64,000 nucleotides of DNA, from NCBI RefSeq assembly GCF_000378245.1, contig NZ_KB899498.1, forward strand, positions 62,001 to 126,000. Reading direction: 5' to 3'. Below, in pieces: positions 1-64,000 of this stretch. The notes below the pieces were generated by a model. The model did not search any database, was not told the origin of the DNA, and saw only the letters and a list, made by a program, of their open reading frames with translations. Every line of letters begins with the position of its first letter. The first letter of the stretch is position 1. The position numbers and the translations under genes were made by a program. This DNA comes from Aromatoleum toluclasticum ATCC 700605. GTDB taxonomy: Bacteria; Pseudomonadota; Gammaproteobacteria; Burkholderiales; Rhodocyclaceae.

Positions 1-1
1 C

Positions 2-331
2 GAGACGGCCAAGGAGGTGGAACTGCACGGCGTAAAGATCCCCAAGGGGTCGTTCGTGCAGTGCATGGTGGTGTCGGCGAACCGGGACGAGGAGGTGTTC
101 GAGAATCCGGACCAGTTCGACATCGACCGCAAGCTCAAGCCTTCCTTCGGTTTCGGGTTCGGCCCGCATATGTGCATCGGGCAGTTCGTTGCGAAGGTGG
201 AACTCAATTGCGCGATCAACGCGATCCTCGATCTTTTCCCGAACCTGCGGCTGGACCCGGACAAGCCCGCACCGGTCATCGAAGGTGCCCAGCTGCGCGG
301 CGCGTCCCACGTGCATGTGATCTGGGACTGA
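2..331 (+). CDS. Cytochrome P450, C-terminal part (cut by window start)
   Basis: This is the last 109 residues of a cytochrome P450; the 5' part lies before the window. The heme-binding loop FGFGFGPHMCIGQF is intact, with the cysteine that ligates the heme iron. The end of the protein (IPKG...SANRDEE...DIDRKLKPSFGF...LRG...VIWD) matches the complete P450 at 10228-11502 almost position for position, so the two are close paralogues, probably with related terpenoid or steroid-like substrates. Electrons could come from the ferredoxin and reductase at 46009-47601 or the small ferredoxin at 36578. It lies 65 bp ahead of the next gene on the same strand. P450 identity is certain; substrate is inferred only from the surrounding dit-like genes. 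Confidence 0.93.
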   Translation, partial: ETAKEVELHGVKIPKGSFVQCMVVSANRDEEVFENPDQFDIDRKLKPSFGFGFGPHMCIGQFVAKVELNCAINAILDLFPNLRLDPDKPAPVIEGAQLRGASHVHVIWD

Positions 332-396
332 ACCCGGGCACCGTTCCCGCCCGTCGCGTGCACGGGCGGCTTCCCGACCTCTTCCGGAATTCAACG

Positions 397-1428
397 ATGA
401 GAATCTTCAAGACCGTTCCCCAACGGGGCGATTTCGCCTATCAATGCCTGGTCGGACCGCAGAAAGTCAGCGGCGCCAAGCTCGCGGACCTGCGTGATCA
501 TTTCGGGCTCAAGCTCACCAAGCACATGCCCTTCGGCAGCGTGCGCGACGAAGAAGGGCACATCTATTCCTTCGTCCGTGCCGTAAATGCGCCTGGCAGC
601 TCCCCCAACCCGACGAAGTTCATCTATCAGTCCACCCGGATTGACGAGCGCCACATCCGCGTCGACAAGGAAAGGATCCTGCCTCGCGCGATGACGATGT
701 TCCCTAAACGCTGGCTGGAAGGCGATACCGCCTGCTGGTCCAGCCTGGACGGCGAATCCGGCGAGCCGTGGCTGATTACCGCGTCGGGTGAGCGCTTCAG
801 CTGGAAGGAGGAGGGTCTTCTCGACATCGGCGGGCCGCTTATCGGCAACGGCATGCAGTGGTACCTGCCCGGCGAGGATTGGGGCACCTTCTACGTGTCG
901 CAACTCTACGACGTGTCCGGCATCTGCGAGGGGCGTCCGGTGAAGGGCGTCATCGCGCTCGACCAGGCGTGGATGGCCGACGGCGGTGCCATTCACTTCC
1001 AAAAGGACCTCGTCGTAAACCACAAGATGCACGTCATCTGGTGGTCGTTCGCGACGATCTACAAGGACGGGACCTGGGATGCGGGCTCGTTCATGGTCGG
1101 CCATGAGAATCTGGGCTACGCGATCTTCCAGAACCACAAGGGCGAGATCTATTGCACGACGGATATCGAGGGCGAGGTGCGACACAAGGAGGGAAGTTAT
1201 TTCGCCGAAACTGCCCGCATCGTGGTAGATGGCCGGGAGGAGTGGGAGTTCCTGCCTGATCCGAAAGGCGAAATGATGGACTTCGTCGGCGGGTTCCCGA
1301 TCACCGCGCAACAGGAGGGCCGCTGGAGGCGTGTGGGTGATACGCGCGAGCCGGATCGCTGGATGGCCTGGGGCGAATCGGACCGCCGCAACGGCAGCGC
1401 GCGCAATGTGCGCGGCAGCGAACTCTGA
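397..1428 (+). CDS. Conserved hypothetical protein, possibly lipocalin-like (CrtC/AttH or DUF7064/7065 type)
   Basis: A 343-residue protein starting at the ATG at 397; the frame stays open further upstream but overlaps the P450 gene there, so I take the first ATG after the P450 stop. No signal peptide or membrane segment is visible. It is rich in Trp, Gly and beta-strand-like segments (for example MHVIWWSFATIY and GHENLGYAIFQNHKG), which recalls lipocalin-like hydroxyneurosporene-synthase/AttH folds and the DUF7064/DUF7065 proteins I associate with steroid or terpenoid gene clusters. That family link is from memory and weak. Its place directly behind a P450 suggests a role in handling or modifying the hydrophobic P450 product. 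Function not assigned. Confidence 0.8.
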   Translation: MRIFKTVPQRGDFAYQCLVGPQKVSGAKLADLRDHFGLKLTKHMPFGSVRDEEGHIYSFVRAVNAPGSSPNPTKFIYQSTRIDERHIRVDKERILPRAMTMFPKRWLEGDTACWSSLDGESGEPWLITASGERFSWKEEGLLDIGGPLIGNGMQWYLPGEDWGTFYVSQLYDVSGICEGRPVKGVIALDQAWMADGGAIHFQKDLVVNHKMHVIWWSFATIYKDGTWDAGSFMVGHENLGYAIFQNHKGEIYCTTDIEGEVRHKEGSYFAETARIVVDGREEWEFLPDPKGEMMDFVGGFPITAQQEGRWRRVGDTREPDRWMAWGESDRRNGSARNVRGSEL

Positions 1429-1465
1429 CCGTTCGATGAACACGAGACACGAAAAAGGAACCACC

Positions 1466-1822
1466 ATGAGCATCGACGCAAAGGTCATCGAGCATTTCCT
1501 GCACACACAGCTTGCGCGATGGAACGCCTCCGACAAGGAAGGTTTTCTGGCTGCTTACCGCGAAGTCGCACCAGGCGGTCTCACCATCGAATACGTCGGT
1601 CGACCGTCCGCTGACGGGTGGCCGGTGCTTGAAGCGATGTGGACCGCGCAGAACGCCAAGATCGGCATCGAGGAGGTCGCGATGATCATCAATGGCTGCG
1701 AGGCGGCCTGTCACAACCGCAACAGGGTGAAGGGGACCGATGTGACGATCGAAACCATCGAGCTCTATTGCTTCGACGAGGGCGGCAAGCTCCACGTGCG
1801 CTACTTCATTCGTCAGCCCTGA
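1466..1822 (+). CDS. Small SnoaL/NTF2-like protein
   Basis: A 118-residue protein with ATG at 1466 preceded by AAAAAGGAACC as ribosome site. The order helix (VIEHFLHTQLARWNASDKEGFLAAYREV) followed by strands with GLTIEYVGRP and a C-terminal IETIELYCFDEGGKLHVRYF fits the NTF2-like/SnoaL cone fold, whose length (about 110-150 residues) it matches. Such proteins include ketosteroid isomerases and polyketide cyclases, but also non-catalytic binding proteins. It sits 37 bp after the preceding gene on the same strand and likely belongs to the same P450 transcript. An isomerase or cyclase on a polycyclic ketone is possible; no catalytic pair can be assigned with confidence. Confidence 0.75.
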   Translation: MSIDAKVIEHFLHTQLARWNASDKEGFLAAYREVAPGGLTIEYVGRPSADGWPVLEAMWTAQNAKIGIEEVAMIINGCEAACHNRNRVKGTDVTIETIELYCFDEGGKLHVRYFIRQP

Positions 1823-1927
1823 ACGGGCAGTAACGGCACGGTCGGGAAAAACCGCGATCGCGAGCGTCCTCTCTACATCCTGAGGCAGGTGCGGCGTGTT
1901 CTGACACCCGGTCAGATCACGCCGTTC

Positions 1928-1981
1928 TTGTTTCGGACGGGATTCAGTCGTATATTTGAACAGAAATGCAAAAACTGAACA
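1928..1981 (+). promoter_or_regulatory. Promoter with TetR-type operator, site 1 of 3
   Basis: The 316-bp gap 1823-2138 has no gene. It holds TTGTTT at 1928-1933 and TATATT at 1951-1956, 17 bp apart, which is a plausible sigma-70 promoter. Directly downstream, ACAGAAATGCAAAAACTG (1960-1977) matches the core also found at 40563-40580 and 50071-50088. An operator just after the -10 box would block transcription. It would control the operon starting at 2139. Binding by the TetR protein encoded at 49369 is inference. Confidence 0.5.
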
Positions 1982-2138
1982 GATACCGACGAGAGGCTGT
2001 GCATCGGTGAGGCCGCTCGACCCCGCGATCGAGCGCTTCATGCAGGGTCGGGTGGCTCGTCGAAGTTCTGCAGCCTTGCCTGAGCGTTCTGACCACGTCT
2101 CGCCGGGCAACCCGTTCATCCCGACCGAGGATCCCACC

Positions 2139-2648
2139 ATGGCGAGAATCCAGCCCATTCCCCTCGATGCGTTGCCTGCACCGCTTGCCGACGCAGTGGC
2201 ACGGGGGGGCGCCAACCGCATGTTGAGTTCCACCGTCCCGGTGCAGGTCTGGGCACATCGCCCCGAGCTTGCCCAAGCCTGGCTCGCGACCCTGGAAACG
2301 ATGCACGTGAACGGGGTGCTCGACGGCCGCCTCCGCGAGTTGGTGCGGCTCAGGATCGCCTCGATCACGACCTGCAAGGCGTGTCAGCTCGCCCGCAAGG
2401 ACGACGCGGTGAGCGAGGAGGATATCGCCTGCCTGAGCACGGACGATGCTCGTTTTTCGCCGCACGAGAAGGCGGCGCTGCGATACGCCGAGCTCTTTGC
2501 GGCCGACTACATGGCCATCGACGACGCGGTATTCGCCGAGCTCGGCCGCCATTTTTCCACCGCCCAGATCGTCGAGCTGAACATGTTCTGCGCGCTGATG
2601 CTCGCGGGTGGGCGCATGACGTATGTGCAGCAGGCGTACGCGGAGTAG
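2139..2648 (+). CDS. Carboxymuconolactone decarboxylase/AhpD-like protein
   Basis: A 169-residue protein starting at ATG 2139, in a frame that is open earlier but has no better start. It carries the AhpD/CMD signature: RELVRLRIASITTCKACQLARKDD, with a CxxC pair (TCKAC) on the helix, followed by FSPHEKAALRYAELFA and the conserved ILELN-like stretch AQIVELNMFCALML. In the AhpD family these cysteines work in peroxide or alkylhydroperoxide reduction; CMD members decarboxylate a lactone. The CxxC favours a redox role, possibly protecting against oxygenase by-products. It is the first gene after the site-1 promoter and ends 4 bp before the CoA-transferase gene, so it leads that operon. Confidence 0.85.
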   Translation: MARIQPIPLDALPAPLADAVARGGANRMLSSTVPVQVWAHRPELAQAWLATLETMHVNGVLDGRLRELVRLRIASITTCKACQLARKDDAVSEEDIACLSTDDARFSPHEKAALRYAELFAADYMAIDDAVFAELGRHFSTAQIVELNMFCALMLAGGRMTYVQQAYAE

Positions 2649-2652
2649 GGCG

Positions 2653-4884
2653 ATGCACGAAGGCATCCTCGCCGGTATCCGCGTCATCGAGATCGCGTGC
2701 GGCATCCCCGGTCCGGCGGCCGGGTTGCAGCTCTCGGAGGCGGGTGCGGAAGTCATCCGCATCGAAGCGCCGGGCGGCGATGCGGAGCAGGGCACGGCCT
2801 TGTTCTCCGTTCTCAACAGGGGAAAGCGTCGGGTCGAACTCGACCTGGATCGCGATGATGAGCGCAGGCGTCTGCATACCTTGCTGGCCGACGCCGACGT
2901 GTTGATCCACGACTTCATACCCAGCCGTGCGGTAGCGTTGGGGCTGGCGGACGACGTGCTTGCTGCAGCATGCCCGCAGCTTGTTGTCTCGGCAATCACC
3001 GGCTGGCCATCGCGGCATCCACTCGCCGAGGCCTTGCCGCGGGAATCGCTCGTGCTCGCGCGCTTGGGTCTGCTCGACGAGCAGCCTGGTCATCGGCCGG
3101 GCCCGATCTTCGTCCGCATGCCATTCGCGAGTTGGCTCGCCGCCTGGTTCTGCGTCATCGGGGTGATGGCGCGTCTGATCGCACGTCGACGCGACGGGCG
3201 CGGCGGGGCGGCTCACACCAGCCTCGCCCAGGCCGCGCTCGCACCGATGAGCATGCACTGGTCACGCGCCGAGACGCCGACACCGGTGTTCGCGAAAGGG
3301 CTCGACAAGACGACGCCTATTCCGCTGCACCGATGCTTCGACGGGCGCTGGATCCATGTGCACTACTCACCGGACAAGGCGCCTTGGATGGCAGAGACGC
3401 TCGTAGCGATGGGGCCCGAGGCGGTCGCGGCCGAGAACGCGAAATATCCGCCCAGCCACGTTGCGCCAAACTTCGGCGCGAATAGGGTAATCATTGCCAC
3501 GCGCCCCGCGCACGAATGGGTCGAACACTTCTGGCAGCACGACGTGGCCGCACAGGTGGCGGCCCCTTTCGGTGAGATATACCGCGACGAACAGGCGCGT
3601 GCCAACGGATTTGTCGTGATGGTGGATGATCCCATCCTCGGTCGCGTGTTCGAACCCGGGCCGGCGTACACCACCGACCCTCCCCCGCGCCTGCGCGGCG
3701 GGTTGCGGCCGCTTGAATCGGACCCCGCTTGGAGCGTCCCGCGCGCGCAAGCATTCGACGGCGCGCCGAAGGGGCAGCCGGGGAGCGCACCCCTCGCGGG
3801 GCTCAGGGTGCTCGACCTTGGCGCCTACCTCGCGGGGCCCTTCGCGACGCAGCTCCTCGCCGACCTCGGCGCCGAAGTCATCAAGGTGGAACCCCCCGGT
3901 GGCGATGCAATGCGCCGTCTGGAACGGATCTTCGCCGGCACGCAGCGTGGCAAGCTCGGTGCGACGCTCAAGCTCGGGGATCCGGCCGCACAACCGGCAC
4001 TCGCGGCGCTGGTGCGCTGGGCCGACGTGGTTCATCACAACGTCCGCCTGCCGGCCGCGCACAAGCTGGGTATCGACTACGAAACCCTGAAGGCGATCAA
4101 TCCGGCGCTCGTGTATTGCCACATCAGCGCCTACGGTCCGCTGGGACCGCGCAAGGACTGGCCCGGGTTCGACCAGCTGATGCAGGCGGCCTGCGGCTGG
4201 GAAGTGGAATGCGGCGGCGAGGGGAAGCCTCCGATGTGGCTGCGCTTCGGCGTCGGGGACTACTTTGCCGCGCTGTCGTCAGTGTTCGCACTCCTGCTCG
4301 CGCATTTTCAGCGCCAGATAACGGGCGACGGACAGGCGGTGGCGGCATCGCTCCTCGGCGCGACGCTACTGACCGTGGGCGAGGCCGTGATGCGCGCCGA
4401 CGGCAGTCTGTCCCCGATCGATCACCTCGACGCGGCGCAGACCGGCGTGTCGCCGGATCACCGTCTGTATCGCTGCGCGGACGGCTGGCTGGCCGTCGCC
4501 GCGCTGCTGCCCGAGGAAGCGCGGGCGCTCGCCGCCTTGGCCGGGAGCGATCGCGAGGCCTGGTTTGCGGCGCTTAGCCGCGAGACGGCCTGCGAGTGTC
4601 TGACCTCCGCCGGCGTGCCCTGCGAGCCCGCGCTCGAAAACCCTGGCCTGAGCTTTCTCGACGACGACGGCTGCCGACGGGCGGGGCTGCACGTCGCCTA
4701 TCCGCACGCGGTGTATGGGCACCTCGAACAGGTCGGCGCGTACTGGAACTTTTGCGACCTGCCCCTCGCCCTTGACCGGGCACCACCGGCGCTGGGCGAG
4801 CACAGCCACAGGGTGTGGCGATCGGTCGGGCTCGACGAAGGGCAGATTCAAAGCATGGTCGCCGCGGCCGTGACCAATCCCTGA
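2653..4884 (+). CDS. Fused double-domain CaiB/BaiF (family III) CoA-transferase
   Basis: At 743 residues this is about twice the usual length because two family III CoA-transferase domains are joined. Domain 1 (about 5-370) opens with AGIRVIEIACGIPGPAAGLQLSEAGAEVIRIE; domain 2 (about 385-743) opens with AGLRVLDLGAYLAGPFATQLLADLGAEVIKVE. These enzymes move CoA between carboxylic acids or racemise 2-methylacyl-CoAs. Single-domain members form interlocked dimers, so the fusion probably mimics a heterodimer. At the position where transferases carry the catalytic Asp (SMxDA after GxGQ), domain 1 reads SLAQA and domain 2 SLLGA, so neither half seems to have it. Start at ATG 2653, 4 bp after the CMD-like gene. 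A role in activating or isomerising a ring-cleavage acid is inferred. Confidence 0.9.
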   Translation: MHEGILAGIRVIEIACGIPGPAAGLQLSEAGAEVIRIEAPGGDAEQGTALFSVLNRGKRRVELDLDRDDERRRLHTLLADADVLIHDFIPSRAVALGLADDVLAAACPQLVVSAITGWPSRHPLAEALPRESLVLARLGLLDEQPGHRPGPIFVRMPFASWLAAWFCVIGVMARLIARRRDGRGGAAHTSLAQAALAPMSMHWSRAETPTPVFAKGLDKTTPIPLHRCFDGRWIHVHYSPDKAPWMAETLVAMGPEAVAAENAKYPPSHVAPNFGANRVIIATRPAHEWVEHFWQHDVAAQVAAPFGEIYRDEQARANGFVVMVDDPILGRVFEPGPAYTTDPPPRLRGGLRPLESDPAWSVPRAQAFDGAPKGQPGSAPLAGLRVLDLGAYLAGPFATQLLADLGAEVIKVEPPGGDAMRRLERIFAGTQRGKLGATLKLGDPAAQPALAALVRWADVVHHNVRLPAAHKLGIDYETLKAINPALVYCHISAYGPLGPRKDWPGFDQLMQAACGWEVECGGEGKPPMWLRFGVGDYFAALSSVFALLLAHFQRQITGDGQAVAASLLGATLLTVGEAVMRADGSLSPIDHLDAAQTGVSPDHRLYRCADGWLAVAALLPEEARALAALAGSDREAWFAALSRETACECLTSAGVPCEPALENPGLSFLDDDGCRRAGLHVAYPHAVYGHLEQVGAYWNFCDLPLALDRAPPALGEHSHRVWRSVGLDEGQIQSMVAAAVTNP

Positions 4885-4910
4885 GGCATGGACGAAGGAG
4901 AGACGAACAC

Positions 4911-5648
4911 GTGAACGAACTGGACTTCAGCGGCAAGACGGTACTCGTGGTGGGAGGATCGAGCGGGATCGGCAACGGCATGGCGCAGGCCTTTCGTCGG
5001 CGCGGGGCGAACGTCCATGTCTGGGGCACGCGACCGACCGTCGCCGATTACGCCGATTCGTCCGACTCGAACCTCGAGGGACTCGCGTATGTGCAAGTGG
5101 ATGTGGCCGACGCCGATGCGGTGGCGAGCGCGCCGGTGCCGTTCGAGCGGCTCGACGTGCTGATCTGCGCGCAAGGCACGGTGCGCTACAACCGCGAGGA
5201 GTTCAAGGTGCCGGCCTTTCGGGAGGTCGTGAACGTGAACCTCGTGAGCCTCATGGCCTGCGGCGACAAGTTCCACGACATGCTCGCCGAGAGCCGCGGA
5301 TCGATGATCATCGTGAGTTCGGCCGCGGCCTTCCATTCCACGGTCGGCACCCCGGCCTACAACGCTTCCAAGACGGGGGCCTACGGCCTTACCCGCACGC
5401 TGGGCGAAGCGTGGGCACGCGACGGCATCCGCGTAAACGGCATCGCCCCCGGACTCGTCGCGACCAAGCTTACCCGCATCACGACGGATCACCCCAAGCG
5501 CCTGGAGGCATCGCTCAAGAATATTCCCCTCGGCCGCCTCGGCACGCCGGAAGAGATGGCCGGTGCGGCGCTCTTCCTCGCTTCGCCGCTGGCGTCCTAC
5601 ATGCTCGGCCAGACCCTGCTGGTCGATGGCGGCCTGCTGCTCGCCTGA
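4911..5648 (+). CDS. SDR family oxidoreductase
   Basis: A classical short-chain dehydrogenase of 245 residues with a GTG start at 4911, preceded by GAAGGAGAGA. It shows the cofactor motif VVGGSSGIG near the N-terminus, catalytic Ser in IIVSSAAAF, YNASK as the YxxxK pair, and the C-terminal GQTLLVDGG. It interconverts an alcohol and a ketone with NAD(P). It follows the CoA-transferase gene by 26 bp and precedes the acyl-CoA dehydrogenase by 12 bp, so it likely acts on a CoA-bound hydroxy intermediate or a ring hydroxyl. The exact substrate cannot be read from sequence. Confidence 0.9.
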   Translation: MNELDFSGKTVLVVGGSSGIGNGMAQAFRRRGANVHVWGTRPTVADYADSSDSNLEGLAYVQVDVADADAVASAPVPFERLDVLICAQGTVRYNREEFKVPAFREVVNVNLVSLMACGDKFHDMLAESRGSMIIVSSAAAFHSTVGTPAYNASKTGAYGLTRTLGEAWARDGIRVNGIAPGLVATKLTRITTDHPKRLEASLKNIPLGRLGTPEEMAGAALFLASPLASYMLGQTLLVDGGLLLA

Positions 5649-5660
5649 TGGAGATCGAAG

Positions 5661-6935
5661 ATGGCATGGGATTTTGAGACCGACCCGGAATTCCAGCAGG
5701 AACTCGACTGGATCGACCGCTTTGTGCGCGAGGAGGTCGAGCCGCTCGAGCATGTCCTCGGCAGCCCCTGGAATATCCACGATCCGCGCTTCGAGGCGCT
5801 GGTCCGCCCGCTGCAGCGCGAGGTGAAGGCCAGGAATCTGTGGGCTTGCCACCTCGGACCGGAACTTGGCGGGGCGGGCTATGGCCAGGTCAAGCTGGCG
5901 TTGATGAACGAGATCCTCGGTCGCGCGCTGTTCGCGCCCATCGTGTTCGGCGCGCACGCGCCCGATTCGGGAAACTGCGAGATCCTCGCGCACTACGGCA
6001 CGCCCGAACAGAAGGCGCGCTACCTTGAGCCGCTTCTCGACAACCGCATCGTGTCCTGTTTTGCGATGACCGAGCCGCAGGGGGGCGCCGATCCGAAAGT
6101 GTTCACGACGCGAGCCGAACAGGATGGCAACGATTGGCTGATTTCGGGGCAGAAGTGGTTCGCGTCGAACGCTCGCTATGCCGCGTTCTACATCGTCATG
6201 GCGATCACCGACCCGACCGTGTCGCCCTACAAAGGCATGAGCATGTTCATCGTGCCTGCCGACACGCCGGGAATCGAGATCGTCCGTAACGTCGGCGTCC
6301 CTGACGATCCCGAGGCGACTCATGGCTACCTGAATTTCGACCGGGTGCGGGTGTCGGCGGAGAACATGCTCGGCGCGCCCGGCGAGGCCTTCGTCGTCGC
6401 GCAGGTGCGCCTTGGCGGGGGGCGCGTGCACCACGCGATGCGCGTCATCGGCCAGTCGCAGAAGGCACTCGACGCGCTGTGCGAGCGGGCCTTGTCGCGC
6501 AGCACCCAGGGCGCGCTGCTCGCGGACAAGCAGATGGTGCAGGAGAGGATCGCCGATGCGTGGATCCAGCTCGAGCAGTTCCGCCTGCTGGTCATGCGCA
6601 CTGCCTGGCGCATCGACAAGTACCAGGACTACATGAAGGTGCGCAAGGACATCGCCGCGGTGAAGGCGACGATGCCCAAGGTGCTGCACGACATCGCGTC
6701 GAGTGCATTGCAGGTGCATGGATCGATAGGGGTGTCGTCCGAGATGCCCTTCGTCGGCCTGATCGTGCGCGCCTACCAGATGGGGCTCGCAGACGGTCCG
6801 ACCGAGGTGCACAAGATCACCGTCGCCAAACAGTTGCTGCGCGAGTACACCGGTTGCGAGGACTTGTTCCCCGACTATCACCGGCCGACGGCCGAGGCCG
6901 CTGCACGGGCGAAGTTCAGCGCGGTGCTGGGATGA
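5661..6935 (+). CDS. Acyl-CoA dehydrogenase
   Basis: A 424-residue flavoprotein of the acyl-CoA dehydrogenase superfamily. Visible signatures are CFAMTEPQGGADP (FAD/substrate loop), DWLISGQKWFASNA, and the C-terminal helix region with KVLHDIASSALQVHGSIGVSSEMPFVG. The length is slightly above the usual 380-400. It removes hydrogens from an acyl-CoA and passes electrons to ETF, here probably the EtfAB at 25539-27229. Its stop overlaps the ATG of the kinase gene (ATGA, 6932-6935), so the two are translationally coupled. This recalls ACAD10/ACAD11 and Lva systems in which a kinase phosphorylates a hydroxyacyl-CoA before elimination. Confidence 0.93.
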   Translation: MAWDFETDPEFQQELDWIDRFVREEVEPLEHVLGSPWNIHDPRFEALVRPLQREVKARNLWACHLGPELGGAGYGQVKLALMNEILGRALFAPIVFGAHAPDSGNCEILAHYGTPEQKARYLEPLLDNRIVSCFAMTEPQGGADPKVFTTRAEQDGNDWLISGQKWFASNARYAAFYIVMAITDPTVSPYKGMSMFIVPADTPGIEIVRNVGVPDDPEATHGYLNFDRVRVSAENMLGAPGEAFVVAQVRLGGGRVHHAMRVIGQSQKALDALCERALSRSTQGALLADKQMVQERIADAWIQLEQFRLLVMRTAWRIDKYQDYMKVRKDIAAVKATMPKVLHDIASSALQVHGSIGVSSEMPFVGLIVRAYQMGLADGPTEVHKITVAKQLLREYTGCEDLFPDYHRPTAEAAARAKFSAVLG

Positions 6936-7987
6936 GCGCTCACGGGTGGGCGGCGGAGGTCGATCTCGGACGACTCGCCGAATGGATGGATGCGCAGGGG
7001 CTGGGTAGTGGGGCGATCGACTCGGTCACGCCGCTCACCGGGGGCACGCAGAACATCCTGCTGCGCTTTTTTCGGGACGGCGCCGAGTACGTCCTGCGTT
7101 GCCCGCCGCCGGGCGCAAAGCCCGAGATCCAAGCGACCTTTCTCCGTGAGGCGCGGTTGCTCGGAGCACTTGCCGGCACGGCGGTACCACACCCGCGCCT
7201 GACTGCTGCCTGCACGGATGCGTCGGTGCTCGGTGCGCCGTTCTACCTGATGGCTCCGGTGGATGGGTTCACAGCGACGCCGACGCCGCTCCGGGGGGCC
7301 TATGTCACCGACCCGGCGTGGCGCCATGCGATGGGGCTGTCGATGGTCGATGCCTTGCTGCGCCTGGGCGAGGTCGCGCCCGGCGCGGTCGGACTGGCGG
7401 ACTTCGGGCGGCCGGAAGGGTTTCTTGAGCGGCAAGTACCGCGCTGGCTCACGCATCTCGAGCGCTGCGCGGAGCAGCCCGGTTGGCCGGGGCCGCAGGC
7501 GCTGCCTGGCGTGCGCGAGGTGGCCGACTGGCTCGAAGCGCACGTGCCAGCGGCCAACGTTCCGGGGTTGATGCACGGCGATTATCACTTTGGTAACGTG
7601 ATGTTCCGGCATGACCGGCCCGCGCTTGCAGCGATCATCGACTGGGAGCTAGCGACGCTGGGGGATCCGCTGCTCGATCTCGGCTGGCTCGTCGCGACCT
7701 GGCCCGACCGCGACGGGCGGGGCGCCGGCACCATCCGCATCGCGCCCGCCGACGGTCTTCCCTCGACCGCCGAACTCGTCGAACACTATCGCCAGGGCAG
7801 CGGGCGCGATCTGTCGGCGATCAATTGGTACGTCGCGATGGCACGCTTCAAGCTCGGCATCATGCTCGAGGCCAGCCATGCGCGATCCTGCGCAGGCAAG
7901 GCTCCGGCGGAAACCGGCGCGCAGCATCATGCGTCCGCGGTGCGCCTGCTCGAAGCGGCGATCGCGGGGATCGAGGTGCGGGCGTGA
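6932..7987 (+). CDS. Aminoglycoside-phosphotransferase-fold kinase (ACAD10/11- or LvaA-like)
   Basis: A 351-residue APH-family kinase. It has an N-terminal lobe starting PLTGGTQNILLRF with a substrate-like stretch EYVLRCPPPG, the catalytic loop HGDYHFGNVMF (His215, Asp217) and the metal-binding IIDWE (Asp237). In bacteria and in human ACAD10/11, relatives of this type phosphorylate 4-hydroxyacyl-CoAs so that an acyl-CoA dehydrogenase-type partner can eliminate phosphate. The gene overlaps the preceding acyl-CoA dehydrogenase by 4 nt and the following MFS gene by 4 nt, which strongly supports a working pair rather than antibiotic resistance. The substrate, presumably a hydroxylated CoA thioester from ring breakdown, is inferred. 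Confidence 0.88.
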   Translation: MSAHGWAAEVDLGRLAEWMDAQGLGSGAIDSVTPLTGGTQNILLRFFRDGAEYVLRCPPPGAKPEIQATFLREARLLGALAGTAVPHPRLTAACTDASVLGAPFYLMAPVDGFTATPTPLRGAYVTDPAWRHAMGLSMVDALLRLGEVAPGAVGLADFGRPEGFLERQVPRWLTHLERCAEQPGWPGPQALPGVREVADWLEAHVPAANVPGLMHGDYHFGNVMFRHDRPALAAIIDWELATLGDPLLDLGWLVATWPDRDGRGAGTIRIAPADGLPSTAELVEHYRQGSGRDLSAINWYVAMARFKLGIMLEASHARSCAGKAPAETGAQHHASAVRLLEAAIAGIEVRA

Positions 7988-9213
7988 ATGGGCACGGGGT
8001 TTCCCCGGCATCCATGCGCAGCGCCCTGGTGGCGCTGGTCGCATGCCAGGTCGGACTGCATGCCTGCGTGCAGGGGGCTCGCCTGGCGGCGCCGCTGAGC
8101 GTCCTGCGGCTGGGGCATTCCGAGTGGGCCGTGGGGCTCGTGATGACGATGTTCGCGCTCTTTCCCGCGATCTTCGCGATCCCGGCCGGACGGCTTGCTG
8201 ATCGGCACGGCTACCATCTGCCGGTGCGCATTGCGGCCGGCCTGTCGCTCGCGGGTGCGCTGCTCGCAGCTTCGGTGCCCCATCTCATTGCCCTGTGTGC
8301 GGCCGCTGCGTTGTGCGGCGCGGGCTCGGGCTTCGGCATGATCGCGATTCAGCGCACGGCCAGCCGATTCGCGCGGGACGAGGCGGACCGGCTTCGCGTG
8401 TTCAGCTGGATCGCGCTTGCTCCGGCCGTGGCGGGACTCTTCGGGCCGATGATGGCCGGCGTGCTGATCGATCATCTCGGTTTTTCGGCGGCGTTCGCCG
8501 CGCTCGCGCTGCTTCCGTTCGCGACCCTGGTGATCGCCCAGGCGGTCCCGCATGAAAGCCGGGCGCCGGTCTCCGAATTGGACCGCAAGCAGCCGTCCGC
8601 GTGGGGCCTGCTCCGCCTGCCGTCGTTCCGGCGCCTGCTCCTCGTCAATTGGCTGGTGTCGGCCAGTTGGGATGTGCATGGCTTCGCGTTGCCGATTCTC
8701 GGGGTCGAACGCGGCTTCAGCGCATCGGCGCTGGGGGCGGTGCTGGCGGCCTATGCGGTGGCGTCGATGTCGGTGCGCGTCGTGATCCCGTTTGTGGCCG
8801 AACGCCTGCCGCGACGCCACTTGCTTGCGGGGGCGCTTTTCATCACGTGTCTGGTGTTCGTGCTGTATCCACTGCTCCAGAGTGCATGGGCCATGGCGTT
8901 GTGCGCCGCGACCCTCGGCCTTGCGCTGGGCGCGATCCAACCGACGATTCTCGCGACGCTGCATCAGGTCACGCCCCGCGAGCGGCACGGCGAGGCGCTG
9001 GCTTTCCGCTCGATGACGGTGCACACCTCGATGACCGCGATGCCCCTCCTTTTTGGCGCCATCGGGGCGAGTGCCGGCGCGGCCGTGCTGTTCTGGGTGA
9101 TGGCCGCGGCGCTCGGTCTCGGGGGCCTGCAGGCCCGGCGGATCGACACAGACGACGGGGCTCCCGCGCGCCGCGAGGAACATCCACAACAGGAGGAGAG
9201 GACATGCAGCTGA
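7984..9213 (+). CDS. MFS transporter
   Basis: A 409-residue membrane protein with about 12 hydrophobic segments and the MFS loop motif GRLADRHGYHLPVR between helices 2 and 3. The GTG start at 7984 overlaps the kinase stop (GTGA), and the ORF end overlaps the next SDR gene by 10 nt, so it is tightly built into the operon. It probably takes up the substrate or exports an intermediate. The family is clear; the ligand is not. The central loop (residues about 185-205) is polar and charged, as usual between the two six-helix halves. Confidence 0.9.
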   Translation: MNGHGVSPASMRSALVALVACQVGLHACVQGARLAAPLSVLRLGHSEWAVGLVMTMFALFPAIFAIPAGRLADRHGYHLPVRIAAGLSLAGALLAASVPHLIALCAAAALCGAGSGFGMIAIQRTASRFARDEADRLRVFSWIALAPAVAGLFGPMMAGVLIDHLGFSAAFAALALLPFATLVIAQAVPHESRAPVSELDRKQPSAWGLLRLPSFRRLLLVNWLVSASWDVHGFALPILGVERGFSASALGAVLAAYAVASMSVRVVIPFVAERLPRRHLLAGALFITCLVFVLYPLLQSAWAMALCAATLGLALGAIQPTILATLHQVTPRERHGEALAFRSMTVHTSMTAMPLLFGAIGASAGAAVLFWVMAAALGLGGLQARRIDTDDGAPARREEHPQQEERTCS

Positions 9214-9974
9214 GCGGAAAACGCCTTATCGTGACCGGCACCGCAGGGGGCATCGGTGCGAGTGCACTGCGCGGACTGGTGGCGGCCGGTGCGCGGCTGG
9301 CGGCGCTGGACGTGAATGACGAGGCCGGCCGCGCGGAAGTGGCGCGCGCCAATGCGGGAGCCTCGGGCGAGGCGAGGTATTTCCACTGCGACATTCGCGA
9401 GCGTGCCGAAGTCGATAGGATCGTCGCGCAGGCCGTCGCCTGGCTGGGCGGCCTCGACGGACTGGTGAACATCGCCGGCGTCGAGCGCGCGGCGCCGGCC
9501 GAAGCGATCGTCGAGGCTGACTGGGACCTCATATTCGACGTCAATGCGCGCGGCACCCTGAACACCAACCAGGCCGTCTTTCCGCATCTGCGGGAGAAGG
9601 GCGGTCGCATCCTCAACTTCGGCTCCGCGGCGGGGGTCATGGGGCTGCCCGGGTGTGCCCACTATTCGGCCGCCAAGGCGGCGGTCCTCGGCTGGACCCG
9701 AACGGTGGCGAAGGAGTGGGGGCGACACGGCATCAGCGTGAATGCCGCTGCGCCGGGCATGTGGACGCCCATGTACGACGCCCACCGCGCACGAATGGAC
9801 GCGGATGCCCTGCGGGCGCACGACGCGATGATGGCCGGGTTGATCCCGCTCGGCGGCAAGCTCGGCGACCCCGATCGCGACATGACGCCTTTCGTGGTGT
9901 TCATGATGAGCGACGGGGCTCGCTTCATCACCGGCCAGACGCTGGCCGTCGACGGTGGACTCATGATTCCGTGA
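9204..9974 (+). CDS. SDR family oxidoreductase
   Basis: A 256-residue classical SDR starting at ATG 9204 with AGGAGGAGAGG as a strong ribosome site inside the end of the MFS gene. It has VTGTAGGIG for NAD(P), VNIAGV in place of NNAG, catalytic Ser in LNFGSAAG, YSAAK as YxxxK, and GQTLAVDGG near the end. It is the last gene of the transcript that begins near 2139; a hairpin and a new promoter region follow. Probable role: alcohol/ketone conversion on a pathway intermediate. Confidence 0.9.
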   Translation: MQLSGKRLIVTGTAGGIGASALRGLVAAGARLAALDVNDEAGRAEVARANAGASGEARYFHCDIRERAEVDRIVAQAVAWLGGLDGLVNIAGVERAAPAEAIVEADWDLIFDVNARGTLNTNQAVFPHLREKGGRILNFGSAAGVMGLPGCAHYSAAKAAVLGWTRTVAKEWGRHGISVNAAAPGMWTPMYDAHRARMDADALRAHDAMMAGLIPLGGKLGDPDRDMTPFVVFMMSDGARFITGQTLAVDGGLMIP

Positions 9975-10020
9975 TGCAGGAGCGAGACCCGTTGCACTAA
10001 CGCGCGCCACGTCCGGATTT

Positions 10021-10038
10021 CCGCCCCAGGCAGGGCGG
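10021..10038. terminator. Terminator-like hairpin after the SDR gene
   Basis: CCGCCC and GGGCGG form a 6-bp GC stem with a 6-nt loop, 47 bp after the SDR stop. There is no clear T-run behind it, so it may be only a 3'-end stabiliser or part of a Rho-dependent end. Confidence 0.35.
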
Positions 10039-10093
10039 GAGTCCTCCGGCCTGTCCGGCCCCTCCTTGAACACTTGGCAGTACGCATTAAATG

Positions 10094-10116
10094 GAGCACT
10101 ATGCACAAAAGTGTTC
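10094..10116. promoter_or_regulatory. Inverted repeat upstream of the P450 gene (operator class 2)
   Basis: GAGCAC and GTGTTC form an imperfect dyad 11 bp apart in an A-rich setting. A similar dyad with the same 11-bp spacing (GAACAC, GTGTTT) lies upstream of the amidohydrolase gene at 11557-11579. It is 112 bp before the P450 start and is a candidate regulator-binding site for that gene. Confidence 0.35.
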
Positions 10117-10227
10117 AGAAACGGCACCGTCTTATCCGGCGTGAAGGAACCGTGTCGAGGCCATTGCACGTGGCCGGCACAGCGTGTTCGTTCACGACCG
10201 GTCGGTGCGCCAACGGAGGAAGACGAA

Positions 10228-11502
10228 ATGAGCAGTGTCAAGGACGTTACGCTGGAGAGCGCGTTCGCCGGAGTGGCCGACAACTACCGCGGTGAGGATG
10301 TCGATCTGCATGCGATCTACCGCGAGATGCGGAAGAACTCGCCGATCATTGCCGAGAACTTCATGGGCAAGCTCGGGGTGCCGAACATCGCAGGGCTGGA
10401 TCCGAACCGCCCGACCTACACGGTGTTCAAATACAAGGACGTGATGACCGTCCTGCGCGATGCCGCAAACTACACCAGCGGCTTCATCGCCGAAGGGCTG
10501 GGAGCCTTCTTCGACGGCCTGATCCTTACCGGCATGGACGGCGAGGCGCACAAGAAGGCACGCGGCCTGCTGCAGCCCATCTTCATGCCCGACGTGGTCA
10601 ACACGTGGCGCGACAGCAAGATGGATCCGATCGTGCGCAACGAGTACCTGTTGCCGCTGGTGCCGAAGAAGAAGGCAGATCTGATGGACTTCGGCCTCCA
10701 CTTCCCGATTCGACTGATCTACGCGCTGATCGGCTTTCCCGACGACGAACCCGAGAAGGTCGAACAGTACGCGGCGTGGGCGCTGGCGATCCTTGCCGGC
10801 CCGCAGGTGGACGCCGAAAAGGCCGCGATTGCGCGCAAGGCTGCAATGGAAGCCGCTCAGGCGCTCTACGACGCGGTGAAGGAAGCCGTCGTCGCCGTGC
10901 GCCAACGCGGCGCCGAAGGAAACGACCTCATCAGCCGCCTGATCCGTGCCGAATACGAAGGGCGCAAGCTCGATGACCACGAGATCACGACCTTCGTGCG
11001 TTCGCTGCTCCCGGCCGCCGGTGAGACCACGACGCGAACCTTCGGCTCGCTGATGGTGTTGCTGCTCGAGCGTCCGGACGTGCTCGACAGGGTCCGCAAG
11101 GATCGCAGTCTGGTCGGCAAGGCCATTGACGAGGCGATCCGGTTCGAGCCCGTGGCGACCTTCAAGGTGCGTCAGGCGGCACAGGACCTCGAACTCGGCG
11201 GCGTCCGGATCCCGAAGGGTGCCATGGTCCAGTGCATCGTTTCCTCCGCCAACCGCGACGAGGAAGCGTTCGAGAACAGCGAAGAGTTCGACATCGATCG
11301 CAAGCTCAAGCCTTCATTCGGCTTCGGCTTCGGCCCTCACATGTGCATCGGACAGTTCATCGCCAAGACCGAGCTCCAGGTGGCGCTGAACGCCATTCTC
11401 GACCTGTTCCCCAACATCCGCCTCGACCCGGATCAGCCGAAGCCGCGGATTACGGGCGCACAGCTTCGTGGCCCTCACTCCGTCCCGGTCATCTGGGATT
11501 GA
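10228..11502 (+). CDS. Cytochrome P450 (complete), terpenoid/steroid-type, CYP226-like by context
   Basis: A 424-residue soluble bacterial P450 with ATG 10228 after GGAGGAAGACGAA. The I-helix oxygen-binding motif is PAAGETTTRT (Ala264-Gly265...Thr267/268), the ExxR motif is EAIR (302-305), and the heme Cys is Cys373 in FGFGPHMCIG. It hydroxylates a hydrophobic substrate using two electrons from a ferredoxin; candidate partners are the [2Fe-2S] ferredoxin and reductase at 46009-47601 and the small ferredoxin at 36578. Its C-terminus closely matches the partial P450 at the window start. In known dit/tdt clusters, paired CYP226A enzymes hydroxylate resin acids; assignment to that family here is inference. 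Monocistronic with its own leader. Confidence 0.95.
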   Translation: MSSVKDVTLESAFAGVADNYRGEDVDLHAIYREMRKNSPIIAENFMGKLGVPNIAGLDPNRPTYTVFKYKDVMTVLRDAANYTSGFIAEGLGAFFDGLILTGMDGEAHKKARGLLQPIFMPDVVNTWRDSKMDPIVRNEYLLPLVPKKKADLMDFGLHFPIRLIYALIGFPDDEPEKVEQYAAWALAILAGPQVDAEKAAIARKAAMEAAQALYDAVKEAVVAVRQRGAEGNDLISRLIRAEYEGRKLDDHEITTFVRSLLPAAGETTTRTFGSLMVLLLERPDVLDRVRKDRSLVGKAIDEAIRFEPVATFKVRQAAQDLELGGVRIPKGAMVQCIVSSANRDEEAFENSEEFDIDRKLKPSFGFGFGPHMCIGQFIAKTELQVALNAILDLFPNIRLDPDQPKPRITGAQLRGPHSVPVIWD

Positions 11503-11547
11503 GGTGGCGCGCGGACCGGCTGAGCCAGTGGCCGAACTGGAAATTTC

Positions 11548-11582
11548 GTTAAACATGAACACAAAACAAAAAAGTGTTTAAC
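11548..11582. promoter_or_regulatory. Nested inverted repeats upstream of the amidohydrolase gene
   Basis: Perfect 8-bp arms GTTAAACA (11548-11555) and TGTTTAAC (11575-11582) enclose a second dyad GAACAC...GTGTTT (11557-11579). Outer bases AATTTCG and CGAAATT extend the symmetry imperfectly. The stretch is A/T-rich against a GC-rich background and lies 83 bp before the ATG at 11665, as expected for an operator. The inner dyad has the same 11-bp spacing as the one at 10094. Confidence 0.5.
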
Positions 11583-11664
11583 AAAACGAAATTCTTGCTC
11601 TAAGATAGAGGCTCATAACCGGTTCGCGCCCACCGCGGACGCCACTCCAACAGGGGACACACAC

Positions 11665-12972
11665 ATGAAGCTCGAAGATCTCATCCTTGTCAGCGTCGAT
11701 GACCATGCGATCGAACCGCGTGGCGCCTTCGACCGCCACATGCCCGCCAAGTACAAGGGCCGCCAACCGCGCGTTGAGAACCGCAACGGCCGCGACATCT
11801 GGGTGTTCGAGGAGCAGGCAACGGGCTACATGGGGCTGAACTCGGTGGTCGGGCGTCCGAAGGAGGAGTACGGCATGGAGCCGCTCTCCTACGAACAGAT
11901 GCGCCGTGGTACCTGGGACATCCAGGCGCGGGTCGACGACATGAATGCGAACGGCGTGCTCGGCTCGCTGTGTTTCCCGACCTTCCCCGGTTTCGCCGGC
12001 CAGCGCTTCCAGGTCATGCCGGACAAGAACGTCAGCCTTGCAGCCATCCAGGCCTACAACGACTGGCACCTGCATGACTGGTGCAACGCCGCCCCGGGTC
12101 GCTTCATCCCCTTGATGATGGTGCCATGGTGGGACATGCAGGCGGCCGCGGCCGAGGTGAAGCGCATGGCCGATCAGGGTGTGCATGCCATCACGCTGTC
12201 CGACAACCCGACCGTGCATGGCTACCCGTCGATCCACAACCCGCACTGGGATCCCCTGTGGAAGGCGTGCGAAGAGAACAACGTCGTGATCTGCTGCCAC
12301 ATCGGCACCGGCGTGAAGGCGGCTCACGCCTCGGATGAATCGCCGATCGACGCCTGGATCACTTCGATGCCGATCTCGATCTCCAACTCGGCGGCGGACT
12401 GGATCTGGGCGCCGATGTGGAAGAAGTACCCCAAGCTGCGCATGGCCCTGTCGGAAGGCGGCATCGGCTGGATCCCGTATCTGCTCGAGCGCGCCGACTT
12501 CACGCACAACCACCACCACGCCTGGACGAACTCGAACTTCGGCGGCAAGAAGCCCAGCGACATCTTCAACGAGCACTTCATCACCTGCTTCATCGAGGAT
12601 GCGTTCGGGCTCCGGAACCTCGATTCGATCAACGTCGACATGGTCACCTGGGAGTGCGACTACCCGCACTCGGACTGCACCTGGCCGAACTCCGCGGACG
12701 TTTTCTGGCAGCAGGCGAAGAACCTGCCCGACGAGATCATCAACAAGATCAGCCACCTCAACGCGATGCGCGAATTCTCTTACGACCCGTTCGCCATCCT
12801 GGGGCGCGAGAACTGCACCGTCGGCGCGCTGCGCGCGCAGGCCACCCATGTCAGCATCGAGCCGGCGCTGGGTCTCGGCGGTGCCGCTCCGCAACGTGAT
12901 CCCAGCAAGCCGGTGACTTCGGGCGACATTAACAAGATGTTCGCCTCGGCGGACGCGCAGACCGCGCTCTGA
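11665..12972 (+). CDS. Amidohydrolase_2 (ACMSD-like) family protein
   Basis: A 435-residue metal-dependent TIM-barrel protein starting at ATG 11665 behind CAACAGGGGACAC. It begins LILVSVDDHAIEPRGAF, the DxH-type entry seen in this family in place of HxH, then has CCHIGTG (His ligand on strand 5), LSEGGIGWIPYLLER and WECDYPHSDCTWPNS (Asp ligand). ACMSD-like enzymes hydrolyse or decarboxylate carboxylic acids without oxygen. The surroundings (P450 before, acyl-CoA dehydrogenases after) suggest C-C cleavage or hydration of a ring-opened acid, but this is inference. A strong hairpin follows the stop codon. Confidence 0.9.
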   Translation: MKLEDLILVSVDDHAIEPRGAFDRHMPAKYKGRQPRVENRNGRDIWVFEEQATGYMGLNSVVGRPKEEYGMEPLSYEQMRRGTWDIQARVDDMNANGVLGSLCFPTFPGFAGQRFQVMPDKNVSLAAIQAYNDWHLHDWCNAAPGRFIPLMMVPWWDMQAAAAEVKRMADQGVHAITLSDNPTVHGYPSIHNPHWDPLWKACEENNVVICCHIGTGVKAAHASDESPIDAWITSMPISISNSAADWIWAPMWKKYPKLRMALSEGGIGWIPYLLERADFTHNHHHAWTNSNFGGKKPSDIFNEHFITCFIEDAFGLRNLDSINVDMVTWECDYPHSDCTWPNSADVFWQQAKNLPDEIINKISHLNAMREFSYDPFAILGRENCTVGALRAQATHVSIEPALGLGGAAPQRDPSKPVTSGDINKMFASADAQTAL

Positions 12973-12991
12973 GTCCGGTTGCAGTGCGGTT

Positions 12992-13016
12992 GGCGGGCAC
13001 GCGGGGCGTGTCCGCC
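12992..13016. terminator. Strong hairpin after the amidohydrolase gene
   Basis: GGCGGGCACGC (12992-13002) and GCGTGTCCGCC (13006-13016) pair in 10 of 11 positions around a 3-nt loop, 20 bp after the stop at 12972. No T-run follows, so it could be a weak terminator or an mRNA 3'-end protector separating this gene from the next operon. Confidence 0.45.
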
Positions 13017-13105
13017 GGCCGACGGTCGTCCGTGCCGTTCGCGGGCGACGTGACCCGGGTCATCCACGCCGTTGCTCAAGCCGACGGCCCACTATCGAAC
13101 GCGCC

Positions 13106-14251
13106 ATGTCCATAGACCAGTTCAAGTACAGTCGCATTCCGCCGGAGGCCGAAGCACTTCGTGCGGAAGTGCGCGCCTTCCTCGCCGAAGCCCTGAAGGA
13201 CTACCCGGCGGTCCGCCGGGCGGATTCCTGGATGGGGTTCGACGCCGAATTCAGCCGTCGCCTCGGAGCGAAGGGCTGGGTCGGCATGGCCCTGCCCAAG
13301 CGCCATGGTGGCGGCGAGGCGAGTCCCTTCGCGCGCTACGTCGTGATCGAGGAGCTGCTCGCCGCGGGCGCGCCGGTGTCCGCGCATTGGTTCGCCGATC
13401 GCCAGAGCGGCCCGCAGATCCTGCACTACGGCACCGATGCGCAGAAGGAACGCCACCTGCCGGCGATCTGCCGGGGCGAACAGTTTTTTTGCATCGGCAT
13501 GAGCGAGCCCAATTCGGGCTCCGACCTCGCTTCGATCAAGACGCGCGCACGCCGTGAAGGGGACAAGTGGGTGGTGAATGGGCAGAAGGTGTGGACCACC
13601 AACGCCCACCGCTCGCACTACATGATCGCGCTGGTACGCACCGGCGAGAACAGCAAGCGCCAGGAAGGACTCTCGCAGTTCATCGTCGACCTCAGTCTGC
13701 CGGGCATCACCATCCGGCCGATCAAGGACCTGACGGGCGCCGAGCATTTCAACGAGGTCTTCTTCGACGAACTCGTACTCGATGCCGACGCCCTCATCGG
13801 TACCGAAGGGCAGGGCTGGGGGCAGGTCACCGCCGAACTCGCCTTCGAGCGTAGCGGTCCCGAACGCTTCCTCAGCTCGATCGCGCTGCTCCAGACGCTC
13901 ATCGACGCGGTGGGCCGTAGTCCTGATGCCCTGCAGGCCAAGGAGATCGGCCGCTTCGCCGCGCGACTGGTGACGCTGCGCAACATGTCGTTGGCGGTGA
14001 CGGCCCAACTTGCGGCGGGCAACAACCCGGCGTGGGAGGCCTCGGTCGTGAAGGATCTCGGTGCGGTTTTCGAGCAAGAGATTCCGGAAGTCGCGCAGCT
14101 GTTGTGCGAGCTTCCGCCAACCGTTCAGGGCGGCAGCGACCACGCCCAGGTGCTGGCCTATCTGACCCAGATGGCGCCATCGTTTTCACTGCGCGGCGGC
14201 ACGCGGGAGATTCTCCGCGGCATCATCGCGCGCGGATTGGGGCTGCGTTGA
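13106..14251 (+). CDS. Acyl-CoA dehydrogenase (large partner of a pair)
   Basis: A 381-residue acyl-CoA dehydrogenase with the signatures FFCIGMSEPNSGSDLASIKT, DKWVVNGQKVWTTNAH and a C-terminal APSFSLRGGTREILRGIIARGLGL. In this superfamily GGTxEIxRxII belongs to the FAD/dimer interface. It is followed within 2 bp by a second, shorter and more divergent member (14254-15390). Such paired genes are known to form alpha2beta2 heterotetramers in steroid degradation, acting on bulky or branched-ring acyl-CoAs; that is the likely arrangement here. The start at ATG 13106 has no strong ribosome site. Confidence 0.93.
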   Translation: MSIDQFKYSRIPPEAEALRAEVRAFLAEALKDYPAVRRADSWMGFDAEFSRRLGAKGWVGMALPKRHGGGEASPFARYVVIEELLAAGAPVSAHWFADRQSGPQILHYGTDAQKERHLPAICRGEQFFCIGMSEPNSGSDLASIKTRARREGDKWVVNGQKVWTTNAHRSHYMIALVRTGENSKRQEGLSQFIVDLSLPGITIRPIKDLTGAEHFNEVFFDELVLDADALIGTEGQGWGQVTAELAFERSGPERFLSSIALLQTLIDAVGRSPDALQAKEIGRFAARLVTLRNMSLAVTAQLAAGNNPAWEASVVKDLGAVFEQEIPEVAQLLCELPPTVQGGSDHAQVLAYLTQMAPSFSLRGGTREILRGIIARGLGLR

Positions 14252-14253
14252 TC

Positions 14254-15390
14254 ATGAGAGACCTATTCGATTCCTCTGTCGAGCGCTTGTTCTCGGACCT
14301 CGTCACCGCCGATGCAGTGTTGGCTTGCGAGGGCGGCGAATGGCCGACGGAGCTGTGGACGGCGGTCGAAGCGTCCGGTTTCACGCTGGCGCTGGTGCCG
14401 GAGTCGCTCGGCGGTGCCGGGGCCGCGTGGGCGGATGTGTGCGGTGTGCTGCGTCTGGCCGGCCGCTTCAATCTCCCGCTGCCGCTGCCCGAAGCGATGC
14501 TCGCCAACTGGTTGCTGGGTGCGAGCGGACTGGCCGCCGTGTCGGGAACACTGAGTGTTGCCGCGCGTGGCACACTGCGCCTTGAAAACGGCCGTGTCAC
14601 CGGGGCCGCTGTCGATGTGCCGTGGGGACGCCACGTCCGCCACGTGGTGGCCGTCGCAGCGGGCGCGGCGCCCGCGGTGGTGCTCCTGCCGACCGAGGCG
14701 GCGACGGTGGTGCGTACCGTGAATACGGCCGCCGAACCGCGCGACACGCTCAAATTCGAAGCGGTGGTGCCGCTCGCAAGCGCGGCTTTGCCGACGGCGC
14801 TGTCGGCCGACGTGCTCAAGCTTGGCGGTGCAATGATGCGTGCCGCGCAGATCGCGGGAGCGCTCGAAACAGTGTTGGCGATGGCCACCACGTATGCCGG
14901 TGAGCGCGTGCAGTTCGGCAAGCCGATCGGCAGTTTCCAGGCGATCCAGCACCAGATTGCAGTCCTCGCCGAACATGCGGCGGCCTCCGTGATGTCCGCC
15001 GAAGCGGCCTTCGCCGAGTCGGACGATCGGCTCGCACGCCTGCCGGTGATGGCAGCCAAGATCTGCGCCTCCGAGGCCGCGGGGATCGGGGCGGGTGTCG
15101 CCCACGCCGTGCATGGCGCGATCGGCTTCACCCACGAACACGCCCTGCACCTGACGACCCGCAGGCTGTGGTCGTGGCGCAGCGAGTTCGGCTCGCTCAC
15201 CGACTGGTCGCAGCAGCTCGGTCGCGCGCTGTGCGGCGCCGGCTCCCAGGCATTGTGGCCAACGGTTACCGCCGGCGTGCTCGCCGGATACGAGGAGAAG
15301 ATGACGACTCCCACGCTCACTTTGTTCGCTGCCCCCCAGGGGGGCGCAGGCCTCCCTTGGGGCGGCCCGTCGGGAGGCCTTTCAGCATGA
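14254..15390 (+). CDS. Acyl-CoA dehydrogenase, divergent second subunit
   Basis: A 378-residue acyl-CoA dehydrogenase-like protein, ATG 14254, immediately after the partner's stop. Recognisable parts are FTLALVPESLGGAGAAWADV, the middle YAGERVQFGKPIGSFQAIQHQIA and HAVHGAIGFTHEHALHLTTRR. Motifs are weaker than in the partner, fitting the role of the less conserved subunit in a heterotetramer. The last about 25 residues (Gly/Pro/Ala-rich, APQGGAGLPWGG) are encoded by a REP-like palindrome (15331-15380), so this tail was probably added when the repeat inserted. The stop overlaps the next ATG (ATGA). Confidence 0.9.
   Translation: MRDLFDSSVERLFSDLVTADAVLACEGGEWPTELWTAVEASGFTLALVPESLGGAGAAWADVCGVLRLAGRFNLPLPLPEAMLANWLLGASGLAAVSGTLSVAARGTLRLENGRVTGAAVDVPWGRHVRHVVAVAAGAAPAVVLLPTEAATVVRTVNTAAEPRDTLKFEAVVPLASAALPTALSADVLKLGGAMMRAAQIAGALETVLAMATTYAGERVQFGKPIGSFQAIQHQIAVLAEHAAASVMSAEAAFAESDDRLARLPVMAAKICASEAAGIGAGVAHAVHGAIGFTHEHALHLTTRRLWSWRSEFGSLTDWSQQLGRALCGAGSQALWPTVTAGVLAGYEEKMTTPTLTLFAAPQGGAGLPWGGPSGGLSA
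15331..15380. repeat. REP-like double palindrome inside the 3' end of the dehydrogenase gene
   Basis: Two adjacent palindromes: GCCCCCC-A-GGGGGGC (15331-15345) and AGGCCTCCC (15348-15356) paired with GGGAGGCCT (15372-15380). This layout, with GGGGCGGCCC between the arms, resembles REP-like repeats I recall from other betaproteobacterial genomes, where it is normally intergenic. Here it is translated as the C-terminal tail of the upstream protein and ends 7 bp before the hydratase ATG. Confidence 0.6.
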
Positions 15391-16187
15391 AACCCTTTCT
15401 GATCCTCGAACGCGAGGACGCCATCCTCACCGTCCGCATGGATAGCCCGGAGACGCGCAACGCGCTCTCCGACCCGTCACAGATGCAGGAGTTCGTCGAC
15501 CTGTGCGCCAACGTCCGTACGGACCGCTCGATCAAGGTCGTCGTACTCACCGGCAACGGACCGGCTTTCTGTGCCGGCGGCAACGTCAAGGACATGCGCG
15601 AACGCGGCGGCATCTTTGCCGGGTCGCCCTACGAGGTGCGCGAGAGCTACCGCAACGGCATCCAGCGCATCCCGCTATGCCTTTACGACCTGGACGTGCC
15701 CGTCATCGCGGCGATGAACGGACCGGCAATCGGCGCGGGCCTGGACCTGGCGTGCATGTGCGACGTGCGCATCGCCGCCGACACCGCGAAGTTCGCGGAA
15801 AGCTTCGTGAAGCTCGGCATCGTGCCGGGTGATGGCGGTGCGTGGCTGCTGCCGCGCATCGTCGGTATGCCCAGGGCCAGCCTGATGGCGCTCACCGGCG
15901 ACACGATCGACGCCCAGACCGCGCTCGCGTGGGGCCTCGTGACCGAGGTGGTACCCGCTGCCGAGCTCGAGACCGCGGCGCTGGGCATTGCGCGGCGCAT
16001 GGCGGCAAATCCGGCCCACGGCCTGCGCCTCACCAAGCGCCTGCTGCGTGAAGGCCAGCACATGCGTCTCGATTCGCTGCTGGAGATGTCGGCGGCCTAC
16101 CAGGCGCTTGCCCATCACACCGAAGATCACATGGAAGCGGTCGCAGCCTTCGTCGAGAAGCGCGAACCGAAATTCACCGGCCGCTGA
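15387..16187 (+). CDS. Enoyl-CoA hydratase/isomerase family protein
   Basis: A 266-residue crotonase-fold protein. The oxyanion-hole segments are PAFCAGGNVKDM and AAMNGPAIGAGLDLACMCDVRIAADTAKFAESFVKLGIVPGDGGAWLLPR. In classical hydratases a Glu sits in GGGxE and another in LPE; here the first reads GAGLD and the second VPGDGG, so the chemistry may be isomerisation, hydrolysis or an Asp-based variant. Start ATG 15387 overlaps the upstream stop by 4 nt. It belongs to the dehydrogenase operon and should act right after desaturation of the acyl-CoA. Confidence 0.9.
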   Translation: MKPFLILEREDAILTVRMDSPETRNALSDPSQMQEFVDLCANVRTDRSIKVVVLTGNGPAFCAGGNVKDMRERGGIFAGSPYEVRESYRNGIQRIPLCLYDLDVPVIAAMNGPAIGAGLDLACMCDVRIAADTAKFAESFVKLGIVPGDGGAWLLPRIVGMPRASLMALTGDTIDAQTALAWGLVTEVVPAAELETAALGIARRMAANPAHGLRLTKRLLREGQHMRLDSLLEMSAAYQALAHHTEDHMEAVAAFVEKREPKFTGR

Positions 16188-16224
16188 GCCGGGAAACTGC
16201 ACGAGAACAGGCGGAGGTACAAGG

Positions 16225-17349
16225 ATGCGGACCGTATTCCGTGAAGATCATGAAATGTTCCGCGAGATGGCGCGGCGCTTCATCGAGAACGAGATCGTCC
16301 CCCACCTGCACGAATGGGAGACGGTCGGGATCGTCCCGAAGTCGGTCTGGCGCAAGGCGGGCGAGGTCGGCCTGCTGTGCTCGACGGTGCCGGAGGAATA
16401 CGGCGGCGCGGGCGGCGATTTCGGTCACTCGGCGGTGATGATCGAGGAGCTGGCGCGGGTCAATGCGACCGCCATCGGCTTCACGACCCACTCCGAGATC
16501 GTCGCGCCTTACATCGTCGCCTACGGCAGCGAGGCGCAGAAGAAGAAGTGGCTGCCGCGGATGGTTGCGGGCGAGATGATCGGCGTCATCGCGATGAGCG
16601 AGCCCGGCATCGGTTCCGACCTGCGCTCGATGCGCACCAGCGCACGGCGCGACGGCGACGAATACGTCATCAACGGCCAGAAGACCTTCATCACCAATGG
16701 TGGCAACGCGGACCTGATGGTCACCGCGACCAAGCTCGACCCGAATGCGAAGGAGCTCACGCTGATCTGCGTCGAGGCCGATCGCCCCGGATTCTCCAAA
16801 GGCCGGCTGCTTGAAAAGATCGGACTGAAGGGCCAGGACACCTCGGAACTCTTCTTCGACGACGTCCGTGTCCCGGTCGAGAATCGCCTCGGCGACGAGA
16901 ACAAGGGATTCGGCTATCTCACGCACCAACTCGCGTGGGAACGCACCATCATCGGTATTCGCGCTGCCGCCTCCATCGAGGCGCTGATCGACGACACGCT
17001 CGAGTACGTGCGCGAGCGCAAGGTGTTCGGCAAGACGGTCTTCGATTTCCAGAACACCAAGTTCAAGCTCGCCGAATGCAAGGCGCAGGCGACCATGCTG
17101 CGCGTGTTTGTGGACGACTGCCTGGGCAAGGCCATGCGCGGCGAACTCTCGCCCGAGGTCGGCGCGATGTGCAAGCTGGTCGGCTCCGAGATGCAGGGCA
17201 AGGTGCTCGACGAACTGCTACAACTGCATGGCGGCTACGGCTTCATGAGCGAGTACAAGATCAGCCGCGCTTGGGTCGATGCACGCGTCGCGCGTATCTA
17301 CGGTGGCACGTCCGAGATCATGAAGGAAATCATCGCCCGCTCGCTCTGA
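16225..17349 (+). CDS. Acyl-CoA dehydrogenase
   Basis: A 374-residue typical acyl-CoA dehydrogenase, ATG 16225 preceded by GCGGAGGTACAAGG. Signatures: [77 protein letters not shown] and the C-terminal [44 protein letters not shown], a nearly perfect family consensus ending. It probably oxidises a simpler acyl-CoA than the paired enzymes upstream. Last gene of this operon; hairpin and T/C-rich stretch follow. Confidence 0.95.
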
Positions 17350-17422
17350 GCGGACCAGACCGCGCGGGCGTGACGCAGATTAAGTCTTCTCCTCCGACGG
17401 TGCGCGGTGCGCTGCCGGTTTA

Positions 17423-17446
17423 CGGGACCTCGGCAACACGGTCCCG
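17423..17446 (+). terminator. Probable terminator after the acyl-CoA dehydrogenase
   Basis: CGGGACC (17423-17429) and GGTCCCG (17440-17446) form a perfect 7-bp stem with a 10-nt loop, followed by the pyrimidine-rich CTCTTTCTTCT. It lies between the dehydrogenase stop (17349) and folE. Confidence 0.5.
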
Positions 17447-17459
17447 CTCTTTCTTCTGT

Positions 17460-17488
17460 GGGGACGCCCGGCGTCACGGGCGTTCCCC
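17460..17488 (+). promoter_or_regulatory. Hairpin in the folE leader
   Basis: GGGGACGCCC (17460-17469) pairs with GGGCGTTCCCC (17478-17488) with one bulged base and an 8-nt loop, 31 bp before the folE ATG. It could affect folE translation or act as a second terminator; I see no known riboswitch consensus. Confidence 0.3.
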
Positions 17489-17519
17489 GCACGCCGCAGG
17501 ACAAACGGGAGAACGCAGC

Positions 17520-18158
17520 ATGAAAGAAGGGCAAATCGACGACGCCGGCGACGCGGACCTGCGGGGGGGCGTATCGCGCGAGGCGGCGGAAGACGCGGTA
17601 CGCACCCTCATCCGCTGGGCCGGCGACGAACCGGGCCGCGAGGGGCTTCTCGATACGCCCTCGCGGGTCGTGCGCGCGTACGAAGAATTCTTCGCCGGCT
17701 ATTCGCAGGACCCCGCCGAAATCCTGGCTCGCACCTTCTCCGAGGTCGAGGGCTACGACGAGATGATCGTCATGAACGACATTCGCTTCGAAAGCCACTG
17801 CGAGCACCACATGGCGCCCATCATCGGCAAGGCGCACATCGGTTACCTGCCGAACCACCGCGTGGTCGGCATCTCCAAGCTCGCGCGGCTGGTCGAGATC
17901 TACGCAAAACGCCTGCAGATCCAGGAAAAAATGACGGTGCAGATCGCCGACACGCTGCACTCCGTGCTCCAGCCCAAGGGCGTCGCGGTTGTCATCGAGG
18001 CGTCTCACCAGTGCATGACCACGCGCGGGGTGCACAAGCCCGGCGCAGGCCTCGTCACCAGCCGGATGGTCGGCGCGTTTCGCGAAGACGCCTCGACGAG
18101 GCGCGAATTCCTCGCGATGATCGGCATGGGCGGCCCGCGCGGCCTGGCGAATACCTGA
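17520..18158 (+). CDS. folE: GTP cyclohydrolase I
   Basis: A 212-residue FolE, the enzyme that turns GTP into 7,8-dihydroneopterin triphosphate for folate and pterin cofactors. Diagnostic motifs are [39 protein letters not shown] (zinc Cys and His ligands), [27 protein letters not shown] and the [16 protein letters not shown] zinc Cys loop. Length matches the family. Start ATG 17520 after CGGGAGAACGC. Its place between catabolic dehydrogenases and a hemerythrin is unusual for a housekeeping gene; it may be a second copy supplying tetrahydrofolate or a pterin for the pathway, for example for demethylation. The two genes 17520-18606 are 13 bp apart and likely co-transcribed. Confidence 0.96.
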
Positions 18159-18171
18159 ACGGAGACTGGAA

Positions 18172-18606
18172 ATGAGCGAGCAGGCGACCGCCTGGAGCGA
18201 CGAATTCCTCCTCGGCTATGGGCCGATGGACGACATCCACCACGAGTTTGTCGAGCTTGTGCACGCCATGCAGGTAGTCGGAGACGAAGTCTTCCCGGCG
18301 CTGCTCGACCGTTTCGCCGCCCACGCCGAGCACCACTTCGCGGAGGAAGCCGCCTGGATGTCCGCGGGAAACTTCCCGGCACGGGACTGCCACATCGAGG
18401 AACACGAGAAGGTCATGGCGTCGGTGCGCGAAGTGCAGCAGATGGTCGCGGGGGGCAACATCGAGGTCGGGCGCCGCCTCGCGGTCGCGCTCGAGGAGTG
18501 GTTCCCGGGCCATGCGACCTACATGGATTCGGCGCTCGCGCAGTGGATGGTCAAGCGCAGCACGGGCGGCGTGCCGCTGGTGCTGAAGCGCGCGGCGACG
18601 ACCTGA
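18172..18606 (+). CDS. Bacteriohemerythrin
   Basis: A 144-residue single-domain hemerythrin with all expected di-iron ligands in order: His24 in DIHHEF, His54 and Glu58 in HAEHHFAEE, His74 and His78 in CHIEEHEK, His114 and Asp119 in FPGHATYMD. It binds O2 reversibly at a di-iron site. Next to oxygenase genes it may buffer or deliver oxygen, or sense it. It is 13 bp behind folE. A second hemerythrin-like domain occurs in the USP fusion at 33520. Identification is secure, role inferred. Confidence 0.93.
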   Translation: MSEQATAWSDEFLLGYGPMDDIHHEFVELVHAMQVVGDEVFPALLDRFAAHAEHHFAEEAAWMSAGNFPARDCHIEEHEKVMASVREVQQMVAGGNIEVGRRLAVALEEWFPGHATYMDSALAQWMVKRSTGGVPLVLKRAATT

Positions 18607-19048
18607 AGGTCGGGTAGGTCGGCGCGCTGCGATTGGTCGCGGCGGACTATGGTAGCGGGATTCGCTCGGGGACGTCGGCTGCGATGTCCAAAGGGCACCT
18701 CGTGCGACCATTCATCACTCAGCTGGGATGTTCCCTGGGCAATGACCTTAGTTCGGGCATTGCTGTCGGCCAGGAAGCTCCGTTTAAGCGGCAGCGATGC
18801 TGTTCTACGCCCGCCGCTCAGCGCTCAGATAGGTTGAACGGCAGGTCGCCATATCAGGGGAGACGAGCGGCTCACCTGCGCGCCGACATATGTTCCGGTG
18901 AGCGATCCGGATTTTCTCGCCATTCAGGTCTGGTCTTACAGGAATCGACGCCCGAGAAACCACACCTATGCGCTGCACACTGCGGGAGCAAGCGCCTGCG
19001 CACCGACGTTAAAGGTGCGCCCCACGCGTACGAGTAGTATTCGAACCT
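18607..19048. other. Gene-poor stretch
   Basis: No convincing gene. One forward reading frame (18633-19037) is open, but its composition is Ser/Arg/Cys-rich with no family features and no ribosome site, so I do not call it. The stretch borders a helicase fragment and a toxin-antitoxin pair, which suggests debris from a mobile region. Confidence 0.4.
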
Positions 19049-19303
19049 CTATGCAGGACGGCCGGCCTCACGACATGCAAAGGGGTTTCGGAGGGCCGCA
19101 TGCGCGCGCTCAAACGGGGAGGGATCGTCAGGCATTCTACCCTCCCAACATTTGCCGCAGGCCGCCTGCTGCACATAGCTCGAACTGCTCTCCTTGCGAG
19201 CCAGATGCGTCTTGCCTGACCCGGTGGGTAACTGGAGCACGCAAGACGCATCGAGCAGGCCTGCTGCGGCGATTTCGCCCTTGGCCGCGCGGAAGCGGTC
19301 CAT
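19049..19303 (-). pseudogene. DEAD/DEAH helicase remnant (N-terminal fragment)
   Basis: A minus-strand 84-residue frame begins MDRFRAAKGEIAAAGLLDA and runs into SCVLQLPTGSGKTHLA, a good Walker A of the superfamily 2 helicase type (PTGSGKT). After this the sequence becomes unrelated-looking and stops. A functional helicase would continue for hundreds of residues, so this is a broken piece, probably left by an insertion or deletion when the neighbouring toxin-antitoxin genes arrived. Confidence 0.4.
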
Positions 19304-19331
19304 GAGTTGAAGCTACCGACGCCGATACGGG

Positions 19332-19361
19332 TTTCAAGTGAGACATTCTGTCGTCTATACT
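19332..19361 (+). promoter_or_regulatory. Promoter/operator of the Xre-RES toxin-antitoxin pair
   Basis: A good -10 box TATACT lies at 19356-19361, with a weak -35 (TTTCAA, 19332) 18 bp upstream. Between them GACATTCTGTC (19342-19352) is a palindrome that would suit an Xre-type autorepressor. AAGGAG follows at 19374-19379, so the leader is very short. Confidence 0.45.
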
Positions 19362-19386
19362 GAGACTGTTGAAAAGGAGAGCAAAG

Positions 19387-20019
19387 ATGCCCCTGCGTTT
19401 CATAACCCCCCCCAAGAAGACGGCCACGCCGCGCGTGCGGGCGCGCACAAAAGGTGAAACTGGCAAAGCAGCCTTGGCCGAGGCTATGAGCGATTTGGAT
19501 ACGATGGTAAAAGTAACCATCGATCCACCGCCGAAATCGGCACCGCGACGCATACGTATGCATAGGAATTCCGCAGGCGACAAGACCTTCATTATTGAGA
19601 AAGTGAAGATTGTCCGCGCCGACCCCGATCTACGCATCAGGTTGCTCCGAACCGGGTTTCCAGCTGCGGTCGTGACCGAACTGGCCGACGAGATGGGCTG
19701 GTCGCGCGAACATGCGATCGACACTTTTCATTTCAAACGCTCAACGGTGCTGCGCAAGATCAAGAAGGATGAACGGCTGGACACAAGCGAGTCCGAACGC
19801 CTGTTGTCCGTCATGGACATCATTGATCAGGTGCAAAGCATGGTCGAGCGATCCGGTGACCCGACCGGCTTTGATGCGAGCAAGTGGGTTGCAGACTGGC
19901 TCGAAACCCCGGTCCCGGCGCTTGGGGACAAACGGCCCGCCGAGTATCTGGACACAAACGAGGGCGTTCTGATCGTGCGTCGTCTGCTCGCACAGATGGA
20001 AACGGGGGCCTACGCGTGA
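19387..20019 (+). CDS. Xre/MbcA/ParS-type antitoxin
   Basis: A 210-residue antitoxin partner for the RES toxin that follows. A TTG start six codons earlier is possible, but ATG 19387 sits at the right distance from AAGGAG. The N-terminal about 65 residues are basic and low-complexity, longer than in many relatives. A helical Xre-like region (DPDLRIRLLRTGFPAAVVTELADEMGW...FKRSTVLRKIKKDERLD) is followed by the toxin-binding MbcA/ParS/Xre C-terminal domain, ending WLETPVPALGDKRPAEYLDT and RLLAQMETGAYA. It neutralises the toxin and most likely represses its own promoter. The stop codon TGA overlaps the toxin ATG by one base. Confidence 0.88.
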   Translation: MPLRFITPPKKTATPRVRARTKGETGKAALAEAMSDLDTMVKVTIDPPPKSAPRRIRMHRNSAGDKTFIIEKVKIVRADPDLRIRLLRTGFPAAVVTELADEMGWSREHAIDTFHFKRSTVLRKIKKDERLDTSESERLLSVMDIIDQVQSMVERSGDPTGFDASKWVADWLETPVPALGDKRPAEYLDTNEGVLIVRRLLAQMETGAYA

Positions 20020-20501
20020 TGGCGGCGGCGTGGAGAATCGGGACCGACACTCCCGACTACACGGCCGACGATCGGGACGGATTCGGCGCGAAAAAGAGCG
20101 GCGGACGGTGGAATCGCCCGGGCGTTGCGCTCGTCTATACGGCGAGTTCCGCGGCGCTCGCCTGCCTTGAGACGGTGGTGCATCTGTCGGCCGGCGCCCT
20201 GCCCATGAACCGTTACCTGGTGCGCATCGATATTCCGGATGACGTCTTTGCTCGTCGACTGCGCTTCGAGGATCTCGTCCCCGCACCCAAGCGGGTCGGA
20301 TGGGATGCCGAGCCAGCGGGGCGAGTGAGTCTCGACCTGGGGGGCGATTGGGTCGCGGTAGGCTCTTCGGCCATCCTAGAGGTGCCCTCCGTGATCATCC
20401 CCGAGGAGCCGAACTACCTAATCAACCCTGCCCATCCCGACGCGGCCACCATTACCGCCACGAAGCTGCGACGCTTCGAGTACGACCGCCGTCTGCGGTG
20501 A
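20019..20501 (+). CDS. RES-domain toxin
   Basis: A 160-residue RES-family toxin. Conserved parts are WRIGTDTPDYTADDRDGFGAKKSGGRWNRPG (with the R), VYTASSAALACLETVVHL (with the E), and the late GSSAILEVPSVIIPEEPNYLINPAHPDA (with the S), the three residues that name the domain. Known RES toxins use an ADP-ribosyltransferase-like fold to degrade NAD+ and stop growth. Length and gene order (antitoxin first, 1-nt overlap) are typical. The pair may stabilise this catabolic region after transfer. Confidence 0.9.
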   Translation: MAAAWRIGTDTPDYTADDRDGFGAKKSGGRWNRPGVALVYTASSAALACLETVVHLSAGALPMNRYLVRIDIPDDVFARRLRFEDLVPAPKRVGWDAEPAGRVSLDLGGDWVAVGSSAILEVPSVIIPEEPNYLINPAHPDAATITATKLRRFEYDRRLR

Positions 20502-20881
20502 GGCGACGAATCTTGCGCGCTGCAAACACTGCGCGGCGCACTTGTCGGTAGCCTTCATCTCATCACCGATCTTGCGCGGAATTCTCCCAAGCGCATCGAT
20601 ATCGCCGGGTGATTGCGTCCGAATAAATCAGCGGCTCCCTAATAGAGGGGGGTACGGGCATGCTATATTTGAATGTCCTACGCGAATTCGATATTGTGTC
20701 CGAACTGATCGATCAACTGCATCGTTTAGGTGGGCACCTCCCGCCGAACGGCGGGTATCCCGCCCATTGCTGACCGACACGATCAAGCAGGTAAACGTTG
20801 GCTCCGGCCGAGTACTTGTCGTCCGGCCGTCGCCGGCTAGAGCATCCCGTCGCAGGCGCCCGTTATTCACTGTCGCGCCGC
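20502..20881. other. Intergenic stretch without a recognisable gene
   Basis: About 380 bp between the RES toxin and the LysR gene (transcribed towards it). I see no gene, repeat or clear terminator; the base composition is lower in GC than the catabolic genes, consistent with accessory DNA. Confidence 0.4.
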
Positions 20882-21793
20882 TCAGCTCCCGCAAGCCTGT
20901 ATCAGGAACTGCCTGAACGCGTCGGCGGGTCGTTCTAGCGCGCCGTCGTGCCGCCAGATCAGCCCGACTTCCATGTCGGGTACCACATCGAGGATGGGGC
21001 GGGCCTCGATCTTCTTGCCTTCCAGCGACCACGGCCGATACACCATGTCCGACAGGATGGTGACGCCGAAGCCGTGCGCGACGAGCCCGCGCAGCGCTTC
21101 GACCGAGCCGGTGCGAAACGCGATGTCGGGCTGAATGCCCTTGGCTGCCCAATAACGCTGCGTCGACAGCTCGCCTTCATCGACGGTGACCTGGATGTAG
21201 GGATAGGCAGCGACGTCGGCGAGGGCCGCGTTGTCTTTCTGCAGGAGCGGGTGGGCAGCCGAAGTCCATAGCTGGCGGCGGGAGCGCAGCAGCACGTGGT
21301 GGCCGAAGCGTTCGCGCTCGACGACGTTGGACAGGATCACCACGCCCAGCTCGATGTCGCCGGCCGCGACCCCGGCTTCGATGGCTTCGCGGTTCATGTC
21401 GTTGAGGTCCAGTTCGACGTCCGGATAATTCGCGCGAAAGCGGGCGAGTAGCGGGGGTAGGAAATATCCGAGCACGGTGTAGGAAGCACCGATGCGGATC
21501 GCGCCTTTCAGGTGGTGGGCCTGGAAGCGCGGTTCGCGCAGGGCGTCTTCGAGCGAGTCGAGGATGTCGCGGGTGCGTCGATAGAAGCCGTGCCCCTCCG
21601 CTGTGAGGCCCACACCGTGCGGTTTGCGGTCGAACAGGCGTACCCCCAGCGATTCTTCCAGGAGCAGCACCGCATTGGTGATGGCCGATTGCGAGACGTG
21701 GGCGCGCGTGGCCGCCATCGAGAACTGGCCGGTCTCCGCGGCGGCGATGAAGTAGCGCAGCTGGCGCAGGGTGACGTTGTTGTCGACCGGCAT
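20882..21793 (-). CDS. LysR-family transcriptional regulator
   Basis: A 303-residue LTTR. The N-terminal winged helix is clear: VTLRQLRYFIAAAETGQFSMAATRAHVSQSAITNAVLLLEESLGVRLFDR. An effector domain follows with GAIRIGASYTVLGYFLPPLLARFRANYPDVEL and late GFGVTILSDMVYRPWSLEGKKI. It is divergent from the oxidoreductase gene at 21891 with a 97-bp spacer, so it probably controls that operon and itself. The effector is probably an aromatic or keto acid, unknown. Confidence 0.93.
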   Translation of the reverse strand: MPVDNNVTLRQLRYFIAAAETGQFSMAATRAHVSQSAITNAVLLLEESLGVRLFDRKPHGVGLTAEGHGFYRRTRDILDSLEDALREPRFQAHHLKGAIRIGASYTVLGYFLPPLLARFRANYPDVELDLNDMNREAIEAGVAAGDIELGVVILSNVVERERFGHHVLLRSRRQLWTSAAHPLLQKDNAALADVAAYPYIQVTVDEGELSTQRYWAAKGIQPDIAFRTGSVEALRGLVAHGFGVTILSDMVYRPWSLEGKKIEARPILDVVPDMEVGLIWRHDGALERPADAFRQFLIQACGS

Positions 21794-21803
21794 CCGTTTT
21801 CCT

Positions 21804-21863
21804 AATACCAGAACTCAGTATTGGTGATTTTACGATACATAGACAGATTCGTACTATGTGTCG
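21804..21863. promoter_or_regulatory. Divergent regulatory region with two dyads (LysR / oxidoreductase)
   Basis: AATAC (21804-21808) and GTATT (21818-21822) form one dyad. CGATACATAG (21833-21842) and CTATGTGTCG (21854-21863) form a second, 9 of 10 positions symmetric with an 11-bp spacer. Both lie in the AT-rich gap between the divergent genes, where LysR regulators normally bind. Confidence 0.5.
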
Positions 21864-21890
21864 ATATAAATAGAGGGTCTGGAGGGGATG

Positions 21891-24800
21891 ATGAACTCAC
21901 CGCTGTCTGCCGAGGCGAGAGATGCACTGCTTTCGGTCACGCTGGAGGACAAGTACACCCAGGAGTCCGGGCGCATCTACCTGAGCGGTACGCAGGCGTT
22001 GGCGCGCCTGCCCATGCTGCAGAAGGAGCGCGACCGGCGCGCCGGGCTGAACACCGGCGGCTACATTTCGGGCTATCGCGGTTCGCCGCTGGGCGGGCTG
22101 GACATGGCGTTGTGGAAGGCGAAAAAGCATCTTGCCTCTCACGACGTAGTCTTTCAGCCCGGCCTCAACGAAGACCTCGCCGCGACCGCCGTCTGGGGCA
22201 CGCAGCAGGTGAATCTCTACCCCAACGCCCAGCGCGACGGCGTATTCGGCATGTGGTACGGCAAGGGGCCGGGCGTGGACCGCTCTGCCGACGTGCTGAA
22301 GCACGCGAACGCCGCAGGGACCTCGCCCCATGGCGGAGTGCTGATGCTCGCCGGCGATGACCATGCGGCGAAGTCGTCGTCGGTCGCGCATCAGTCGGAG
22401 CACCTGCTGATCGCCTGCGGCATTCCGGTGCTGTACCCGGCGAACGTGCAGGAGTATCTCGACTTCGGCCTGCATGGCTGGGCGATGAGCCGCTACTCCG
22501 GATTGTGGGTGTCGATGAAGTGCGTCACCGATGTCGTCGAGTCGACCGCATCGGTCGAGATCGACCCGGACCGCCTGCAGATCGTCATTCCGGATGGCTT
22601 CGCAATGCCTGACGGCGGGCTCAATATCCGCTGGCCGGATACGCCGCTCGCGCAGGAAGCGCGCATGCTCGATTACAAGTGGTATGCGGCGCTCGAATAC
22701 GTTCGCGCGAACAAGCTCAACCGTATCGTGATCGATTCGCCCGACGCGCGCTTCGGGATCATGGCGGCAGGGAAGGCGTATCTCGACGTGCGTCAGGCGC
22801 TGGCGGACCTGGGTCTGGACGACGACGCCTGCCGACGCATCGGTATCCGCCTGTTCAAGGTGGGCTGCGTGTGGCCGCTCGACGCCCACGATGCGCGCGC
22901 GTTTGCGACCGGACTGGAAGAAATCCTGGTGGTCGAGGAGAAGCGCCAGATTCTCGAGTACGCCCTCAAGGAAGAACTGTACAACTGGCGCGACGACGTC
23001 CGCCCGCGCGTCTACGGCAAGTTCGACGAGCGCGACAACTCGGGGGGCGAGTGGTCGGTGCCGCGTGGGCAATGGCTGCTTCCGGCGCGCTACGAGCTGT
23101 CGCCGGCGATCATCGCCAAGGCCATCGCGGCGCGACTGGAGCGGGTGGGGCTGCCCGAGGACCTTCGCGCCCGCGTGTTCGCGCGTATCGATGTCATCGA
23201 GGCGAAGGAGCGCGAAGCGGCGCGGCCTCGCGTGACCGTCGAGCGCAAGCCCTGGTTCTGTTCGGGCTGTCCGCACAACACGTCCACCCGCGTGCCGGAA
23301 GGCTCGCGCGCGCTCGCCGGCATCGGCTGTCACTATATGGCGATGTGGATGGACCGGCGCACCGAGACTTTCACGCAGATGGGCGGGGAGGGCGTGAGCT
23401 GGCTCGGCCAGATGCACTTCTCGGGCGACAAGCACGTCTTCGTGAACCTCGGTGACGGCACCTATTTCCATTCGGGTCTGCTCGCCATTCGCGCGGCGAT
23501 CGCCGCCAAGGCGACCCTCACTTACAAGATCCTCTACAACGACGCGGTGGCGATGACAGGGGGGCAGCCGGTCGACGGGGTGCTGACCGTTCCGCAGATC
23601 GCGCAGCAGGTGAGCGCCGAGGGCGCTAGCCGGGTCCTGATCGTGAGCGACGAGCCGGAGAAGTACGCGACGCGCGCCGGTCTGCCGGATGCGGTGACGG
23701 TGCACCATCGCGACGCGCTTGACGCGTTGCAGCTCGAACTGCGCGAGAGTTCGGGCGTGTCGATCCTGATCTACGATCAGACCTGCGCCACCGAAAAGCG
23801 CCGCCGCCGCAAGCGCGGCGATTACCCTGATCCGGCCCGCCGCGCATTCATCAACCCGGCAGTCTGCGAGGGCTGTGGCGACTGCTCCGTGGCCTCCAAC
23901 TGCTTGTCGGTCGAGCCACTGGAAACGCCGCTGGGCACCAAGCGCAAGATCAATCAGAGCGGCTGCAATAAGGACTTCTCCTGCCTGAAGGGTTTCTGCC
24001 CGAGCTTCGTGACCGCCGAGGGCGCGCAATTGCGCAAGCCCGCAGCGGGCGAGTCGGCGCCGGTGATTGCCGCGGATGCGCTGCCTGAACCTGCACTGCC
24101 CGGGCTGGACAAACCCTGCGGTATCGTCGTGACGGGGGTCGGCGGAACGGGGGTGGTGACGATCGGTGCGCTGTTGGGCATGGCGGCTCATCTGGAACAC
24201 AAGGGCGTCACCGTGCTCGACATGACCGGGCTCGCGCAGAAGGGCGGGGCGGTGTTGAGCCACGTGCAGATCGCGGCGACCCCGTCGGCCATTCACGCCA
24301 CCCGGATCGCTACCGGCGAGGCCGACGTGCTGATCGGTTGCGACGAGATCGTCTCGGCTTCGGGCGAAGCGCTCTCCAAGGTACGGCAGGGACGCACGCG
24401 AGCGGTGGTCAATAGCGCGCAGACCCCGGCGGCGGAGTTCCTGTCGAATCCCGACTGGAAGTTTCCGGGGGCGGCGGCCGAGGGCGACATCCGCGCCAGT
24501 GTGGGCGATGCCTGTGAATTCATCGACGCGAACGCGCTTGCACTGCGGCTGCTCGGAGACACGATCTACGCCAATCCGCTCGTGCTGGGGTTCGCATGGC
24601 AGAAAGGCTGGATTCCGGTCGGCAAGGCGGCATTGCTGCGCGCGATCGAGCTGAATGGCGTCTCGGTCGAAAAGAACAAGCAGGCGTTCGAGTGGGGACG
24701 GCTTGCAGCACATGATGCGGGAAAACTGCCGGTGGCCGACGCTTCGGGGCGGGGTGAGGCGGTGGTGCTGGCCATGCCAGAGTCGCTCGACCGGCTGATC

Positions 24801-25448
24801 GAACGCCGTGTGCGGCTGCTCACCGATTATCAGAATGTCGCCTATGGCGAGCGTTACCGAAATGCCGTGGCGCGGGTGCGAGAGGCCGAACGAGCGGTGG
24901 TTGGACAAGGCCGACTCGCCCTGACCGAGGCTGTCGCGCGCAACCTCGCGAAGCTCATGGCGTACAAGGACGAGTACGAGGTGGCGCGGTTGCACAGCGC
25001 GCCCGAATTCCTCGCCCAGTTGCGCGAACAGTTCGAGGGCGAGCCCGGGCGGGATTACCGGCTCAACTTCCACCTCGCGCCACCCCTGGTCGCGAAGCGT
25101 GGCGTTGACGGCCTGCCGCAGAAGCGCGCCTACGGTCCGTGGATGATGCGTACCTTCCGCCTGCTCTCCCGCTTCAAGGGCCTGCGTGGCACCGCCCTGG
25201 ATCCCTTTGGCCGGAGCGTGGAGCGGTGCCAGGAGCGCGAGCTGGTGAAGAACTATTTCGTCTTCATCGACCGCATCTGCGACGGCCTGTCGCGAGACCG
25301 GCTGGAGGTCGCGATCGAGCTTGCGCGCATCCCGGAGGAGATTCGTGGCTATGGCCACGTCAAGGAACGCAGCATGGCCGGCGCGGCCAAGCGTCGCGAA
25401 GAGCTGCAGGCCCGGTTCGAGGCTGGCCAGTCGGAACGGGCAGCCTGA
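21891..25448 (+). CDS. Fused indolepyruvate-type ferredoxin oxidoreductase (alpha-beta fusion)
   Basis: An 1185-residue thiamine-pyrophosphate enzyme. The N-terminal pyrimidine domain begins GYISGYRGSPLGGLD; around 450 comes KPWFCSGCPHNTSTRVPEGSRALAGIGCHYMAMWM and the TPP motif LGDGTYFHSGLLAIRAA. A ferredoxin-like iron-sulfur stretch (CEGCGDCSVASNC...NKDFSCLKGFCPSF) follows, then the gamma-type domain with GVGGTGVVTIGALLGMAAH. It oxidatively decarboxylates an aryl- or branched 2-oxo acid to its acyl-CoA. ATG also occurs at 21888, but GGAGGGG spacing favours 21891. EtfBA follow, so electrons may pass to flavoprotein. Single-chain fusions of this size are common in proteobacteria. Confidence 0.93.
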   Translation: MNSPLSAEARDALLSVTLEDKYTQESGRIYLSGTQALARLPMLQKERDRRAGLNTGGYISGYRGSPLGGLDMALWKAKKHLASHDVVFQPGLNEDLAATAVWGTQQVNLYPNAQRDGVFGMWYGKGPGVDRSADVLKHANAAGTSPHGGVLMLAGDDHAAKSSSVAHQSEHLLIACGIPVLYPANVQEYLDFGLHGWAMSRYSGLWVSMKCVTDVVESTASVEIDPDRLQIVIPDGFAMPDGGLNIRWPDTPLAQEARMLDYKWYAALEYVRANKLNRIVIDSPDARFGIMAAGKAYLDVRQALADLGLDDDACRRIGIRLFKVGCVWPLDAHDARAFATGLEEILVVEEKRQILEYALKEELYNWRDDVRPRVYGKFDERDNSGGEWSVPRGQWLLPARYELSPAIIAKAIAARLERVGLPEDLRARVFARIDVIEAKEREAARPRVTVERKPWFCSGCPHNTSTRVPEGSRALAGIGCHYMAMWMDRRTETFTQMGGEGVSWLGQMHFSGDKHVFVNLGDGTYFHSGLLAIRAAIAAKATLTYKILYNDAVAMTGGQPVDGVLTVPQIAQQVSAEGASRVLIVSDEPEKYATRAGLPDAVTVHHRDALDALQLELRESSGVSILIYDQTCATEKRRRRKRGDYPDPARRAFINPAVCEGCGDCSVASNCLSVEPLETPLGTKRKINQSGCNKDFSCLKGFCPSFVTAEGAQLRKPAAGESAPVIAADALPEPALPGLDKPCGIVVTGVGGTGVVTIGALLGMAAHLEHKGVTVLDMTGLAQKGGAVLSHVQIAATPSAIHATRIATGEADVLIGCDEIVSASGEALSKVRQGRTRAVVNSAQTPAAEFLSNPDWKFPGAAAEGDIRASVGDACEFIDANALALRLLGDTIYANPLVLGFAWQKGWIPVGKAALLRAIELNGVSVEKNKQAFEWGRLAAHDAGKLPVADASGRGEAVVLAMPESLDRLIERRVRLLTDYQNVAYGERYRNAVARVREAERAVVGQGRLALTEAVARNLAKLMAYKDEYEVARLHSAPEFLAQLREQFEGEPGRDYRLNFHLAPPLVAKRGVDGLPQKRAYGPWMMRTFRLLSRFKGLRGTALDPFGRSVERCQERELVKNYFVFIDRICDGLSRDRLEVAIELARIPEEIRGYGHVKERSMAGAAKRREELQARFEAGQSERAA

Positions 25449-25538
25449 AGCGCGCCGTACGACAACGTCGAGGCGCTCGTGCCCTTGATGGTCGTACGGA
25501 GCGCTGGAATCAACCAACAATCGGCAACAAGGAGACTC

Positions 25539-26300
25539 ATGAAGATCCTGGTACCCGTCAAGCGCGTGCTTGACTACAACGTGAAGGCCCGCGTGAAAGC
25601 GGACGGTTCGGGCATGGACCTCGCTAACGTGAAGATGGCCATGAACCCCTTCGACGAGATCGCGGTGGAAGAGGCGGTGCGGCTGAAGGAAGCCGGCATC
25701 GCGACCGAAGTGGTGGCGGTGAGCTGCGGCGCGGCGGTGTGCGCGGAGACGCTACGCGCGGCGATGGCGATCGGGGCCGACCGCGGCATCCTCGTCGATT
25801 GTGGTGAACTGAGCGACGCGGAGCTGCAGCCGCTCGCCGTCGCCAAACTCCTGAAGGCCCTGTGCGACACGGAAGCCCCCCAGCTGGTGATCTGCGGCAA
25901 GCAGGCGATCGACGACGACGCGAACCAGACCGGCCAGATGCTCGCCGCCCTGATGGGCTGGCCGCAGGCCCCCTTTGCGTCGAAGCTGTCATTGGACGGG
26001 AAACTTGCCACGGTCACGCGCGAGATCGATGGCGGCCTCGAAACCCTCGAGATGACGCTGCCCGCGGTCGTCACCACGGATTTACGCCTCAACGAGCCGC
26101 GCTACGCGACGCTGCCCAACATCATGAAGGCGAAAAAGAAGCCGCTCGAGACTGTGAAGCCCACGGATCTGCGAGTCGATGTGGCTCCGCGTCTGGCGAT
26201 CCTGAAAGTGGCCGAGCCGTCCAAGCGCAGTGCCGGCGTGCTGGTTCCGGACGTCGCGACGCTGGTCGATAAACTGAAGAACGAAGCAAAGGTGATCTGA
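25539..26300 (+). CDS. etfB: Electron transfer flavoprotein beta subunit
   Basis: A 253-residue Etf[20 protein letters not shown] start, [18 protein letters not shown], the AMP-binding region [31 protein letters not shown] and the recognition-loop-type segment [28 protein letters not shown]. With EtfA it accepts electrons from acyl-CoA dehydrogenases and passes them to ETF:quinone oxidoreductase. ATG 25539 follows CAAGGAGACTC. It ends on the first base of the etfA ATG (overlap 1 nt). Five or more acyl-CoA dehydrogenases in the window could use it. Confidence 0.96.
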
Positions 26301-27229
26301 TGGCCGTCCTCGTCATTGCGGAACACGACAACCAGTCGATCAAAACCGCGACTCTCAACGCCGTGACCGCAGCGCAAGCGGTCGGAGCGGACATCCACGT
26401 CCTGGTCACGGGCAGCGGCTGCTCCATCGCTGCCCAAGCCGCCGCCGCCATCGGCGCCGTCGCGAAGGTGTTGGTATGCGACGCGGCCCAGTACGAAGCT
26501 CAGACCGCCGAGAACGTCGCCGAGCTCGTGCGCGCGCTCGCCGCCGACTACAGTCACGTCTTCGCCGCGGCAACCAGCGCCGGGAAGAACATGCTGCCGC
26601 GCGTCGCCGCACTGCTAGATGTCGCGCAGATCTCCGACATTGTCGCGGTCGAATCGGCCGACACCTTCGTGCGACCGATCTACGCCGGCAATGCGCTAGC
26701 GACCGTCAAGAGTACCGAACGCGTGAAGGTCGTGACCGTGCGCACCGCTGCGTTCGACCCCGCGCCGCTCGGCGGCTCCGCGCCGATCGAGGCCGTGCCC
26801 GCCGCGAAGGACCTCGGCCTGACCCGTGTCGTCGGCCGCGAACTCACGAAGAGTGAGCGCCCCGAACTGGGTGCCGCCAAGATCATCGTCTCCGGTGGCC
26901 GGGGGCTGGGTAACGGCGAGAACTACCGCACCTTGCTCGAGCCGCTCGCGGACAAGCTCGGCGCCGCGCTCGGAGCGAGCCGCGCCGCGGTCGACGCGGG
27001 CTTCGTCCCCAACGACTACCAAGTCGGCCAGACCGGCAAGATCGTCGCGCCCCAGGTCTACATCGCGATCGGCATCTCCGGCGCCATCCAGCATCTGGCG
27101 GGCATGAAGGATTCCAGGCTGATCGTCGCGATCAACAAGGACCCCGAGGCGCCGATCTTTCAGGTTGCGGACTACGGCCTTGTAGCGGATCTATTCGCCG
27201 CAGTTCCCGAACTGACAGCGAGCCTTTGA
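26300..27229 (+). CDS. etfA: Electron transfer flavoprotein alpha subunit
   Basis: A 309-residue EtfA carrying the FAD-binding C-terminal domain: [59 protein letters not shown] and [24 protein letters not shown], all at the usual places. Translationally coupled to etfB. The transcript ends at the intrinsic terminator at 27337. Confidence 0.97.
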
Positions 27230-27336
27230 TCTGCAGGTCATGCCGATTCGCTGGCCGTGATGCCAACCCGTTCCCGTTGGATTCTTCGGTGGCAGCTATT
27301 CCTCTCCCGCTGCAATCCCCGCCGAAGATCCCTTCG

Positions 27337-27367
27337 CCCATCGGTCGCAAACCGGTGGGTTTTTTTT
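27337..27367 (+). terminator. Intrinsic terminator of the oxidoreductase-etfBA operon
   Basis: CCCATCGGT and ACCGGTGGG form a 9-bp stem with one mismatch around the loop CGCAA, followed by eight T residues. It is 108 bp after the etfA stop and is the clearest Rho-independent terminator in the window. Confidence 0.85.
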
Positions 27368-27540
27368 GATTCAAGGGTGTTACTGCGCAGCTGACCCATT
27401 CACTGTCTTTTCCATGGTTAGACATCATGGTCGCGACAGGCAAAGCCGGTGGCCGACCTCCTGATGCGTAGGTTGCGCAGCAAGCCGCGCCGAGCTACAT
27501 GCTGGAACATAAAGTCACCAGCAGCGGATGGAGGTCAGCC
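27368..27540 (+). other. Non-coding left flank of the IS110-family transposase (candidate bridge RNA region)
   Basis: About 170 bp without a gene between the terminator and the transposase start. In IS110-group elements the left non-coding end encodes a structured bridge (seek) RNA that guides target and donor choice. Several short complementary stretches exist, but I cannot define element ends or the RNA fold by eye, so this is positional inference. Confidence 0.3.
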
Positions 27541-28674
27541 ATGGACGAGCGTATCAAGATTTATGTGGGACTGGATGTTCACAAGGAATCAATAGCGATG
27601 GCGGTAGCCGATACTGGTCGGCAACCGGCGCGCATGGTGGGCACGCTGCCTCACGACCTGAATAAGTTGCTCAAGAAATTGCAGGCTCTGGGTGAACCCT
27701 CCTCAGTTCATGTCGTCTACGAGGCTGGACCGACTGGGTATGGCTTGCAAAGGGCGCTGGCAGTGCGCGGATATCTCTGCGAGATCATCGCTCCGTCGCT
27801 GATTCCGAAGCGGCCGGGCGATCGGATCAAGACCGACCGGCGGGACTGCGTTCGACTGGCCGAACTCTCGCGAGCTGGCGAACTGAAGGCGATCTGGATT
27901 CCGGATCCGACTGACGAGGCGATTCGCGATCTGACTCGCGCCCGTGAAGATGCAATCAATGCCAGAACTCAGGTCCGCCAGCAGTTGAAGAGTTTTCTGT
28001 TGCGCCATGAGATTCGCTACCCGGGCAAGACCGCTTGGACCCAGTCCTTCCACCGCTGGCTGGGCACTCTGAGGCTTGAGGCAGTGAGCAGCCAAGAAGC
28101 GTTCGTCGAATACCGCCTCGCCGTGGAAGCGGCCGACAAGCGAGTCGAACGCATGACGATGGCGATGCTCAGCGCGATCGAGGGCTGGCGTTTCGAATCG
28201 GTCGTCAAGGCTCTATGTGCCCTTCGCGGCGTAGATATGGTCAGCGCGATCAGTCTGGTGGCCGAGATCGGCGATATCGATCGATTCGATCATCCGCGCA
28301 AACTCATGGGGTACCTGGGGCTGGTACCCTCGGAGCGCTCGAGCGGCGATCGGGTCAGCCGTGGATCGATCACCAAGACGGGCAATGCCCATGCGCGTCG
28401 CTTGCTCACTGAGGCAGCTTGGAGTTATCGCTTCAAACCAAAGATCGGATATCCGGCCCAGCGGCGACAGCAGGACTTGCCGGATCCGATTCGTGGCATT
28501 GCCTGGAAGGCGCAGCTTCGCTTGACGGAACGGTTTGCCAAGCTTCATGCGCGAGGGCTGACGATCAACAAGGTCTGCGTCGCGGTAGCCCGCGAACTGG
28601 CTGGCTTCGTATGGGCGATTGCCCGCGAGCCCCAGGCAGTTGCACAGCCGAACTGGCAGGCATCCGAGACGTAG
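27541..28674 (+). CDS. IS110-family transposase (recombinase)
   Basis: A 377-residue IS110-family recombinase. The N-terminal RuvC-like DEDD domain starts YVGLDVHKESIAMAVAD and includes the acidic VVYEAGPTGYGLQRAL and KTDRRDCVRLAEL. The C-terminal Transposase_20 domain has LRGVDMVSAISLVAEIGDIDRFDHPRKLMGYLGLVPSE and SITKTGNAHARRLLTEAAW with the conserved Ser. Both domains are intact, so it may be active. ATG 27541 is used with GATGGAGGTCAGCC upstream. It separates the etf operon from the IS5-like element and marks the start of a mobile patch. Confidence 0.92.
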   Translation: MDERIKIYVGLDVHKESIAMAVADTGRQPARMVGTLPHDLNKLLKKLQALGEPSSVHVVYEAGPTGYGLQRALAVRGYLCEIIAPSLIPKRPGDRIKTDRRDCVRLAELSRAGELKAIWIPDPTDEAIRDLTRAREDAINARTQVRQQLKSFLLRHEIRYPGKTAWTQSFHRWLGTLRLEAVSSQEAFVEYRLAVEAADKRVERMTMAMLSAIEGWRFESVVKALCALRGVDMVSAISLVAEIGDIDRFDHPRKLMGYLGLVPSERSSGDRVSRGSITKTGNAHARRLLTEAAWSYRFKPKIGYPAQRRQQDLPDPIRGIAWKAQLRLTERFAKLHARGLTINKVCVAVARELAGFVWAIAREPQAVAQPNWQASET

Positions 28675-28695
28675 AGTTACCAGGTGAGAACCAAA

Positions 28696-28894
28696 CAGAT
28701 CGATCAGGTGATGCGCACCGAGCCCACGATAGGAGAGATCCTCGCGCCCTGTTATATCGGAATCCAATTGGATAACCCGCGCGTTTAGAGCGAGGCAGAC
28801 TCCGCGACGAATCGATGAACGGTGGTAACCAACCCACGGATACGAGCTTGATTCATCGCCGCTGCTAACCGTTGCGCATCACCTGATCGATCTG
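28696..28894. repeat. Perfect 22-bp inverted repeat flanking 155 bp, downstream of the IS110 transposase
   Basis: The 22 bp at 28696-28717 (starting CAGATCGATCAGGTGATG) recur exactly as the reverse complement at 28873-28894. The 155 bp between them have no gene but include the palindrome ATCCAATTGGAT (28762-28773). A chance match of this length is very unlikely. It could be part of the IS110 right end, a MITE-like insertion, or a former target site. Confidence 0.7.
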
Positions 28895-28929
28895 GAAAAA
28901 CATGACGTTGACAGTCGCGACCATACGAG

Positions 28930-30256
28930 CAGGGTGATGCAAAACCCAATGAACGAACTGACGAGTTCATTGTCATAGAGGCATTCCCGAAACTTCCGTC
29001 CTGACAGCGATGCGCGGCCAACTCGACCCCCAGTCCTCGATGTTCCATTACTTCTCGCCGGAGTCGCGCGTGCCGGCGGATCATCCGCTGCGGCGGGTCA
29101 AGAAGCTCGCCAACCGGGCCTTGAGCGCCATTTCGCCGGATCTGGATGCGCTGTATTCGAGCGTTGGTCGCCCGTCGATTCCGCCTGAGCGACTGCTCAA
29201 GGGGCAGCTGCTGATCGCGCTGTACTCGATTCGCTCGGATCGGCAGTTTTGCGAACAACTCGACTACAACATTCTCTTCCGCTGGTTTCTCGACATGGAT
29301 CTGGAGAGCGCCAGCCTCGATCAGTCGAACTTCAGCCGGCTGCGCGAGCGCTTGGTCGCCACTGATGTCGCGCGGCGTTTCTTCGATGAAGTGGTGAGCC
29401 TTGCTCGCCGCGAGCAACTGCTGTCCTCGGACCATTTCACCGTCGACGGCACGTTGATCGATGCCTGGGCCTCGTTCAAGAGTTTCAAGCGCAAGGACGG
29501 TGAGCCCCCGAAGGACGGCGGCGACGGCACCGGGATGGTCGACTTCAAGGGCGAGAAGCGCTCGAACGCGACGCACCAGAGCACGACCGATCCCGACTCG
29601 CGGCCCACATGAGAAAGGGCAACGGCCAGCCTGCGAAACTGAGCTACGGCGGGCACGTGCTCATGGAAAACCGCAACGGACTGTGCGTCGACATCCTTGT
29701 TACGGAGTCGACGCAGGCCGAGCACCGCGCCGCCCGCTCGATGCTTACCCGGGCGCGACGCCGCCACATTCATCCGAAGACGCTCGCTGCCGACAAGGGC
29801 TACCACGTGAAAGAATTCGTGGCCCATTTGCGCGAGCACCGAATCCGCCCGCATGTCGCACGAATTGAGGGACGTAAAACGCCAGGGCTCGATGGTCGCA
29901 CCGCTTGCACCGAGGGTTATCGAATCAGTCAGCGCAAGCGAAAACGCGTCGAGGAAATCTTCGGCTGGCTCAAAACAGTCGGCGGCCTGCGCAAGACGCG
30001 ATTCATCGGGCAGGCGAGGACGCAAATGGCGGCTTTCATTTCTGGTGCGGCGTACAACCTGTTGAGGATCGCGAAATTGAGCGATTCGGGGGTGAAGGCA
30101 TGAACCGGGGGGCGGAAAGGGCCGTCGCGGCGCACGCCGGCAACCGCTTGGGCAATTCGGAGCGAATTGAAAATCCAATTCTCGCGAGGATGTCGCCATG
30201 AAAATCAATCCGAACGCCCCTGCTGGCGCAGAATCGCGCGTTTTTGCATCACCCTG
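28930..30256 (+). mobile_element. IS5-like insertion sequence with 15-bp terminal inverted repeats
   Basis: CAGGGTGATGCAAAA at 28930-28944 and its exact reverse complement at 30242-30256 bound a 1327-bp element with one transposase gene broken by a frameshift. Size and gene type fit the IS5 group. Flanking bases (GAG on the left, TTA on the right) do not give an obvious target duplication, so either the ends extend slightly or one flank has changed. Confidence 0.85.
29010..30103 (+). pseudogene. IS5-family DDE transposase, frameshifted
   Basis: The transposase is split into 29010-29612 (MFHYFSPESRVPADHPLRRVKKL..., DUF772-type N-terminal domain, first Asp in FTVDGTLIDAW) and 29609-30103 (RKGNGQPAKLSYGGHVLMENRNG, second Asp in AADKGYHVKEF, Glu in KRVEEIFGWLK). 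Relatives read DSR-xx-RKG in one frame; here five bases sit where three are expected at about 29605, giving a premature stop. I see no slippery A-run, so I judge it a mutation rather than programmed frameshifting. The element is probably inactive unless complemented. Confidence 0.85.
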
Positions 30257-30381
30257 TTAGGGAACCTCTGCATGCGCACCGCACACACACAAGCGTGTGT
30301 CCGGCCAAGGTCTTGTCGAACGGTCGAGCGTGGAGGCTCTGACAGCGGCGCTTTGGTAAAGTAATCGCTCGCAGTAGGGCC
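30257..30381. other. Short intergenic stretch after the IS element
   Basis: No gene or repeat seen between the right terminal repeat and the 3' end of the HEPN-like gene. Confidence 0.4.
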
Positions 30382-30819
30382 TCACGGCGTACCGGTCAGC
30401 GTGTGTGCCACAGGCAGGTACTTGGCGAGAATGGCTAGCATGGTGGCTGCCTCAGCCTTCGATACCGGGGGGAACGGAGAAAGGTAGGAAGTACCGTTGC
30501 GCCGCTCATGAGCCTTCGTGATGAAGGCGAACTCTTGAGGGCTCACACCCAGCGAGGACGATACCCGCTGAATGGCCAAGTTACGACCAGCATCCTTGGT
30601 CCGAACCTCGTAAAACTCCAGGACGGCCTGTACCACCTGAAAATAGCCTTCGTAGGCTAAGGTGAAGACCTGCAGATGTCGGGTGGGGTCTATCTGCTCG
30701 GCGGTGACCTTGTAATCCGCCGCGTTACGCAAAAAGCCCGATATAGCCCCGGGTGTCGGGGCGACCGCTTCAAAGGCTTTTGTCTTGATGAGGTTTTCGT
30801 ATTCGGCCGGGCGTGGCAT
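30382..30819 (-). CDS. HEPN-like partner of a nucleotidyltransferase
   Basis: A 145-residue, mainly alpha-helical protein. ATG at 30819 overlaps the stop of the upstream nucleotidyltransferase by one base (TAATG), a typical MNT-HEPN arrangement. Helices include HLQVFTLAYEGYFQVVQAVLEFYEVR and EAATMLAILAKYLPVAH, resembling HEPN folds. The usual RNase motif Rx4-6H is not evident; the nearest is ERRNGTSY, which lacks the His, so RNase activity is doubtful or uses a variant motif. Likely a toxin or partner whose activity is controlled by the nucleotidyltransferase. Confidence 0.7.
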   Translation of the reverse strand: MPRPAEYENLIKTKAFEAVAPTPGAISGFLRNAADYKVTAEQIDPTRHLQVFTLAYEGYFQVVQAVLEFYEVRTKDAGRNLAIQRVSSSLGVSPQEFAFITKAHERRNGTSYLSPFPPVSKAEAATMLAILAKYLPVAHTLTGTP

Positions 30820-31376
30820 TACAGTATCCTCAGAGTTGGGCCTTGGGCAATTTGAGCCATGATGGGGTCGGACTCCACCAGAGCGGCCCACTCAGCAGGC
30901 TCGTACAGAGAGAAATTGACGGGGCGCAGCAGAACTTGCTCGGCGAGGGTCAGGGCCTCGGACAGCTCGAGGAGCGGGGCACTCCCGACTACAATCAAGT
31001 CAATATCGCTCCGGCCGCTGTCGGTGCCCTTGGCCACGGAGCCAAATACGAACGCTGAGGTGATGTGGTCAGCAAAAGGCACCAGGGCCTCTTTCAGCGG
31101 CTCCACAACAGCAAATGACTTGCGAGCGATGCTGAGCAACTCCGGATAGAGAATGAAGTCGGTATTCGCCCGGATACTCCTCTGCCGGCCTCGCCGGGCG
31201 TCTTCTTTTAGTACGCCGGCCTCGACTAGGCGGTCCACCTGCTTCTGAGCGCTTCCGCGCCCGCTGTCCGCCAAGCGTAGCAGTTCCTGCAGTGTGAAGC
31301 TGCGGTTAGGTTGCAGCAGCGTAGCCCCCAGCACTCGTTGCAGGCCTGGAGTGAAGAGAAAGTCGGCAAGACTCAT
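30819..31376 (-). CDS. Winged-helix nucleotidyltransferase (MNT) antitoxin/autoregulator
   Basis: A 185-residue fusion. Residues about 9-72 form a winged helix (FTLQELLRLADSGRGSAQKQVDRLVEAGVLKEDARRGRQRSIRAN); residues about 95-150 hold a minimal nucleotidyltransferase core FVFGSVAKGTDSGRSDIDLIVVG, with Gly-Ser (112-113) and the Asp124/Asp126 metal pair. MNT antitoxins of type VII systems AMPylate their HEPN toxin. The DNA-binding domain suggests it also represses its own promoter, which carries two matching palindromes. ATG 31376 is the first start after that promoter. Confidence 0.88.
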   Translation of the reverse strand: MSLADFLFTPGLQRVLGATLLQPNRSFTLQELLRLADSGRGSAQKQVDRLVEAGVLKEDARRGRQRSIRANTDFILYPELLSIARKSFAVVEPLKEALVPFADHITSAFVFGSVAKGTDSGRSDIDLIVVGSAPLLELSEALTLAEQVLLRPVNFSLYEPAEWAALVESDPIMAQIAQGPTLRIL

Positions 31377-31393
31377 GGCGAATCCTCACTTTA

Positions 31394-31457
31394 GGGATAG
31401 CTGTCCCCATTATAGGGATTTATCGCAAAATCCTCAATTAAGGGATATATGTCCCTA
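31394..31457 (-). promoter_or_regulatory. Autoregulated promoter of the MNT-HEPN pair
   Basis: On the minus strand TTGAGG (31438-31433) and TATAAT (31415-31410) are 17 bp apart, a near-consensus promoter. Two copies of the palindrome AGGGATANNTGTCCC flank it: 31394-31409 right after the -10 box and 31442-31457 just before the -35 box. The half-site GGGAT also recurs at about 31416-31420. This layout fits repression by the winged-helix protein. Confidence 0.7.
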
Positions 31458-31620
31458 TTTAGAGGATTATACAAACGCTCTGATTCAACCACGCCAGGGA
31501 TACGGCAAAAAATCCTTGCGCTCGTTCAGGGTATTGTCTACTCTTGAACAAAAGCACATATAGTGTGTAAATAAAGAAACATCGCCCGATAGAGGCGCAC
31601 CTTCGACAGGAGGAGACATC

Positions 31621-31839
31621 ATGGCTCTCAGAACACTGGGCATCAGCGCCGTCGCGGCGGCGTTGCTGACCGCTACCGACGGTTCCTTCGTTTCGCTGCA
31701 CCGCCCAGGTGTCACCCAGGCGTGTGCTTCAGCTCCATCGTGCGATGGGACGCCGGAGAGTCACGCGTATGCGGTGTCGCATCTCTATGCGCACAAGACG
31801 ATGAACGAGTTCGTCGGCATGGTATTGATGCACCGCTAA
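31621..31839 (+). CDS. Possible small exported protein
   Basis: A 72-residue frame with a strong ribosome site (AGGAGGAGACATC) directly before ATG 31621. The N-terminus MALRTLGISAVAAALLTATDG is mildly hydrophobic like a signal sequence; the rest (two Cys near 35-41, His-rich tail with SHLYAHKTMNEF) matches no family I know. The GC-rich context makes short open frames common, so only the ribosome site supports it. Confidence 0.35.
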   Translation: MALRTLGISAVAAALLTATDGSFVSLHRPGVTQACASAPSCDGTPESHAYAVSHLYAHKTMNEFVGMVLMHR

Positions 31840-31913
31840 GTGTGGAGGGGACGTCAATGCGTCCCCGGCCGCGCCGGAACGCTGCGGAAGTCCCTCCCGA
31901 CCGGCTTCAGGCG

Positions 31914-33500
31914 TCACGCTTCCGCAATGAAGCGGCGTGTGCGCGAGTTCCCGTCCGTGGTGAGGGCCTCCAGGCGGCGCTCGATGTCGCGGTCCTGCCG
32001 GGTGACACGGTCGCGCTGGCGCAGGTAGTCGAGCCACGAGTCCACCAGGAAGCGTTCGGCAAGGCAGTCCGTGTGTTCGAGATCCCTATAGAGGCGCCAG
32101 GCGATCGCTCCGTTTCGTCGGCGTGAGATGCCGAGTTCGTGGGCCGCGCGCACGAACTCCTCATGCCGCTCGGCCGGTACGTGGTAAGTGATTTCGACCG
32201 CAACCGGTCCCTGCTCATGGTCGGCCGGACTGGCAGCGGGCCCCGTTTCCTGCGTGTCGGCGACGCTGAAGTCGGACTCTGATCCCATTTGCATGCGAGC
32301 TCGTCCGGTCAGCATCAGTCCGGCCGCAATCGACCCGGCAGCAATCCACAGGCTCGCCCCGACGCCCATGCGTTCGGCGATCGCGCCCCACAATACGCCG
32401 CCCGCTGCCATCGCCCCCATGATGACGAGCAGGTATACCGACGCAACGCGAGCACGTACCCAGGCTGCGGCGGAGGTCTGGATCACGGTCCCGGTGGTGG
32501 TATTGACAGCCATCCAGGCCATTCCGCCGACGAAGAGCAGTGCACTCATGACGAAGAGATCGTGTACCACCGGAATCAGCGCTGTGACGGCCATGAACAC
32601 CAGGCCGCCGCCGGTCACGATGCGGCGCACGGAGAATCGACGATACAGTCGGGTGACCTGTAATGCCGCGATGACTGCGCCCGCGCCGAGACTGCCGAGG
32701 AGCAGGCTGAACCCGCCTGCAGCGAGCCCGAGCTGGTCACGGGCGACGAGTGGCAGCAATGCCCAGATCGCGCTGCCTGCGGTCACGAAAGCGAAGACCA
32801 GTCGCAGCGCGAGCCGCAGCTGCGCCGAATGCTGCATGTAACGTACGCCGCTGCGGATGCCGCTCCACAGCCGCTCGGGCGGCAGGCCGGGCCGCAGATC
32901 CGTGTCGGGTAGGGCGCGCAGCAGCCCCAGTGAGATCACGAAACCGACCGCGACCACGACGAACAGCGTCGGGACGCCCGCGAACGCAATCAGTGCCCCC
33001 GCGGCGGCCGGTCCCACGACGCGCGCGATGTTGGGCGTGACCGTGGACAGGGCGATCGCTGCCGGTATCTGCCCCTTCGGCGCGCTGTCGATGTTGGCGG
33101 CAATCCACGCCGCCATGCCGAACGCGTTGCTGCACCCGAGCGCGAAGGTGAGGCCGAGGAGCAGCCAGGCGCCGATGCCGCCCGCCAGGGCCGTGGCTGC
33201 GAGCAGGCAGGCGCATGCGAGGGAACAGGTCTGGGTGATCAGAAGGAGGCGCCTGCGGTTGACCAGATCGGCGATCACGCCGCTCGGGAGTCCGAGCAGA
33301 AAGGCCGGCAGCGCCATCGCCGTCTGGACCAAGGACACCATCAGCGGTGAATCGGGCCGCAGTTCGGTCATCATCCAGGCGGCGCCGATGTTCTGCATCC
33401 ACATCGACAGGTTGACCGCGATCGCCGCGATCCACAGCGCGCGAAACGGCCGATGGAGGAGAGGCGCCCACGCACCCGTGGCATTCCGCTCGACACTCAC
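31914..33500 (-). CDS. MFS exporter with extra C-terminal domain
   Basis: A 528-residue protein: residues about 15-405 are a 12-helix MFS exporter of the EntS/MFS_3 kind (LLHRPFRALWIAAIAVNLSMWMQNIGAAWMMTEL; PSGVIADLVNRRRLLLITQ), and about 430-528 a soluble tail (VAVEITYHVPAERHEEFVRAAHELG...WRLYRDLEHTDCLAERFLVDSWLDYLRQRDRVT) that resembles dimeric alpha/beta-barrel (monooxygenase-like) domains. Such a fusion recurs in proteobacteria. GTG start at 33500 is assumed. It lies 19 bp after the USP-hemerythrin gene on the same strand and may export a toxic intermediate or metal chelate. Confidence 0.85.
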   Translation of the reverse strand: MSVERNATGAWAPLLHRPFRALWIAAIAVNLSMWMQNIGAAWMMTELRPDSPLMVSLVQTAMALPAFLLGLPSGVIADLVNRRRLLLITQTCSLACACLLAATALAGGIGAWLLLGLTFALGCSNAFGMAAWIAANIDSAPKGQIPAAIALSTVTPNIARVVGPAAAGALIAFAGVPTLFVVVAVGFVISLGLLRALPDTDLRPGLPPERLWSGIRSGVRYMQHSAQLRLALRLVFAFVTAGSAIWALLPLVARDQLGLAAGGFSLLLGSLGAGAVIAALQVTRLYRRFSVRRIVTGGGLVFMAVTALIPVVHDLFVMSALLFVGGMAWMAVNTTTGTVIQTSAAAWVRARVASVYLLVIMGAMAAGGVLWGAIAERMGVGASLWIAAGSIAAGLMLTGRARMQMGSESDFSVADTQETGPAASPADHEQGPVAVEITYHVPAERHEEFVRAAHELGISRRRNGAIAWRLYRDLEHTDCLAERFLVDSWLDYLRQRDRVTRQDRDIERRLEALTTDGNSRTRRFIAEA

Positions 33501-33519
33501 GGGCGGGGCACCGGAGTCG

Positions 33520-34572
33520 TCATGACTGGCCGGGCGTGCTCATGCGGGGCAGCGTCTGGTGCAGGTTGGCAATCCGCGAATACAGGCGTCGGTAGGTCTC
33601 GCGTTCGCGATGGTTGAAGCGCGCGTCGCCGTTCGGTCCGAAGGCCGCCACGATCTCCTTCCAGTCCTGTTCCGCGAGGTGTTCGCAGGCGCCCGGGATG
33701 ATCGCCCGCTCCTCGAGTGCGATATGCCTGAGCTGCCCGAGGGCGAAGGCGTCGATGGCGCTTGCGAGCGTTTCTGCGTCGGGGTCGGGGGACGCCTGAT
33801 AGTGGGCGACGGCCGCGCGCAGGGCAGCAAGTTGTCGGTCGCCGTCCAGATGCTCCTGTTGCAGATCGTCGATGACCTGGTCGAGCGAAGACGTGCGCCT
33901 CCTGAGTGCCGCGAAGAGGTAGGCATCTTCCTTTGGATGGTGCAGTTTGGCCGGGAATTCGTCGAGGTAGGTGAGCATGCCGTCGAGCAGGCCGATATCC
34001 GCAGGTTTGCCGTCGCGCAGTCCGCCGGCCAGCATCCGCATGCCGTAGGACACGACCGCGATCGAGCGGTGCTCGTCCTTGATGATCGCGCAGACCTTCG
34101 TCATCGCCGGGTTCGGGTCATTCTTTTCGACCGACGACACGAGCACCGGGATGCGGCTGCCAGCGAGCACCTTGAGCGTTTCCGAGGCGAGCATGACGCC
34201 CCCGATGCTGCGCGGCCCGTGCGATGCCATGAAGATCAGGTCGCAGCCCAGTTCCTTCGCGGCGGCGAGAATGGCCTCGTGCGGCCGGTTGCTCCGCCGG
34301 GTCACGCACTCGCAGTCGATGTCGCCCGCGCGCGCCGACACTTCGGCCTTGGCGAGAATCTCGCGGGCGCGCCCGCCGAAGTCGTCCTGATACAGGCCGG
34401 GGTCGAGAAGGTGGATCAGTGCACCGTCGTCGGTCAGAGAGGCGCCGGCATCCGGATCGGCATAGAAGAACGTGATTCGCGCCCCCACGCTGCGGGCGAA
34501 CTGGACGGCCTGAGAGATCGTCTGGCTGGCGAGATGGGTACCGTCGGTCGGAACGAGGATATGGCTGTACAT
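33520..34572 (-). CDS. Universal stress protein fused to a hemerythrin-like domain
   Basis: A 350-residue fusion. Residues 1-145 are a UspA domain (MYSHILVPTDGTHLASQTISQAVQFA... and the ATP-type end GCDLIFMASHGPRSIGGVMLASETLKVLAGSRIPVLV). Residues about 165-330 are hemerythrin-like (IIKDEHRSIAVVSYGMRMLAGGL...FPAKLHHPKEDAYLF...LQQEHLDGD...LRHIALEERAIIPGA). His and Glu residues for a di-iron site are present. The start at 34572 rests on GGAG seven bases upstream. It may link stress signalling with O2, NO or iron. It shares the strand with the MFS gene downstream. Confidence 0.88.
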   Translation of the reverse strand: MYSHILVPTDGTHLASQTISQAVQFARSVGARITFFYADPDAGASLTDDGALIHLLDPGLYQDDFGGRAREILAKAEVSARAGDIDCECVTRRSNRPHEAILAAAKELGCDLIFMASHGPRSIGGVMLASETLKVLAGSRIPVLVSSVEKNDPNPAMTKVCAIIKDEHRSIAVVSYGMRMLAGGLRDGKPADIGLLDGMLTYLDEFPAKLHHPKEDAYLFAALRRRTSSLDQVIDDLQQEHLDGDRQLAALRAAVAHYQASPDPDAETLASAIDAFALGQLRHIALEERAIIPGACEHLAEQDWKEIVAAFGPNGDARFNHRERETYRRLYSRIANLHQTLPRMSTPGQS

Positions 34573-34686
34573 CGCGTGCTCCGGTGGCTGCATTCAGATG
34601 ATGTCGATAGGGTGCGCGGTAGCGGCCGGCGCCGCAACCGGGGCGCGCGGTGCGGAACACGGTCCGGCTGGTGCGCTCGCAGGCAC

Positions 34687-35628
34687 TCAACCCTTCGCGT
34701 GGAGAACCTCGGGGTCGAAGACCTCCGCCGGCGTTCGCACGCTGGGGCCGAGGATGGGGCCGACGATCTCATGACCCCAAGTGGAGAGCTGCTCCGGATT
34801 GAGTTCGAAGCCGTCATCGTGCCAGGGTTCGAGTTCGGTGATGCATTCGATCGCGAAGCCGGACGGCGTGAAGTGATAGAAGGACATGTGTGGGTCCTGC
34901 GAATGCTGTCCCAACGTCATCATCATCTGCAGCCCGTTCTTCTTGACCAGATCGTAGGTTTCGCCGACGTCGCGAACCGAGCGCACGAAGAGGCCGATGT
35001 GCTGCACGCCGGCCTTGCCCGGGCCGAAACCGTAAGCGATGTCGTGGCTCGTCTTGTCGTTGAGCCTGGAGCGGAAGAACCCCGTCTTGCCCTTGCCGGC
35101 GCCCGAGCCGTACCAGTGCATGCCCATGATGCCGGTGAGGAAGTGTTCGAGTTCGGGCGTGTATTCGGGCGTGATCACGACGATGTGGCCGACGCCCCGT
35201 TCGCCGCAGACGAATCCGCCGTGCGGACGGCCCGGCACGAAGGAGCGCGGGCTCCATTTCTGGGCATAGAACAGCTCGTGCTGGTATCCGACCGGGTCAC
35301 GGAAACGGATCAGCTCCTTCACGCCGCGTTTGTCGCACAGTTCCGGATCGCCGAAGCTTACCTCGACACCATGGCTGCGGAAGCGCTCGACGGCGGCGTG
35401 AAACTCCAGCTTGCCCTTGGCTTCCCAGCCGATGTACGCGAGGCGGTCGATCTTGCCCGGATGGAATGCGAGCCGATGACGACGGTCATCGAGCTTGAAG
35501 TAGAGGGTGTCCGGATCCGCAGTCGGGGATGTCCCGATCTGAAAGCCCATGACCTTCGGGCCATATTCGCGCCAGGCATCGAGGTTCGCCGATTCGAACC
35601 CCAGGTAGCCGATACCGATGATGTCCAT
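34687..35628 (-). CDS. ditC: Extradiol ring-cleavage dioxygenase (DitC/BphC-like, type I)
   Basis: A 313-residue two-domain VOC extradiol dioxygenase. Metal ligands fall at His148 (GVGHIVVITPEY), His210 (VQHIGLFVRS) and Glu261 (FAIECITE), spaced as in BphC (146/210/260); the catalytic-region His195 and Tyr251 are also present. It opens a catechol next to the hydroxyls using Fe(II) and O2. ATG 35628 follows GAGGAAGACAGC. The next genes upstream in the same direction are an SDR and a ferredoxin, the expected set for diol dehydrogenation and the dioxygenase, so cleavage of a dihydroxylated abietane ring C is likely. The symbol rests on context and fold, not on a database match. Confidence 0.9.
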   Translation of the reverse strand: MDIIGIGYLGFESANLDAWREYGPKVMGFQIGTSPTADPDTLYFKLDDRRHRLAFHPGKIDRLAYIGWEAKGKLEFHAAVERFRSHGVEVSFGDPELCDKRGVKELIRFRDPVGYQHELFYAQKWSPRSFVPGRPHGGFVCGERGVGHIVVITPEYTPELEHFLTGIMGMHWYGSGAGKGKTGFFRSRLNDKTSHDIAYGFGPGKAGVQHIGLFVRSVRDVGETYDLVKKNGLQMMMTLGQHSQDPHMSFYHFTPSGFAIECITELEPWHDDGFELNPEQLSTWGHEIVGPILGPSVRTPAEVFDPEVLHAKG

Positions 35629-35758
35629 GCTGTCTTCCTCCTGTTTTGAGCGACCTGCGCCCGCGATTTGCACCGCGCTTTGCGCAGACTTCGGACGGTG
35701 CCGCAGCGGCAATGCGTCCGTTCGTTCACTGTTGGGTCGCGAACCTTTGGGCTCGTGC

Positions 35759-36517
35759 TCAGATTGCGAGCAGACCCCCGTCGATGACGAGGTCGGAACC
35801 GGTCATGAAGGCGGCTTCGTCCGACGCCACGTACAGGGCCAGCGACACGACTTCCTCGGGTTCCCCCGGCCGATCCTGCAGCACGCCATCGAGTAGCGCC
35901 CGGCGGGTGACGGGGTTCTCGACGAAGGCCGCGGTGCCGGGCGTCTTCACGAAGCCCGGACTAATGCTGACCGCGCGTATGCCGACCGGCGCCCCTTCGA
36001 CCGCCAGCTGGCGGGTGAAGGAGACGACCGCACCCTTGGCGGCGCAGTGGGCGCTGATGCCTGCAACCTTGGAGCCGCCCCAAGCGGCGGTCGAGGCGAT
36101 GCTGATGATCACGCCACCGCGCACGGCGAGGTGCTTCCACGCGTATTTGGTCGTGTAGAAGATGAGGTCGATCTCGTTCCGGATCGTGTAGTGCCAGTCA
36201 GCGATCGAGAATTCCGCCACCGGTCCGAAACGCGCGGCCGATGCGTTGTTGTAGAGAACGTCGATGCGCCCAAACTGTTCCGCCGCGGACTCGACCCAGG
36301 CGCGGGCCTGTTCGTGGTCGCCGAGGTCCACCGGGGCGGAGCCGTGCAACTCGAATCCTTCGGCCTCGACCAGCCGGCGCGTTTCGGCGTGGGCCGCGGC
36401 ATCCGTATCGCAACCCACCACCACGGCGCCCTCGCGCGCGAACCGCAAGGCTGCGACACGACCCTGACCGCCGCCAGTGCCGGTGATCAGCGCTACTTTT
36501 CCTTCAAGACGATTCAT
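35759..36517 (-). CDS. SDR family dehydrogenase (DitB-like, diol dehydrogenase by context)
   Basis: A 252-residue SDR with LITGTGGGQGRVAALRFA (cofactor), NNASAARFG, IISIASTAAW with Ser, and the end MTGSDLVIDGG. At the active-site YxxxK the sequence reads HCAAK, that is His where Tyr is expected, with Lys kept; the codon is unambiguous. In the dit pathway an SDR oxidises the dioxygenase's cis-diol to the catechol. Activity with His may be altered, so either it is a special subfamily or a degenerate copy. It sits 130 bp from the dioxygenase and 60 bp from the ferredoxin on the same strand. Confidence 0.85.
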   Translation of the reverse strand: MNRLEGKVALITGTGGGQGRVAALRFAREGAVVVGCDTDAAAHAETRRLVEAEGFELHGSAPVDLGDHEQARAWVESAAEQFGRIDVLYNNASAARFGPVAEFSIADWHYTIRNEIDLIFYTTKYAWKHLAVRGGVIISIASTAAWGGSKVAGISAHCAAKGAVVSFTRQLAVEGAPVGIRAVSISPGFVKTPGTAAFVENPVTRRALLDGVLQDRPGEPEEVVSLALYVASDEAAFMTGSDLVIDGGLLAI

Positions 36518-36577
36518 TCGGATCTCCGCGAAGTGGGCGGTTCCAGCGCTTTTCGCGCTACCAGTCCGGCGAAGGGC

Positions 36578-36802
36578 TCAGGCGCCCGGTGCTTCGACGC
36601 GGATCGCCTCGGCGGGACAGGCGGCAGCCCCCTCGATCGCGGCCTCTTCCTGGCCGGCGGGGACGAACTCGCTGTCGAGATAGACGATGCCGTCGCCGTC
36701 CAGCTTGTACACGTCGGGGCACAGGGCCGCGCACAATCCGTAACCGCAGCAGCGGCTGCGATCGACAATAACCTTGTGAAGTTTTTCGTTCTGTTCGCTC
36801 AT
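36578..36802 (-). CDS. ditA3: [3Fe-4S]/[4Fe-4S]-type ferredoxin (DitA3-like)
   Basis: A 74-residue ferredoxin: RCCGYGLCAALCPDVYKLDGDG and late AACPAEAIRV give cysteines 18/19, 24, 28 and 62, the pattern of single-cluster 3Fe-4S or 4Fe-4S ferredoxins that serve P450s and the diterpenoid dioxygenase. The dioxygenase of P. abietaniphila is unusual in using this type rather than a Rieske ferredoxin, and its gene is placed away from the oxygenase subunits, as here (subunits at 42610). Start ATG 36802 after GAGGAGACACGCC. The symbol is by analogy. Confidence 0.85.
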   Translation of the reverse strand: MSEQNEKLHKVIVDRSRCCGYGLCAALCPDVYKLDGDGIVYLDSEFVPAGQEEAAIEGAAACPAEAIRVEAPGA

Positions 36803-36851
36803 GGCGTGTCTCCTCATCTGCTCGGGACCATCGAGGCCTGCGAGATGATTA

Positions 36852-36875
36852 TGCACAGAAAACGAAAAAGTGTCA
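36852..36875. promoter_or_regulatory. A-rich dyad upstream of the ferredoxin operon
   Basis: TGCACAG and GTGTCA flank an A-rich core (AAAACGAAAAA) 50 bp before the ferredoxin start. It aligns partly with the dyads at 10094 and 11557, sharing ACA...AAAAAGTGT, and may bind the same regulator. Confidence 0.3.
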
Positions 36876-36949
36876 CTATTTTTGCGGGACGTGTCGCGGG
36901 GCCGCAAAAAGGGTTGCTCAAGGACCGCCGGTAGCCCTCGCGACGACCC

Positions 36950-37738
36950 TCAAAACAGCAGGTTCGACAGCTTGTCCGCGAGTTTGCGCACCTCGCTTCC
37001 GAGCTTGTCCGCGTCGGCCCCGATGTACTGGCCCCGGAACATCACCGCCGATACGGCAAAGGCAATAGCACAGGCGCGATCGCGCACGGGGGCCGCGATA
37101 GCCATGATGCCGGCCGAGAAGTAGCCGTCATCGATCGCCCACTGGTGTTCCCTGGCGAACTGCACCTGCTGGCAGTACTCGTCGAACTCCAGCGGTCGGG
37201 CCCAGCGGATCTTGTCGAATGCGGCGCGCATCGCGGTCGGGTCGAGATCGACCTCCGCCGCGAACAGTCTGCCGCTGGCGCCCATGAAGATGGGCAGGCG
37301 CTGACCGATCGCCATGTCGATGCGCAGATCGGTCGGGCTTGCCTCGGAACTCACCAGCACGATGCGGTCGTATCCCATCTGGCGCCACAGGGTGACCGTG
37401 ACATGGAAGCGGGCGGCGAATTGTTGCAGCAGTGGGCGCGCGATATCGAGCCGCTGGCCTTGTGTTACGAGGTGTCCTACGAGTTTGGCGAGCCCCAGGC
37501 CTGGCGAATAGGTCTTCGACGCGGGATCGAAAGCAACCATGTCCTCGGCGGCCAGTGTGCGCAGGATGTTGAAGCAGGTACTGGGGTTGATCGACAACTG
37601 CCGGGCGATGTCCGCTGCGCGCTCCGGGGTGTCGGTCTCCGTCAGAAAGCGCAGGATCCGCACCGCATTGACGACAGGCTTGACGGTGACCCCGCTTGAA
37701 GACCGGCCTGCGGTTTCATCCTCTTGTGTGGTGTCCAT
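36950..37738 (-). CDS. IclR-family transcriptional regulator (DitR-like)
   Basis: A 262-residue IclR protein with an N-terminal winged helix (AVRILRFLTETDTPERAADIARQLSINPSTCFNILRTLAAEDMVAFDP) and the effector domain (LGLAKLVGHLV...DRIVLVSSEASPTDLRIDMAIGQRLPIFMGASGRLFAAE...WAIDDGYFSAGIMAIAAPVRD). IclR effector pockets bind small organic acids. In the P. abietaniphila dit cluster, an IclR-type protein (DitR) activates the dioxygenase genes. Its place among the ferredoxin, SDR and dioxygenase genes supports the same job, but binding and effector are inferred. Confidence 0.92.
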   Translation of the reverse strand: MDTTQEDETAGRSSSGVTVKPVVNAVRILRFLTETDTPERAADIARQLSINPSTCFNILRTLAAEDMVAFDPASKTYSPGLGLAKLVGHLVTQGQRLDIARPLLQQFAARFHVTVTLWRQMGYDRIVLVSSEASPTDLRIDMAIGQRLPIFMGASGRLFAAEVDLDPTAMRAAFDKIRWARPLEFDEYCQQVQFAREHQWAIDDGYFSAGIMAIAAPVRDRACAIAFAVSAVMFRGQYIGADADKLGSEVRKLADKLSNLLF

Positions 37739-37886
37739 CCCTTGTCTCCTCCGTCCGTCGTGCAGGCGTCCCGGTCGGCAAGCGGGAGACGTCTTCCTCG
37801 AGTGCGCCCGAGGCGAGGCGCCTTAGGAAGGTGTCCATCCGTGAGCCGGAGAATCTGCACGCAAAACGGTTTTGTGCTTGCGTATT

Positions 37887-37899
37887 AGAATTAAATTCT
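37887..37899. promoter_or_regulatory. Palindrome upstream of the IclR gene
   Basis: AGAATTAAATTCT is a perfect palindrome about its central base, in an AT-rich stretch of the 230-bp gap 37739-37969. An additional half-site AGAAT follows at 37906. IclR regulators bind such sites; the same AATTCT/AGAATT half-site recurs near 55276. The rest of the gap shows nothing else. Confidence 0.45.
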
Positions 37900-37969
37900 G
37901 TCCGCAGAATACTACGGCGACGACGAAAAAGCGACAGCCGGGCGCGCTTAGGACAAGGGGAAATGGCCC

Positions 37970-38839
37970 TCAGGGTTTGAAGTAGCCCACCGCGATGATG
38001 TGGTCGCCGACGACTTCGAACAGCGTGTGCTTTTCCTCTGTTTTTTTCGTGACCGGGTTTTTCCACAGGTAGTCGAGTTCGCCTCGCGGTCGGTTCGCGG
38101 TCTGCTCGAGCATCTTGCGAACGATGGGCGTGCCGGCCTGGTCGTACAGGTCCCGACCGTCGGAGCCGACCAGGCGCGGCATCGTGCCGTGGGCGACGAA
38201 GCGTCCCGTTTTCCGGTCGATCACGAACACGTAGAGATCGTCTTGCACGAAGCGGCCTTCGATGCGGTTGAATTCGGCAATTGCGCTGGCGGGCGCGGCC
38301 TTCATCGCCGCAACGGCCTGTTCCAGGAAGGCCAGCGCCTGGTCCGGGGACGAGCGGCTGATGTAGTAACCGACCGCGACCACTCGTTCGCCGACCTTCT
38401 CGAAGAACGCATGCTTGCGCTGCACGGTGTTGTCGGTCCAGTTGACCCAGCGGTACTCGACTTCGCCGCGGCCATCGGTACGCGCCTTGTTCAGCATCTC
38501 CGCGAAGAAGGCCTTTCCGCTGGCGTCGCGCATCTCGGAAACCTTGCGGCCGATCAGGGTCGTGGACGAGCCACCGCTCGTCAGCATGGTGCCGTCCATG
38601 TCGAGCACGTACACATAGAGCTCACGGTCAATGAAGTCGCCCTGCCGGCCGAATTCCGCCAATGCCTGGTCGCCGACGGTACGAAGTCGGGCTGTGGCCT
38701 TCTGCAGCAAAGCCTGCGCGCGTGCGGCGGAGGCCGGCGCTGACACCTGGCTGCCCGTAACCGCTTCGGCCGCGCTTGCCGGCGGCAGCCAGGTGCTCGC
38801 AAGAACGAACAGTCCCATCACGAGTGTTCTTATCGCCAT
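37970..38839 (-). CDS. Exported protein with two tandem Cache-like domains
   Basis: A 289-residue protein with a Sec signal (MAIRTLVMGLFVLASTWLPPASAAEA, probable cleavage after ASAA). Two related halves follow: about 45-150 (LYVYVLDMDGTMLTSGGSSTTLIGRKVSEMRDASGK...VEYRWVNWTDNTVQRKHAFFEKVGERVVAVGYY) and about 165-289 (LYVFVIDRKTGRFVAHGTMPRLVGSDGRDLYDQ...LDYLWKNPVTKKTEEKHTLFEVVGDHIIAVGYF). These are single-Cache-type sensor modules without a membrane anchor or signalling output domain, so it may act as a periplasmic binding protein. ATG 38839 follows GGAGGGGAGC. Confidence 0.85.
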   Translation of the reverse strand: MAIRTLVMGLFVLASTWLPPASAAEAVTGSQVSAPASAARAQALLQKATARLRTVGDQALAEFGRQGDFIDRELYVYVLDMDGTMLTSGGSSTTLIGRKVSEMRDASGKAFFAEMLNKARTDGRGEVEYRWVNWTDNTVQRKHAFFEKVGERVVAVGYYISRSSPDQALAFLEQAVAAMKAAPASAIAEFNRIEGRFVQDDLYVFVIDRKTGRFVAHGTMPRLVGSDGRDLYDQAGTPIVRKMLEQTANRPRGELDYLWKNPVTKKTEEKHTLFEVVGDHIIAVGYFKP

Positions 38840-38913
38840 GCTCCCCTCCGAATAGTCGAAAACTGGACAGTAAATCTGATTGTGAAGGAATCCGCCTGCG
38901 ACCGTGGCCGGGT

Positions 38914-40107
38914 TCAGTCACGGACCAGCAACACACTGCCGCCCAGCGGTCCACCGCCTGCCGCAACCACTGAAACGTGATGGGGCGCGATCTGTCGTTC
39001 GCCCGCGCGTCCCCACAGCTGCGAGCAGGCTTCATGAACGTAGCCCAGACCGTGCGTGCGTCCACCGGAGAGCTGGCCGCCGTTGGTATTGATCGGCAAC
39101 TGGCCGTCGCGGGCGATGCGGTGGCCACCTTCGACGAAGCGGCCGCTTTCGCCGCGCGGGCATAGCCCGAGCGCTTCGAGCCAGATCATCGTGAGGATCG
39201 AGAATCCATCGTAGAGCTGGGCTGAGCCGACGTCCTTGGGCTTGAGATCGGTGCGCGCCCACATCATTTCGCCGACATCGCGCGCGGCAGTCGCGGTGAG
39301 GTCGATCTGGTCCCACGACCAGGGCTGGTGCAGGGCGGCACCGATCGCTTCGAGGCGGATTGGTGGATTCGGCCCGTCCTTGGCGACGTCGGCACGCGAA
39401 AGGATGATCGCGGTCGAGGCGTCGCAATGGACGTCGCAGTCGAGCATGCGCAGGGGAGTCGAGATCATGCGCGAGGCGAAGTAGTCATCGAGCGAGAGCG
39501 GCGTCCGGTAGATCGCCTTGGGGTTCAGCGCGGCGTTGGTGCGACAGGTGAGGGCGATCTGGGCGAGTTGTTCGGGCGTCGTGCCGTATTCGTGAAAGTG
39601 GCGCTGGGTGTAGAGCGCCATGAGGTTGATCGCGGAGAGCACATTGAATGGCGTGTACCACTGCCAGAAGAAGCTGCTGTCGCGTCCGATCGTCTTGTTC
39701 GTCAGGGCGCTGGCATTCTTGTCGACCTTGCGGCGGCTCGCCTCCGTGATGGTGCGGAAGACCAGCACGTGGCGGCACAGGCCGGATGCGATCGCCATCG
39801 CGCCGTTGATGATGCCTGCGAGCGGTCCGGGGCCTTCGTAGCCCCCTCCGTACCAGTTGACCTGGAGGCCGAGGGTGCCGATCAGCGCGTTGGGGCCGAC
39901 GGGCGAGAAGGCATCGCCATTGTTGTTGTCGCCCGGCCAACACGCCACGCCGTCGATGTCCGCGCGCTTGAGTCCCGCGTCGGCGATCGCTTCGAGGCAA
40001 GCGTCCAGCGTGAGTCGCATGCCCGATCGTGCAACCGGGCGTCCCACCGCGGACTGGCCGACACCGGTGATGGCGACGTCCTTCTCAAAGATTCGGTCGA
40101 ACATCAT
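38914..40107 (-). CDS. Thiolase-like (SCPx/Ltp2-type) aldolase subunit, DitF-like
   Basis: A 397-residue thiolase-superfamily protein. It starts DVAITGVGQSAVGRPVARSGMRL and ends VSVVAAGGGPLGGSVLLVRD. The region that should hold the nucleophilic Cys reads YEGPGPLAGIINGAMAIASGLCRHVLVF, so the thiolase Cys is absent. Tyr/Asp-rich AQLYDGFSILTMIWLEALG and THGLGYVHEACSQLWG are kept. In steroid degradation, Cys-less Ltp2-type proteins act as retro-aldolases together with a DUF35 protein, and here a DUF35 gene lies directly upstream with a 4-nt overlap. ATG 40107 or 40104 are both possible; the overlap favours 40107. The SCPx-like protein of known dit clusters is a close functional analogue. Confidence 0.9.
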   Translation of the reverse strand: MMFDRIFEKDVAITGVGQSAVGRPVARSGMRLTLDACLEAIADAGLKRADIDGVACWPGDNNNGDAFSPVGPNALIGTLGLQVNWYGGGYEGPGPLAGIINGAMAIASGLCRHVLVFRTITEASRRKVDKNASALTNKTIGRDSSFFWQWYTPFNVLSAINLMALYTQRHFHEYGTTPEQLAQIALTCRTNAALNPKAIYRTPLSLDDYFASRMISTPLRMLDCDVHCDASTAIILSRADVAKDGPNPPIRLEAIGAALHQPWSWDQIDLTATAARDVGEMMWARTDLKPKDVGSAQLYDGFSILTMIWLEALGLCPRGESGRFVEGGHRIARDGQLPINTNGGQLSGGRTHGLGYVHEACSQLWGRAGERQIAPHHVSVVAAGGGPLGGSVLLVRD

Positions 40108-40502
40108 GCGTCCTTCTCGAAGAGGGGGAGCCACACGTCCTCGTGCTGCTCGAAGCGCACCCTGACGGGCATGTCGATATGCACCGCCTCGGCGGGAAGT
40201 CCCACGATATTCGTGACGAAGCGCAGGCCGGCCTGTTCCGCGAGTTCGACGATCGCCACGACATACGGCTCGATGAGGTCGGGGCGCCATGCCTGGTGAT
40301 TGATCGTGTAGCTCAGGACCTTGCCCTTGCCCGAGACCGCCCGGGGTGCCACCTCGAAACTGCCGCAGTGCGGGCAGATCGGGGCGGGCGGATGAAAGAG
40401 GCGCGTGCAGTCCGCGCAATGATGTATGAGCAGGCGCCCCTGCGCGCCGCCCTGCCAGAACGGGGTGTTGTCCTCGGTAAGGAGGGGAAGTTTTCGGGTC
40501 AT
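40104..40502 (-). CDS. DUF35 zinc-ribbon/OB-fold protein
   Basis: A 132-residue DUF35 protein with an N-terminal rubredoxin-like zinc ribbon (HHCADCTRLFHPPAPICPHCGS, four Cys) and a C-terminal OB fold (GKGKVLSYTINHQAWRPDLIEPYVVAIVELAEQAGLRFVTNIVGLP). Such proteins bind acyl-CoA and activate thiolase-like aldolases. It is the first gene of the minus-strand operon and overlaps the thiolase-like gene. Start ATG 40502 is the best-placed Met. Confidence 0.9.
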   Translation of the reverse strand: MTRKLPLLTEDNTPFWQGGAQGRLLIHHCADCTRLFHPPAPICPHCGSFEVAPRAVSGKGKVLSYTINHQAWRPDLIEPYVVAIVELAEQAGLRFVTNIVGLPAEAVHIDMPVRVRFEQHEDVWLPLFEKDA

Positions 40503-40523
40503 GTTCTGCGCGCTCTCGACGAT

Positions 40524-40584
40524 TTGACGATCGGTCAAGCGGGATTCTACATGCACATATAGACAGAAGTGCAAAATCTGTCTA
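40524..40584. promoter_or_regulatory. Divergent promoter region with TetR-type operator, site 2 of 3
   Basis: TAGACAGA (40560-40567) and TCTGTCTA (40577-40584) are exact 8-bp inverted arms; the core ACAGAAGTGCAAAATCTG (40563-40580) matches sites 1 and 3. A possible forward -35 TTGACG starts at 40524, with CTACAT 17 bp later. The site can control both the DUF35 operon (-) and the SDR operon (+) at 40653. Confidence 0.6.
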
Positions 40585-40652
40585 AAGTTTGTCGCAAGAA
40601 CCTGCCTGCCAGCGTGCAACGACGCGGAGGCCATACAAGGAACTCTGATCCC

Positions 40653-41354
40653 ATGAGTACTCGACTCGAAGCCAGAAGTATCGTCGTAACCGGTGGATTC
40701 GGCGCGCTCGGTCGCGCGGTCGCGCAGCGCCTCGTGGAAGACGGTGCGCACGTCACGCTTGTGGACCGTGCGGCGGCGCCCGCTGGCGGCCTGCCTGCAG
40801 GCGTCGCGGTTGTGCTCGGCGAGGTCGACCTGAGCGACGAAGCGGCCTGCGCGGCAGCCTATGCGCGCGTGCGTGTGGCTGCTGGTGGCATCGACGGCGT
40901 GGTGAATGTGGCCGGTGGCTTCGCGTGGGAGCCGATCGAAGGCGGAGCGCTCGAGACCTGGGATCGCTTGTACACGATGAACGTGCGTACCGCCGTAGCG
41001 AGTTGCCGGGCGGCTCTGCCGCATCTGCTGGCGCGTGGGGCGGGGCGCATCGTGAACGTCGGCGCCTTGGCCGCGCAGAAGGCCGGAATGGGGATGGCGG
41101 CGTACGCCGCATCGAAGTCCGGCGTCGCGCGGTTGACCGAATCACTTGCCGAAGAGCTCAAGGACCGTGGCGTCACCGTGAATGCGGTGCTGCCGAGCAT
41201 CATCGATACCCCCACCAACCGCGCCGACATGCCGGACGCCGATGCCAGCCGCTGGGTGGCGCCGGACAAGCTCGCCGCGGTAATCGCCTTCCTGCTCTCG
41301 GATGACGCCTCAGCCGTCACCGGAGCCTGCGTGCCGGTGAGCGGCCGGGTGTAG
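40653..41354 (+). CDS. SDR family oxidoreductase
   Basis: A 233-residue classical SDR: VVTGGFGALGRAVAQRLVEDGAHVTLVDR, NVAGGFAWEPIEGG, GRIVNVGALAAQ, AYAASKSGVARLTESLAEEL (YxxxK intact), and ending VTGACVPVSGRV. ATG 40653 lies 69 bp after the site-2 operator, first in the forward dioxygenase operon. It probably oxidises a hydroxyl or diol; a working SDR here may compensate for the His-variant SDR at 35759. Confidence 0.9.
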   Translation: MSTRLEARSIVVTGGFGALGRAVAQRLVEDGAHVTLVDRAAAPAGGLPAGVAVVLGEVDLSDEAACAAAYARVRVAAGGIDGVVNVAGGFAWEPIEGGALETWDRLYTMNVRTAVASCRAALPHLLARGAGRIVNVGALAAQKAGMGMAAYAASKSGVARLTESLAEELKDRGVTVNAVLPSIIDTPTNRADMPDADASRWVAPDKLAAVIAFLLSDDASAVTGACVPVSGRV

Positions 41355-41403
41355 CAACCGCCAGCGCCTCTCCCGTGGGGAGGGGCAGAACTCGAAGAAA
41401 AGA

Positions 41404-41433
41404 GGATTCGCCCGCATCGAGCGGGACGAGTCC
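41404..41433 (+). promoter_or_regulatory. Strong hairpin just before the FAH-family gene
   Basis: GGATTCGCCCGC (41404-41415) pairs with GCGGGACGAGTCC (41421-41433): twelve pairs with one bulged A and one wobble around the loop ATCGA. It ends 6 bases before AGGAG of the gene at 41451, so it may tune translation or protect a processed mRNA. Confidence 0.5.
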
Positions 41434-41450
41434 CCGACAGGAGACAATAG

Positions 41451-42437
41451 ATGCGACTCGTCACATATCGTGACTCTCACGGCTTTCAGCGTGCCGGCGC
41501 GCTGATCGAATCGGATTCGGCGATCGTCGACCTCGCCACGGCTTGCGAAGTCGTAAACGGCCATGGGTCCCCCATCTTCGCGAGCGTGCTCGGTTTGGTC
41601 GAGGCCGGTGAGGAGGCACTTGCAGCGGCGCGCGTCCTGGTGCGGAAAGCTCCGTCGGCGGCGGTCATCGCGCGTGAGGGCGTGAAACTGTGCGCCCCCA
41701 TCCAGCCGCCGCCGCAGATGCGCGACTGCTCCTGTTTCGAGCTACACCTGCGACAGAGCTTCGCCGCAGCGCGGCGCGCCCGCGTGGCGCACTTGCCCGA
41801 CCCCGAGGAGGCGCTGCGGCAGATGAACACGCGCGCCGACGAACGCGTCATCGAGACCTTCAATCGCCAGCCGATCTATTACAAGTGCAATCGCTTCGCG
41901 GTGATCGGTCCCGACGACGACGTCGTGTGGCCGGCGTACAGCAAGGCGATGGACTTCGAACTCGAGCTGGCGTGCTACATCGGCCGCAAGGGGAAGGACG
42001 TGCCGCGCGACAAGGCGCGCGATTACATCGTTGGCTACACGATCTTCAACGACATGAGCGCCCGCGATGCGCAGGCCCTCGAGATGCCCGGCATGCTCGG
42101 CCCGGCGAAGAGCAAGGACTTCGATACCGGTAACGTGATGGGGCCTTGCCTCGTCACTGCGGACGAGGTGCCCGATCCTTACGACCTGCAGATGATCGCG
42201 CGCGTGAATGGTGAGGAATGGGGGCGTGGCACTACCCGAGACATGCGCTGGACCTTCGAGGACGTGATCGCGCACATCTCCCGCTCGGAAACGCTCTATC
42301 CGGGCGAAGTGCTGGGCTCGGGCACGGTCGGCAACGGCTGCGGACTCGAGCAGCTGCGCTATCTCAAACCGGGTGACGTGGTCGAACTCGAGATCGAGGC
42401 GATCGGCACGTTGCGCACGCGCGTGACGAAGCCGTGA
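41451..42437 (+). CDS. Fumarylacetoacetate hydrolase-family enzyme (DitH-like)
   Basis: A 328-residue FAH-fold protein with the metal-binding acidic run SKAMDFELELACYIGRKGKDV, the lid-type YIVGYTIFNDMSARDAQ, KSKDFDTGNVMGPCLVTADEV and SRSETLYPGEVLGSGTVGNGCGLE. FAH members hydrolyse, hydrate, isomerise or decarboxylate ring-cleavage products with Mg2+ or Mn2+. Directly before the dioxygenase subunits, it fits the isomerase/decarboxylase proposed as DitH in the resin-acid pathway. ATG 41451 follows CAGGAGACAATAG. Confidence 0.9.
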   Translation: MRLVTYRDSHGFQRAGALIESDSAIVDLATACEVVNGHGSPIFASVLGLVEAGEEALAAARVLVRKAPSAAVIAREGVKLCAPIQPPPQMRDCSCFELHLRQSFAAARRARVAHLPDPEEALRQMNTRADERVIETFNRQPIYYKCNRFAVIGPDDDVVWPAYSKAMDFELELACYIGRKGKDVPRDKARDYIVGYTIFNDMSARDAQALEMPGMLGPAKSKDFDTGNVMGPCLVTADEVPDPYDLQMIARVNGEEWGRGTTRDMRWTFEDVIAHISRSETLYPGEVLGSGTVGNGCGLEQLRYLKPGDVVELEIEAIGTLRTRVTKP

Positions 42438-42609
42438 CGGGAAGACGCAGGCCTTCGCAATAAGGACGTCAGCCGGTGGGCAACGGCTGCCGACGTACAG
42501 GGTGCCGAACACCGGTGCGCGAGCAATTGAACAACCCACAAGAAGTGGCCGTCAGGCCCATCGAACGAGGGTCGTCCTTACGGACGGCTTCACTCCACAG
42601 GAGATGACA

Positions 42610-44004
42610 ATGTTGACCAAGGCAAGCTACACGTTGGCGGACGGCACGCCGCTGTCCGATCTGGTTCGCGTCCCGACGCGGGAAGTCCAGATGCGGGCCC
42701 TGTCGGATCCGGAGATCTATCAGTTGGAGATGGATCGCGTCTTCGGCAAGACCTGGCTGCTGCTCGGGCACGAATCCGAAGTGCCCAACTCCGGCGACTT
42801 CGTCGTGCGCGACATGGGGTCGGACTCGGTCATCGTCGCCCGAGCGAAGGACGGGAACATACACGTCTCGCTCAACGTGTGTCCCCACCGCGGCATGCGC
42901 ATCTCGACGGTCGACGCGGGCAATACCCAGATTCACAAGTGCATCTACCACGGGTGGGCGTTCAAGCCGAGCGGCGAGTTCATCGGAGCGCCTGTCGAGA
43001 AGGAGTGCATGCACGGCAAAATGATGCCGAAGGAGGACCTGGGCCTGCCGCAGGCACGGGTGACGCTCTACGGCGGCATCATTTTCGCGACCTGGGACCT
43101 GGAGGGACCGTCGTTCGAAGAATTCCTTGGTGATGCGAAATGGTACTTCGACACCCTGTTCGAGCGCAGCGACAAGGGGCTCGAAGTGCTCGGCCCGCCG
43201 CAGCGTTTCATAGTGCGCGCGAACTGGAAAGCCGCGGGCGAACAGTCGGCCGCCGACGGCTACCACACGCTGACCCTGCACCGCTGGCTCGGTGAGGTCG
43301 GCAACTACTCCAAGAGTGGCGACGGCGGCAGCGCGGACCTGTCGCCCGAGATGTACGGCGTGGAGGTGAGCTCGCCGCATGGCCATGCGCTGCGCTGCAT
43401 CGACCTCGGACGCAAGATCAAGAAGCTCTCCGGCCTCGATCCGGCGGAGCTGACGGTGGACCAGAAACTCGAAGCACTGCCGCCGCCGGGGATGACGCGT
43501 GAAATGTTGCCTCAGCTCAGGAAGCACCTGAGCGAAGAGCAGCTCGAAGTGATGGTGTCGATGCCGCCGCAGGTGGGCGGGATTTTCCCCAACGTGCTGT
43601 TCGCGTTCGTGTACATCCCGCAGGCCGACGGCTCCGTGCTCGGCCTCACGCTGCTGCACGCCTACGTGCCGAAGGGGCCGGATCAACTCGAGTTCGTGAA
43701 CTGGGTGCTCGCTGAGAAGGATGCCCCGCAGGAGCTCAAGGACAGGATGCTGATGCAGAGCATCCAGTTGTTCGGCACCTCGGGCATGGTCGAGCAGGAC
43801 GATTCCGATACCTGGCCCCACATGACCCTCGCCGCCAAGGGCGCGCGCGGGCGTCGCTCGACCCTCAAGTACCAGGCGGTGTACGAGACCGGCGCCCCCG
43901 CCGGCTGGCCCGGGCCGGGCATCGTCAACGAAGGGTTCACCAAGGACGACACCCAGTGGCACTGGTGGCTGTACTGGAACGAACTGATGAACGCCAAGGC
44001 CTGA
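42610..44004 (+). CDS. ditA1: Rieske ring-hydroxylating dioxygenase, alpha subunit (DitA1-like)
   Basis: A 464-residue oxygenase subunit. Rieske [2Fe-2S] ligands are Cys91 and His93 (CPHRG) and Cys111 and His114 (CIYHGW). The mononuclear iron site is Asp216-x2-His219-x4-His224 (ADGYHTLTLHRW). It adds O2 across an aromatic ring to form a cis-dihydrodiol; in the dit system the substrate is 7-oxodehydroabietic acid. An ATG at 42604 abuts the AGGAG site, so ATG 42610 is preferred. The beta subunit follows by 39 bp; the partner ferredoxin is probably at 36578. Ring-hydroxylating oxygenase is certain, dit assignment comes from the gene set. Confidence 0.93.
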   Translation: MLTKASYTLADGTPLSDLVRVPTREVQMRALSDPEIYQLEMDRVFGKTWLLLGHESEVPNSGDFVVRDMGSDSVIVARAKDGNIHVSLNVCPHRGMRISTVDAGNTQIHKCIYHGWAFKPSGEFIGAPVEKECMHGKMMPKEDLGLPQARVTLYGGIIFATWDLEGPSFEEFLGDAKWYFDTLFERSDKGLEVLGPPQRFIVRANWKAAGEQSAADGYHTLTLHRWLGEVGNYSKSGDGGSADLSPEMYGVEVSSPHGHALRCIDLGRKIKKLSGLDPAELTVDQKLEALPPPGMTREMLPQLRKHLSEEQLEVMVSMPPQVGGIFPNVLFAFVYIPQADGSVLGLTLLHAYVPKGPDQLEFVNWVLAEKDAPQELKDRMLMQSIQLFGTSGMVEQDDSDTWPHMTLAAKGARGRRSTLKYQAVYETGAPAGWPGPGIVNEGFTKDDTQWHWWLYWNELMNAKA

Positions 44005-44043
44005 GCCGTCCGGTCCGACCCAACACCTTCGAAGGAGCGACAC

Positions 44044-44607
44044 ATGAGCGCCGCACAACAAGTTGCCGAGAACGCCCCCGTCATCGGAAACCCGATCCCG
44101 GTCGGGGCCGAAGTCTATAATCGAATCGTCGGCTTCCTCTACCAGGAAGCGACCCTGCTCGACACGATCCGTCTCAAGGAGTGGGGCGCGACGCTTGCGC
44201 CCGACCTGGTCTACACCGTGCCTCTGCGACAGACCCGCCCGATGTCCCAGCAGGCCCAGTCGGTTATCCGCACGGTGCAGCACTACCACGACAACTACCG
44301 CTCGATCATGGGGCGCATCATGCGGCTCACCGAGACACGTAGCGCGTGGGCCGAGGATCCCCCGTCACGCACCCGCCGCATGGTGAGCAACGTGCAGGTA
44401 TTCGCTACCGACAGGCCCGACGAATTCGCGGTCGTGAGCTATCTGCTGCTGACACGCAGCCGATTCGACTTTCCCGATATGGATGTCATCAGCGGCGAGC
44501 GCAACGATCTGCTGCGCGTCGATGGCGAGGGATTCAAGCTCGTGCGTCGCGAAGTCATTCTCGACCAGGCGGTGCTGGGCACGCCGAACCTTGCGATCTT
44601 CCTCTAG
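44044..44607 (+). CDS. ditA2: Ring-hydroxylating dioxygenase, beta subunit (DitA2-like)
   Basis: A 187-residue beta subunit with the cone-shaped NTF2-like fold: YNRIVGFLYQEATLLDTIRLKEWGATLAPDLVYTVPLRQTR at the start, RIMRLTETRSAWAEDPPSRTRRMVSNVQVFAT in the middle, and FKLVRREVILDQAVLGTPNLAIFL at the end, close to the family consensus ending. It has a structural role in the alpha3beta3 oxygenase. Good ribosome site GAAGGAGCGAC before ATG 44044. Confidence 0.94.
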   Translation: MSAAQQVAENAPVIGNPIPVGAEVYNRIVGFLYQEATLLDTIRLKEWGATLAPDLVYTVPLRQTRPMSQQAQSVIRTVQHYHDNYRSIMGRIMRLTETRSAWAEDPPSRTRRMVSNVQVFATDRPDEFAVVSYLLLTRSRFDFPDMDVISGERNDLLRVDGEGFKLVRREVILDQAVLGTPNLAIFL

Positions 44608-44709
44608 GCAACCCGGGCGCCGCCGGTCCGGTTACGGATCGGACGGTGCCCGTTCTGTCCTTCGGCACGAGGCTGGTACGAGAGCCAGGACGGGGAGCGG
44701 AGTAGAAAA

Positions 44710-45981
44710 ATGGCATCAAACGGAAATCACGCGGCGATCGATCTGACCGAGTTCAGGCAGGGCTGGCAGGTCGTTGTTCTGTCGGTGATCGGGGTGGCGA
44801 TCAGCATCAACGCCGCATTGCTGTATGGCTTCGGCGTCCTGGTGATCCCCCTCGAGCAGGCTTTCGGTTGGGACCGTGGTTCGCTGCAAGCAGCAATCAC
44901 CTTTCTGTTCGGCGGCGCCGTGCTCGGCCTGCAACTCGTCGGCTGGCTCAACCTGCGTTTCGGCATGAAGCGCGTGACAGTGATTTCGCTGCTGCTGATG
45001 GCGCTCGGCTATCTGGCGACGACGCAGATTGGCGGCTCGATCTGGTCGCTCTACGCAGCATTTTTCCTGCTCCCGATCATCGGCATGGGTGCGCTGGCGG
45101 TCACCTGGACGCAACTCCTCAATCTCTGGTTCCACCGCAACCGCGGACTGGCGCTCGCGATCGGGCTTTCGGGCACCGGTATCACCGCCGCGCTGGTACC
45201 GAGGCTACTGGGCTGGGGGGTCGAGAACTGGGACTGGCGGGCCGCCTTCGTAATCCTGGCGCTGCTCAATGTGCTGGTGGGACTGCCGCTGACCCTATGG
45301 TGGTTCCGCCTGCCTGGCGAACGTCCGGTAAGCGGCACGAAGGCAGACGACGGTCCGCCGCTGGTGCGGAGCGGCGTCAGCTTTCAGGAAGGAATGCTCC
45401 TGCCGCGATTCTGGATCTGTAACGTGGCGTTGTCGCTGGTCGTGTCGGCGGTGGTGGGCCTCGTCACCAGTACCGTGCCGATGTTGCGAGACAAAGGGCT
45501 GTCGGCGGCGGATGCGACCCTGGTCTTCGGTTACTTCGGCATTGCGCTGATTTGCGGTCGCCTGGTGGTCGGCTACCTGCTCGACCGGCTGTGGCCGCCC
45601 GGCGTGGCAGCCTTGAGCCTTTCCCTGCCCGGGGTGGGTTGTCTGATCTTCCTGTCGGGAACCACCGATCCGGCCGTCATGAGTCTTGCAGCGGCGCTGG
45701 TCGGACTTGGCGCGGGCGCAGAATTCGACATCGCGGCCTTCCTCATCGCACGCTACTTCGGCCTCAAGGACTACGGCCGGTTGTTCGGCGTGCATCAGGG
45801 GCTCATCACGGTCGCGTCGGCAGCCGCGCCGCTGATGTTTGCTGCGATGCTGAGTGTCACCGGTACCTACTTTGCCATGCTCGTCTATTGCACCGTGGCC
45901 ACCCTGCTCGGCGCGTCATTGCTGCTGACGCTCGGGCGCAGTCCCCAGTTTGCCCTGCACGCCGAAGTGCAGCGGGCCTGA
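44710..45981 (+). CDS. MFS permease (DitE-like by context)
   Basis: A 423-residue 12-helix MFS protein of the monocarboxylate/oxalate-type group (GFGVLVIPLEQAFGWDRGSLQAAITFLFGGAV; LWFHRNRGLALAIGLSGTGITAALVPRLLGW; GYLLDRLWPPGVA). Located between the dioxygenase beta subunit and the ferredoxin, it probably imports the carboxylated substrate; the dit cluster of P. abietaniphila contains a permease (DitE) in a comparable setting. ATG 44710 follows GGAGCGGAGTAG. Confidence 0.9.
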   Translation: MASNGNHAAIDLTEFRQGWQVVVLSVIGVAISINAALLYGFGVLVIPLEQAFGWDRGSLQAAITFLFGGAVLGLQLVGWLNLRFGMKRVTVISLLLMALGYLATTQIGGSIWSLYAAFFLLPIIGMGALAVTWTQLLNLWFHRNRGLALAIGLSGTGITAALVPRLLGWGVENWDWRAAFVILALLNVLVGLPLTLWWFRLPGERPVSGTKADDGPPLVRSGVSFQEGMLLPRFWICNVALSLVVSAVVGLVTSTVPMLRDKGLSAADATLVFGYFGIALICGRLVVGYLLDRLWPPGVAALSLSLPGVGCLIFLSGTTDPAVMSLAAALVGLGAGAEFDIAAFLIARYFGLKDYGRLFGVHQGLITVASAAAPLMFAAMLSVTGTYFAMLVYCTVATLLGASLLLTLGRSPQFALHAEVQRA

Positions 45982-46008
45982 TTTCATCCCTCTCATCGGA
46001 GCCAACAA

Positions 46009-46329
46009 ATGCCCACGATCACTTTCATCGAACACAACGGCACCCGGCACGAAGTGCACGCCGACGTCGGCCAGTCGGCCATGCAGGCCGCGACCTTTGC
46101 CGGCGTTCCCGGCATTCCCGGTGACTGTGGCGGCGCCTGCGCCTGCGCCAGCTGCCATGCCTACGTCGACGACGCCTGGGCGGGGCGTTTTGCGCCCGCC
46201 GAAGGTACCGAATACGACATGCTGGAGAACGTCGTCGAGCGCCAGCCCACCAGTCGGCTTACGTGCCAGCTGGTCGTCGGAGCGGACATGGACGGCCTCA
46301 CGCTGCGGCTGCCGGCTGCGCAGTTCTGA
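46009..46329 (+). CDS. [2Fe-2S] ferredoxin, adrenodoxin/putidaredoxin type
   Basis: A 106-residue ferredoxin with the adrenodoxin pattern Cys40-x5-Cys46-x2-Cys49 (GDCGGACACASCHAYV) and Cys86 (RLTCQLVV). The extra Cys44 between the first two ligands is seen in some relatives. It carries electrons from the reductase encoded next to P450s, most likely the two P450s in the first 12 kb, and possibly to the Rieske oxygenase. The reductase gene follows by 36 bp. Confidence 0.95.
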   Translation: MPTITFIEHNGTRHEVHADVGQSAMQAATFAGVPGIPGDCGGACACASCHAYVDDAWAGRFAPAEGTEYDMLENVVERQPTSRLTCQLVVGADMDGLTLRLPAAQF

Positions 46330-46365
46330 AGACGGCGATCTGAAAAACGATAAGGAGACGGGAAG

Positions 46366-47601
46366 ATGTCGCTCGATTCAGTGGTGATCGTGGGGGCGGG
46401 GCACGGGGGCGTGCAAGTGGCGATTTCGCTGCGCCAGGAAGGGTTCGGGGGCCGCATCGTGCTCGTGAACGACGAGCCCGGTCTGCCTTACCAGCGACCG
46501 CCCCTGTCGAAGGCCTACCTTCTCGGCAAGATCAACGCCACTGCGATGCTCTTCCGGCCGGAGACCTTTTACGCGGATCAGCGCATCGAGCTCGTCCATG
46601 ATCGGGTAGCGGCGATCGATCGGCAGAACCGTCGTGTCATGCTCGACTCGGGGAGTGCGCTCGACTTCGGCCATCTGGTGCTCGCGACCGGCGCCCACAA
46701 TCGGCCGCTCAACGTGCCGGGTTCGACGCTGGGCGGTATCTTCGGCATCAAGACCAAGGCGGATGCCGATTTCCTGTCGCCGCTGGTGAAGCAGGCCAGG
46801 AACGTCGTCGTGATCGGTGCCGGCTTCATCGGTCTGGAGTTCGCTGCGGTGGCGGCGGCCGAAGGAGCTGCGGTCGAAGTGCTTGAACTCGGCGACCGCC
46901 CGATGGCACGGGCAGTGTCCCCGCAGATGTCGGAGCTCTTCCGTGCCGCACACGAAGGCTGGGGCGTGAAGTTCAACTTCCGTACCGGTCTGGCGGAGCT
47001 GGAAGGCGAGGGCGGCAAGGTGAGTGCCGTGACGACATCGAATGGACGACGTCTGCCTGCCGAGTTGGTCGTCTTCGGCATCGGCGTGATTCCCAACGTG
47101 CAGCTCGCGCTCGAGGCCGGACTCGACATCGATAACGGGATTCGCGTCAACTCCAGTCTCCTCACTTCGGACCCCCACATCTCCGCGCTGGGTGACGTCG
47201 CCGCCTTCCCGTGCGTGCAAAACGGCGAAAATCTCACGCGCCTGGAGTCCGTGCAGAACGCCGTCGACCAAGGCAAGCTCATCGCGGCCCGCCTCGTGGG
47301 CAAACCCGCACCCTACACAGCGCTGCCCTGGTTCTGGACCGACCAGGGCAATCTCAAGCTGCAGATCGCCGGTCTGTCGATCGGGGCTGACAACTACGTG
47401 ACGCTGGGCGATGCCGCCGCGCAACAGCTCTCGGTGCTGTGCTTCCGCGGGGAGGAGCTGATCGCGGTCGAGTCCTGCAACCGCCCCGGCGACCACGTGT
47501 TCGCACGCAAGATCCTCGCACGCCCCCCGGCGTTGACGCCCGCTACCGCCGCTGCCCCCGATTTCGATCTGAAAGCCTGGGAAGCGGCCAACCGGCCCTG
47601 A
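46366..47601 (+). CDS. Ferredoxin reductase (putidaredoxin-reductase type)
   Basis: A 411-residue FAD/NAD(P)H reductase: FAD motif VVIVGAGHGGVQVAISLRQEGFGG, NLPYQRPPLSK-type LPYQRPPLSKAYLLG, NAD motif NVVVIGAGFIGLEFAAVAAAEGA and ALGDVAAFP near the C-terminus. It moves electrons from NADH to the ferredoxin next door. Last gene of the forward dioxygenase operon; the DUF2889 gene runs towards it with 76 bp between the stops. Confidence 0.95.
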   Translation: MSLDSVVIVGAGHGGVQVAISLRQEGFGGRIVLVNDEPGLPYQRPPLSKAYLLGKINATAMLFRPETFYADQRIELVHDRVAAIDRQNRRVMLDSGSALDFGHLVLATGAHNRPLNVPGSTLGGIFGIKTKADADFLSPLVKQARNVVVIGAGFIGLEFAAVAAAEGAAVEVLELGDRPMARAVSPQMSELFRAAHEGWGVKFNFRTGLAELEGEGGKVSAVTTSNGRRLPAELVVFGIGVIPNVQLALEAGLDIDNGIRVNSSLLTSDPHISALGDVAAFPCVQNGENLTRLESVQNAVDQGKLIAARLVGKPAPYTALPWFWTDQGNLKLQIAGLSIGADNYVTLGDAAAQQLSVLCFRGEELIAVESCNRPGDHVFARKILARPPALTPATAAAPDFDLKAWEAANRP

Positions 47602-47677
47602 TCGTCCGGTGTGCTACTCGGCGCGATCGCACGTCGGCATCCGCCGCATGTCGGTCGCGCCGAAATCTGCAGCGTGC

Positions 47678-48421
47678 TTACTCCGCGAAAGAGTGGAGCC
47701 AGGACTGGTCGTCGCGGCAAAGGCTTTCCGGATGTGCGGTGAAGTCCCAGGTCGAGCCCACGATGCGAATCGCCTGGGGCGCGCGTTCGGGTTGCTGCAC
47801 GAAGCAACGGCCGCTCGGGCGGGCGTGCAAGTCCTTGTCGATGTCCCGCAGACGTCCGAGGGCGATCAGCGCACAGCGGCGCAGCACGAGGGCCGCTTCC
47901 GCCTCGTCGGGCGCGAGACTGCTCAGCGCCCAGCGCGCCATGCCCTGGCTCATGTCGACGCCGGCATAGGGCGAGGGGGACACGATCGTACGGTCCTGCA
48001 CTTCCCAGTCGAGCCGCAAGCCGTCGTCACGGACCAGACGGGCGTGCGAACGGCCGTCGACATGACGGGGAACTTCGATGTCGAAGCGGCGATGGGAGAT
48101 GCCGCGCGCCGCTGCGGCGATCGCGAGGCCGGCGAGGTCGAACATGTGCGTGCATTGCAGGCGGGCGTCGGTATGGCGGGTTACTGCGCTGGCGATGGGG
48201 TCCAGTTGCATGCCGCGTAGTGCGTTCAGCGGTGCGGCGGCATTCGGGCACTCGGTGAACGGATGTCGCGGAGCCTCGGCGGAGATTTCGATCACGCGGC
48301 CGAGGCGATGACGCAGCGCGACGCGGAAGTGGTGAAAGTCGTCTTCGAGGACGGCACGGACTTCGCCCTCATCGCTGGTCTGGCGGCCTTCAAGCTGGAT
48401 CCGTCGGCAAAAGGAGGGCAT
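47678..48421 (-). CDS. DUF2889 family protein
   Basis: A 247-residue DUF2889 protein. Family features are CRRIQLEGRQTSDEGEVRAVLEDDFHHFRVALRHRLGRVIEISAEAPRHPFTECPNAAAPLNALRGMQLDP, and CTHMFDLAGLAIAAAARG. Its function is unknown; I have seen this domain repeatedly near terpenoid and steroid gene sets. ATG 48421 sits just before the divergent promoter region shared with the SDR at 48507. No signal peptide or membrane segment. Confidence 0.85.
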   Translation of the reverse strand: MPSFCRRIQLEGRQTSDEGEVRAVLEDDFHHFRVALRHRLGRVIEISAEAPRHPFTECPNAAAPLNALRGMQLDPIASAVTRHTDARLQCTHMFDLAGLAIAAAARGISHRRFDIEVPRHVDGRSHARLVRDDGLRLDWEVQDRTIVSPSPYAGVDMSQGMARWALSSLAPDEAEAALVLRRCALIALGRLRDIDKDLHARPSGRCFVQQPERAPQAIRIVGSTWDFTAHPESLCRDDQSWLHSFAE

Positions 48422-48460
48422 TGCAATGGCTTCCGTTGGGGAGTGTTTCTTTCTTCTTAA

Positions 48461-48492
48461 AGTGTACAATAACAAAAATAGTGTGCAATAAC
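48461..48492. promoter_or_regulatory. Direct repeats in the divergent DUF2889/SDR promoter region
   Basis: GTGTACAATAAC (48462-48473) and GTGTGCAATAAC (48481-48492) are direct repeats with one mismatch, 19 bp apart, in an AT-rich spacer between two divergent starts. They are a candidate binding site for the regulator of both genes. Confidence 0.45.
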
Positions 48493-48506
48493 GCCAGGGG
48501 ACGAAA

Positions 48507-49307
48507 ATGGGCTTGCTGAAGGACAAGGTTGCGTTGATTACCGGGGCCGGCGGCGGCATCGGCCGCGGCGTGGCACACAGCTTCGCGCGCGAGGGGGCTG
48601 CCGTGGTGATCGCGGAGATCAACGAAGAGACTGGAGCCCTGGTGGCGCGCGAGATCGAGGAGCTGGGCGGGCGGGCGCTGTTCGTGCGTACCGACGTGAT
48701 GCAGAAGGCGTCCGTGACGGGCGCGATCGAGGCGGCAGTGGCCCATTTCGGCGGGCTGGACATCCTCGTGAACAACGCCTTCGTGCCGACGCCGAACGTG
48801 CGCCTCGAAGACAAGACGGACGAAATGCTCGAGCAGACGCTGACCTCGACGATCAAGGCGTCGTGGTGGGCGATGCAGGCATCGCTGCCGCACATGCGGG
48901 CGCGCGGGGGCGGGAAGATCGTCAATTTCTACTCGATCGACGTCGAGATCGGCGCGTGGCTGCATGCCGACTACAACACGGCGAAGGGCGGCATCGTCGG
49001 CCTCACGCGCAGTGCGGCGGCGGAATGGGGGCGCTTCAACATCACGGTGAATGCCGTCGCCCCGACCGCGATGGGCGCGACCTTCCACAAGCTGGCCGCG
49101 GAGAACCCCGGTTTCGCCGAACGCTCCGCCGCGATGCGCCCCCTCGGCCGGTGTGGCGATCCGGAACTCGACATCGGCCCCGTTGTGGTCTTTCTCGCAT
49201 CGGACATGTCCCGCTATGTCACCGGCGAAATGTTGCATGTCGACGGCGGGCTGCACTTGCCCGGCTACAACTCGCGTCCGGCGGATGTGCCGGTGCGCGA
49301 ATACTGA
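48507..49307 (+). CDS. SDR family oxidoreductase
   Basis: A 266-residue classical SDR with LITGAGGGIGRGVAHSFAREGAAVVIAEI, NNAFVPTPNV (NNAG variant), KIVNFYSIDVE, DYNTAKGGIVGLTRSAAAEWG (YxxxK kept), and VTGEMLHVDGG. It is followed by the TetR gene 61 bp downstream, probably in the same transcript. Expected to reduce or oxidise a pathway alcohol/ketone. Confidence 0.9.
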   Translation: MGLLKDKVALITGAGGGIGRGVAHSFAREGAAVVIAEINEETGALVAREIEELGGRALFVRTDVMQKASVTGAIEAAVAHFGGLDILVNNAFVPTPNVRLEDKTDEMLEQTLTSTIKASWWAMQASLPHMRARGGGKIVNFYSIDVEIGAWLHADYNTAKGGIVGLTRSAAAEWGRFNITVNAVAPTAMGATFHKLAAENPGFAERSAAMRPLGRCGDPELDIGPVVVFLASDMSRYVTGEMLHVDGGLHLPGYNSRPADVPVREY

Positions 49308-49368
49308 ATCGAATTTCTGACGGGCCCTGCGGTTCGCCCCGCGGTCCGTCCATTCCCAAGGCACACGC

Positions 49369-50070
49369 ATGAACGACGAAGCCGAGACAGTCGCTGAAGA
49401 CGGACCGGTAATGGAGTCCGCTCGGCGCAATCGCCGCTCGGACGCGACCATTGCACGAATTCTGGCATCGACGGAAAGGATCATCCTCCAGGGAGGTGCC
49501 GAGCGCATTTCCATCATCGACGTGTGCGACGACGCAGGTGTCTCGCGGGGCACGTTCTACCGCTATTTCTCGTCGCAGGACGATCTGCTCGATGCGTTTT
49601 CGCGCCACAAACGCGAGGGTTTTCACCGGGCGATGCAGGAAGTGACCGCCCCTTACGACGACCCCGACGAGAAATTTCGTGCCCTGATCGGTTACCTGGA
49701 GCACTACGCGGCGCACGGACAGGCGCGGCGTCTGCTGGTGGTGGCGCCCGATTATGCGATGGGCTTTTTTCGCCGCGTCTTCAACGACGCGCGCGTGCGC
49801 TTGCAGGATGTCCTCAGGGCCGTGTTCGACGCGTGGGATGGGCGTCTCGGCATCAGCATCGATCGCGAGCTCGTGTGCGAAATGCTGATCCGCTACGTAT
49901 TGAGCGAACAGCTCGTCCCCAATGAGCGCGTAAACGAAGGCACGGCGCGCATCGAGCGTCTCGTGCGCTCGCTGATCGGTTTTCCTGCCACCAAGGGCGA
50001 TGAGGCTGTCGAGGTGGCTGCGCCGGCACGTTCCACGGGCTCTCGACGCCGCGAAAAAGAAAAAACATAA
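49369..50070 (+). CDS. TetR-family transcriptional regulator
   Basis: A 233-residue TetR protein. The HTH is RRSDATIARILASTERIILQGGAERISIIDVCDDAGVSRGTFYRYFSSQDDLLDAFSRHK, a clean family consensus; the rest is a helical ligand-binding domain. A perfect 11-bp-arm palindrome overlaps its stop codon and precedes the next operon, the usual place for the operator of a TetR repressor. The same core sequence occurs at 1960 and 40563, so it may control three operons. Ligand probably an acyl-CoA or terpenoid acid, unknown. Confidence 0.93.
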   Translation: MNDEAETVAEDGPVMESARRNRRSDATIARILASTERIILQGGAERISIIDVCDDAGVSRGTFYRYFSSQDDLLDAFSRHKREGFHRAMQEVTAPYDDPDEKFRALIGYLEHYAAHGQARRLLVVAPDYAMGFFRRVFNDARVRLQDVLRAVFDAWDGRLGISIDRELVCEMLIRYVLSEQLVPNERVNEGTARIERLVRSLIGFPATKGDEAVEVAAPARSTGSRRREKEKT

Positions 50071-50094
50071 ACAGATTTGCAAAATCTGTTTATG
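50066..50094. promoter_or_regulatory. TetR-type operator, site 3 of 3
   Basis: Perfect arms CATAAACAGAT (50066-50076) and ATCTGTTTATG (50084-50094) with a 7-bp spacer. The core ACAGATTTGCAAAATCTG (50071-50088) matches sites 1 and 2. It overlaps the TetR stop and a TTGCAA -35-like box (50077), with CATGAT 17 bp further, so binding would block the downstream operon. Confidence 0.7.
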
Positions 50095-50220
50095 TTTGGC
50101 ATGATGAATCTCATCGTTGCAAAGACACCGGTCGAGTGTCGCAGGCAGGAGACAAATCCCCGATAGCCAGGCGAGGTCCGTCCGGCGCATCGAAGCTCCC
50201 GTCCGCGATTGCGGCACTCG

Positions 50221-50239
50221 GCAGGTTCAACCAACCTGC
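50221..50239 (+). promoter_or_regulatory. Perfect hairpin before the amidohydrolase start
   Basis: GCAGGTT and AACCTGC pair perfectly around CAACC, ending 15 bases before ATG 50255. It borders the ribosome site CTGGGAGACACC and may influence translation. Confidence 0.4.
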
Positions 50240-50254
50240 ACTGGGAGACACCAC

Positions 50255-51346
50255 ATGCTCATCGACCTCCACGCCCACGCCCCCCATCCGGATTACTACG
50301 ACCAGCACCCCTATTGGGGGCCGGCTTTCGAATCGCAGCCCGACGGCGACATCAAGCTTCGCGTCGGCGACTGGATCCTCACGCTCGGTGCGCCCGAGCG
50401 AAAAGCCGCCTTGCGCAAGGCGAAGGCCGAAGGCAATGCCCTGAACGTGCAGGACTACATGAGCCGCTGGCGCGACCCCAAGACCCGTCTGGCGGGGATG
50501 GATGCAGCCGGCCAGAACGCCCAGGTCGTCTCGGTGCCTTCGCATTGCTACATGTACTGGACTGAGCTCGACTATGCGATACCGTTCTCGCGCAAGGTCA
50601 ACGACGTGCTCGCCGAGTACTGCTCGGCGGCGTCCGACCGGCTGATGTTCTGGGCGCAGGCGCCCCTGCAGGATCCGAAGGAGGCAGCCAAGGAAATTCG
50701 CCGTGCGTGCACCCAACTGGGCGCAAAGGGTCTGGGTGCGGGCGGTTCGAATTTCGGCGGCCTGGAGTTCGATTCGCCTGAGATGGATCCGGTGTGGGAG
50801 GTCCTGTGCGACCTCGACCTGCCGATGTTCGTGCATGGCTACAACCAGTCGGTGACGTGGGGCAAGAAGGCCAACACCGACCGCTACGAAACCACGGCCA
50901 TCGTCGGCATGAACTACGACGAGACCAAGGCCTTCTGGTACCTGGTGAACGGTGGTGTGTTCGACCGCTTCCCCAAGCTCAAGGTCTACATCACGCACGG
51001 CGGTGGCTATGTGCCTTATCAGCTCGGCCGCCTGGCGCAAACCAACCCCAACCTCGACACGTACCACAACAAGAAGCCTGTGCTGGAGTACATGCGCAAC
51101 TTCTGGTTCGACGTGGAACTGCACGAACTGCCGATGCGTCAGGCGCTGATCGACGTCATCGGCGCCGACCGCATCCTCTACGGTTCGAATTTCGGAGGCA
51201 GTGATGCGGTGCGTCACGACCTCACCGAAGGCCTGCGCCTTTCGGAGGAGGATCTGCAGAAGATCCGCTGGAAGAATGCCTGCGAACTGCTCCACCTCGA
51301 TCCGGCGAAAGTGGGCGCCGTCGCAAAGGCCGAGGTGGCGGCATGA
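50255..51346 (+). CDS. Amidohydrolase_2 (ACMSD-like) family protein
   Basis: A 363-residue TIM-barrel protein. The N-terminal metal motif is LIDLHAHAPHP (HxH), with LPMFVHGYNQS and YITHGGGYVPYQLGRL (His ligands), and the late YGSNFGGSDAVRHDL where relatives have GSDYPH. Asn in GSNF means the metal Asp is probably supplied by the following GSD. It should hydrolyse or decarboxylate a pathway acid. Start ATG 50255. It ends 4 nt into the FAH gene start (ATGA), first gene of a five-gene operon through 55196. Confidence 0.9.
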   Translation: MLIDLHAHAPHPDYYDQHPYWGPAFESQPDGDIKLRVGDWILTLGAPERKAALRKAKAEGNALNVQDYMSRWRDPKTRLAGMDAAGQNAQVVSVPSHCYMYWTELDYAIPFSRKVNDVLAEYCSAASDRLMFWAQAPLQDPKEAAKEIRRACTQLGAKGLGAGGSNFGGLEFDSPEMDPVWEVLCDLDLPMFVHGYNQSVTWGKKANTDRYETTAIVGMNYDETKAFWYLVNGGVFDRFPKLKVYITHGGGYVPYQLGRLAQTNPNLDTYHNKKPVLEYMRNFWFDVELHELPMRQALIDVIGADRILYGSNFGGSDAVRHDLTEGLRLSEEDLQKIRWKNACELLHLDPAKVGAVAKAEVAA

Positions 51347-52215
51347 AACTCGCGCGCTGCAGTGGTGGCGGCGCGCCATTCTGGGCCGTCGTCAATGCCG
51401 AGGCCCGCACGGTCACACCGATCGTCGGCAGCTTCGCGGATTGGGGACCTGCGCTGACCCGCGCGATTGCCGCGGGGCAGGGCGGAGCAGCACACTCGGT
51501 GCTGACGCCCGGCGGCGATGCCCGGTCGCTCGATTCGGTGCGGCTGCTGCCGCCGATCGAGCCGGTCAATCGGGTCGTCGTCGCGGGCGCGAATTACGCG
51601 AAGCATTTGGCCGACGACTTCGGTCTGAAGTCTCCCCCGCAGCCGATCGCCTTCCTCAAGGCCTACGGCGCCCTGATCGGTGCCAATGATCCGATCCGCT
51701 ATCCGCCGCTGACGAACGAACTCGATCACGAGGTCGAACTTGTCGTCATCGTGGGGGAGGTGCCGGTCAACCCGGAAGACCCGCTCGCCAGCGTTCTCGG
51801 CTATGCCGTGGGCAACGATGTATCGGCGCGCGACCTGCAGCGCAGCGGTCCGGCCGGCATCGGCATGGATCTCTTTGCGGCGAAAAGCCAGGACCGCAGC
51901 ACCGGAGTCGGTCCGTGGATCGTGACGCGCGACGAGTTCCCGGGCGGCAGCCCGAAGCTGCGCCTGACCCTGAAGGTGAACGGCGAGACGCGCCAGGACG
52001 GCAATACCGGCGAGATGACGTGGAACGTCGCGCAACTGGTGAAGTTCGTCGAAGAGCGTTCCAGTTTCGCGCCCGGCGACATCATGTTTACCGGATCGCC
52101 GGCCGGCGTGGGTCAGGGTACGGGCCGATTCCTCAATCCCGGCGACGTCGTTGAAGCCGGAATCGAGGGGATCGGGACGATCACGAACGTCGTCGGGCCC
52201 AAACCCGGCGTCTGA
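51343..52215 (+). CDS. Fumarylacetoacetate hydrolase-family enzyme
   Basis: A 290-residue FAH-fold protein. Conserved regions are VVVAGANYAKHLADDFG, the metal-binding NELDHEVELVVIVGEVPVN, GYAVGNDVSARDLQRSG, KSQDRSTGVGPWIVTRDEF and PGDIMFTGSPAGVGQGTGRFLNPGDVVEAGIEGIGTITNVV. It hydrolyses a C-C bond, or hydrates/isomerises a dienoate, in ring-cleavage pathways. It overlaps the amidohydrolase stop and lies 17 bp before the dehydrogenase gene. Confidence 0.92.
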   Translation: MKLARCSGGGAPFWAVVNAEARTVTPIVGSFADWGPALTRAIAAGQGGAAHSVLTPGGDARSLDSVRLLPPIEPVNRVVVAGANYAKHLADDFGLKSPPQPIAFLKAYGALIGANDPIRYPPLTNELDHEVELVVIVGEVPVNPEDPLASVLGYAVGNDVSARDLQRSGPAGIGMDLFAAKSQDRSTGVGPWIVTRDEFPGGSPKLRLTLKVNGETRQDGNTGEMTWNVAQLVKFVEERSSFAPGDIMFTGSPAGVGQGTGRFLNPGDVVEAGIEGIGTITNVVGPKPGV

Positions 52216-52232
52216 GCAAGGAGGCAAGACAA

Positions 52233-53138
52233 ATGCTCGACAAGAATCACAAGGTTGTGGTGGTCGGCGCGGGCCTGATGGGTACCGGCATCGCCCATGC
52301 GTTCGCGAGCAGCGGCTTCGTGACGCAACTGGTGGATACCAGCGCCGAGGCACTCGCCAAGGCGGAGAAGAACATTCACGGCATCCTGGATGGTGGCGTG
52401 AAGCTCGGGAAGCTCGCCGTGGATGTGGCCGACGCCGCCAAGGCACGTCTTTCCACGAATACCGTGTTGAAACAGGCTGCCGAGGGGGCTCACCTGCTGG
52501 TCGAGACCGTCTCTGAGAATCTCGCGGTCAAGAAGGCGGTGTTGGGCGAGGCGGTTCCCGTACTGGCCGCGAACGCGGTGATTGCGACCAACACATCGGC
52601 GCTCAGCGTCACCGAGATTGCAGCGTCGGTGCCGTGTCCCGAGCGCGTCATCGGCATGCACTTTTTCAACCCGGTGCACAAGATGAAGCTCGTTGAGCTG
52701 GTGCTCGGTATCGCGACCGACGAAGCCACCGTCGCGACAAGCCGCGAATGGTGCGACGCGATCGGCAAGACCTCGATCCTGGTGAATGAGTCCCCCGGCC
52801 TGACGACCAGCCGCATGTCCGCGATGCTGGGGAACGAAGCGATGTGGATGCTGCAGGAAGGCACTGCCAGTGCCGAGGACATCGACACCGCGCTGCGGAT
52901 GGGTTTCAACCACCCGATGGGGCCGCTCGAGCTGGGTGACCTGACCGGTTGGGATACGCGCCTGTCGGTGCTGCGCTACCTCCATTCGACGCTCGGCGAG
53001 AAGTTCCGTCCCTGCCCGCTGATCATCAAGATGGTGGCGGCCGGCCGCTACGGGCGCAAGACCGGGCACGGAGTATACAAATATGACGAGACTGGCCAGC
53101 GCGTTCCGGGCTCGGGCCTGAAGGCGAGCAATCTATGA
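52233..53138 (+). CDS. 3-hydroxyacyl-CoA dehydrogenase
   Basis: A 301-residue single-function enzyme of the HbdA/PaaH kind: VVVVGAGLMGTGIAHAFASSGFVTQLVD (NAD), VIATNTSALSVTEIAASVPCPERVIGMHFFNPVHKMKLVELVLG (catalytic His in GMHFFNP), SPGLTTSRMSAMLGNEAMWMLQEGTAS and GFNHPMGPLELGDLTGWDTRL. It oxidises a 3-hydroxyacyl-CoA to the 3-oxo form for the thiolase next door. Overlaps the thiolase start by 4 nt. Confidence 0.95.
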   Translation: MLDKNHKVVVVGAGLMGTGIAHAFASSGFVTQLVDTSAEALAKAEKNIHGILDGGVKLGKLAVDVADAAKARLSTNTVLKQAAEGAHLLVETVSENLAVKKAVLGEAVPVLAANAVIATNTSALSVTEIAASVPCPERVIGMHFFNPVHKMKLVELVLGIATDEATVATSREWCDAIGKTSILVNESPGLTTSRMSAMLGNEAMWMLQEGTASAEDIDTALRMGFNHPMGPLELGDLTGWDTRLSVLRYLHSTLGEKFRPCPLIIKMVAAGRYGRKTGHGVYKYDETGQRVPGSGLKASNL

Positions 53139-54307
53139 GCGACGTCTTCATAGTCGAGGCCGTCCGCACGCCGGTCGGCAAGTACCGGGGGAGTCTGGCC
53201 GGCGTACGCGCGGATCACCTCGGCGCCCACGTCCTCAACGCCGTGGTCGAGCGCGCGGGCATCTCGGCGGCCGAGGTGGACGACGTCATCTTCGGCTGCG
53301 TCACCCAGGTCGGCGAACAATCCGCGAACATCGCGCGCACCTCCCTGCTGGGGGCCGGCTGGCCGGATGCGATTCCCGGCCTCACGATCGACCGCAAGTG
53401 CGGCTCCGGCGAGGCCGCGGTACACGTCGCCGCAGGACTGATTGCCGCCGGATCGGCGCAGGTCGTCGTGGCGGGCGGTGCCGAGAACATGAGCCGCGTG
53501 CGCATGGGCGGCAACCGCGAAATCTACGGCGAGCCCTTCGGCTGGCTGGCTTCCGAGCGCTACGAGCTGACCAGCCAGGGTGAGGCGGCCGAGCGGGTCG
53601 CGGACAAATGGGAATTGACCCGCGCCCAGCTCGACGCCTTCGCGGTGGAGAGTCACCGCCGCGCCGCGGCCGCGGCCGAAGCGGGATATTTCCGCAAGGA
53701 GATCGCGCCGGTGCCTGTCGCCGCGCTCAAGGATAGGGACTACGTCGAGCCCGCGCCGGAAGTCTTCGCTGCGGACGAAACGATTCGCCCCGGCACCAGT
53801 GCCGAGAAGCTTGCCACGCTGAAGACCAGCTTTCGCGACAACGGCAAGATGACCGCCGGCAATTCGTCGCAGATCTCCGACGGTGCGGCGGTGCTGCTGC
53901 TGATGTCTGCAGAGGCGGTCGAGCGGCTCGGCGTAAAGCCCCGTGCACGCATCCGCGCCTTCACCACGGTCGGCTCCGACCCGACGCTGATGCTGACTGG
54001 GCCGATTGCCGCAACCCGGAAGGTGCTCGCCCAGGCCGGGCTGAATGTCGAGGACATCGATCTGTTCGAGATCAACGAGGCGTTCGCGCCGGTGCCGATG
54101 GTGTGGATGAAGGAGCTCGGTGTGTCGCACGAGCGGCTCAACGTCAATGGCGGAGCGATCGCCCTCGGGCATCCGCTCGGTGGAAGCGGCTCGCGCATCA
54201 TGACCTCGCTGCTGCACGAACTGGAACGACGTGAAGCCCGCTACGGCCTGCAGGCGATCTGCTGTGCAGGTGGCATGGGCACGGCGACGATCATCGAGCG
54301 CATGTAA
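53135..54307 (+). CDS. Acetyl-CoA C-acyltransferase (thiolase)
   Basis: A 390-residue thiolase: nucleophile Cys89 in LTIDRKCGSGEAAVHVAAGLI, the late NVNGGAIALGHPLGGSGSRI with the catalytic His, and the general-base Cys in AICCAGGMGTATIIERM. It splits a 3-oxoacyl-CoA with CoA to give acetyl- or propionyl-CoA and completes the beta-oxidation set of this operon. ATG 53135 is coupled to the dehydrogenase gene. Confidence 0.95.
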   Translation: MSDVFIVEAVRTPVGKYRGSLAGVRADHLGAHVLNAVVERAGISAAEVDDVIFGCVTQVGEQSANIARTSLLGAGWPDAIPGLTIDRKCGSGEAAVHVAAGLIAAGSAQVVVAGGAENMSRVRMGGNREIYGEPFGWLASERYELTSQGEAAERVADKWELTRAQLDAFAVESHRRAAAAAEAGYFRKEIAPVPVAALKDRDYVEPAPEVFAADETIRPGTSAEKLATLKTSFRDNGKMTAGNSSQISDGAAVLLLMSAEAVERLGVKPRARIRAFTTVGSDPTLMLTGPIAATRKVLAQAGLNVEDIDLFEINEAFAPVPMVWMKELGVSHERLNVNGGAIALGHPLGGSGSRIMTSLLHELERREARYGLQAICCAGGMGTATIIERM

Positions 54308-54344
54308 GCGTGCGCCGCGGCAGGCAAACGACAGGAGAGACGAC

Positions 54345-55196
54345 ATGAACATCGACCTTAGCGACCGGCGCGTCATAGTAACCGGCGCCTCACGCGGCAT
54401 CGGGCGTGCGATCGCCCGTGCCTTCGCTGCGGAAGGGGCGCGCGTTGCGATCTGCGCACGCACTCCCGAAGCGGTCGAAGAGACTGGCAGGGAGCTTGCG
54501 CAGCAGGCCCAGGCGGTCATCGCGCGCGCGGTGGACGTGACCGACACGCCGGGTGTGAAAGCCTTTGTGGATGAGGTCGCCGAAAGCTGGGGCGGGGTCG
54601 ATGTCCTGGTTAACAACGCCGGGCAGGGGAGGGGGGGGAATCTGGACACGCTCACCCCCGAGGCGATCCTCGAGCACGCCAACATTCTCCAGATGGGGCA
54701 CTTCCGCTTCGTGCAGGCGGTGGTGCCGTACATGCGCCGGCAGCGTTGGGGTCGCATCATCGAGATCAACGCGCTGGCCGGTGCGATCCCGACTCCGGAC
54801 GGCATCCCGTCGGTCATCAATCGTGCGTCCTGCCTCGCGCTCTCCAAGTCTCTCGGGATGTCGCTCGCTAAGGAAAACATCCTCGTCAACTCGCTGAACA
54901 TGGGGTGGATCGACACCGGCCAGTGGGAGCGCCATTTCAGGGAGGTCGGCCCGGGGGTCTCCCGTGAGGAGTTCAACGAGATGGTCCTCAAGGTGGTGCC
55001 GATCGGGCGTTTCGGCAAGCCCGAAGACGTGGCAGGCATGGCGCTGTTCCTCGCCAGCGACTACGCCAGCTTCATCAGCGCGGCCTCGATCGATATCGCC
55101 GGCGGGCTGCAGGGCCAGATCGCGTACTACCCGACACTCAAGCGCGATTTCACCGAAGCGGTGAAGCGGCGCAACGAGGGCTCGGCGACAGTCTGA
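54345..55196 (+). CDS. Atypical SDR lacking the catalytic Tyr and Lys
   Basis: A 283-residue SDR-fold protein with an intact cofactor motif (VTGASRGIGRAIARAFAAEGARVAICAR), VNNAGQGRGGN and IIEINALAGAIPT. Where YxxxK should be, the sequence reads SVINRASCLALSKSLG, giving Ser for Tyr and Arg for Lys. Some SDR subfamilies share this (NxxR-type) variant. It could bind substrate or cofactor structurally, or use different chemistry such as dehydration or isomerisation. ATG 54345 after ACAGGAGAGACGAC. Last gene of the operon. Confidence 0.88.
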   Translation: MNIDLSDRRVIVTGASRGIGRAIARAFAAEGARVAICARTPEAVEETGRELAQQAQAVIARAVDVTDTPGVKAFVDEVAESWGGVDVLVNNAGQGRGGNLDTLTPEAILEHANILQMGHFRFVQAVVPYMRRQRWGRIIEINALAGAIPTPDGIPSVINRASCLALSKSLGMSLAKENILVNSLNMGWIDTGQWERHFREVGPGVSREEFNEMVLKVVPIGRFGKPEDVAGMALFLASDYASFISAASIDIAGGLQGQIAYYPTLKRDFTEAVKRRNEGSATV

Positions 55197-55228
55197 TTCG
55201 TCGGTGCCGAACAGCATCGGCGCGTGAT

Positions 55229-55293
55229 TTGACAATGGCAAATGAATTGTTGGGTAGGCGGTTGATGCGGGGTGAAATTCTAATTAGAGAATT
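55229..55293 (+). promoter_or_regulatory. Putative promoter and AATTCT/AGAATT dyad upstream of the outer-membrane operon
   Basis: TTGACA at 55229-55234 is a perfect -35, but the matching -10 (GGGTAG) is weak, which fits an activator-dependent promoter. AATTCT (55276-55281) and AGAATT (55288-55293) are exact inverted repeats with 6 bp between; further TAGAATTTT follows. The half-site equals that of the palindrome before the IclR gene. The 270-bp gap otherwise shows nothing. Confidence 0.4.
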
Positions 55294-55468
55294 GATGTTC
55301 GAGTGTAGAATTTTAAGAAATTACTAGCTACAATTCAGTTGTGTGAAAACCCGCCGTACCGGGACACAGCGATCGATCTGAAAACAGGCCGGATTCGCCC
55401 ACCAATGAGGCGTGAAAAGACAAGGTCAGGGCGTCACGGTCATCGATATAACCAGAGGAGACAAATTC

Positions 55469-57169
55469 ATGAATAATGGGAGCAGGTCTGTCCGTACCCG
55501 GTTCGTGCTGCGAGGCGTCACTGCCGCGCTTGCACTTGCGTGGGTGGGGGGGGCGTCGGCGTTTGAGGTCGAAACCGGCAACCCGGACGTCAAGATGCGT
55601 TGGGATAACACGATCCGATATACGGCGGGCGTGCGCGTCGAGGATCAGGACAAGAAGCTGATGCGCAATCCGGTCTATGACGAGGGCGACAGCAAGTTCG
55701 ATCGAGGCGACATCGTGACCAACCGTCTCGATCTGCTCTCCGAATTCGACGTGAGCTATCGCGGCAAATTCGGCGCTCGTGTGACCGGTGCGGCGTGGTA
55801 CGACCATGCCTACGACGATCATTCGGTGACTGCGCCGACCGGCACTGCCACCGCCTATCGCAACGACAAGTACAACGGCACGGTCAAGCGCTACGTGAAT
55901 GGTCCCTCGGGCGAAATCCTCGACGCCTTCGTCTGGACCAACCTCGATCTCGGCAAGGTGCCGCTCAACCTGAAGGTCGGTCGCCAGACCAACGTGTGGG
56001 GCGAAGGCCTGCTGATCGGTGCGCATGCAATCTCTTACGGACAGTCCCCGGTCGACGGCGTGAAGGCCGTAACCAACCCCGGCATCGAGACCAAGGAAGT
56101 TTTCCTTCCGATCGGCCAGGTGCATGCAAGTGCCCAGCTCACGGACAGTGTGACCGTCGTCGGGCAGTATTTCTACGACTGGGAGCCTACCCGCGTACCG
56201 CACGCCGGCACTTACCTGATGGGTGCCGACACCGCACCTTCGTCCGATAACCTTTCCTTCGGGATCGGCCAGCTCAAGGCCTCGATCATCGACGCGAAGG
56301 AGCCGAGCAAGCGCGGCAATTGGGGTGTGGGTGCGCGCTGGAATGCCGAGGCGATCGAGTCGACCTTCGGTGCCTACTACCGCAAGTTCGACGACTACGC
56401 GCCGGAACTCGGTGTGCAGCTCTCGGACTTCGTTCGCCTCGGTCCCGCCGTATTGCCCAGCAAAGCACGCTTCCTGTATCCCGAGGATATCGAGCAATAC
56501 AGTGTGAGCTTCTCGCGTGTGATCGGTGGCGTAAGCGTGGGTACGGAGTTGTCGTACCGCAAGAACGGGCCTTTGAATACGCCGGCGTCGCATACGCTCG
56601 ACTCGGGCGCGCGCGGCGACACCTGGCATGCGGTGGTGAATGGCGTTTATCTGTTACCGCAGACGCCGATGTGGGATACCGGGACATTGATTGCGGAGAT
56701 CGCATACAACCGACTCGATCGCGTGACCGAGAACGAGCAGCTGTATCGCAAGGTCGGTGCGGCAAGTTGCGTCAATTCGGCAATCGGACGGCCGGGGACC
56801 GGCAGCAAGCGCGACGGCTGTTCGACCGTCGATGCCCTGCAGCTCGCCTTCAGGTTCTCGCCGCAATATCTCAACATCTTTCCGTCATGGGACCTGGCGG
56901 TGCCGGTCAGCATCAACTACGGGCTTTCCGGAAACGCACCCTCTTCAGGTGGCGGCACAGAGGGTGAGCTGCGTTGGTCGATCGGTACCACCTGGACCTA
57001 TGCGTCCAAGTACGAATTCGCCCTCAACTACTCCGACCGCACCCTGCCAGTGCGCAAGGGCGTCGTTCGCGGCGAGGAACGGATTACCGGCGGTGCGGCC
57101 CACAGCAACTCTTCGGTTGGTGTGATCGACCGTGGCTGGCTGTCCTTCACGTTCAAGACGGCTTTCTGA
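55469..57169 (+). CDS. DUF1302 outer-membrane/porin-like protein
   Basis: A 566-residue DUF1302 protein. Signal peptide MNNGSRSVRTRFVLRGVTAALALAWVGGASA (probable cleavage after GASA). Many alternating-hydrophobic beta-strands follow (IRYTAGVRVEDQD, VKMRWDNTIRY, PLNLKVGRQTNVWGEGLLIGA) and it ends in an aromatic C-terminus (WLSFTFKTAF), the typical outer-membrane barrel signal. Such proteins sit beside DUF1329, YCF48-like and RND/MMPL genes, here in the same order, and are thought to help hydrophobic substrates cross the outer membrane. ATG 55469 follows AGAGGAGACAAATTC. Confidence 0.9.
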   Translation: MNNGSRSVRTRFVLRGVTAALALAWVGGASAFEVETGNPDVKMRWDNTIRYTAGVRVEDQDKKLMRNPVYDEGDSKFDRGDIVTNRLDLLSEFDVSYRGKFGARVTGAAWYDHAYDDHSVTAPTGTATAYRNDKYNGTVKRYVNGPSGEILDAFVWTNLDLGKVPLNLKVGRQTNVWGEGLLIGAHAISYGQSPVDGVKAVTNPGIETKEVFLPIGQVHASAQLTDSVTVVGQYFYDWEPTRVPHAGTYLMGADTAPSSDNLSFGIGQLKASIIDAKEPSKRGNWGVGARWNAEAIESTFGAYYRKFDDYAPELGVQLSDFVRLGPAVLPSKARFLYPEDIEQYSVSFSRVIGGVSVGTELSYRKNGPLNTPASHTLDSGARGDTWHAVVNGVYLLPQTPMWDTGTLIAEIAYNRLDRVTENEQLYRKVGAASCVNSAIGRPGTGSKRDGCSTVDALQLAFRFSPQYLNIFPSWDLAVPVSINYGLSGNAPSSGGGTEGELRWSIGTTWTYASKYEFALNYSDRTLPVRKGVVRGEERITGGAAHSNSSVGVIDRGWLSFTFKTAF

Positions 57170-57195
57170 CAGGCCGCAAACAGGAGACGAGAGAC

Positions 57196-58551
57196 ATGAA
57201 GATGCGCAATTTCGTATGGGCCGCCGCGGCGGTCCTCTCGAGCCACGCGATGGCCGCAGTTACGGCAGAAGAGGCGAAACAGCTCGGTGCGACGCTGACC
57301 AAGTACGGCGCGATCCAGGCGGGTAACAAGGAAGGGACGATCCCGGAATACACCGGGGGGCTGACCAAGGCTCCGGCCGACTTCAAGCCCGACAGCGGTT
57401 TCTGGGCCGATCCGTTCAAGGACGAGAAGCCCTTGCTCCGGATCGACGGCAAGAACTATCAGCAGCACGCGGACAAGCTGTCGGAAGGGCAGAAGGAGCT
57501 TTTGAAGAAGTACCCGAGCTTCTATATGGATATCTATCCGTCGCACCGTACGGCGTCTTATCCCGCCAAGATCCTGAACAACACGGTGCGCAATGCGACG
57601 ACGTGCAATACCGCCAAGAACGGGCTCTCCGTCGAGGATGCATGTCGGGGTGGTCTGCCGTTCCCGATTCCCAAGACTGGCTACGAGGTGATGTGGAATC
57701 AGCAGCTTCGCTACAAGGCCGATACGACCACCAAGTCGTCGCGCTCGTGGGTCGTGGACTCCAACGGCAAGGTGGTCATGGCGGCCCAGCAGAAGACGAT
57801 GGAAGAGACGCCTTACTACCATGACGATCTGGACGGCCGCGACGCAAAGCTCTACTGGCGCACCTACTCCGTAACGCAGGCGCCGATCCGCAAGGCCGGC
57901 GAGGCGACCGGCCTCTCGGACTTCCTCGATCCGACCGAGAAGCCACGCCGCGCGTGGAGCTACACGCCGGGCCAGCGCCGCATCAAGCTCGCCCCGGAGT
58001 TCGCCTATGACACGCCGGTCGCGAGCATGGGCGGCGTCACGCTGTTCGACGAGCTCTTCGTATTCTCGGGACAGATGGACCGTTTCGAGTTCAAGCTGGT
58101 CGGCAAGAAGGAGATGTACATCCCCTACAACGCCTACAAGCTTTATTTCGGTTGTGGCGTCGAAGAACAGTTCATGGACAAGCACCCGAATCCGGCCTGC
58201 TGGCGTTGGGAGCTTCACCGCGTCTGGGTCGTGGAAGCGACGCTGAAGCCGGGCGTCCGCCATGTGTACGCCAAGCGCATGTACTACTTCGACGAGGACA
58301 CATACGGCGCAGGCCTGTACGACGCGTTCGACCAGAGCGGCCAGTTGTATCGCTCGATCTTCAACTCGATGGTTCAGCTGTACGACGTCCAGGCGCCCTA
58401 CACCGTGAAGAACGTGGTGTATGACTTCAACAAGGGCATGTACGCGCTGGTGAACGACGGCCTGGTGGGCGGTTACGGCGTCCTGAAGGCGCCGATGGCC
58501 AACCGCGAACTCAACCCCGAGGCAATCGTCGCGCAGGAAACCGCGCGCTGA
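57196..58551 (+). CDS. DUF1329 periplasmic/outer-membrane-associated protein
   Basis: A 451-residue DUF1329 protein with signal MKMRNFVWAAAAVLSSHAMAAVTAEEAKQLG (cleavage after AMA). The family core is visible: IPEYTGGL, YPKILNNTVRNATTCNTAKNG-type segment, WNQQLRYKADTTTKSSRSWVVDSNGKV, ARRAWSYTPGQRRIKLAPEFAYDTP-like PRRAWSYTPGQRRIKLAPEFAYD and YEMYIPYNAYKLYF. LolA/LolB-like fold is proposed for this group, so it may ferry lipid-like molecules between membranes. ATG 57196 follows CAGGAGACGAGAGAC. Confidence 0.92.
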   Translation: MKMRNFVWAAAAVLSSHAMAAVTAEEAKQLGATLTKYGAIQAGNKEGTIPEYTGGLTKAPADFKPDSGFWADPFKDEKPLLRIDGKNYQQHADKLSEGQKELLKKYPSFYMDIYPSHRTASYPAKILNNTVRNATTCNTAKNGLSVEDACRGGLPFPIPKTGYEVMWNQQLRYKADTTTKSSRSWVVDSNGKVVMAAQQKTMEETPYYHDDLDGRDAKLYWRTYSVTQAPIRKAGEATGLSDFLDPTEKPRRAWSYTPGQRRIKLAPEFAYDTPVASMGGVTLFDELFVFSGQMDRFEFKLVGKKEMYIPYNAYKLYFGCGVEEQFMDKHPNPACWRWELHRVWVVEATLKPGVRHVYAKRMYYFDEDTYGAGLYDAFDQSGQLYRSIFNSMVQLYDVQAPYTVKNVVYDFNKGMYALVNDGLVGGYGVLKAPMANRELNPEAIVAQETAR

Positions 58552-58625
58552 TCGTCAGCCCTCATGTGGAAGCGGGCAGTGCGGCTTGCCGTGTTGCCCC
58601 TTCCGGTTCCGGCTCACTCCAGATA

Positions 58626-58663
58626 GATCCCCCCGCCCGGTGTTTGTTGTGGCCGGGGGGATC
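58626..58663 (+). terminator. Strong hairpin between the DUF1329 and YCF48-like genes
   Basis: GATCCCCCCG (58626-58635) and CGGGGGGATC (58654-58663) form a perfect 10-bp stem with an 18-nt loop, 74 bp after the DUF1329 stop. No T-run follows; it may cause partial termination or protect the upstream mRNA so that porin and DUF1329 are made in excess. Confidence 0.5.
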
Positions 58664-58684
58664 GCATCGACAAGGAGTTGTCTC

Positions 58685-59812
58685 TTGAATCGCGTTACCC
58701 GTTCGATCTCCCGTTCCGTGGTCCCGGGCCGGCGTCTGCGTCTGACCCTTGCGGCAGCGGTTCTCGGCGCGGCAGGCGTGGCGCTCGCCACGGGTTCCGC
58801 CGTGCGCGACGTATTGGCCGTCCCGGCGGTGATCTCGCCCCAGTCCTTGCGGGGTGCCATGTCAGGTATCGCCAGCAAGGATGGGCACGCCCTGGCGGTC
58901 GGACCGCGCGGGATCATTCTGCTGTCACGCGACGCCGGTCGGAACTGGTCCCAGATCGTCGCGCCGGTGAGCGCAGACTTGACGACGGTGCGCTTCGGGG
59001 CGGGCAGCACCGCATGGGCACTCGGACACGATGCAGTCGTCCTGCGTTCAGATAATGGCGGGGAAACCTGGTCGCGGGTGATGGACGGTCATGCGCTCTT
59101 CGAACTGCTCTCGAAACACTACGGCGCTTCGGCCAATGCGGGCAATGAAGAGGCGGGACGCGTGTTGCGGGACGTCGAGATGGCGGCCGAGCAGTCTGCG
59201 ACGCCTGGCGTGCTGGCCTATCCGTTTTTCGACATCAACGTAAATGAGCGTGGCGAGGGTTTTCTGGCCGGCGCTTTCGGTCTGCTGCTGCATACGACGG
59301 ATGGTGGCTCCACCTGGGAGCCCTGGATCGAGCGCGCGGACAACGGGCGTCGCATGCACCTGTATGCGATCGAGCCGACGCCCGACGGTGGGGTGTTTCT
59401 TGCCGGAGAGCAAGGTCTGGTGCGTCGCCTGGATCGGGACGCGGCCCGGTTCAGGACCGTTGAAACGCCCTATAACGGCACGTATTTCGGCATCACGGCA
59501 GGGCACTCGAAGCTGATCGCCTACGGGTTGCGCGGCAATGCGTTTATCAGCCGCGATGGGGCGGCGAGCTGGTCGTCTCTCGCCATGGGCAGCGATGCGA
59601 GCGTTGTCGCCGCACTCGACCGCGGCGCGGGACGATTGGTGTTCGTGATCCAAACGGGTCAGGTCCTGCTTAGTAATGACGATGGGGCGAGCGTGACAGC
59701 GCTCGAGGTGCCACGCGGCGGGGAGGTATTCGCCGCCGCGATGGCCGGCCCGGAAGAGCTCCTGCTCGCCCGGGTCAATGGCGTTGATCTGATCCGTTTG
59801 CCCCTCCGGTAA
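58685..59812 (+). CDS. YCF48/BNR-repeat-like exported protein
   Basis: A 375-residue protein with a TTG start at 58685, supported by AAGGAG seven bases upstream; no better ATG lies near. A hydrophobic N-terminal segment (LRLTLAAAVLGAAGVALATG) acts as signal or anchor. Repeated Asp-box-like motifs follow: SRDAGRNWSQI, SDNGGETWSRV, TTDGGSTWEPW, SRDGAASWSSL and SNDDGASVTAL, spaced as blades of a beta-propeller as in YCF48. In DUF1302/1329/RND gene sets it likely helps assemble or support the RND pump. Fifth motif is degenerate. Confidence 0.9.
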   Translation: MNRVTRSISRSVVPGRRLRLTLAAAVLGAAGVALATGSAVRDVLAVPAVISPQSLRGAMSGIASKDGHALAVGPRGIILLSRDAGRNWSQIVAPVSADLTTVRFGAGSTAWALGHDAVVLRSDNGGETWSRVMDGHALFELLSKHYGASANAGNEEAGRVLRDVEMAAEQSATPGVLAYPFFDINVNERGEGFLAGAFGLLLHTTDGGSTWEPWIERADNGRRMHLYAIEPTPDGGVFLAGEQGLVRRLDRDAARFRTVETPYNGTYFGITAGHSKLIAYGLRGNAFISRDGAASWSSLAMGSDASVVAALDRGAGRLVFVIQTGQVLLSNDDGASVTALEVPRGGEVFAAAMAGPEELLLARVNGVDLIRLPLR

Positions 59813-59848
59813 CGGCCTCTCCCGATACTGAAATTTGCGAGACACAGC

Positions 59849-62296
59849 ATGGCAGGCCACAGCGAACAAAGAGTGATGCCGGTGATTCGGGACCTGAAGG
59901 ACTTCGATCTCGGTTCCGGCAGCGTGCTCGAGCGCATCATCTTCAACAATCGCATCGTCGTGCTCCTGGCATGCCTTGTGGCGACTCTCGTACTCGGCTT
60001 CGCCGCGACGCGCATCGAGGTCAATGCGAATTTCGAGCGGATGATTCCGCTCGACAGCCCGTACATCAAGAATTACCTGGATAACAAAAGCGAGTTACCG
60101 GGACTGGGCAACACGATCAGGGTCGTCGTGGAGAACAAGTCGGGGGACGTCTTCGACCCCGGGTACCTCGACGTGCTCAAGAAAGTCAATGATGACCTTT
60201 ACCTGATTCCCGGCGTCGATCGTTCGTGGATGAAGTCGATCTGGATGCCGATCGTCCGCTGGCGGGAGGTGACCGAAGACGGCATCACCGGCGGTGCGGT
60301 CATGCCCGCGAGCTTCGACGGCAGCGCGAACGAAGTCGCGAAACTGCGCGAGAACATCGGCAAGGCGGGCATCGTCGGCAGCCTCGTCGCGAATGACATG
60401 AAGTCGAGCATGATCGTGGCGCCGCTGCTGGATATTCATCCGAAGACTGGTGAAGCGCTGAATTACGGTGAGTTTGCGGACGCTCTCGAAGCGAAGATCC
60501 GCACCTACGAGAGTGACACGGTCGGCATTCACATCGTCGGCTTTGCGAAGATCGTCGGTGATCTGATCGCGGGCCTGCGCGAGGTGATGGTGTTCTTCGC
60601 GGTGTCAGTCGTCGTTGCCGCGTTCTTCGTCTATCTCTACACCCGCTGCGTGCGCAGCACGATGCTTCTCGTGACGGTCGCCGTGATCGGCGTGGTGTGG
60701 CTGCTCGGGCTGATGCAGTTGCTCGGGTATGAGCTCGATCCGTATTCGATCCTGGTGCCTTTCCTGATCTTCGCCATCGGGCTGTCGCACGGCGCGCAGA
60801 AGATGAACGGCATCATCCAGGACATTGGCCGCGGCACCCACAAGTACGTCGCGTCACGCTACACCTTCCGGCGCCTGTTCATGGCCGGTCTCACGGCACT
60901 GCTGGCGAACATCGTCGGCTTTGCTGTACTGATCATCATCGACATCCCGGTTATCCGCGACTTGGCCCTGACCACCAGCGTCGGCGTTTCGGTCCTGATC
61001 TTCACGAAGCTTTTCCTCATCCCGGTCGCACTCTCCTATCTCGGCGTCAGCGCATCGGCCATCCGGCATGCCACGGCGGACGACATGAAGGCGGGCGGCC
61101 GACGTTCGTTGCCGGGGCGGATCTGGCACGGTTTGGACGAACTCACCGAGCGGAGGTGGGCGATTCCGGTCATCGCCATTGCCGCGATCGTGACCGTCGT
61201 CTCCGCAATCGTCATGCAGGACCTGCGCATCGGAGATCTGGATGCCGGGGCACCCGAACTTCGGCCCGAGTCGCGCTACAACCGCGACAACGCATACATC
61301 ACGGAACACTACGGGCTCTCGAGCGACCAGTTCGTGGTCATCATGAAGACCAGCGACGAGGGCTGTCGCCTGTATTCCAACCTGCAGAAGATGGACGGGC
61401 TGGCACAACTGCTGCGGCAGGATCCGGCGGTCCAGACGACGACCTCACTGGCCGAAACGGTGCGTTTCGTGACCTCGGCGATGTTCGAGGGCAGTGGCAA
61501 GTGGCTCACGATCAGCCGTAACCAGTCGATCACGGACGGCTCCGTGTCGGCAGCCGTCATCGCGACGCCGGACATCACGAACCAGAGTTGCTCCGTGTCG
61601 CCGCTGGTGGTGTACCTGAAGGACCACAAGGCCGATACCCTGGCGCGCATCCTGCAGACCGCGGAAGCGTATGCGGCCGCAAACGACTCGGCGCCCGATG
61701 CGAAGGAGCCGGTGCAGTTCCTGCTGGCTGCGGGCAGCGCGGGGATCGAGGCGGCGACCAACATCGAGGTGCAGAAGAGCATCGTCACGATGTATCTCGC
61801 GGTCTATGGTGCAACGGCGCTGCTGTGCCTGATCACGTTCCACAGCGTTCGCGCGACGATCGTCGCACTGATCCCACTCGTCATCACCACGATCCTCTGC
61901 AAGGCGCTGATGGTGTGGCTCGGGATCGGACTCAAGGTCGCGACCCTGCCGGTCATCGCGGTCGGCGTCGGTGTCGGCGTCGACTACGCGCTTTATCTGC
62001 TGAGTGTGCAGATTGCCGTCCAGCGTCGTGGGGGAAGCTTGCGCGATGCCTATCGCAAGTCGCTCGACTTCACCGGCAAGGTGGTCGCGCTAGTGGGACT
62101 CACGATGGCTGCCGGCGTGATCACATGGGCATGGTCGCCGATCAAGTTCCAGGCCGACATGGGGATCCTGCTGACCTTCATGTTCCTGTGGAACATGCTC
62201 GGTGCCCTGATCCTGATCCCGGCGCTGTCGCATTTCATGCTCAACCCGCGCGAACCGAGCAGCGCACGCGGAGCTCTCTTGCGCGCGGCGGCCTGA
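59849..62296 (+). CDS. RND superfamily (MMPL/HpnN-like) transporter
   Basis: An 815-residue RND protein with two six-helix halves. TM1 is around 33-53 (NRIVVLLACLVATLVLGFAA). A large periplasmic loop follows (60-240), then five helices (VMVFFAVSVVVAAFFVYLYTR...DPYSILVPFLIFAIGLSHGAQKMNGI). The second half repeats this from about 435, with VATLPVIAVGVGVGVDYALYLLSVQIAVQRRGG. The GxxxD-type Asp in GVGVDYALY matches proton-relay residues. Such MMPL-like pumps move hydrophobic molecules (hopanoids, lipids, terpenoids). Last of four coupled genes; role in uptake or tolerance inferred. Confidence 0.92.
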   Translation: MAGHSEQRVMPVIRDLKDFDLGSGSVLERIIFNNRIVVLLACLVATLVLGFAATRIEVNANFERMIPLDSPYIKNYLDNKSELPGLGNTIRVVVENKSGDVFDPGYLDVLKKVNDDLYLIPGVDRSWMKSIWMPIVRWREVTEDGITGGAVMPASFDGSANEVAKLRENIGKAGIVGSLVANDMKSSMIVAPLLDIHPKTGEALNYGEFADALEAKIRTYESDTVGIHIVGFAKIVGDLIAGLREVMVFFAVSVVVAAFFVYLYTRCVRSTMLLVTVAVIGVVWLLGLMQLLGYELDPYSILVPFLIFAIGLSHGAQKMNGIIQDIGRGTHKYVASRYTFRRLFMAGLTALLANIVGFAVLIIIDIPVIRDLALTTSVGVSVLIFTKLFLIPVALSYLGVSASAIRHATADDMKAGGRRSLPGRIWHGLDELTERRWAIPVIAIAAIVTVVSAIVMQDLRIGDLDAGAPELRPESRYNRDNAYITEHYGLSSDQFVVIMKTSDEGCRLYSNLQKMDGLAQLLRQDPAVQTTTSLAETVRFVTSAMFEGSGKWLTISRNQSITDGSVSAAVIATPDITNQSCSVSPLVVYLKDHKADTLARILQTAEAYAAANDSAPDAKEPVQFLLAAGSAGIEAATNIEVQKSIVTMYLAVYGATALLCLITFHSVRATIVALIPLVITTILCKALMVWLGIGLKVATLPVIAVGVGVGVDYALYLLSVQIAVQRRGGSLRDAYRKSLDFTGKVVALVGLTMAAGVITWAWSPIKFQADMGILLTFMFLWNMLGALILIPALSHFMLNPREPSSARGALLRAAA

Positions 62297-62377
62297 TTCC
62301 TCAAGAAATTCAAGAAAGCCGACATCGCCCGGGCGGGCGACTGGCGGACAAGACAGACCACAACTGGAGACAAGACG

Positions 62378-63343
62378 ATGTTCGACCTCTTGCTGAGTGC
62401 CGACATGATGCTGGCTGATCCCGACGACATGGCTGCGCGGCTGGTGAACAAGCTCGGCGTGCATGGCCATCCGAACTGGCGTCAGGCGTTCGACGACCAT
62501 CCCTACATCGCGCATTTCCTGCGCGTGCACAAGTCGCTGGCGGTGTCTCCGACCCGGCTCGAACCGCAATGGCATCTGGATCGCGAGAACCCCGGCGACC
62601 CGATGTTCCACGAGTTCCTCGAAAGCCTGAAGGACTACCAGGGACGCCATCGTCCGATGCTCACCCACTCGGTCGTGCTCGCGCTGCAAGGGCCGAAATT
62701 CGACGCCTTTGTCGACAAGCTGATGCGGCGCGGGTTGCCGTTCCGGATGGCCCAGCGCACGCCGGACATGCCGTTCGACCGGTTGTGGCTCGGCGCGACG
62801 CCCGAGCGGTCGCGTTACACCCCGGTGGTCGATGGCGGCCTGTGCATCGAGGTGATGCCGACCGAACCGCTGCAGATGCCGTCCGAGACATTCGCCGCGC
62901 AACCCATGCAGCCGCGCGACCCGAAGCCGGGCGACATGGTGCGCGTCAGCGCGCGCGGGTTCCTCGTGCGCGATCTGGACGAGACACTGCGCTGCTGTTC
63001 GAAAAATCTCGACTGGGAGCCGAGCGGCGAAGTCGAAGCGCTGCACCGCGAGGGATACCGCCGCGCGACGATGCCCTTTACCGTGGCCAACAGCGCCAGC
63101 CTCGACGTGATCCAGCCCAGCCGCTGGAACAGCGACGCGGGCCTGTACCTGAACAACTGGGGGCCGGGTCTTTACTACATCCGTATCGCAGTGAATGGCC
63201 TCAAGGCCAAGGCCGAGGACTTGCGCGCGCGCGGGACCCGTTTCCAATGGATCGAGGAGTCCGAAGCCGTCGGCGGTGGCGCGATGATCCGGATCGACCC
63301 GAGCGAGATGCGCGGGCAGCTCATCGAGTTCGAGGAGGTCTGA
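62378..63343 (+). CDS. VOC-fold (glyoxalase/dioxygenase-like) protein of unknown function
   Basis: A 321-residue protein with two weak VOC-type modules: about 92-180 (MLTHSVVLALQGPKFDAFVDKLMRRGLPFRMAQRTPDMPFDRLWLG...GGLCIEVMP) and about 190-320 (VSARGFLVRDLDETLRCCSKNLDWEPSGEVEALHREGYRRATMPFTV...YIRIAVNGLKAKAEDLRARGTRFQWIE). The His/His/Glu triad of extradiol enzymes is not obvious, so it may be an isomerase, lyase or binding protein. It follows the RND gene by 81 bp with ACTGGAGACAAGACG before ATG 62378 and precedes a hydratase gene by 1 bp. Confidence 0.82.
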   Translation: MFDLLLSADMMLADPDDMAARLVNKLGVHGHPNWRQAFDDHPYIAHFLRVHKSLAVSPTRLEPQWHLDRENPGDPMFHEFLESLKDYQGRHRPMLTHSVVLALQGPKFDAFVDKLMRRGLPFRMAQRTPDMPFDRLWLGATPERSRYTPVVDGGLCIEVMPTEPLQMPSETFAAQPMQPRDPKPGDMVRVSARGFLVRDLDETLRCCSKNLDWEPSGEVEALHREGYRRATMPFTVANSASLDVIQPSRWNSDAGLYLNNWGPGLYYIRIAVNGLKAKAEDLRARGTRFQWIEESEAVGGGAMIRIDPSEMRGQLIEFEEV

Positions 63344-63344
63344 C

Positions 63345-64000
63345 ATGGCATCCGACCTTGCGGTCAAGAACGCGGGCGCCGAATCGATGGCGGTCCCGCT
63401 CAACGACGCCGTGGCCGTGGAGCGTCAGGGCAGCATCGGCTGGATCATGCTGACCCGTCCGGCCCAGATCAATGCCATCAACGACGACATTCGCACCGGC
63501 GTTCCGCAGGCTCTGCGGGATCTCGAGGCAGACCCGTCGATCCGCGTGATCGTCATTCGCGGGGATGGCCCGCGGGGCTTCTGCGCGGGCGCCGACATCA
63601 AGGAACAGCGTGGCCCCGAGACCTCGATCGAAGTGCGCCGGCGCATGCAGGGCGCGCGCTGGGTCGAGGCGTTCGATGCGGCCGAGAAACCCACGATTGC
63701 GGCCATTCATGGCTATTGCATGGGAGGGGGCATGGAGCTCGCCCTTGCTTGCGACATCCGCTTTGCCACGCCCGACGCGGTTTTCAGTCTGCCTGAGACT
63801 GCCCTGGGCCTGATTCCCGGCGGCGGGGGAACCCAGCGCCTGCCGCGCGTGGTGGGGCCGGGTCGGGCGATGGACCTGCTGCTCACCGGTGACCGTCTGA
63901 GCGCCGATGAAGCGAAGGCGATCGGGCTGGTCACGCGGGTGGCGAGCGCGCCGGACAAGCTGGTGGAAGAGGTGCGTGCCTTCGCGATGCGCATCGCCTC
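63345..64000 (+). CDS. Enoyl-CoA hydratase (cut by window end)
   Basis: First about 218 residues of a crotonase-family protein starting ATG 63345 one base after the preceding stop, behind GAGGAGGTCTGAC. It has MLTRPAQINAIND, the oxyanion motif GPRGFCAGADIKEQ, and the classical GGGMELALACDIRFATPDAVFSLPETALGLIPGGGGTQRLPR, including both catalytic Glu (GGME and LPE). So it should hydrate a 2-enoyl-CoA. A 24-residue N-terminal extension precedes the family start. The 3' end lies outside the window. Confidence 0.93.
   Translation, partial: MASDLAVKNAGAESMAVPLNDAVAVERQGSIGWIMLTRPAQINAINDDIRTGVPQALRDLEADPSIRVIVIRGDGPRGFCAGADIKEQRGPETSIEVRRRMQGARWVEAFDAAEKPTIAAIHGYCMGGGMELALACDIRFATPDAVFSLPETALGLIPGGGGTQRLPRVVGPGRAMDLLLTGDRLSADEAKAIGLVTRVASAPDKLVEEVRAFAMRIA

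Follow-up and report, generated by a model that had tools for sequence, protein, structure and literature searches.

A Probable dit-Type Resin Acid Degradation Cluster in Aromatoleum toluclasticum

Gene Content of the Cluster

The 64-kb stretch of A. toluclasticum DNA analyzed here (the window) contains, between positions 34687 and 47601, fourteen genes that are arranged as two divergent operons separated by a 150-bp intergenic region. A first-pass annotation had proposed that these genes form a resin acid degradation cluster with Rieske α and β subunits, an extradiol dioxygenase, an IclR regulator, an FAH enzyme, a permease and an SCPx-like thiolase, and all of these parts were found. BKME-9 identities given below refer to proteins encoded by Pseudomonas abietaniphila ATCC 700689, whose genome we take to be that of strain BKME-9; the reference DitA1, DitC and ferredoxin sequences come from this genome and not from accession AF119621.

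The minus-strand operon includes the gene of a two-domain extradiol dioxygenase of 313 amino acids (34687-35628), which is DitC-like by its 74.4% (233/313) identity to the BKME-9 DitC candidate. The segments containing His148, His210 and Glu261 are common to the two proteins, in agreement with the His/His/Glu triad noticed in the first pass. The adjoining gene codes for an SDR dehydrogenase (35759-36517, minus strand; 78% to BKME-9 470168-469419) and presumably occupies the ditB position. Next to it, a single-cluster [3Fe-4S]/[4Fe-4S] ferredoxin of 74 amino acids is encoded (36578-36802, minus strand; Pfam Fer4_15/Fer4_13), which is 63.4% (45/71) identical to the BKME-9 ferredoxin. A ferredoxin of this type, DitA3, encoded apart from the oxygenase is part of the definition of dit systems, and the 36578-36802 gene lies 5.8 kb from the α gene; a ferredoxin of this kind placed apart from the subunits had been noticed in the first pass. 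Another ferredoxin, encoded at 46009-46329, was considered as the one meant in the first pass, whose 3Fe/4Fe assignment would then have been wrong; this was rejected, the DitA3-like gene having been found at 36578-36802. The operon also contains genes of a cache-domain protein (37970-38839, minus strand; Pfam Cache) and of a ChsH2-type OB-fold/zinc-ribbon protein (40104-40502, minus strand; PF01796/PF12172; 63% to BKME-9), a probable partner of the SCPx-like thiolase.

The plus-strand operon starts with an SDR dehydrogenase gene (40653-41354; 66% to BKME-9) and contains the gene of a Rieske oxygenase α subunit of 464 amino acids (42610-44004), which is DitA1-like both by clade and by its 76.8% (355/462) identity to the BKME-9 DitA1 candidate; its presumed metal-ligand residues are conserved. 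The DitA2-like β subunit follows (44044-44607, plus strand; 65% to BKME-9), scoring above the cut-off of the PRK10069 β-subunit subfamily. Two further genes encode a putidaredoxin-type [2Fe-2S] ferredoxin (46009-46329, plus strand; Pfam Fer2; 60% to BKME-9) and an FAD-containing ferredoxin reductase, of putidaredoxin-reductase type by its solved relatives (46366-47601, plus strand; 73% to BKME-9). This second ferredoxin and its own reductase were absent from the parts listed in the first pass.

Four proteins match models of their class (IclR, where all were below, thiolase/lipid-transfer, FAH and MFS, respectively) below the cut-offs and resemble BKME-9 proteins. They are the DitR-like IclR-type regulator (36950-37738, minus strand; 60%), the DitF-like SCPx-like thiolase (38914-40107, minus strand; 80%), the DitH-like FAH-family hydrolase/isomerase (41451-42437, plus strand; 76%) and the DitE-like MFS permease (44710-45981, plus strand; 71% to BKME-9 470865-472115). 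These letter names are presumptive and were assigned by description.

Surrounding Genes

The P450s reported to lie nearby are a complete cytochrome P450 gene at 10222-11502 (plus strand; Pfam p450; 74% to BKME-9 448642-449913) and, at 1-331 (plus strand), the 3′ part of another whose start lies upstream of the window (77% to BKME-9 478446-479738; recognized by kinship and inspection). Both are presumably of CYP226 type. They match two different P450s of the BKME-9 locus, and either could be DitQ.

An attached β-oxidation block, also claimed earlier, is borne out by β-oxidation-like genes at 48507-55196 (plus strand), where SDR, TetR, amidohydrolase, FAH, 3-hydroxyacyl-CoA dehydrogenase, thiolase and SDR proteins are encoded, each 63-83% identical to BKME-9; the amidohydrolase was named by Pfam and the rest by inspection. 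The block is followed by genes of DUF1302, DUF1329, BNR-like and RND proteins (55469-62296, plus strand; 40-73% to BKME-9), named by inspection, the DUF names being presumptive. An IS110-like transposase gene and genes without BKME-9 counterparts (names by inspection) are located at 27499-31376, inside the stretch that is otherwise shared.

Palindromes in Intergenic Regions

The two operons had been described as diverging around one operator. The divergence is as stated, and for the operator we can point to a candidate, a perfect 8+8 inverted repeat, TAGACAGA-N9-TCTGTCTA, at 40560-40584 of the intergenic region. When up to three mismatches were allowed, the window contained three matches to this repeat, with 0.03 expected. 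Exact repeat arms are present in 7 of the 49 orthologous loci with a readable intergenic region; many of the other 42 have, as judged by eye, another AT-rich element. A second, related palindrome, TAAACAGA-N9-TCTGTTTA, is located at 50068-50092, between the TetR and amidohydrolase genes, and other genera, as judged by eye, also have a related sequence upstream of their amidohydrolase gene. This second repeat, of the type found at 40560-40584, comes immediately after a TetR gene, so that a TetR protein is as good a candidate as the IclR protein for binding at 40560-40584.

Relationship to the dit Locus of P. abietaniphila BKME-9

The naming of reference DitA1 and DitC rests on strain identity, on the presence of a sole DitA1-like candidate and on gene spacing. 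Two Ring_hydroxyl_A matches were found in the BKME-9 genome at E 0.001; of these, only one belongs to the DitA1-like group. The ferredoxin gene of the ATCC 700689 locus ends 871 bp before the start of the extradiol gene and is separated from the α gene by ca. 9 kb. In the original description of BKME-9, the DitA3 spacings were reportedly 872 bp and 9.2 kb, an agreement that supports the identity of this locus as dit. We take its overall layout to agree with the published one as well.

Protein comparison revealed counterparts in the BKME-9 locus for 13 of the 14 genes at 34687-47601. Throughout the 64-kb window, 44 of 53 tested genes, the two P450s among them, have counterparts in the BKME-9 stretch; this count combines 38 of 47 annotated rows with all six further open reading frames (53-78% identity to BKME-9), two of which have overlong starts, so that the BKME-9 match spans 76% (61-1428) and 56% (8601-9974) of their lengths. 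The nine window genes without a counterpart in that stretch code for MFS-a, hemerythrin-like, EtfB, EtfA, IS110-like, nucleotidyltransferase-like, HEPN-like, Usp-like and cache-domain proteins, the last being part of the Aromatoleum cluster itself.

As can be seen, the two loci share the α and β subunits, the 3Fe/4Fe ferredoxin, the extradiol dioxygenase, the IclR regulator, the SCPx-like thiolase, the FAH enzyme, the permease, the [2Fe-2S] ferredoxin/reductase pair, two P450s and the RND/DUF1302/DUF1329 genes, whereas the blocks in which these genes are organized have been rearranged. The genes of the permease, the [2Fe-2S] ferredoxin and the reductase lie 3′ of the β gene in Aromatoleum but beyond the DitA3 ferredoxin gene in BKME-9. 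Gene content, orthology, conserved ligands and partial synteny are directly observed in this comparison. According to the summary given in PMC13063091, BKME-9 mutants in ditI, ditH, ditF and ditC lost growth on resin acids; of these four, ditH, ditF and ditC have counterparts, as judged from their descriptions, in the Aromatoleum window.

Assignment of the Cluster

We consider the cluster to be dit-type, serving the degradation of dehydroabietic acid and other abietane resin acids, and orthologous to the BKME-9 locus, with a probability of about 0.87. This assignment is based on the identities to BKME-9 proteins, including those obtained in the comparison with DitA1, DitA3 and DitC proposed in the first pass, on the number of counterparts, and on the far weaker matches to solved biphenyl and naphthalene dioxygenases.

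A rival reading is a cluster for degrading the rings of biphenyl, phenylpropionate or steroids that was misread as dit; no other class of dioxygenase proved clearly closer. The best NCBIfam names point to such a misreading, being HcaE, HcaF and HcaD for the α subunit, the β subunit and the reductase, and BphC or HsaC for the extradiol enzyme, whose closest solved relatives are of BphC type. The OB-fold protein, too, belongs to a family named for the steroid side-chain enzyme ChsH2, which has a steroid role. However, the α subunit scored 254.7 bits against HcaE, its best NCBIfam match (cut-off 830), and the extradiol enzyme scored 193.3 bits against the biphenyl-2,3-diol dioxygenase model (cut-off 366.45) and 160.8 bits against HsaC (cut-off 450). 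Since these scores fall far below curated cut-offs, the HcaE, BphC and HsaC identities were rejected. Among the matches listed, only the broad PRK10069 subfamily was above its cut-off, and no equivalog model was; with all NCBIfam α matches below cut-off, no curated model there names the α subunit DitA1 either. Solved biphenyl, naphthalene and phenylpropionate dioxygenases matched α much more weakly than BKME-9 did, the solved relatives of the extradiol enzyme likewise fell far short of its BKME-9 counterpart, and Rhodococcus, Thermus and Geobacillus plasmid relatives reached about 31-37% identity. In a quick tree of 93 Rieske α rows, with long outgroup branches of which the program warned, the 77 DitA1-like rows were united in a single group with an SH-aLRT of 100, separate from the others. 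A misread cluster of this kind is therefore highly improbable.

A dit-orthologous cluster might instead have a different main substrate here, either another cyclic diterpenoid or a related terpenoid acid, e.g., of pimarane type or a hydroxylated abietane. The α subunit is only 77% identical to DitA1, and the same host has a paralogous DitA1-like α2/β2 pair at 72682-74682 (68.9%/50.5% identity), ca. 29 kb away and outside the window, so specificities may have split; the BKME-9 genome lacks such a second DitA1-like α. The diverged α2 (73288-74682) shows that the family can change role, which we counted against the dit-type assignment. Gene content and ligand residues agree with BKME-9, though, and orthologous genes are found at a similar distance in Pseudomonas vancouverensis Dha-51, listed as a degrader of dehydroabietic acid in Table 4 of PMC6891630. 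We regard a different main substrate as unlikely. That the cluster is a relic no longer in use, as the transposase and BKME-9-absent genes at 27499-31376 might suggest, is hardly credible, since none of the 14 genes at 34687-47601 contains an internal stop and cluster copies at 93-100% protein identity are present in four Thauera/Aromatoleum genomes.

Distribution in Other Bacteria

The dit-type assignment places a complete-looking cluster in the Thauera/Aromatoleum group, which is best known for anaerobic degradation of aromatics. Orthologous sets occur in many beta- and gammaproteobacteria (among the relatives' loci, the best 80 of 115 were taken). Paraburkholderia xenovorans LB400 is likewise a betaproteobacterium, and the likeness of its dit cluster to that of Aromatoleum, in dit function and in host class, is one of description, not of sequence. 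Dit function in LB400 is cited in PMC10710418 and PMC13063091. In P. vancouverensis Dha-51, the α subunits are 79% identical and the layout around the α gene is that of BKME-9. As described in PMC3570484, dit genes are carried by a 65-kb island of Pseudomonas fluorescens F113, whose growth on abietic acid was assayed, with a relative in P. aeruginosa PA2192. A large region with dit genes is hence not new as a kind; the Aromatoleum one, likened to these islands by description and not by sequence, differs in host group. Most probably, the cluster is an unremarkable representative of a known pathway, in bacteria that have received less study.

Proposed Pathway and Electron Supply

The following scheme is predicted from sequence, in its substrate and regulation as well as in each of its reactions. 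The permease would import the substrate; C-7 of ring B would be hydroxylated by a P450 and then oxidised by a dehydrogenase, yielding the 7-oxo acid. With electrons from the 36578-36802 ferredoxin, the Rieske oxygenase (42610-44607) would next dihydroxylate the aromatic ring at C-11/C-12, the diol would be rearomatised by a dehydrogenase, and the ring would be opened by the extradiol dioxygenase. Shortening of the product would fall to FAH-family enzymes and to the SCPx-like thiolase, assisted by its OB-fold partner, and the attached CoA-dependent block would carry the remainder to central metabolism. The divergent promoters would be controlled by the IclR protein, perhaps together with TetR proteins.

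The most likely role of the [2Fe-2S] ferredoxin/reductase pair (46009-47601) is to supply both P450s with electrons. Its reductase may, in addition, work with the dioxygenase; the DitA dioxygenase is not known to have a reductase of its own. The conserved pair is a concrete candidate electron donor for the P450s and possibly for the dioxygenase. The α2/β2 pair, in turn, is a candidate dioxygenase for other resin acids. A broader proposal is that the ferredoxin/reductase pair powers the whole pathway, i.e., both P450s and, via the reductase, the dioxygenase's 3Fe/4Fe ferredoxin, and that α2/β2 is a second dioxygenase admitting another class of resin acids; taken as a whole, this is tentative and rather doubtful. 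Solved relatives of the ferredoxin include ferredoxin VI, putidaredoxin and terpredoxin, while for the reductase, 3fg2, 3lxd and putidaredoxin reductase outscore TodA and BphA4; 3fg2 and 3hui are presumably CYP199A2 redox partners. Although putidaredoxin and putidaredoxin reductase, class I P450 partners, are thus among the closest solved relatives, the Aromatoleum pair is encoded beside dioxygenase and permease genes and not beside a P450 gene. Of 46 genomes sampled, 43 have the FAD reductase gene no more than 40 kb from the α gene, by raw co-occurrence count.

Orthology to the dit locus of Pseudomonas abietaniphila

The genome scan with the Rieske oxygenase alpha subunit (42610-44004, plus strand) yielded 115 confirmed loci, and the best 80 retained include those of P. 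abietaniphila ATCC 700689 (L042, alpha identity 77%), which we take to be strain BKME-9, and P. vancouverensis Dha-51 (L016, 79%). In L042, the genes of the 3Fe/4Fe ferredoxin (927-1163), an SDR and the extradiol dioxygenase (2034-2975) are clustered, with the alpha gene (at 10001) ca. 9 kb away, which is the known layout of ditA3, ditB, ditC and ditA1. Ring_hydroxyl_A was matched twice in this genome, the second match lying outside the DitA1-like group. The first-pass annotation had proposed a dit-type (resin-acid degradation) cluster, and every gene that it named was found in the window. Its proposal is supported by identities of 76.8% (alpha), 74.4% (extradiol dioxygenase) and 63.4% (ferredoxin) to the DitA1, DitC and DitA3 candidates of BKME-9, these references being taken from the ATCC 700689 genome rather than from AF119621.

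With counterparts defined by at least 40% identity and at least 60% coverage, 13 of the 14 genes in 34687-47601 have one in BKME-9, as do 44 of 53 window genes tested (38/47 soundly framed and 6/6 further ORFs, one of which matched over only 56% of its length because its start was set too early). The nine others encode MFS-a, EtfB, EtfA, hemerythrin-like, Usp-like and cache-domain proteins, an IS110-like transposase, and nucleotidyltransferase-like and HEPN-like proteins. The last three lie at 27499-31376, named by inspecting translations; they are inside a stretch common to both loci and have no BKME-9 counterpart, and the nucleotidyltransferase-HTH/HEPN-like pair, which follows the transposase, resembles a toxin-antitoxin module. 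In a quick tree of 93 alpha sequences, whose long outgroup branches drew a program warning, 77 form one DitA1-like group (SH-aLRT 100). Such orthology points to a resin acid as the probable substrate.

Aligned with the BKME-9 protein, alpha has an intact Rieske motif (CPH from 91, CIYH from 111) and conserves both the His/Asp segment D-G-Y-H-T-L-T-L-H from 216 (F for Y in BKME-9) and the EQDD segment at 395; the roles of these residues are well established in this family. In the extradiol protein, His148, His210 and Glu261 are conserved within segments also present in its BKME-9 homologue. The 74-aa ferredoxin retains C-C-G-Y-G-L-C-A-A-x-C-P and a remote A-C-P; tyrosine occupies the usual second cysteine position, which would fit a 3Fe-4S cluster.

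Two papers give figures of 19 and 24 dit genes and report clusters in P. abietaniphila, P. diterpeniphila, Paraburkholderia xenovorans and P. abieticivorans (PMC13063091; PMC10710418). A third describes a 65-kb island with dit genes in P. fluorescens F113 and attributes such genes to Burkholderia, Cupriavidus and Pseudomonas (PMC3570484). Since dit clusters are already in print, the window cluster is a further example of an established type. Dehydroabietic acid degraders named in a review include Zoogloea ramigera DhA-35 and the betaproteobacteria DhA-71 and DhA-73 (PMC6891630). DitA1-like alpha genes (53-68% identity) also occur on large plasmids of Massilia putida, Caulobacter sp. FWC26, Croceicoccus marinus and Novosphingobium resinovorum (H1-H5).

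Host, gene layout and candidate operator

The 64-kb window lies on a 248-kb contig of a 5.9-Mb genome. Alpha is 99-100% identical to those of Thauera sp. 2A1, Thauera MAG THA1, Aromatoleum toluolicum T and A. toluvorans Td21 in the genome scan and tree, and judged by this identity the host is close to these strains. Gene order and strand suggest two operons: on the minus strand OB-fold protein, SCPx-like thiolase, cache-domain protein, IclR, 3Fe/4Fe ferredoxin, SDR and extradiol dioxygenase; on the plus strand SDR, FAH, Rieske alpha, beta, permease, 2Fe-2S ferredoxin and FAD reductase. The cache-domain gene (37970-38839, minus strand), between the IclR and thiolase genes, has counterparts 62-95% identical in loci L006-L012, including Thauera, Aromatoleum and Zoogloea, and none in the Pseudomonas loci compared.

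The divergent intergenic region contains an inverted repeat, TAGACAGA-N9-TCTGTCTA, at 40560-40584. When up to three mismatches are allowed, three matches occur in the window against 0.03 expected; the second, TAAACAGA-N9-TCTGTTTA (50068-50092), follows a TetR gene and precedes an amidohydrolase gene, and the third, less symmetrical (21840-21864), between a LysR gene and that of an 1186-aa oxidoreductase. Two related TetR proteins of the cluster share 60% identity across 182 residues. Of 49 orthologous intergenic regions, 7 (Thauera, Aromatoleum, Zoogloea and locus L011) have the exact arms of the 40560-40584 repeat, whereas BKME-9 has a different, AT-rich element there; if the repeat is an operator, it would have drifted among loci.

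The 1186-aa protein (21888-25448, plus strand), adjoining the LysR gene, has POR and DUF6537 domains, is 57% identical to the product of one BKME-9 locus gene and presumably resembles indolepyruvate ferredoxin oxidoreductase. The conserved 321-aa protein at 62378-63343 (plus strand), two-domain VOC-like by eye, gave no Pfam match at 1e-5; it is 74% identical to its BKME-9 counterpart and 73-87% in other loci.

Electron supply

The 2Fe-2S ferredoxin (46009-46329) and FAD reductase (46366-47601) have BKME-9 counterparts beside the permease (60% and 73% identity, respectively). Solved relatives of the ferredoxin include ferredoxin VI (119 bits), putidaredoxin (ca. 84-88) and terpredoxin (76-80); those of the reductase are headed by 3fg2 (436 bits), 3lxd (294) and putidaredoxin reductase (274), followed by TodA (197) and BphA4-type proteins (ca. 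173-179). The pair most likely serves the P450s. A dioxygenase role is favoured by the best NCBIfam name of the reductase, phenylpropionate dioxygenase reductase HcaD, at 304.8 bits, below the 450-bit cut-off; the reductase may also serve the dioxygenase. Co-occurrence was counted, without a control gene, in 46 non-independent genomes chosen from the 80 loci. Among them, 44 have the reductase at E 1e-100 (all except Pseudomaricurvus and Aestuariicella), and in 43 it is on the alpha contig, always less than 40 kb from alpha and in 37 cases less than 15 kb. The corresponding counts (genomes, on the alpha contig, within 40 kb, within 15 kb) are 46, 44, 44 and 38 for the 3Fe/4Fe ferredoxin and 45, 40, 40 and 27 for the P450.

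A second oxygenase pair

Beyond the window end, the same contig (L086) carries on the minus strand a paralogous alpha (73288-74682 in window coordinates, 68.9% identical to the first) and beta (72682-73251, 50.5%). A second alpha (66-70% identity) is present in 14 of the 46 genomes, once with an internal TGA, and none was found in P. abietaniphila at E 1e-120. Second-type alphas form a clade of 20 in the 93-sequence tree (SH-aLRT 100). Three loci with alphas of this clade (L076, L079 and L080; Pseudomonas mendocina, P. aestuarii and P. borbori) contain two DitC-like extradiol genes and the ferredoxin/reductase pair, as if they encoded a parallel pathway.
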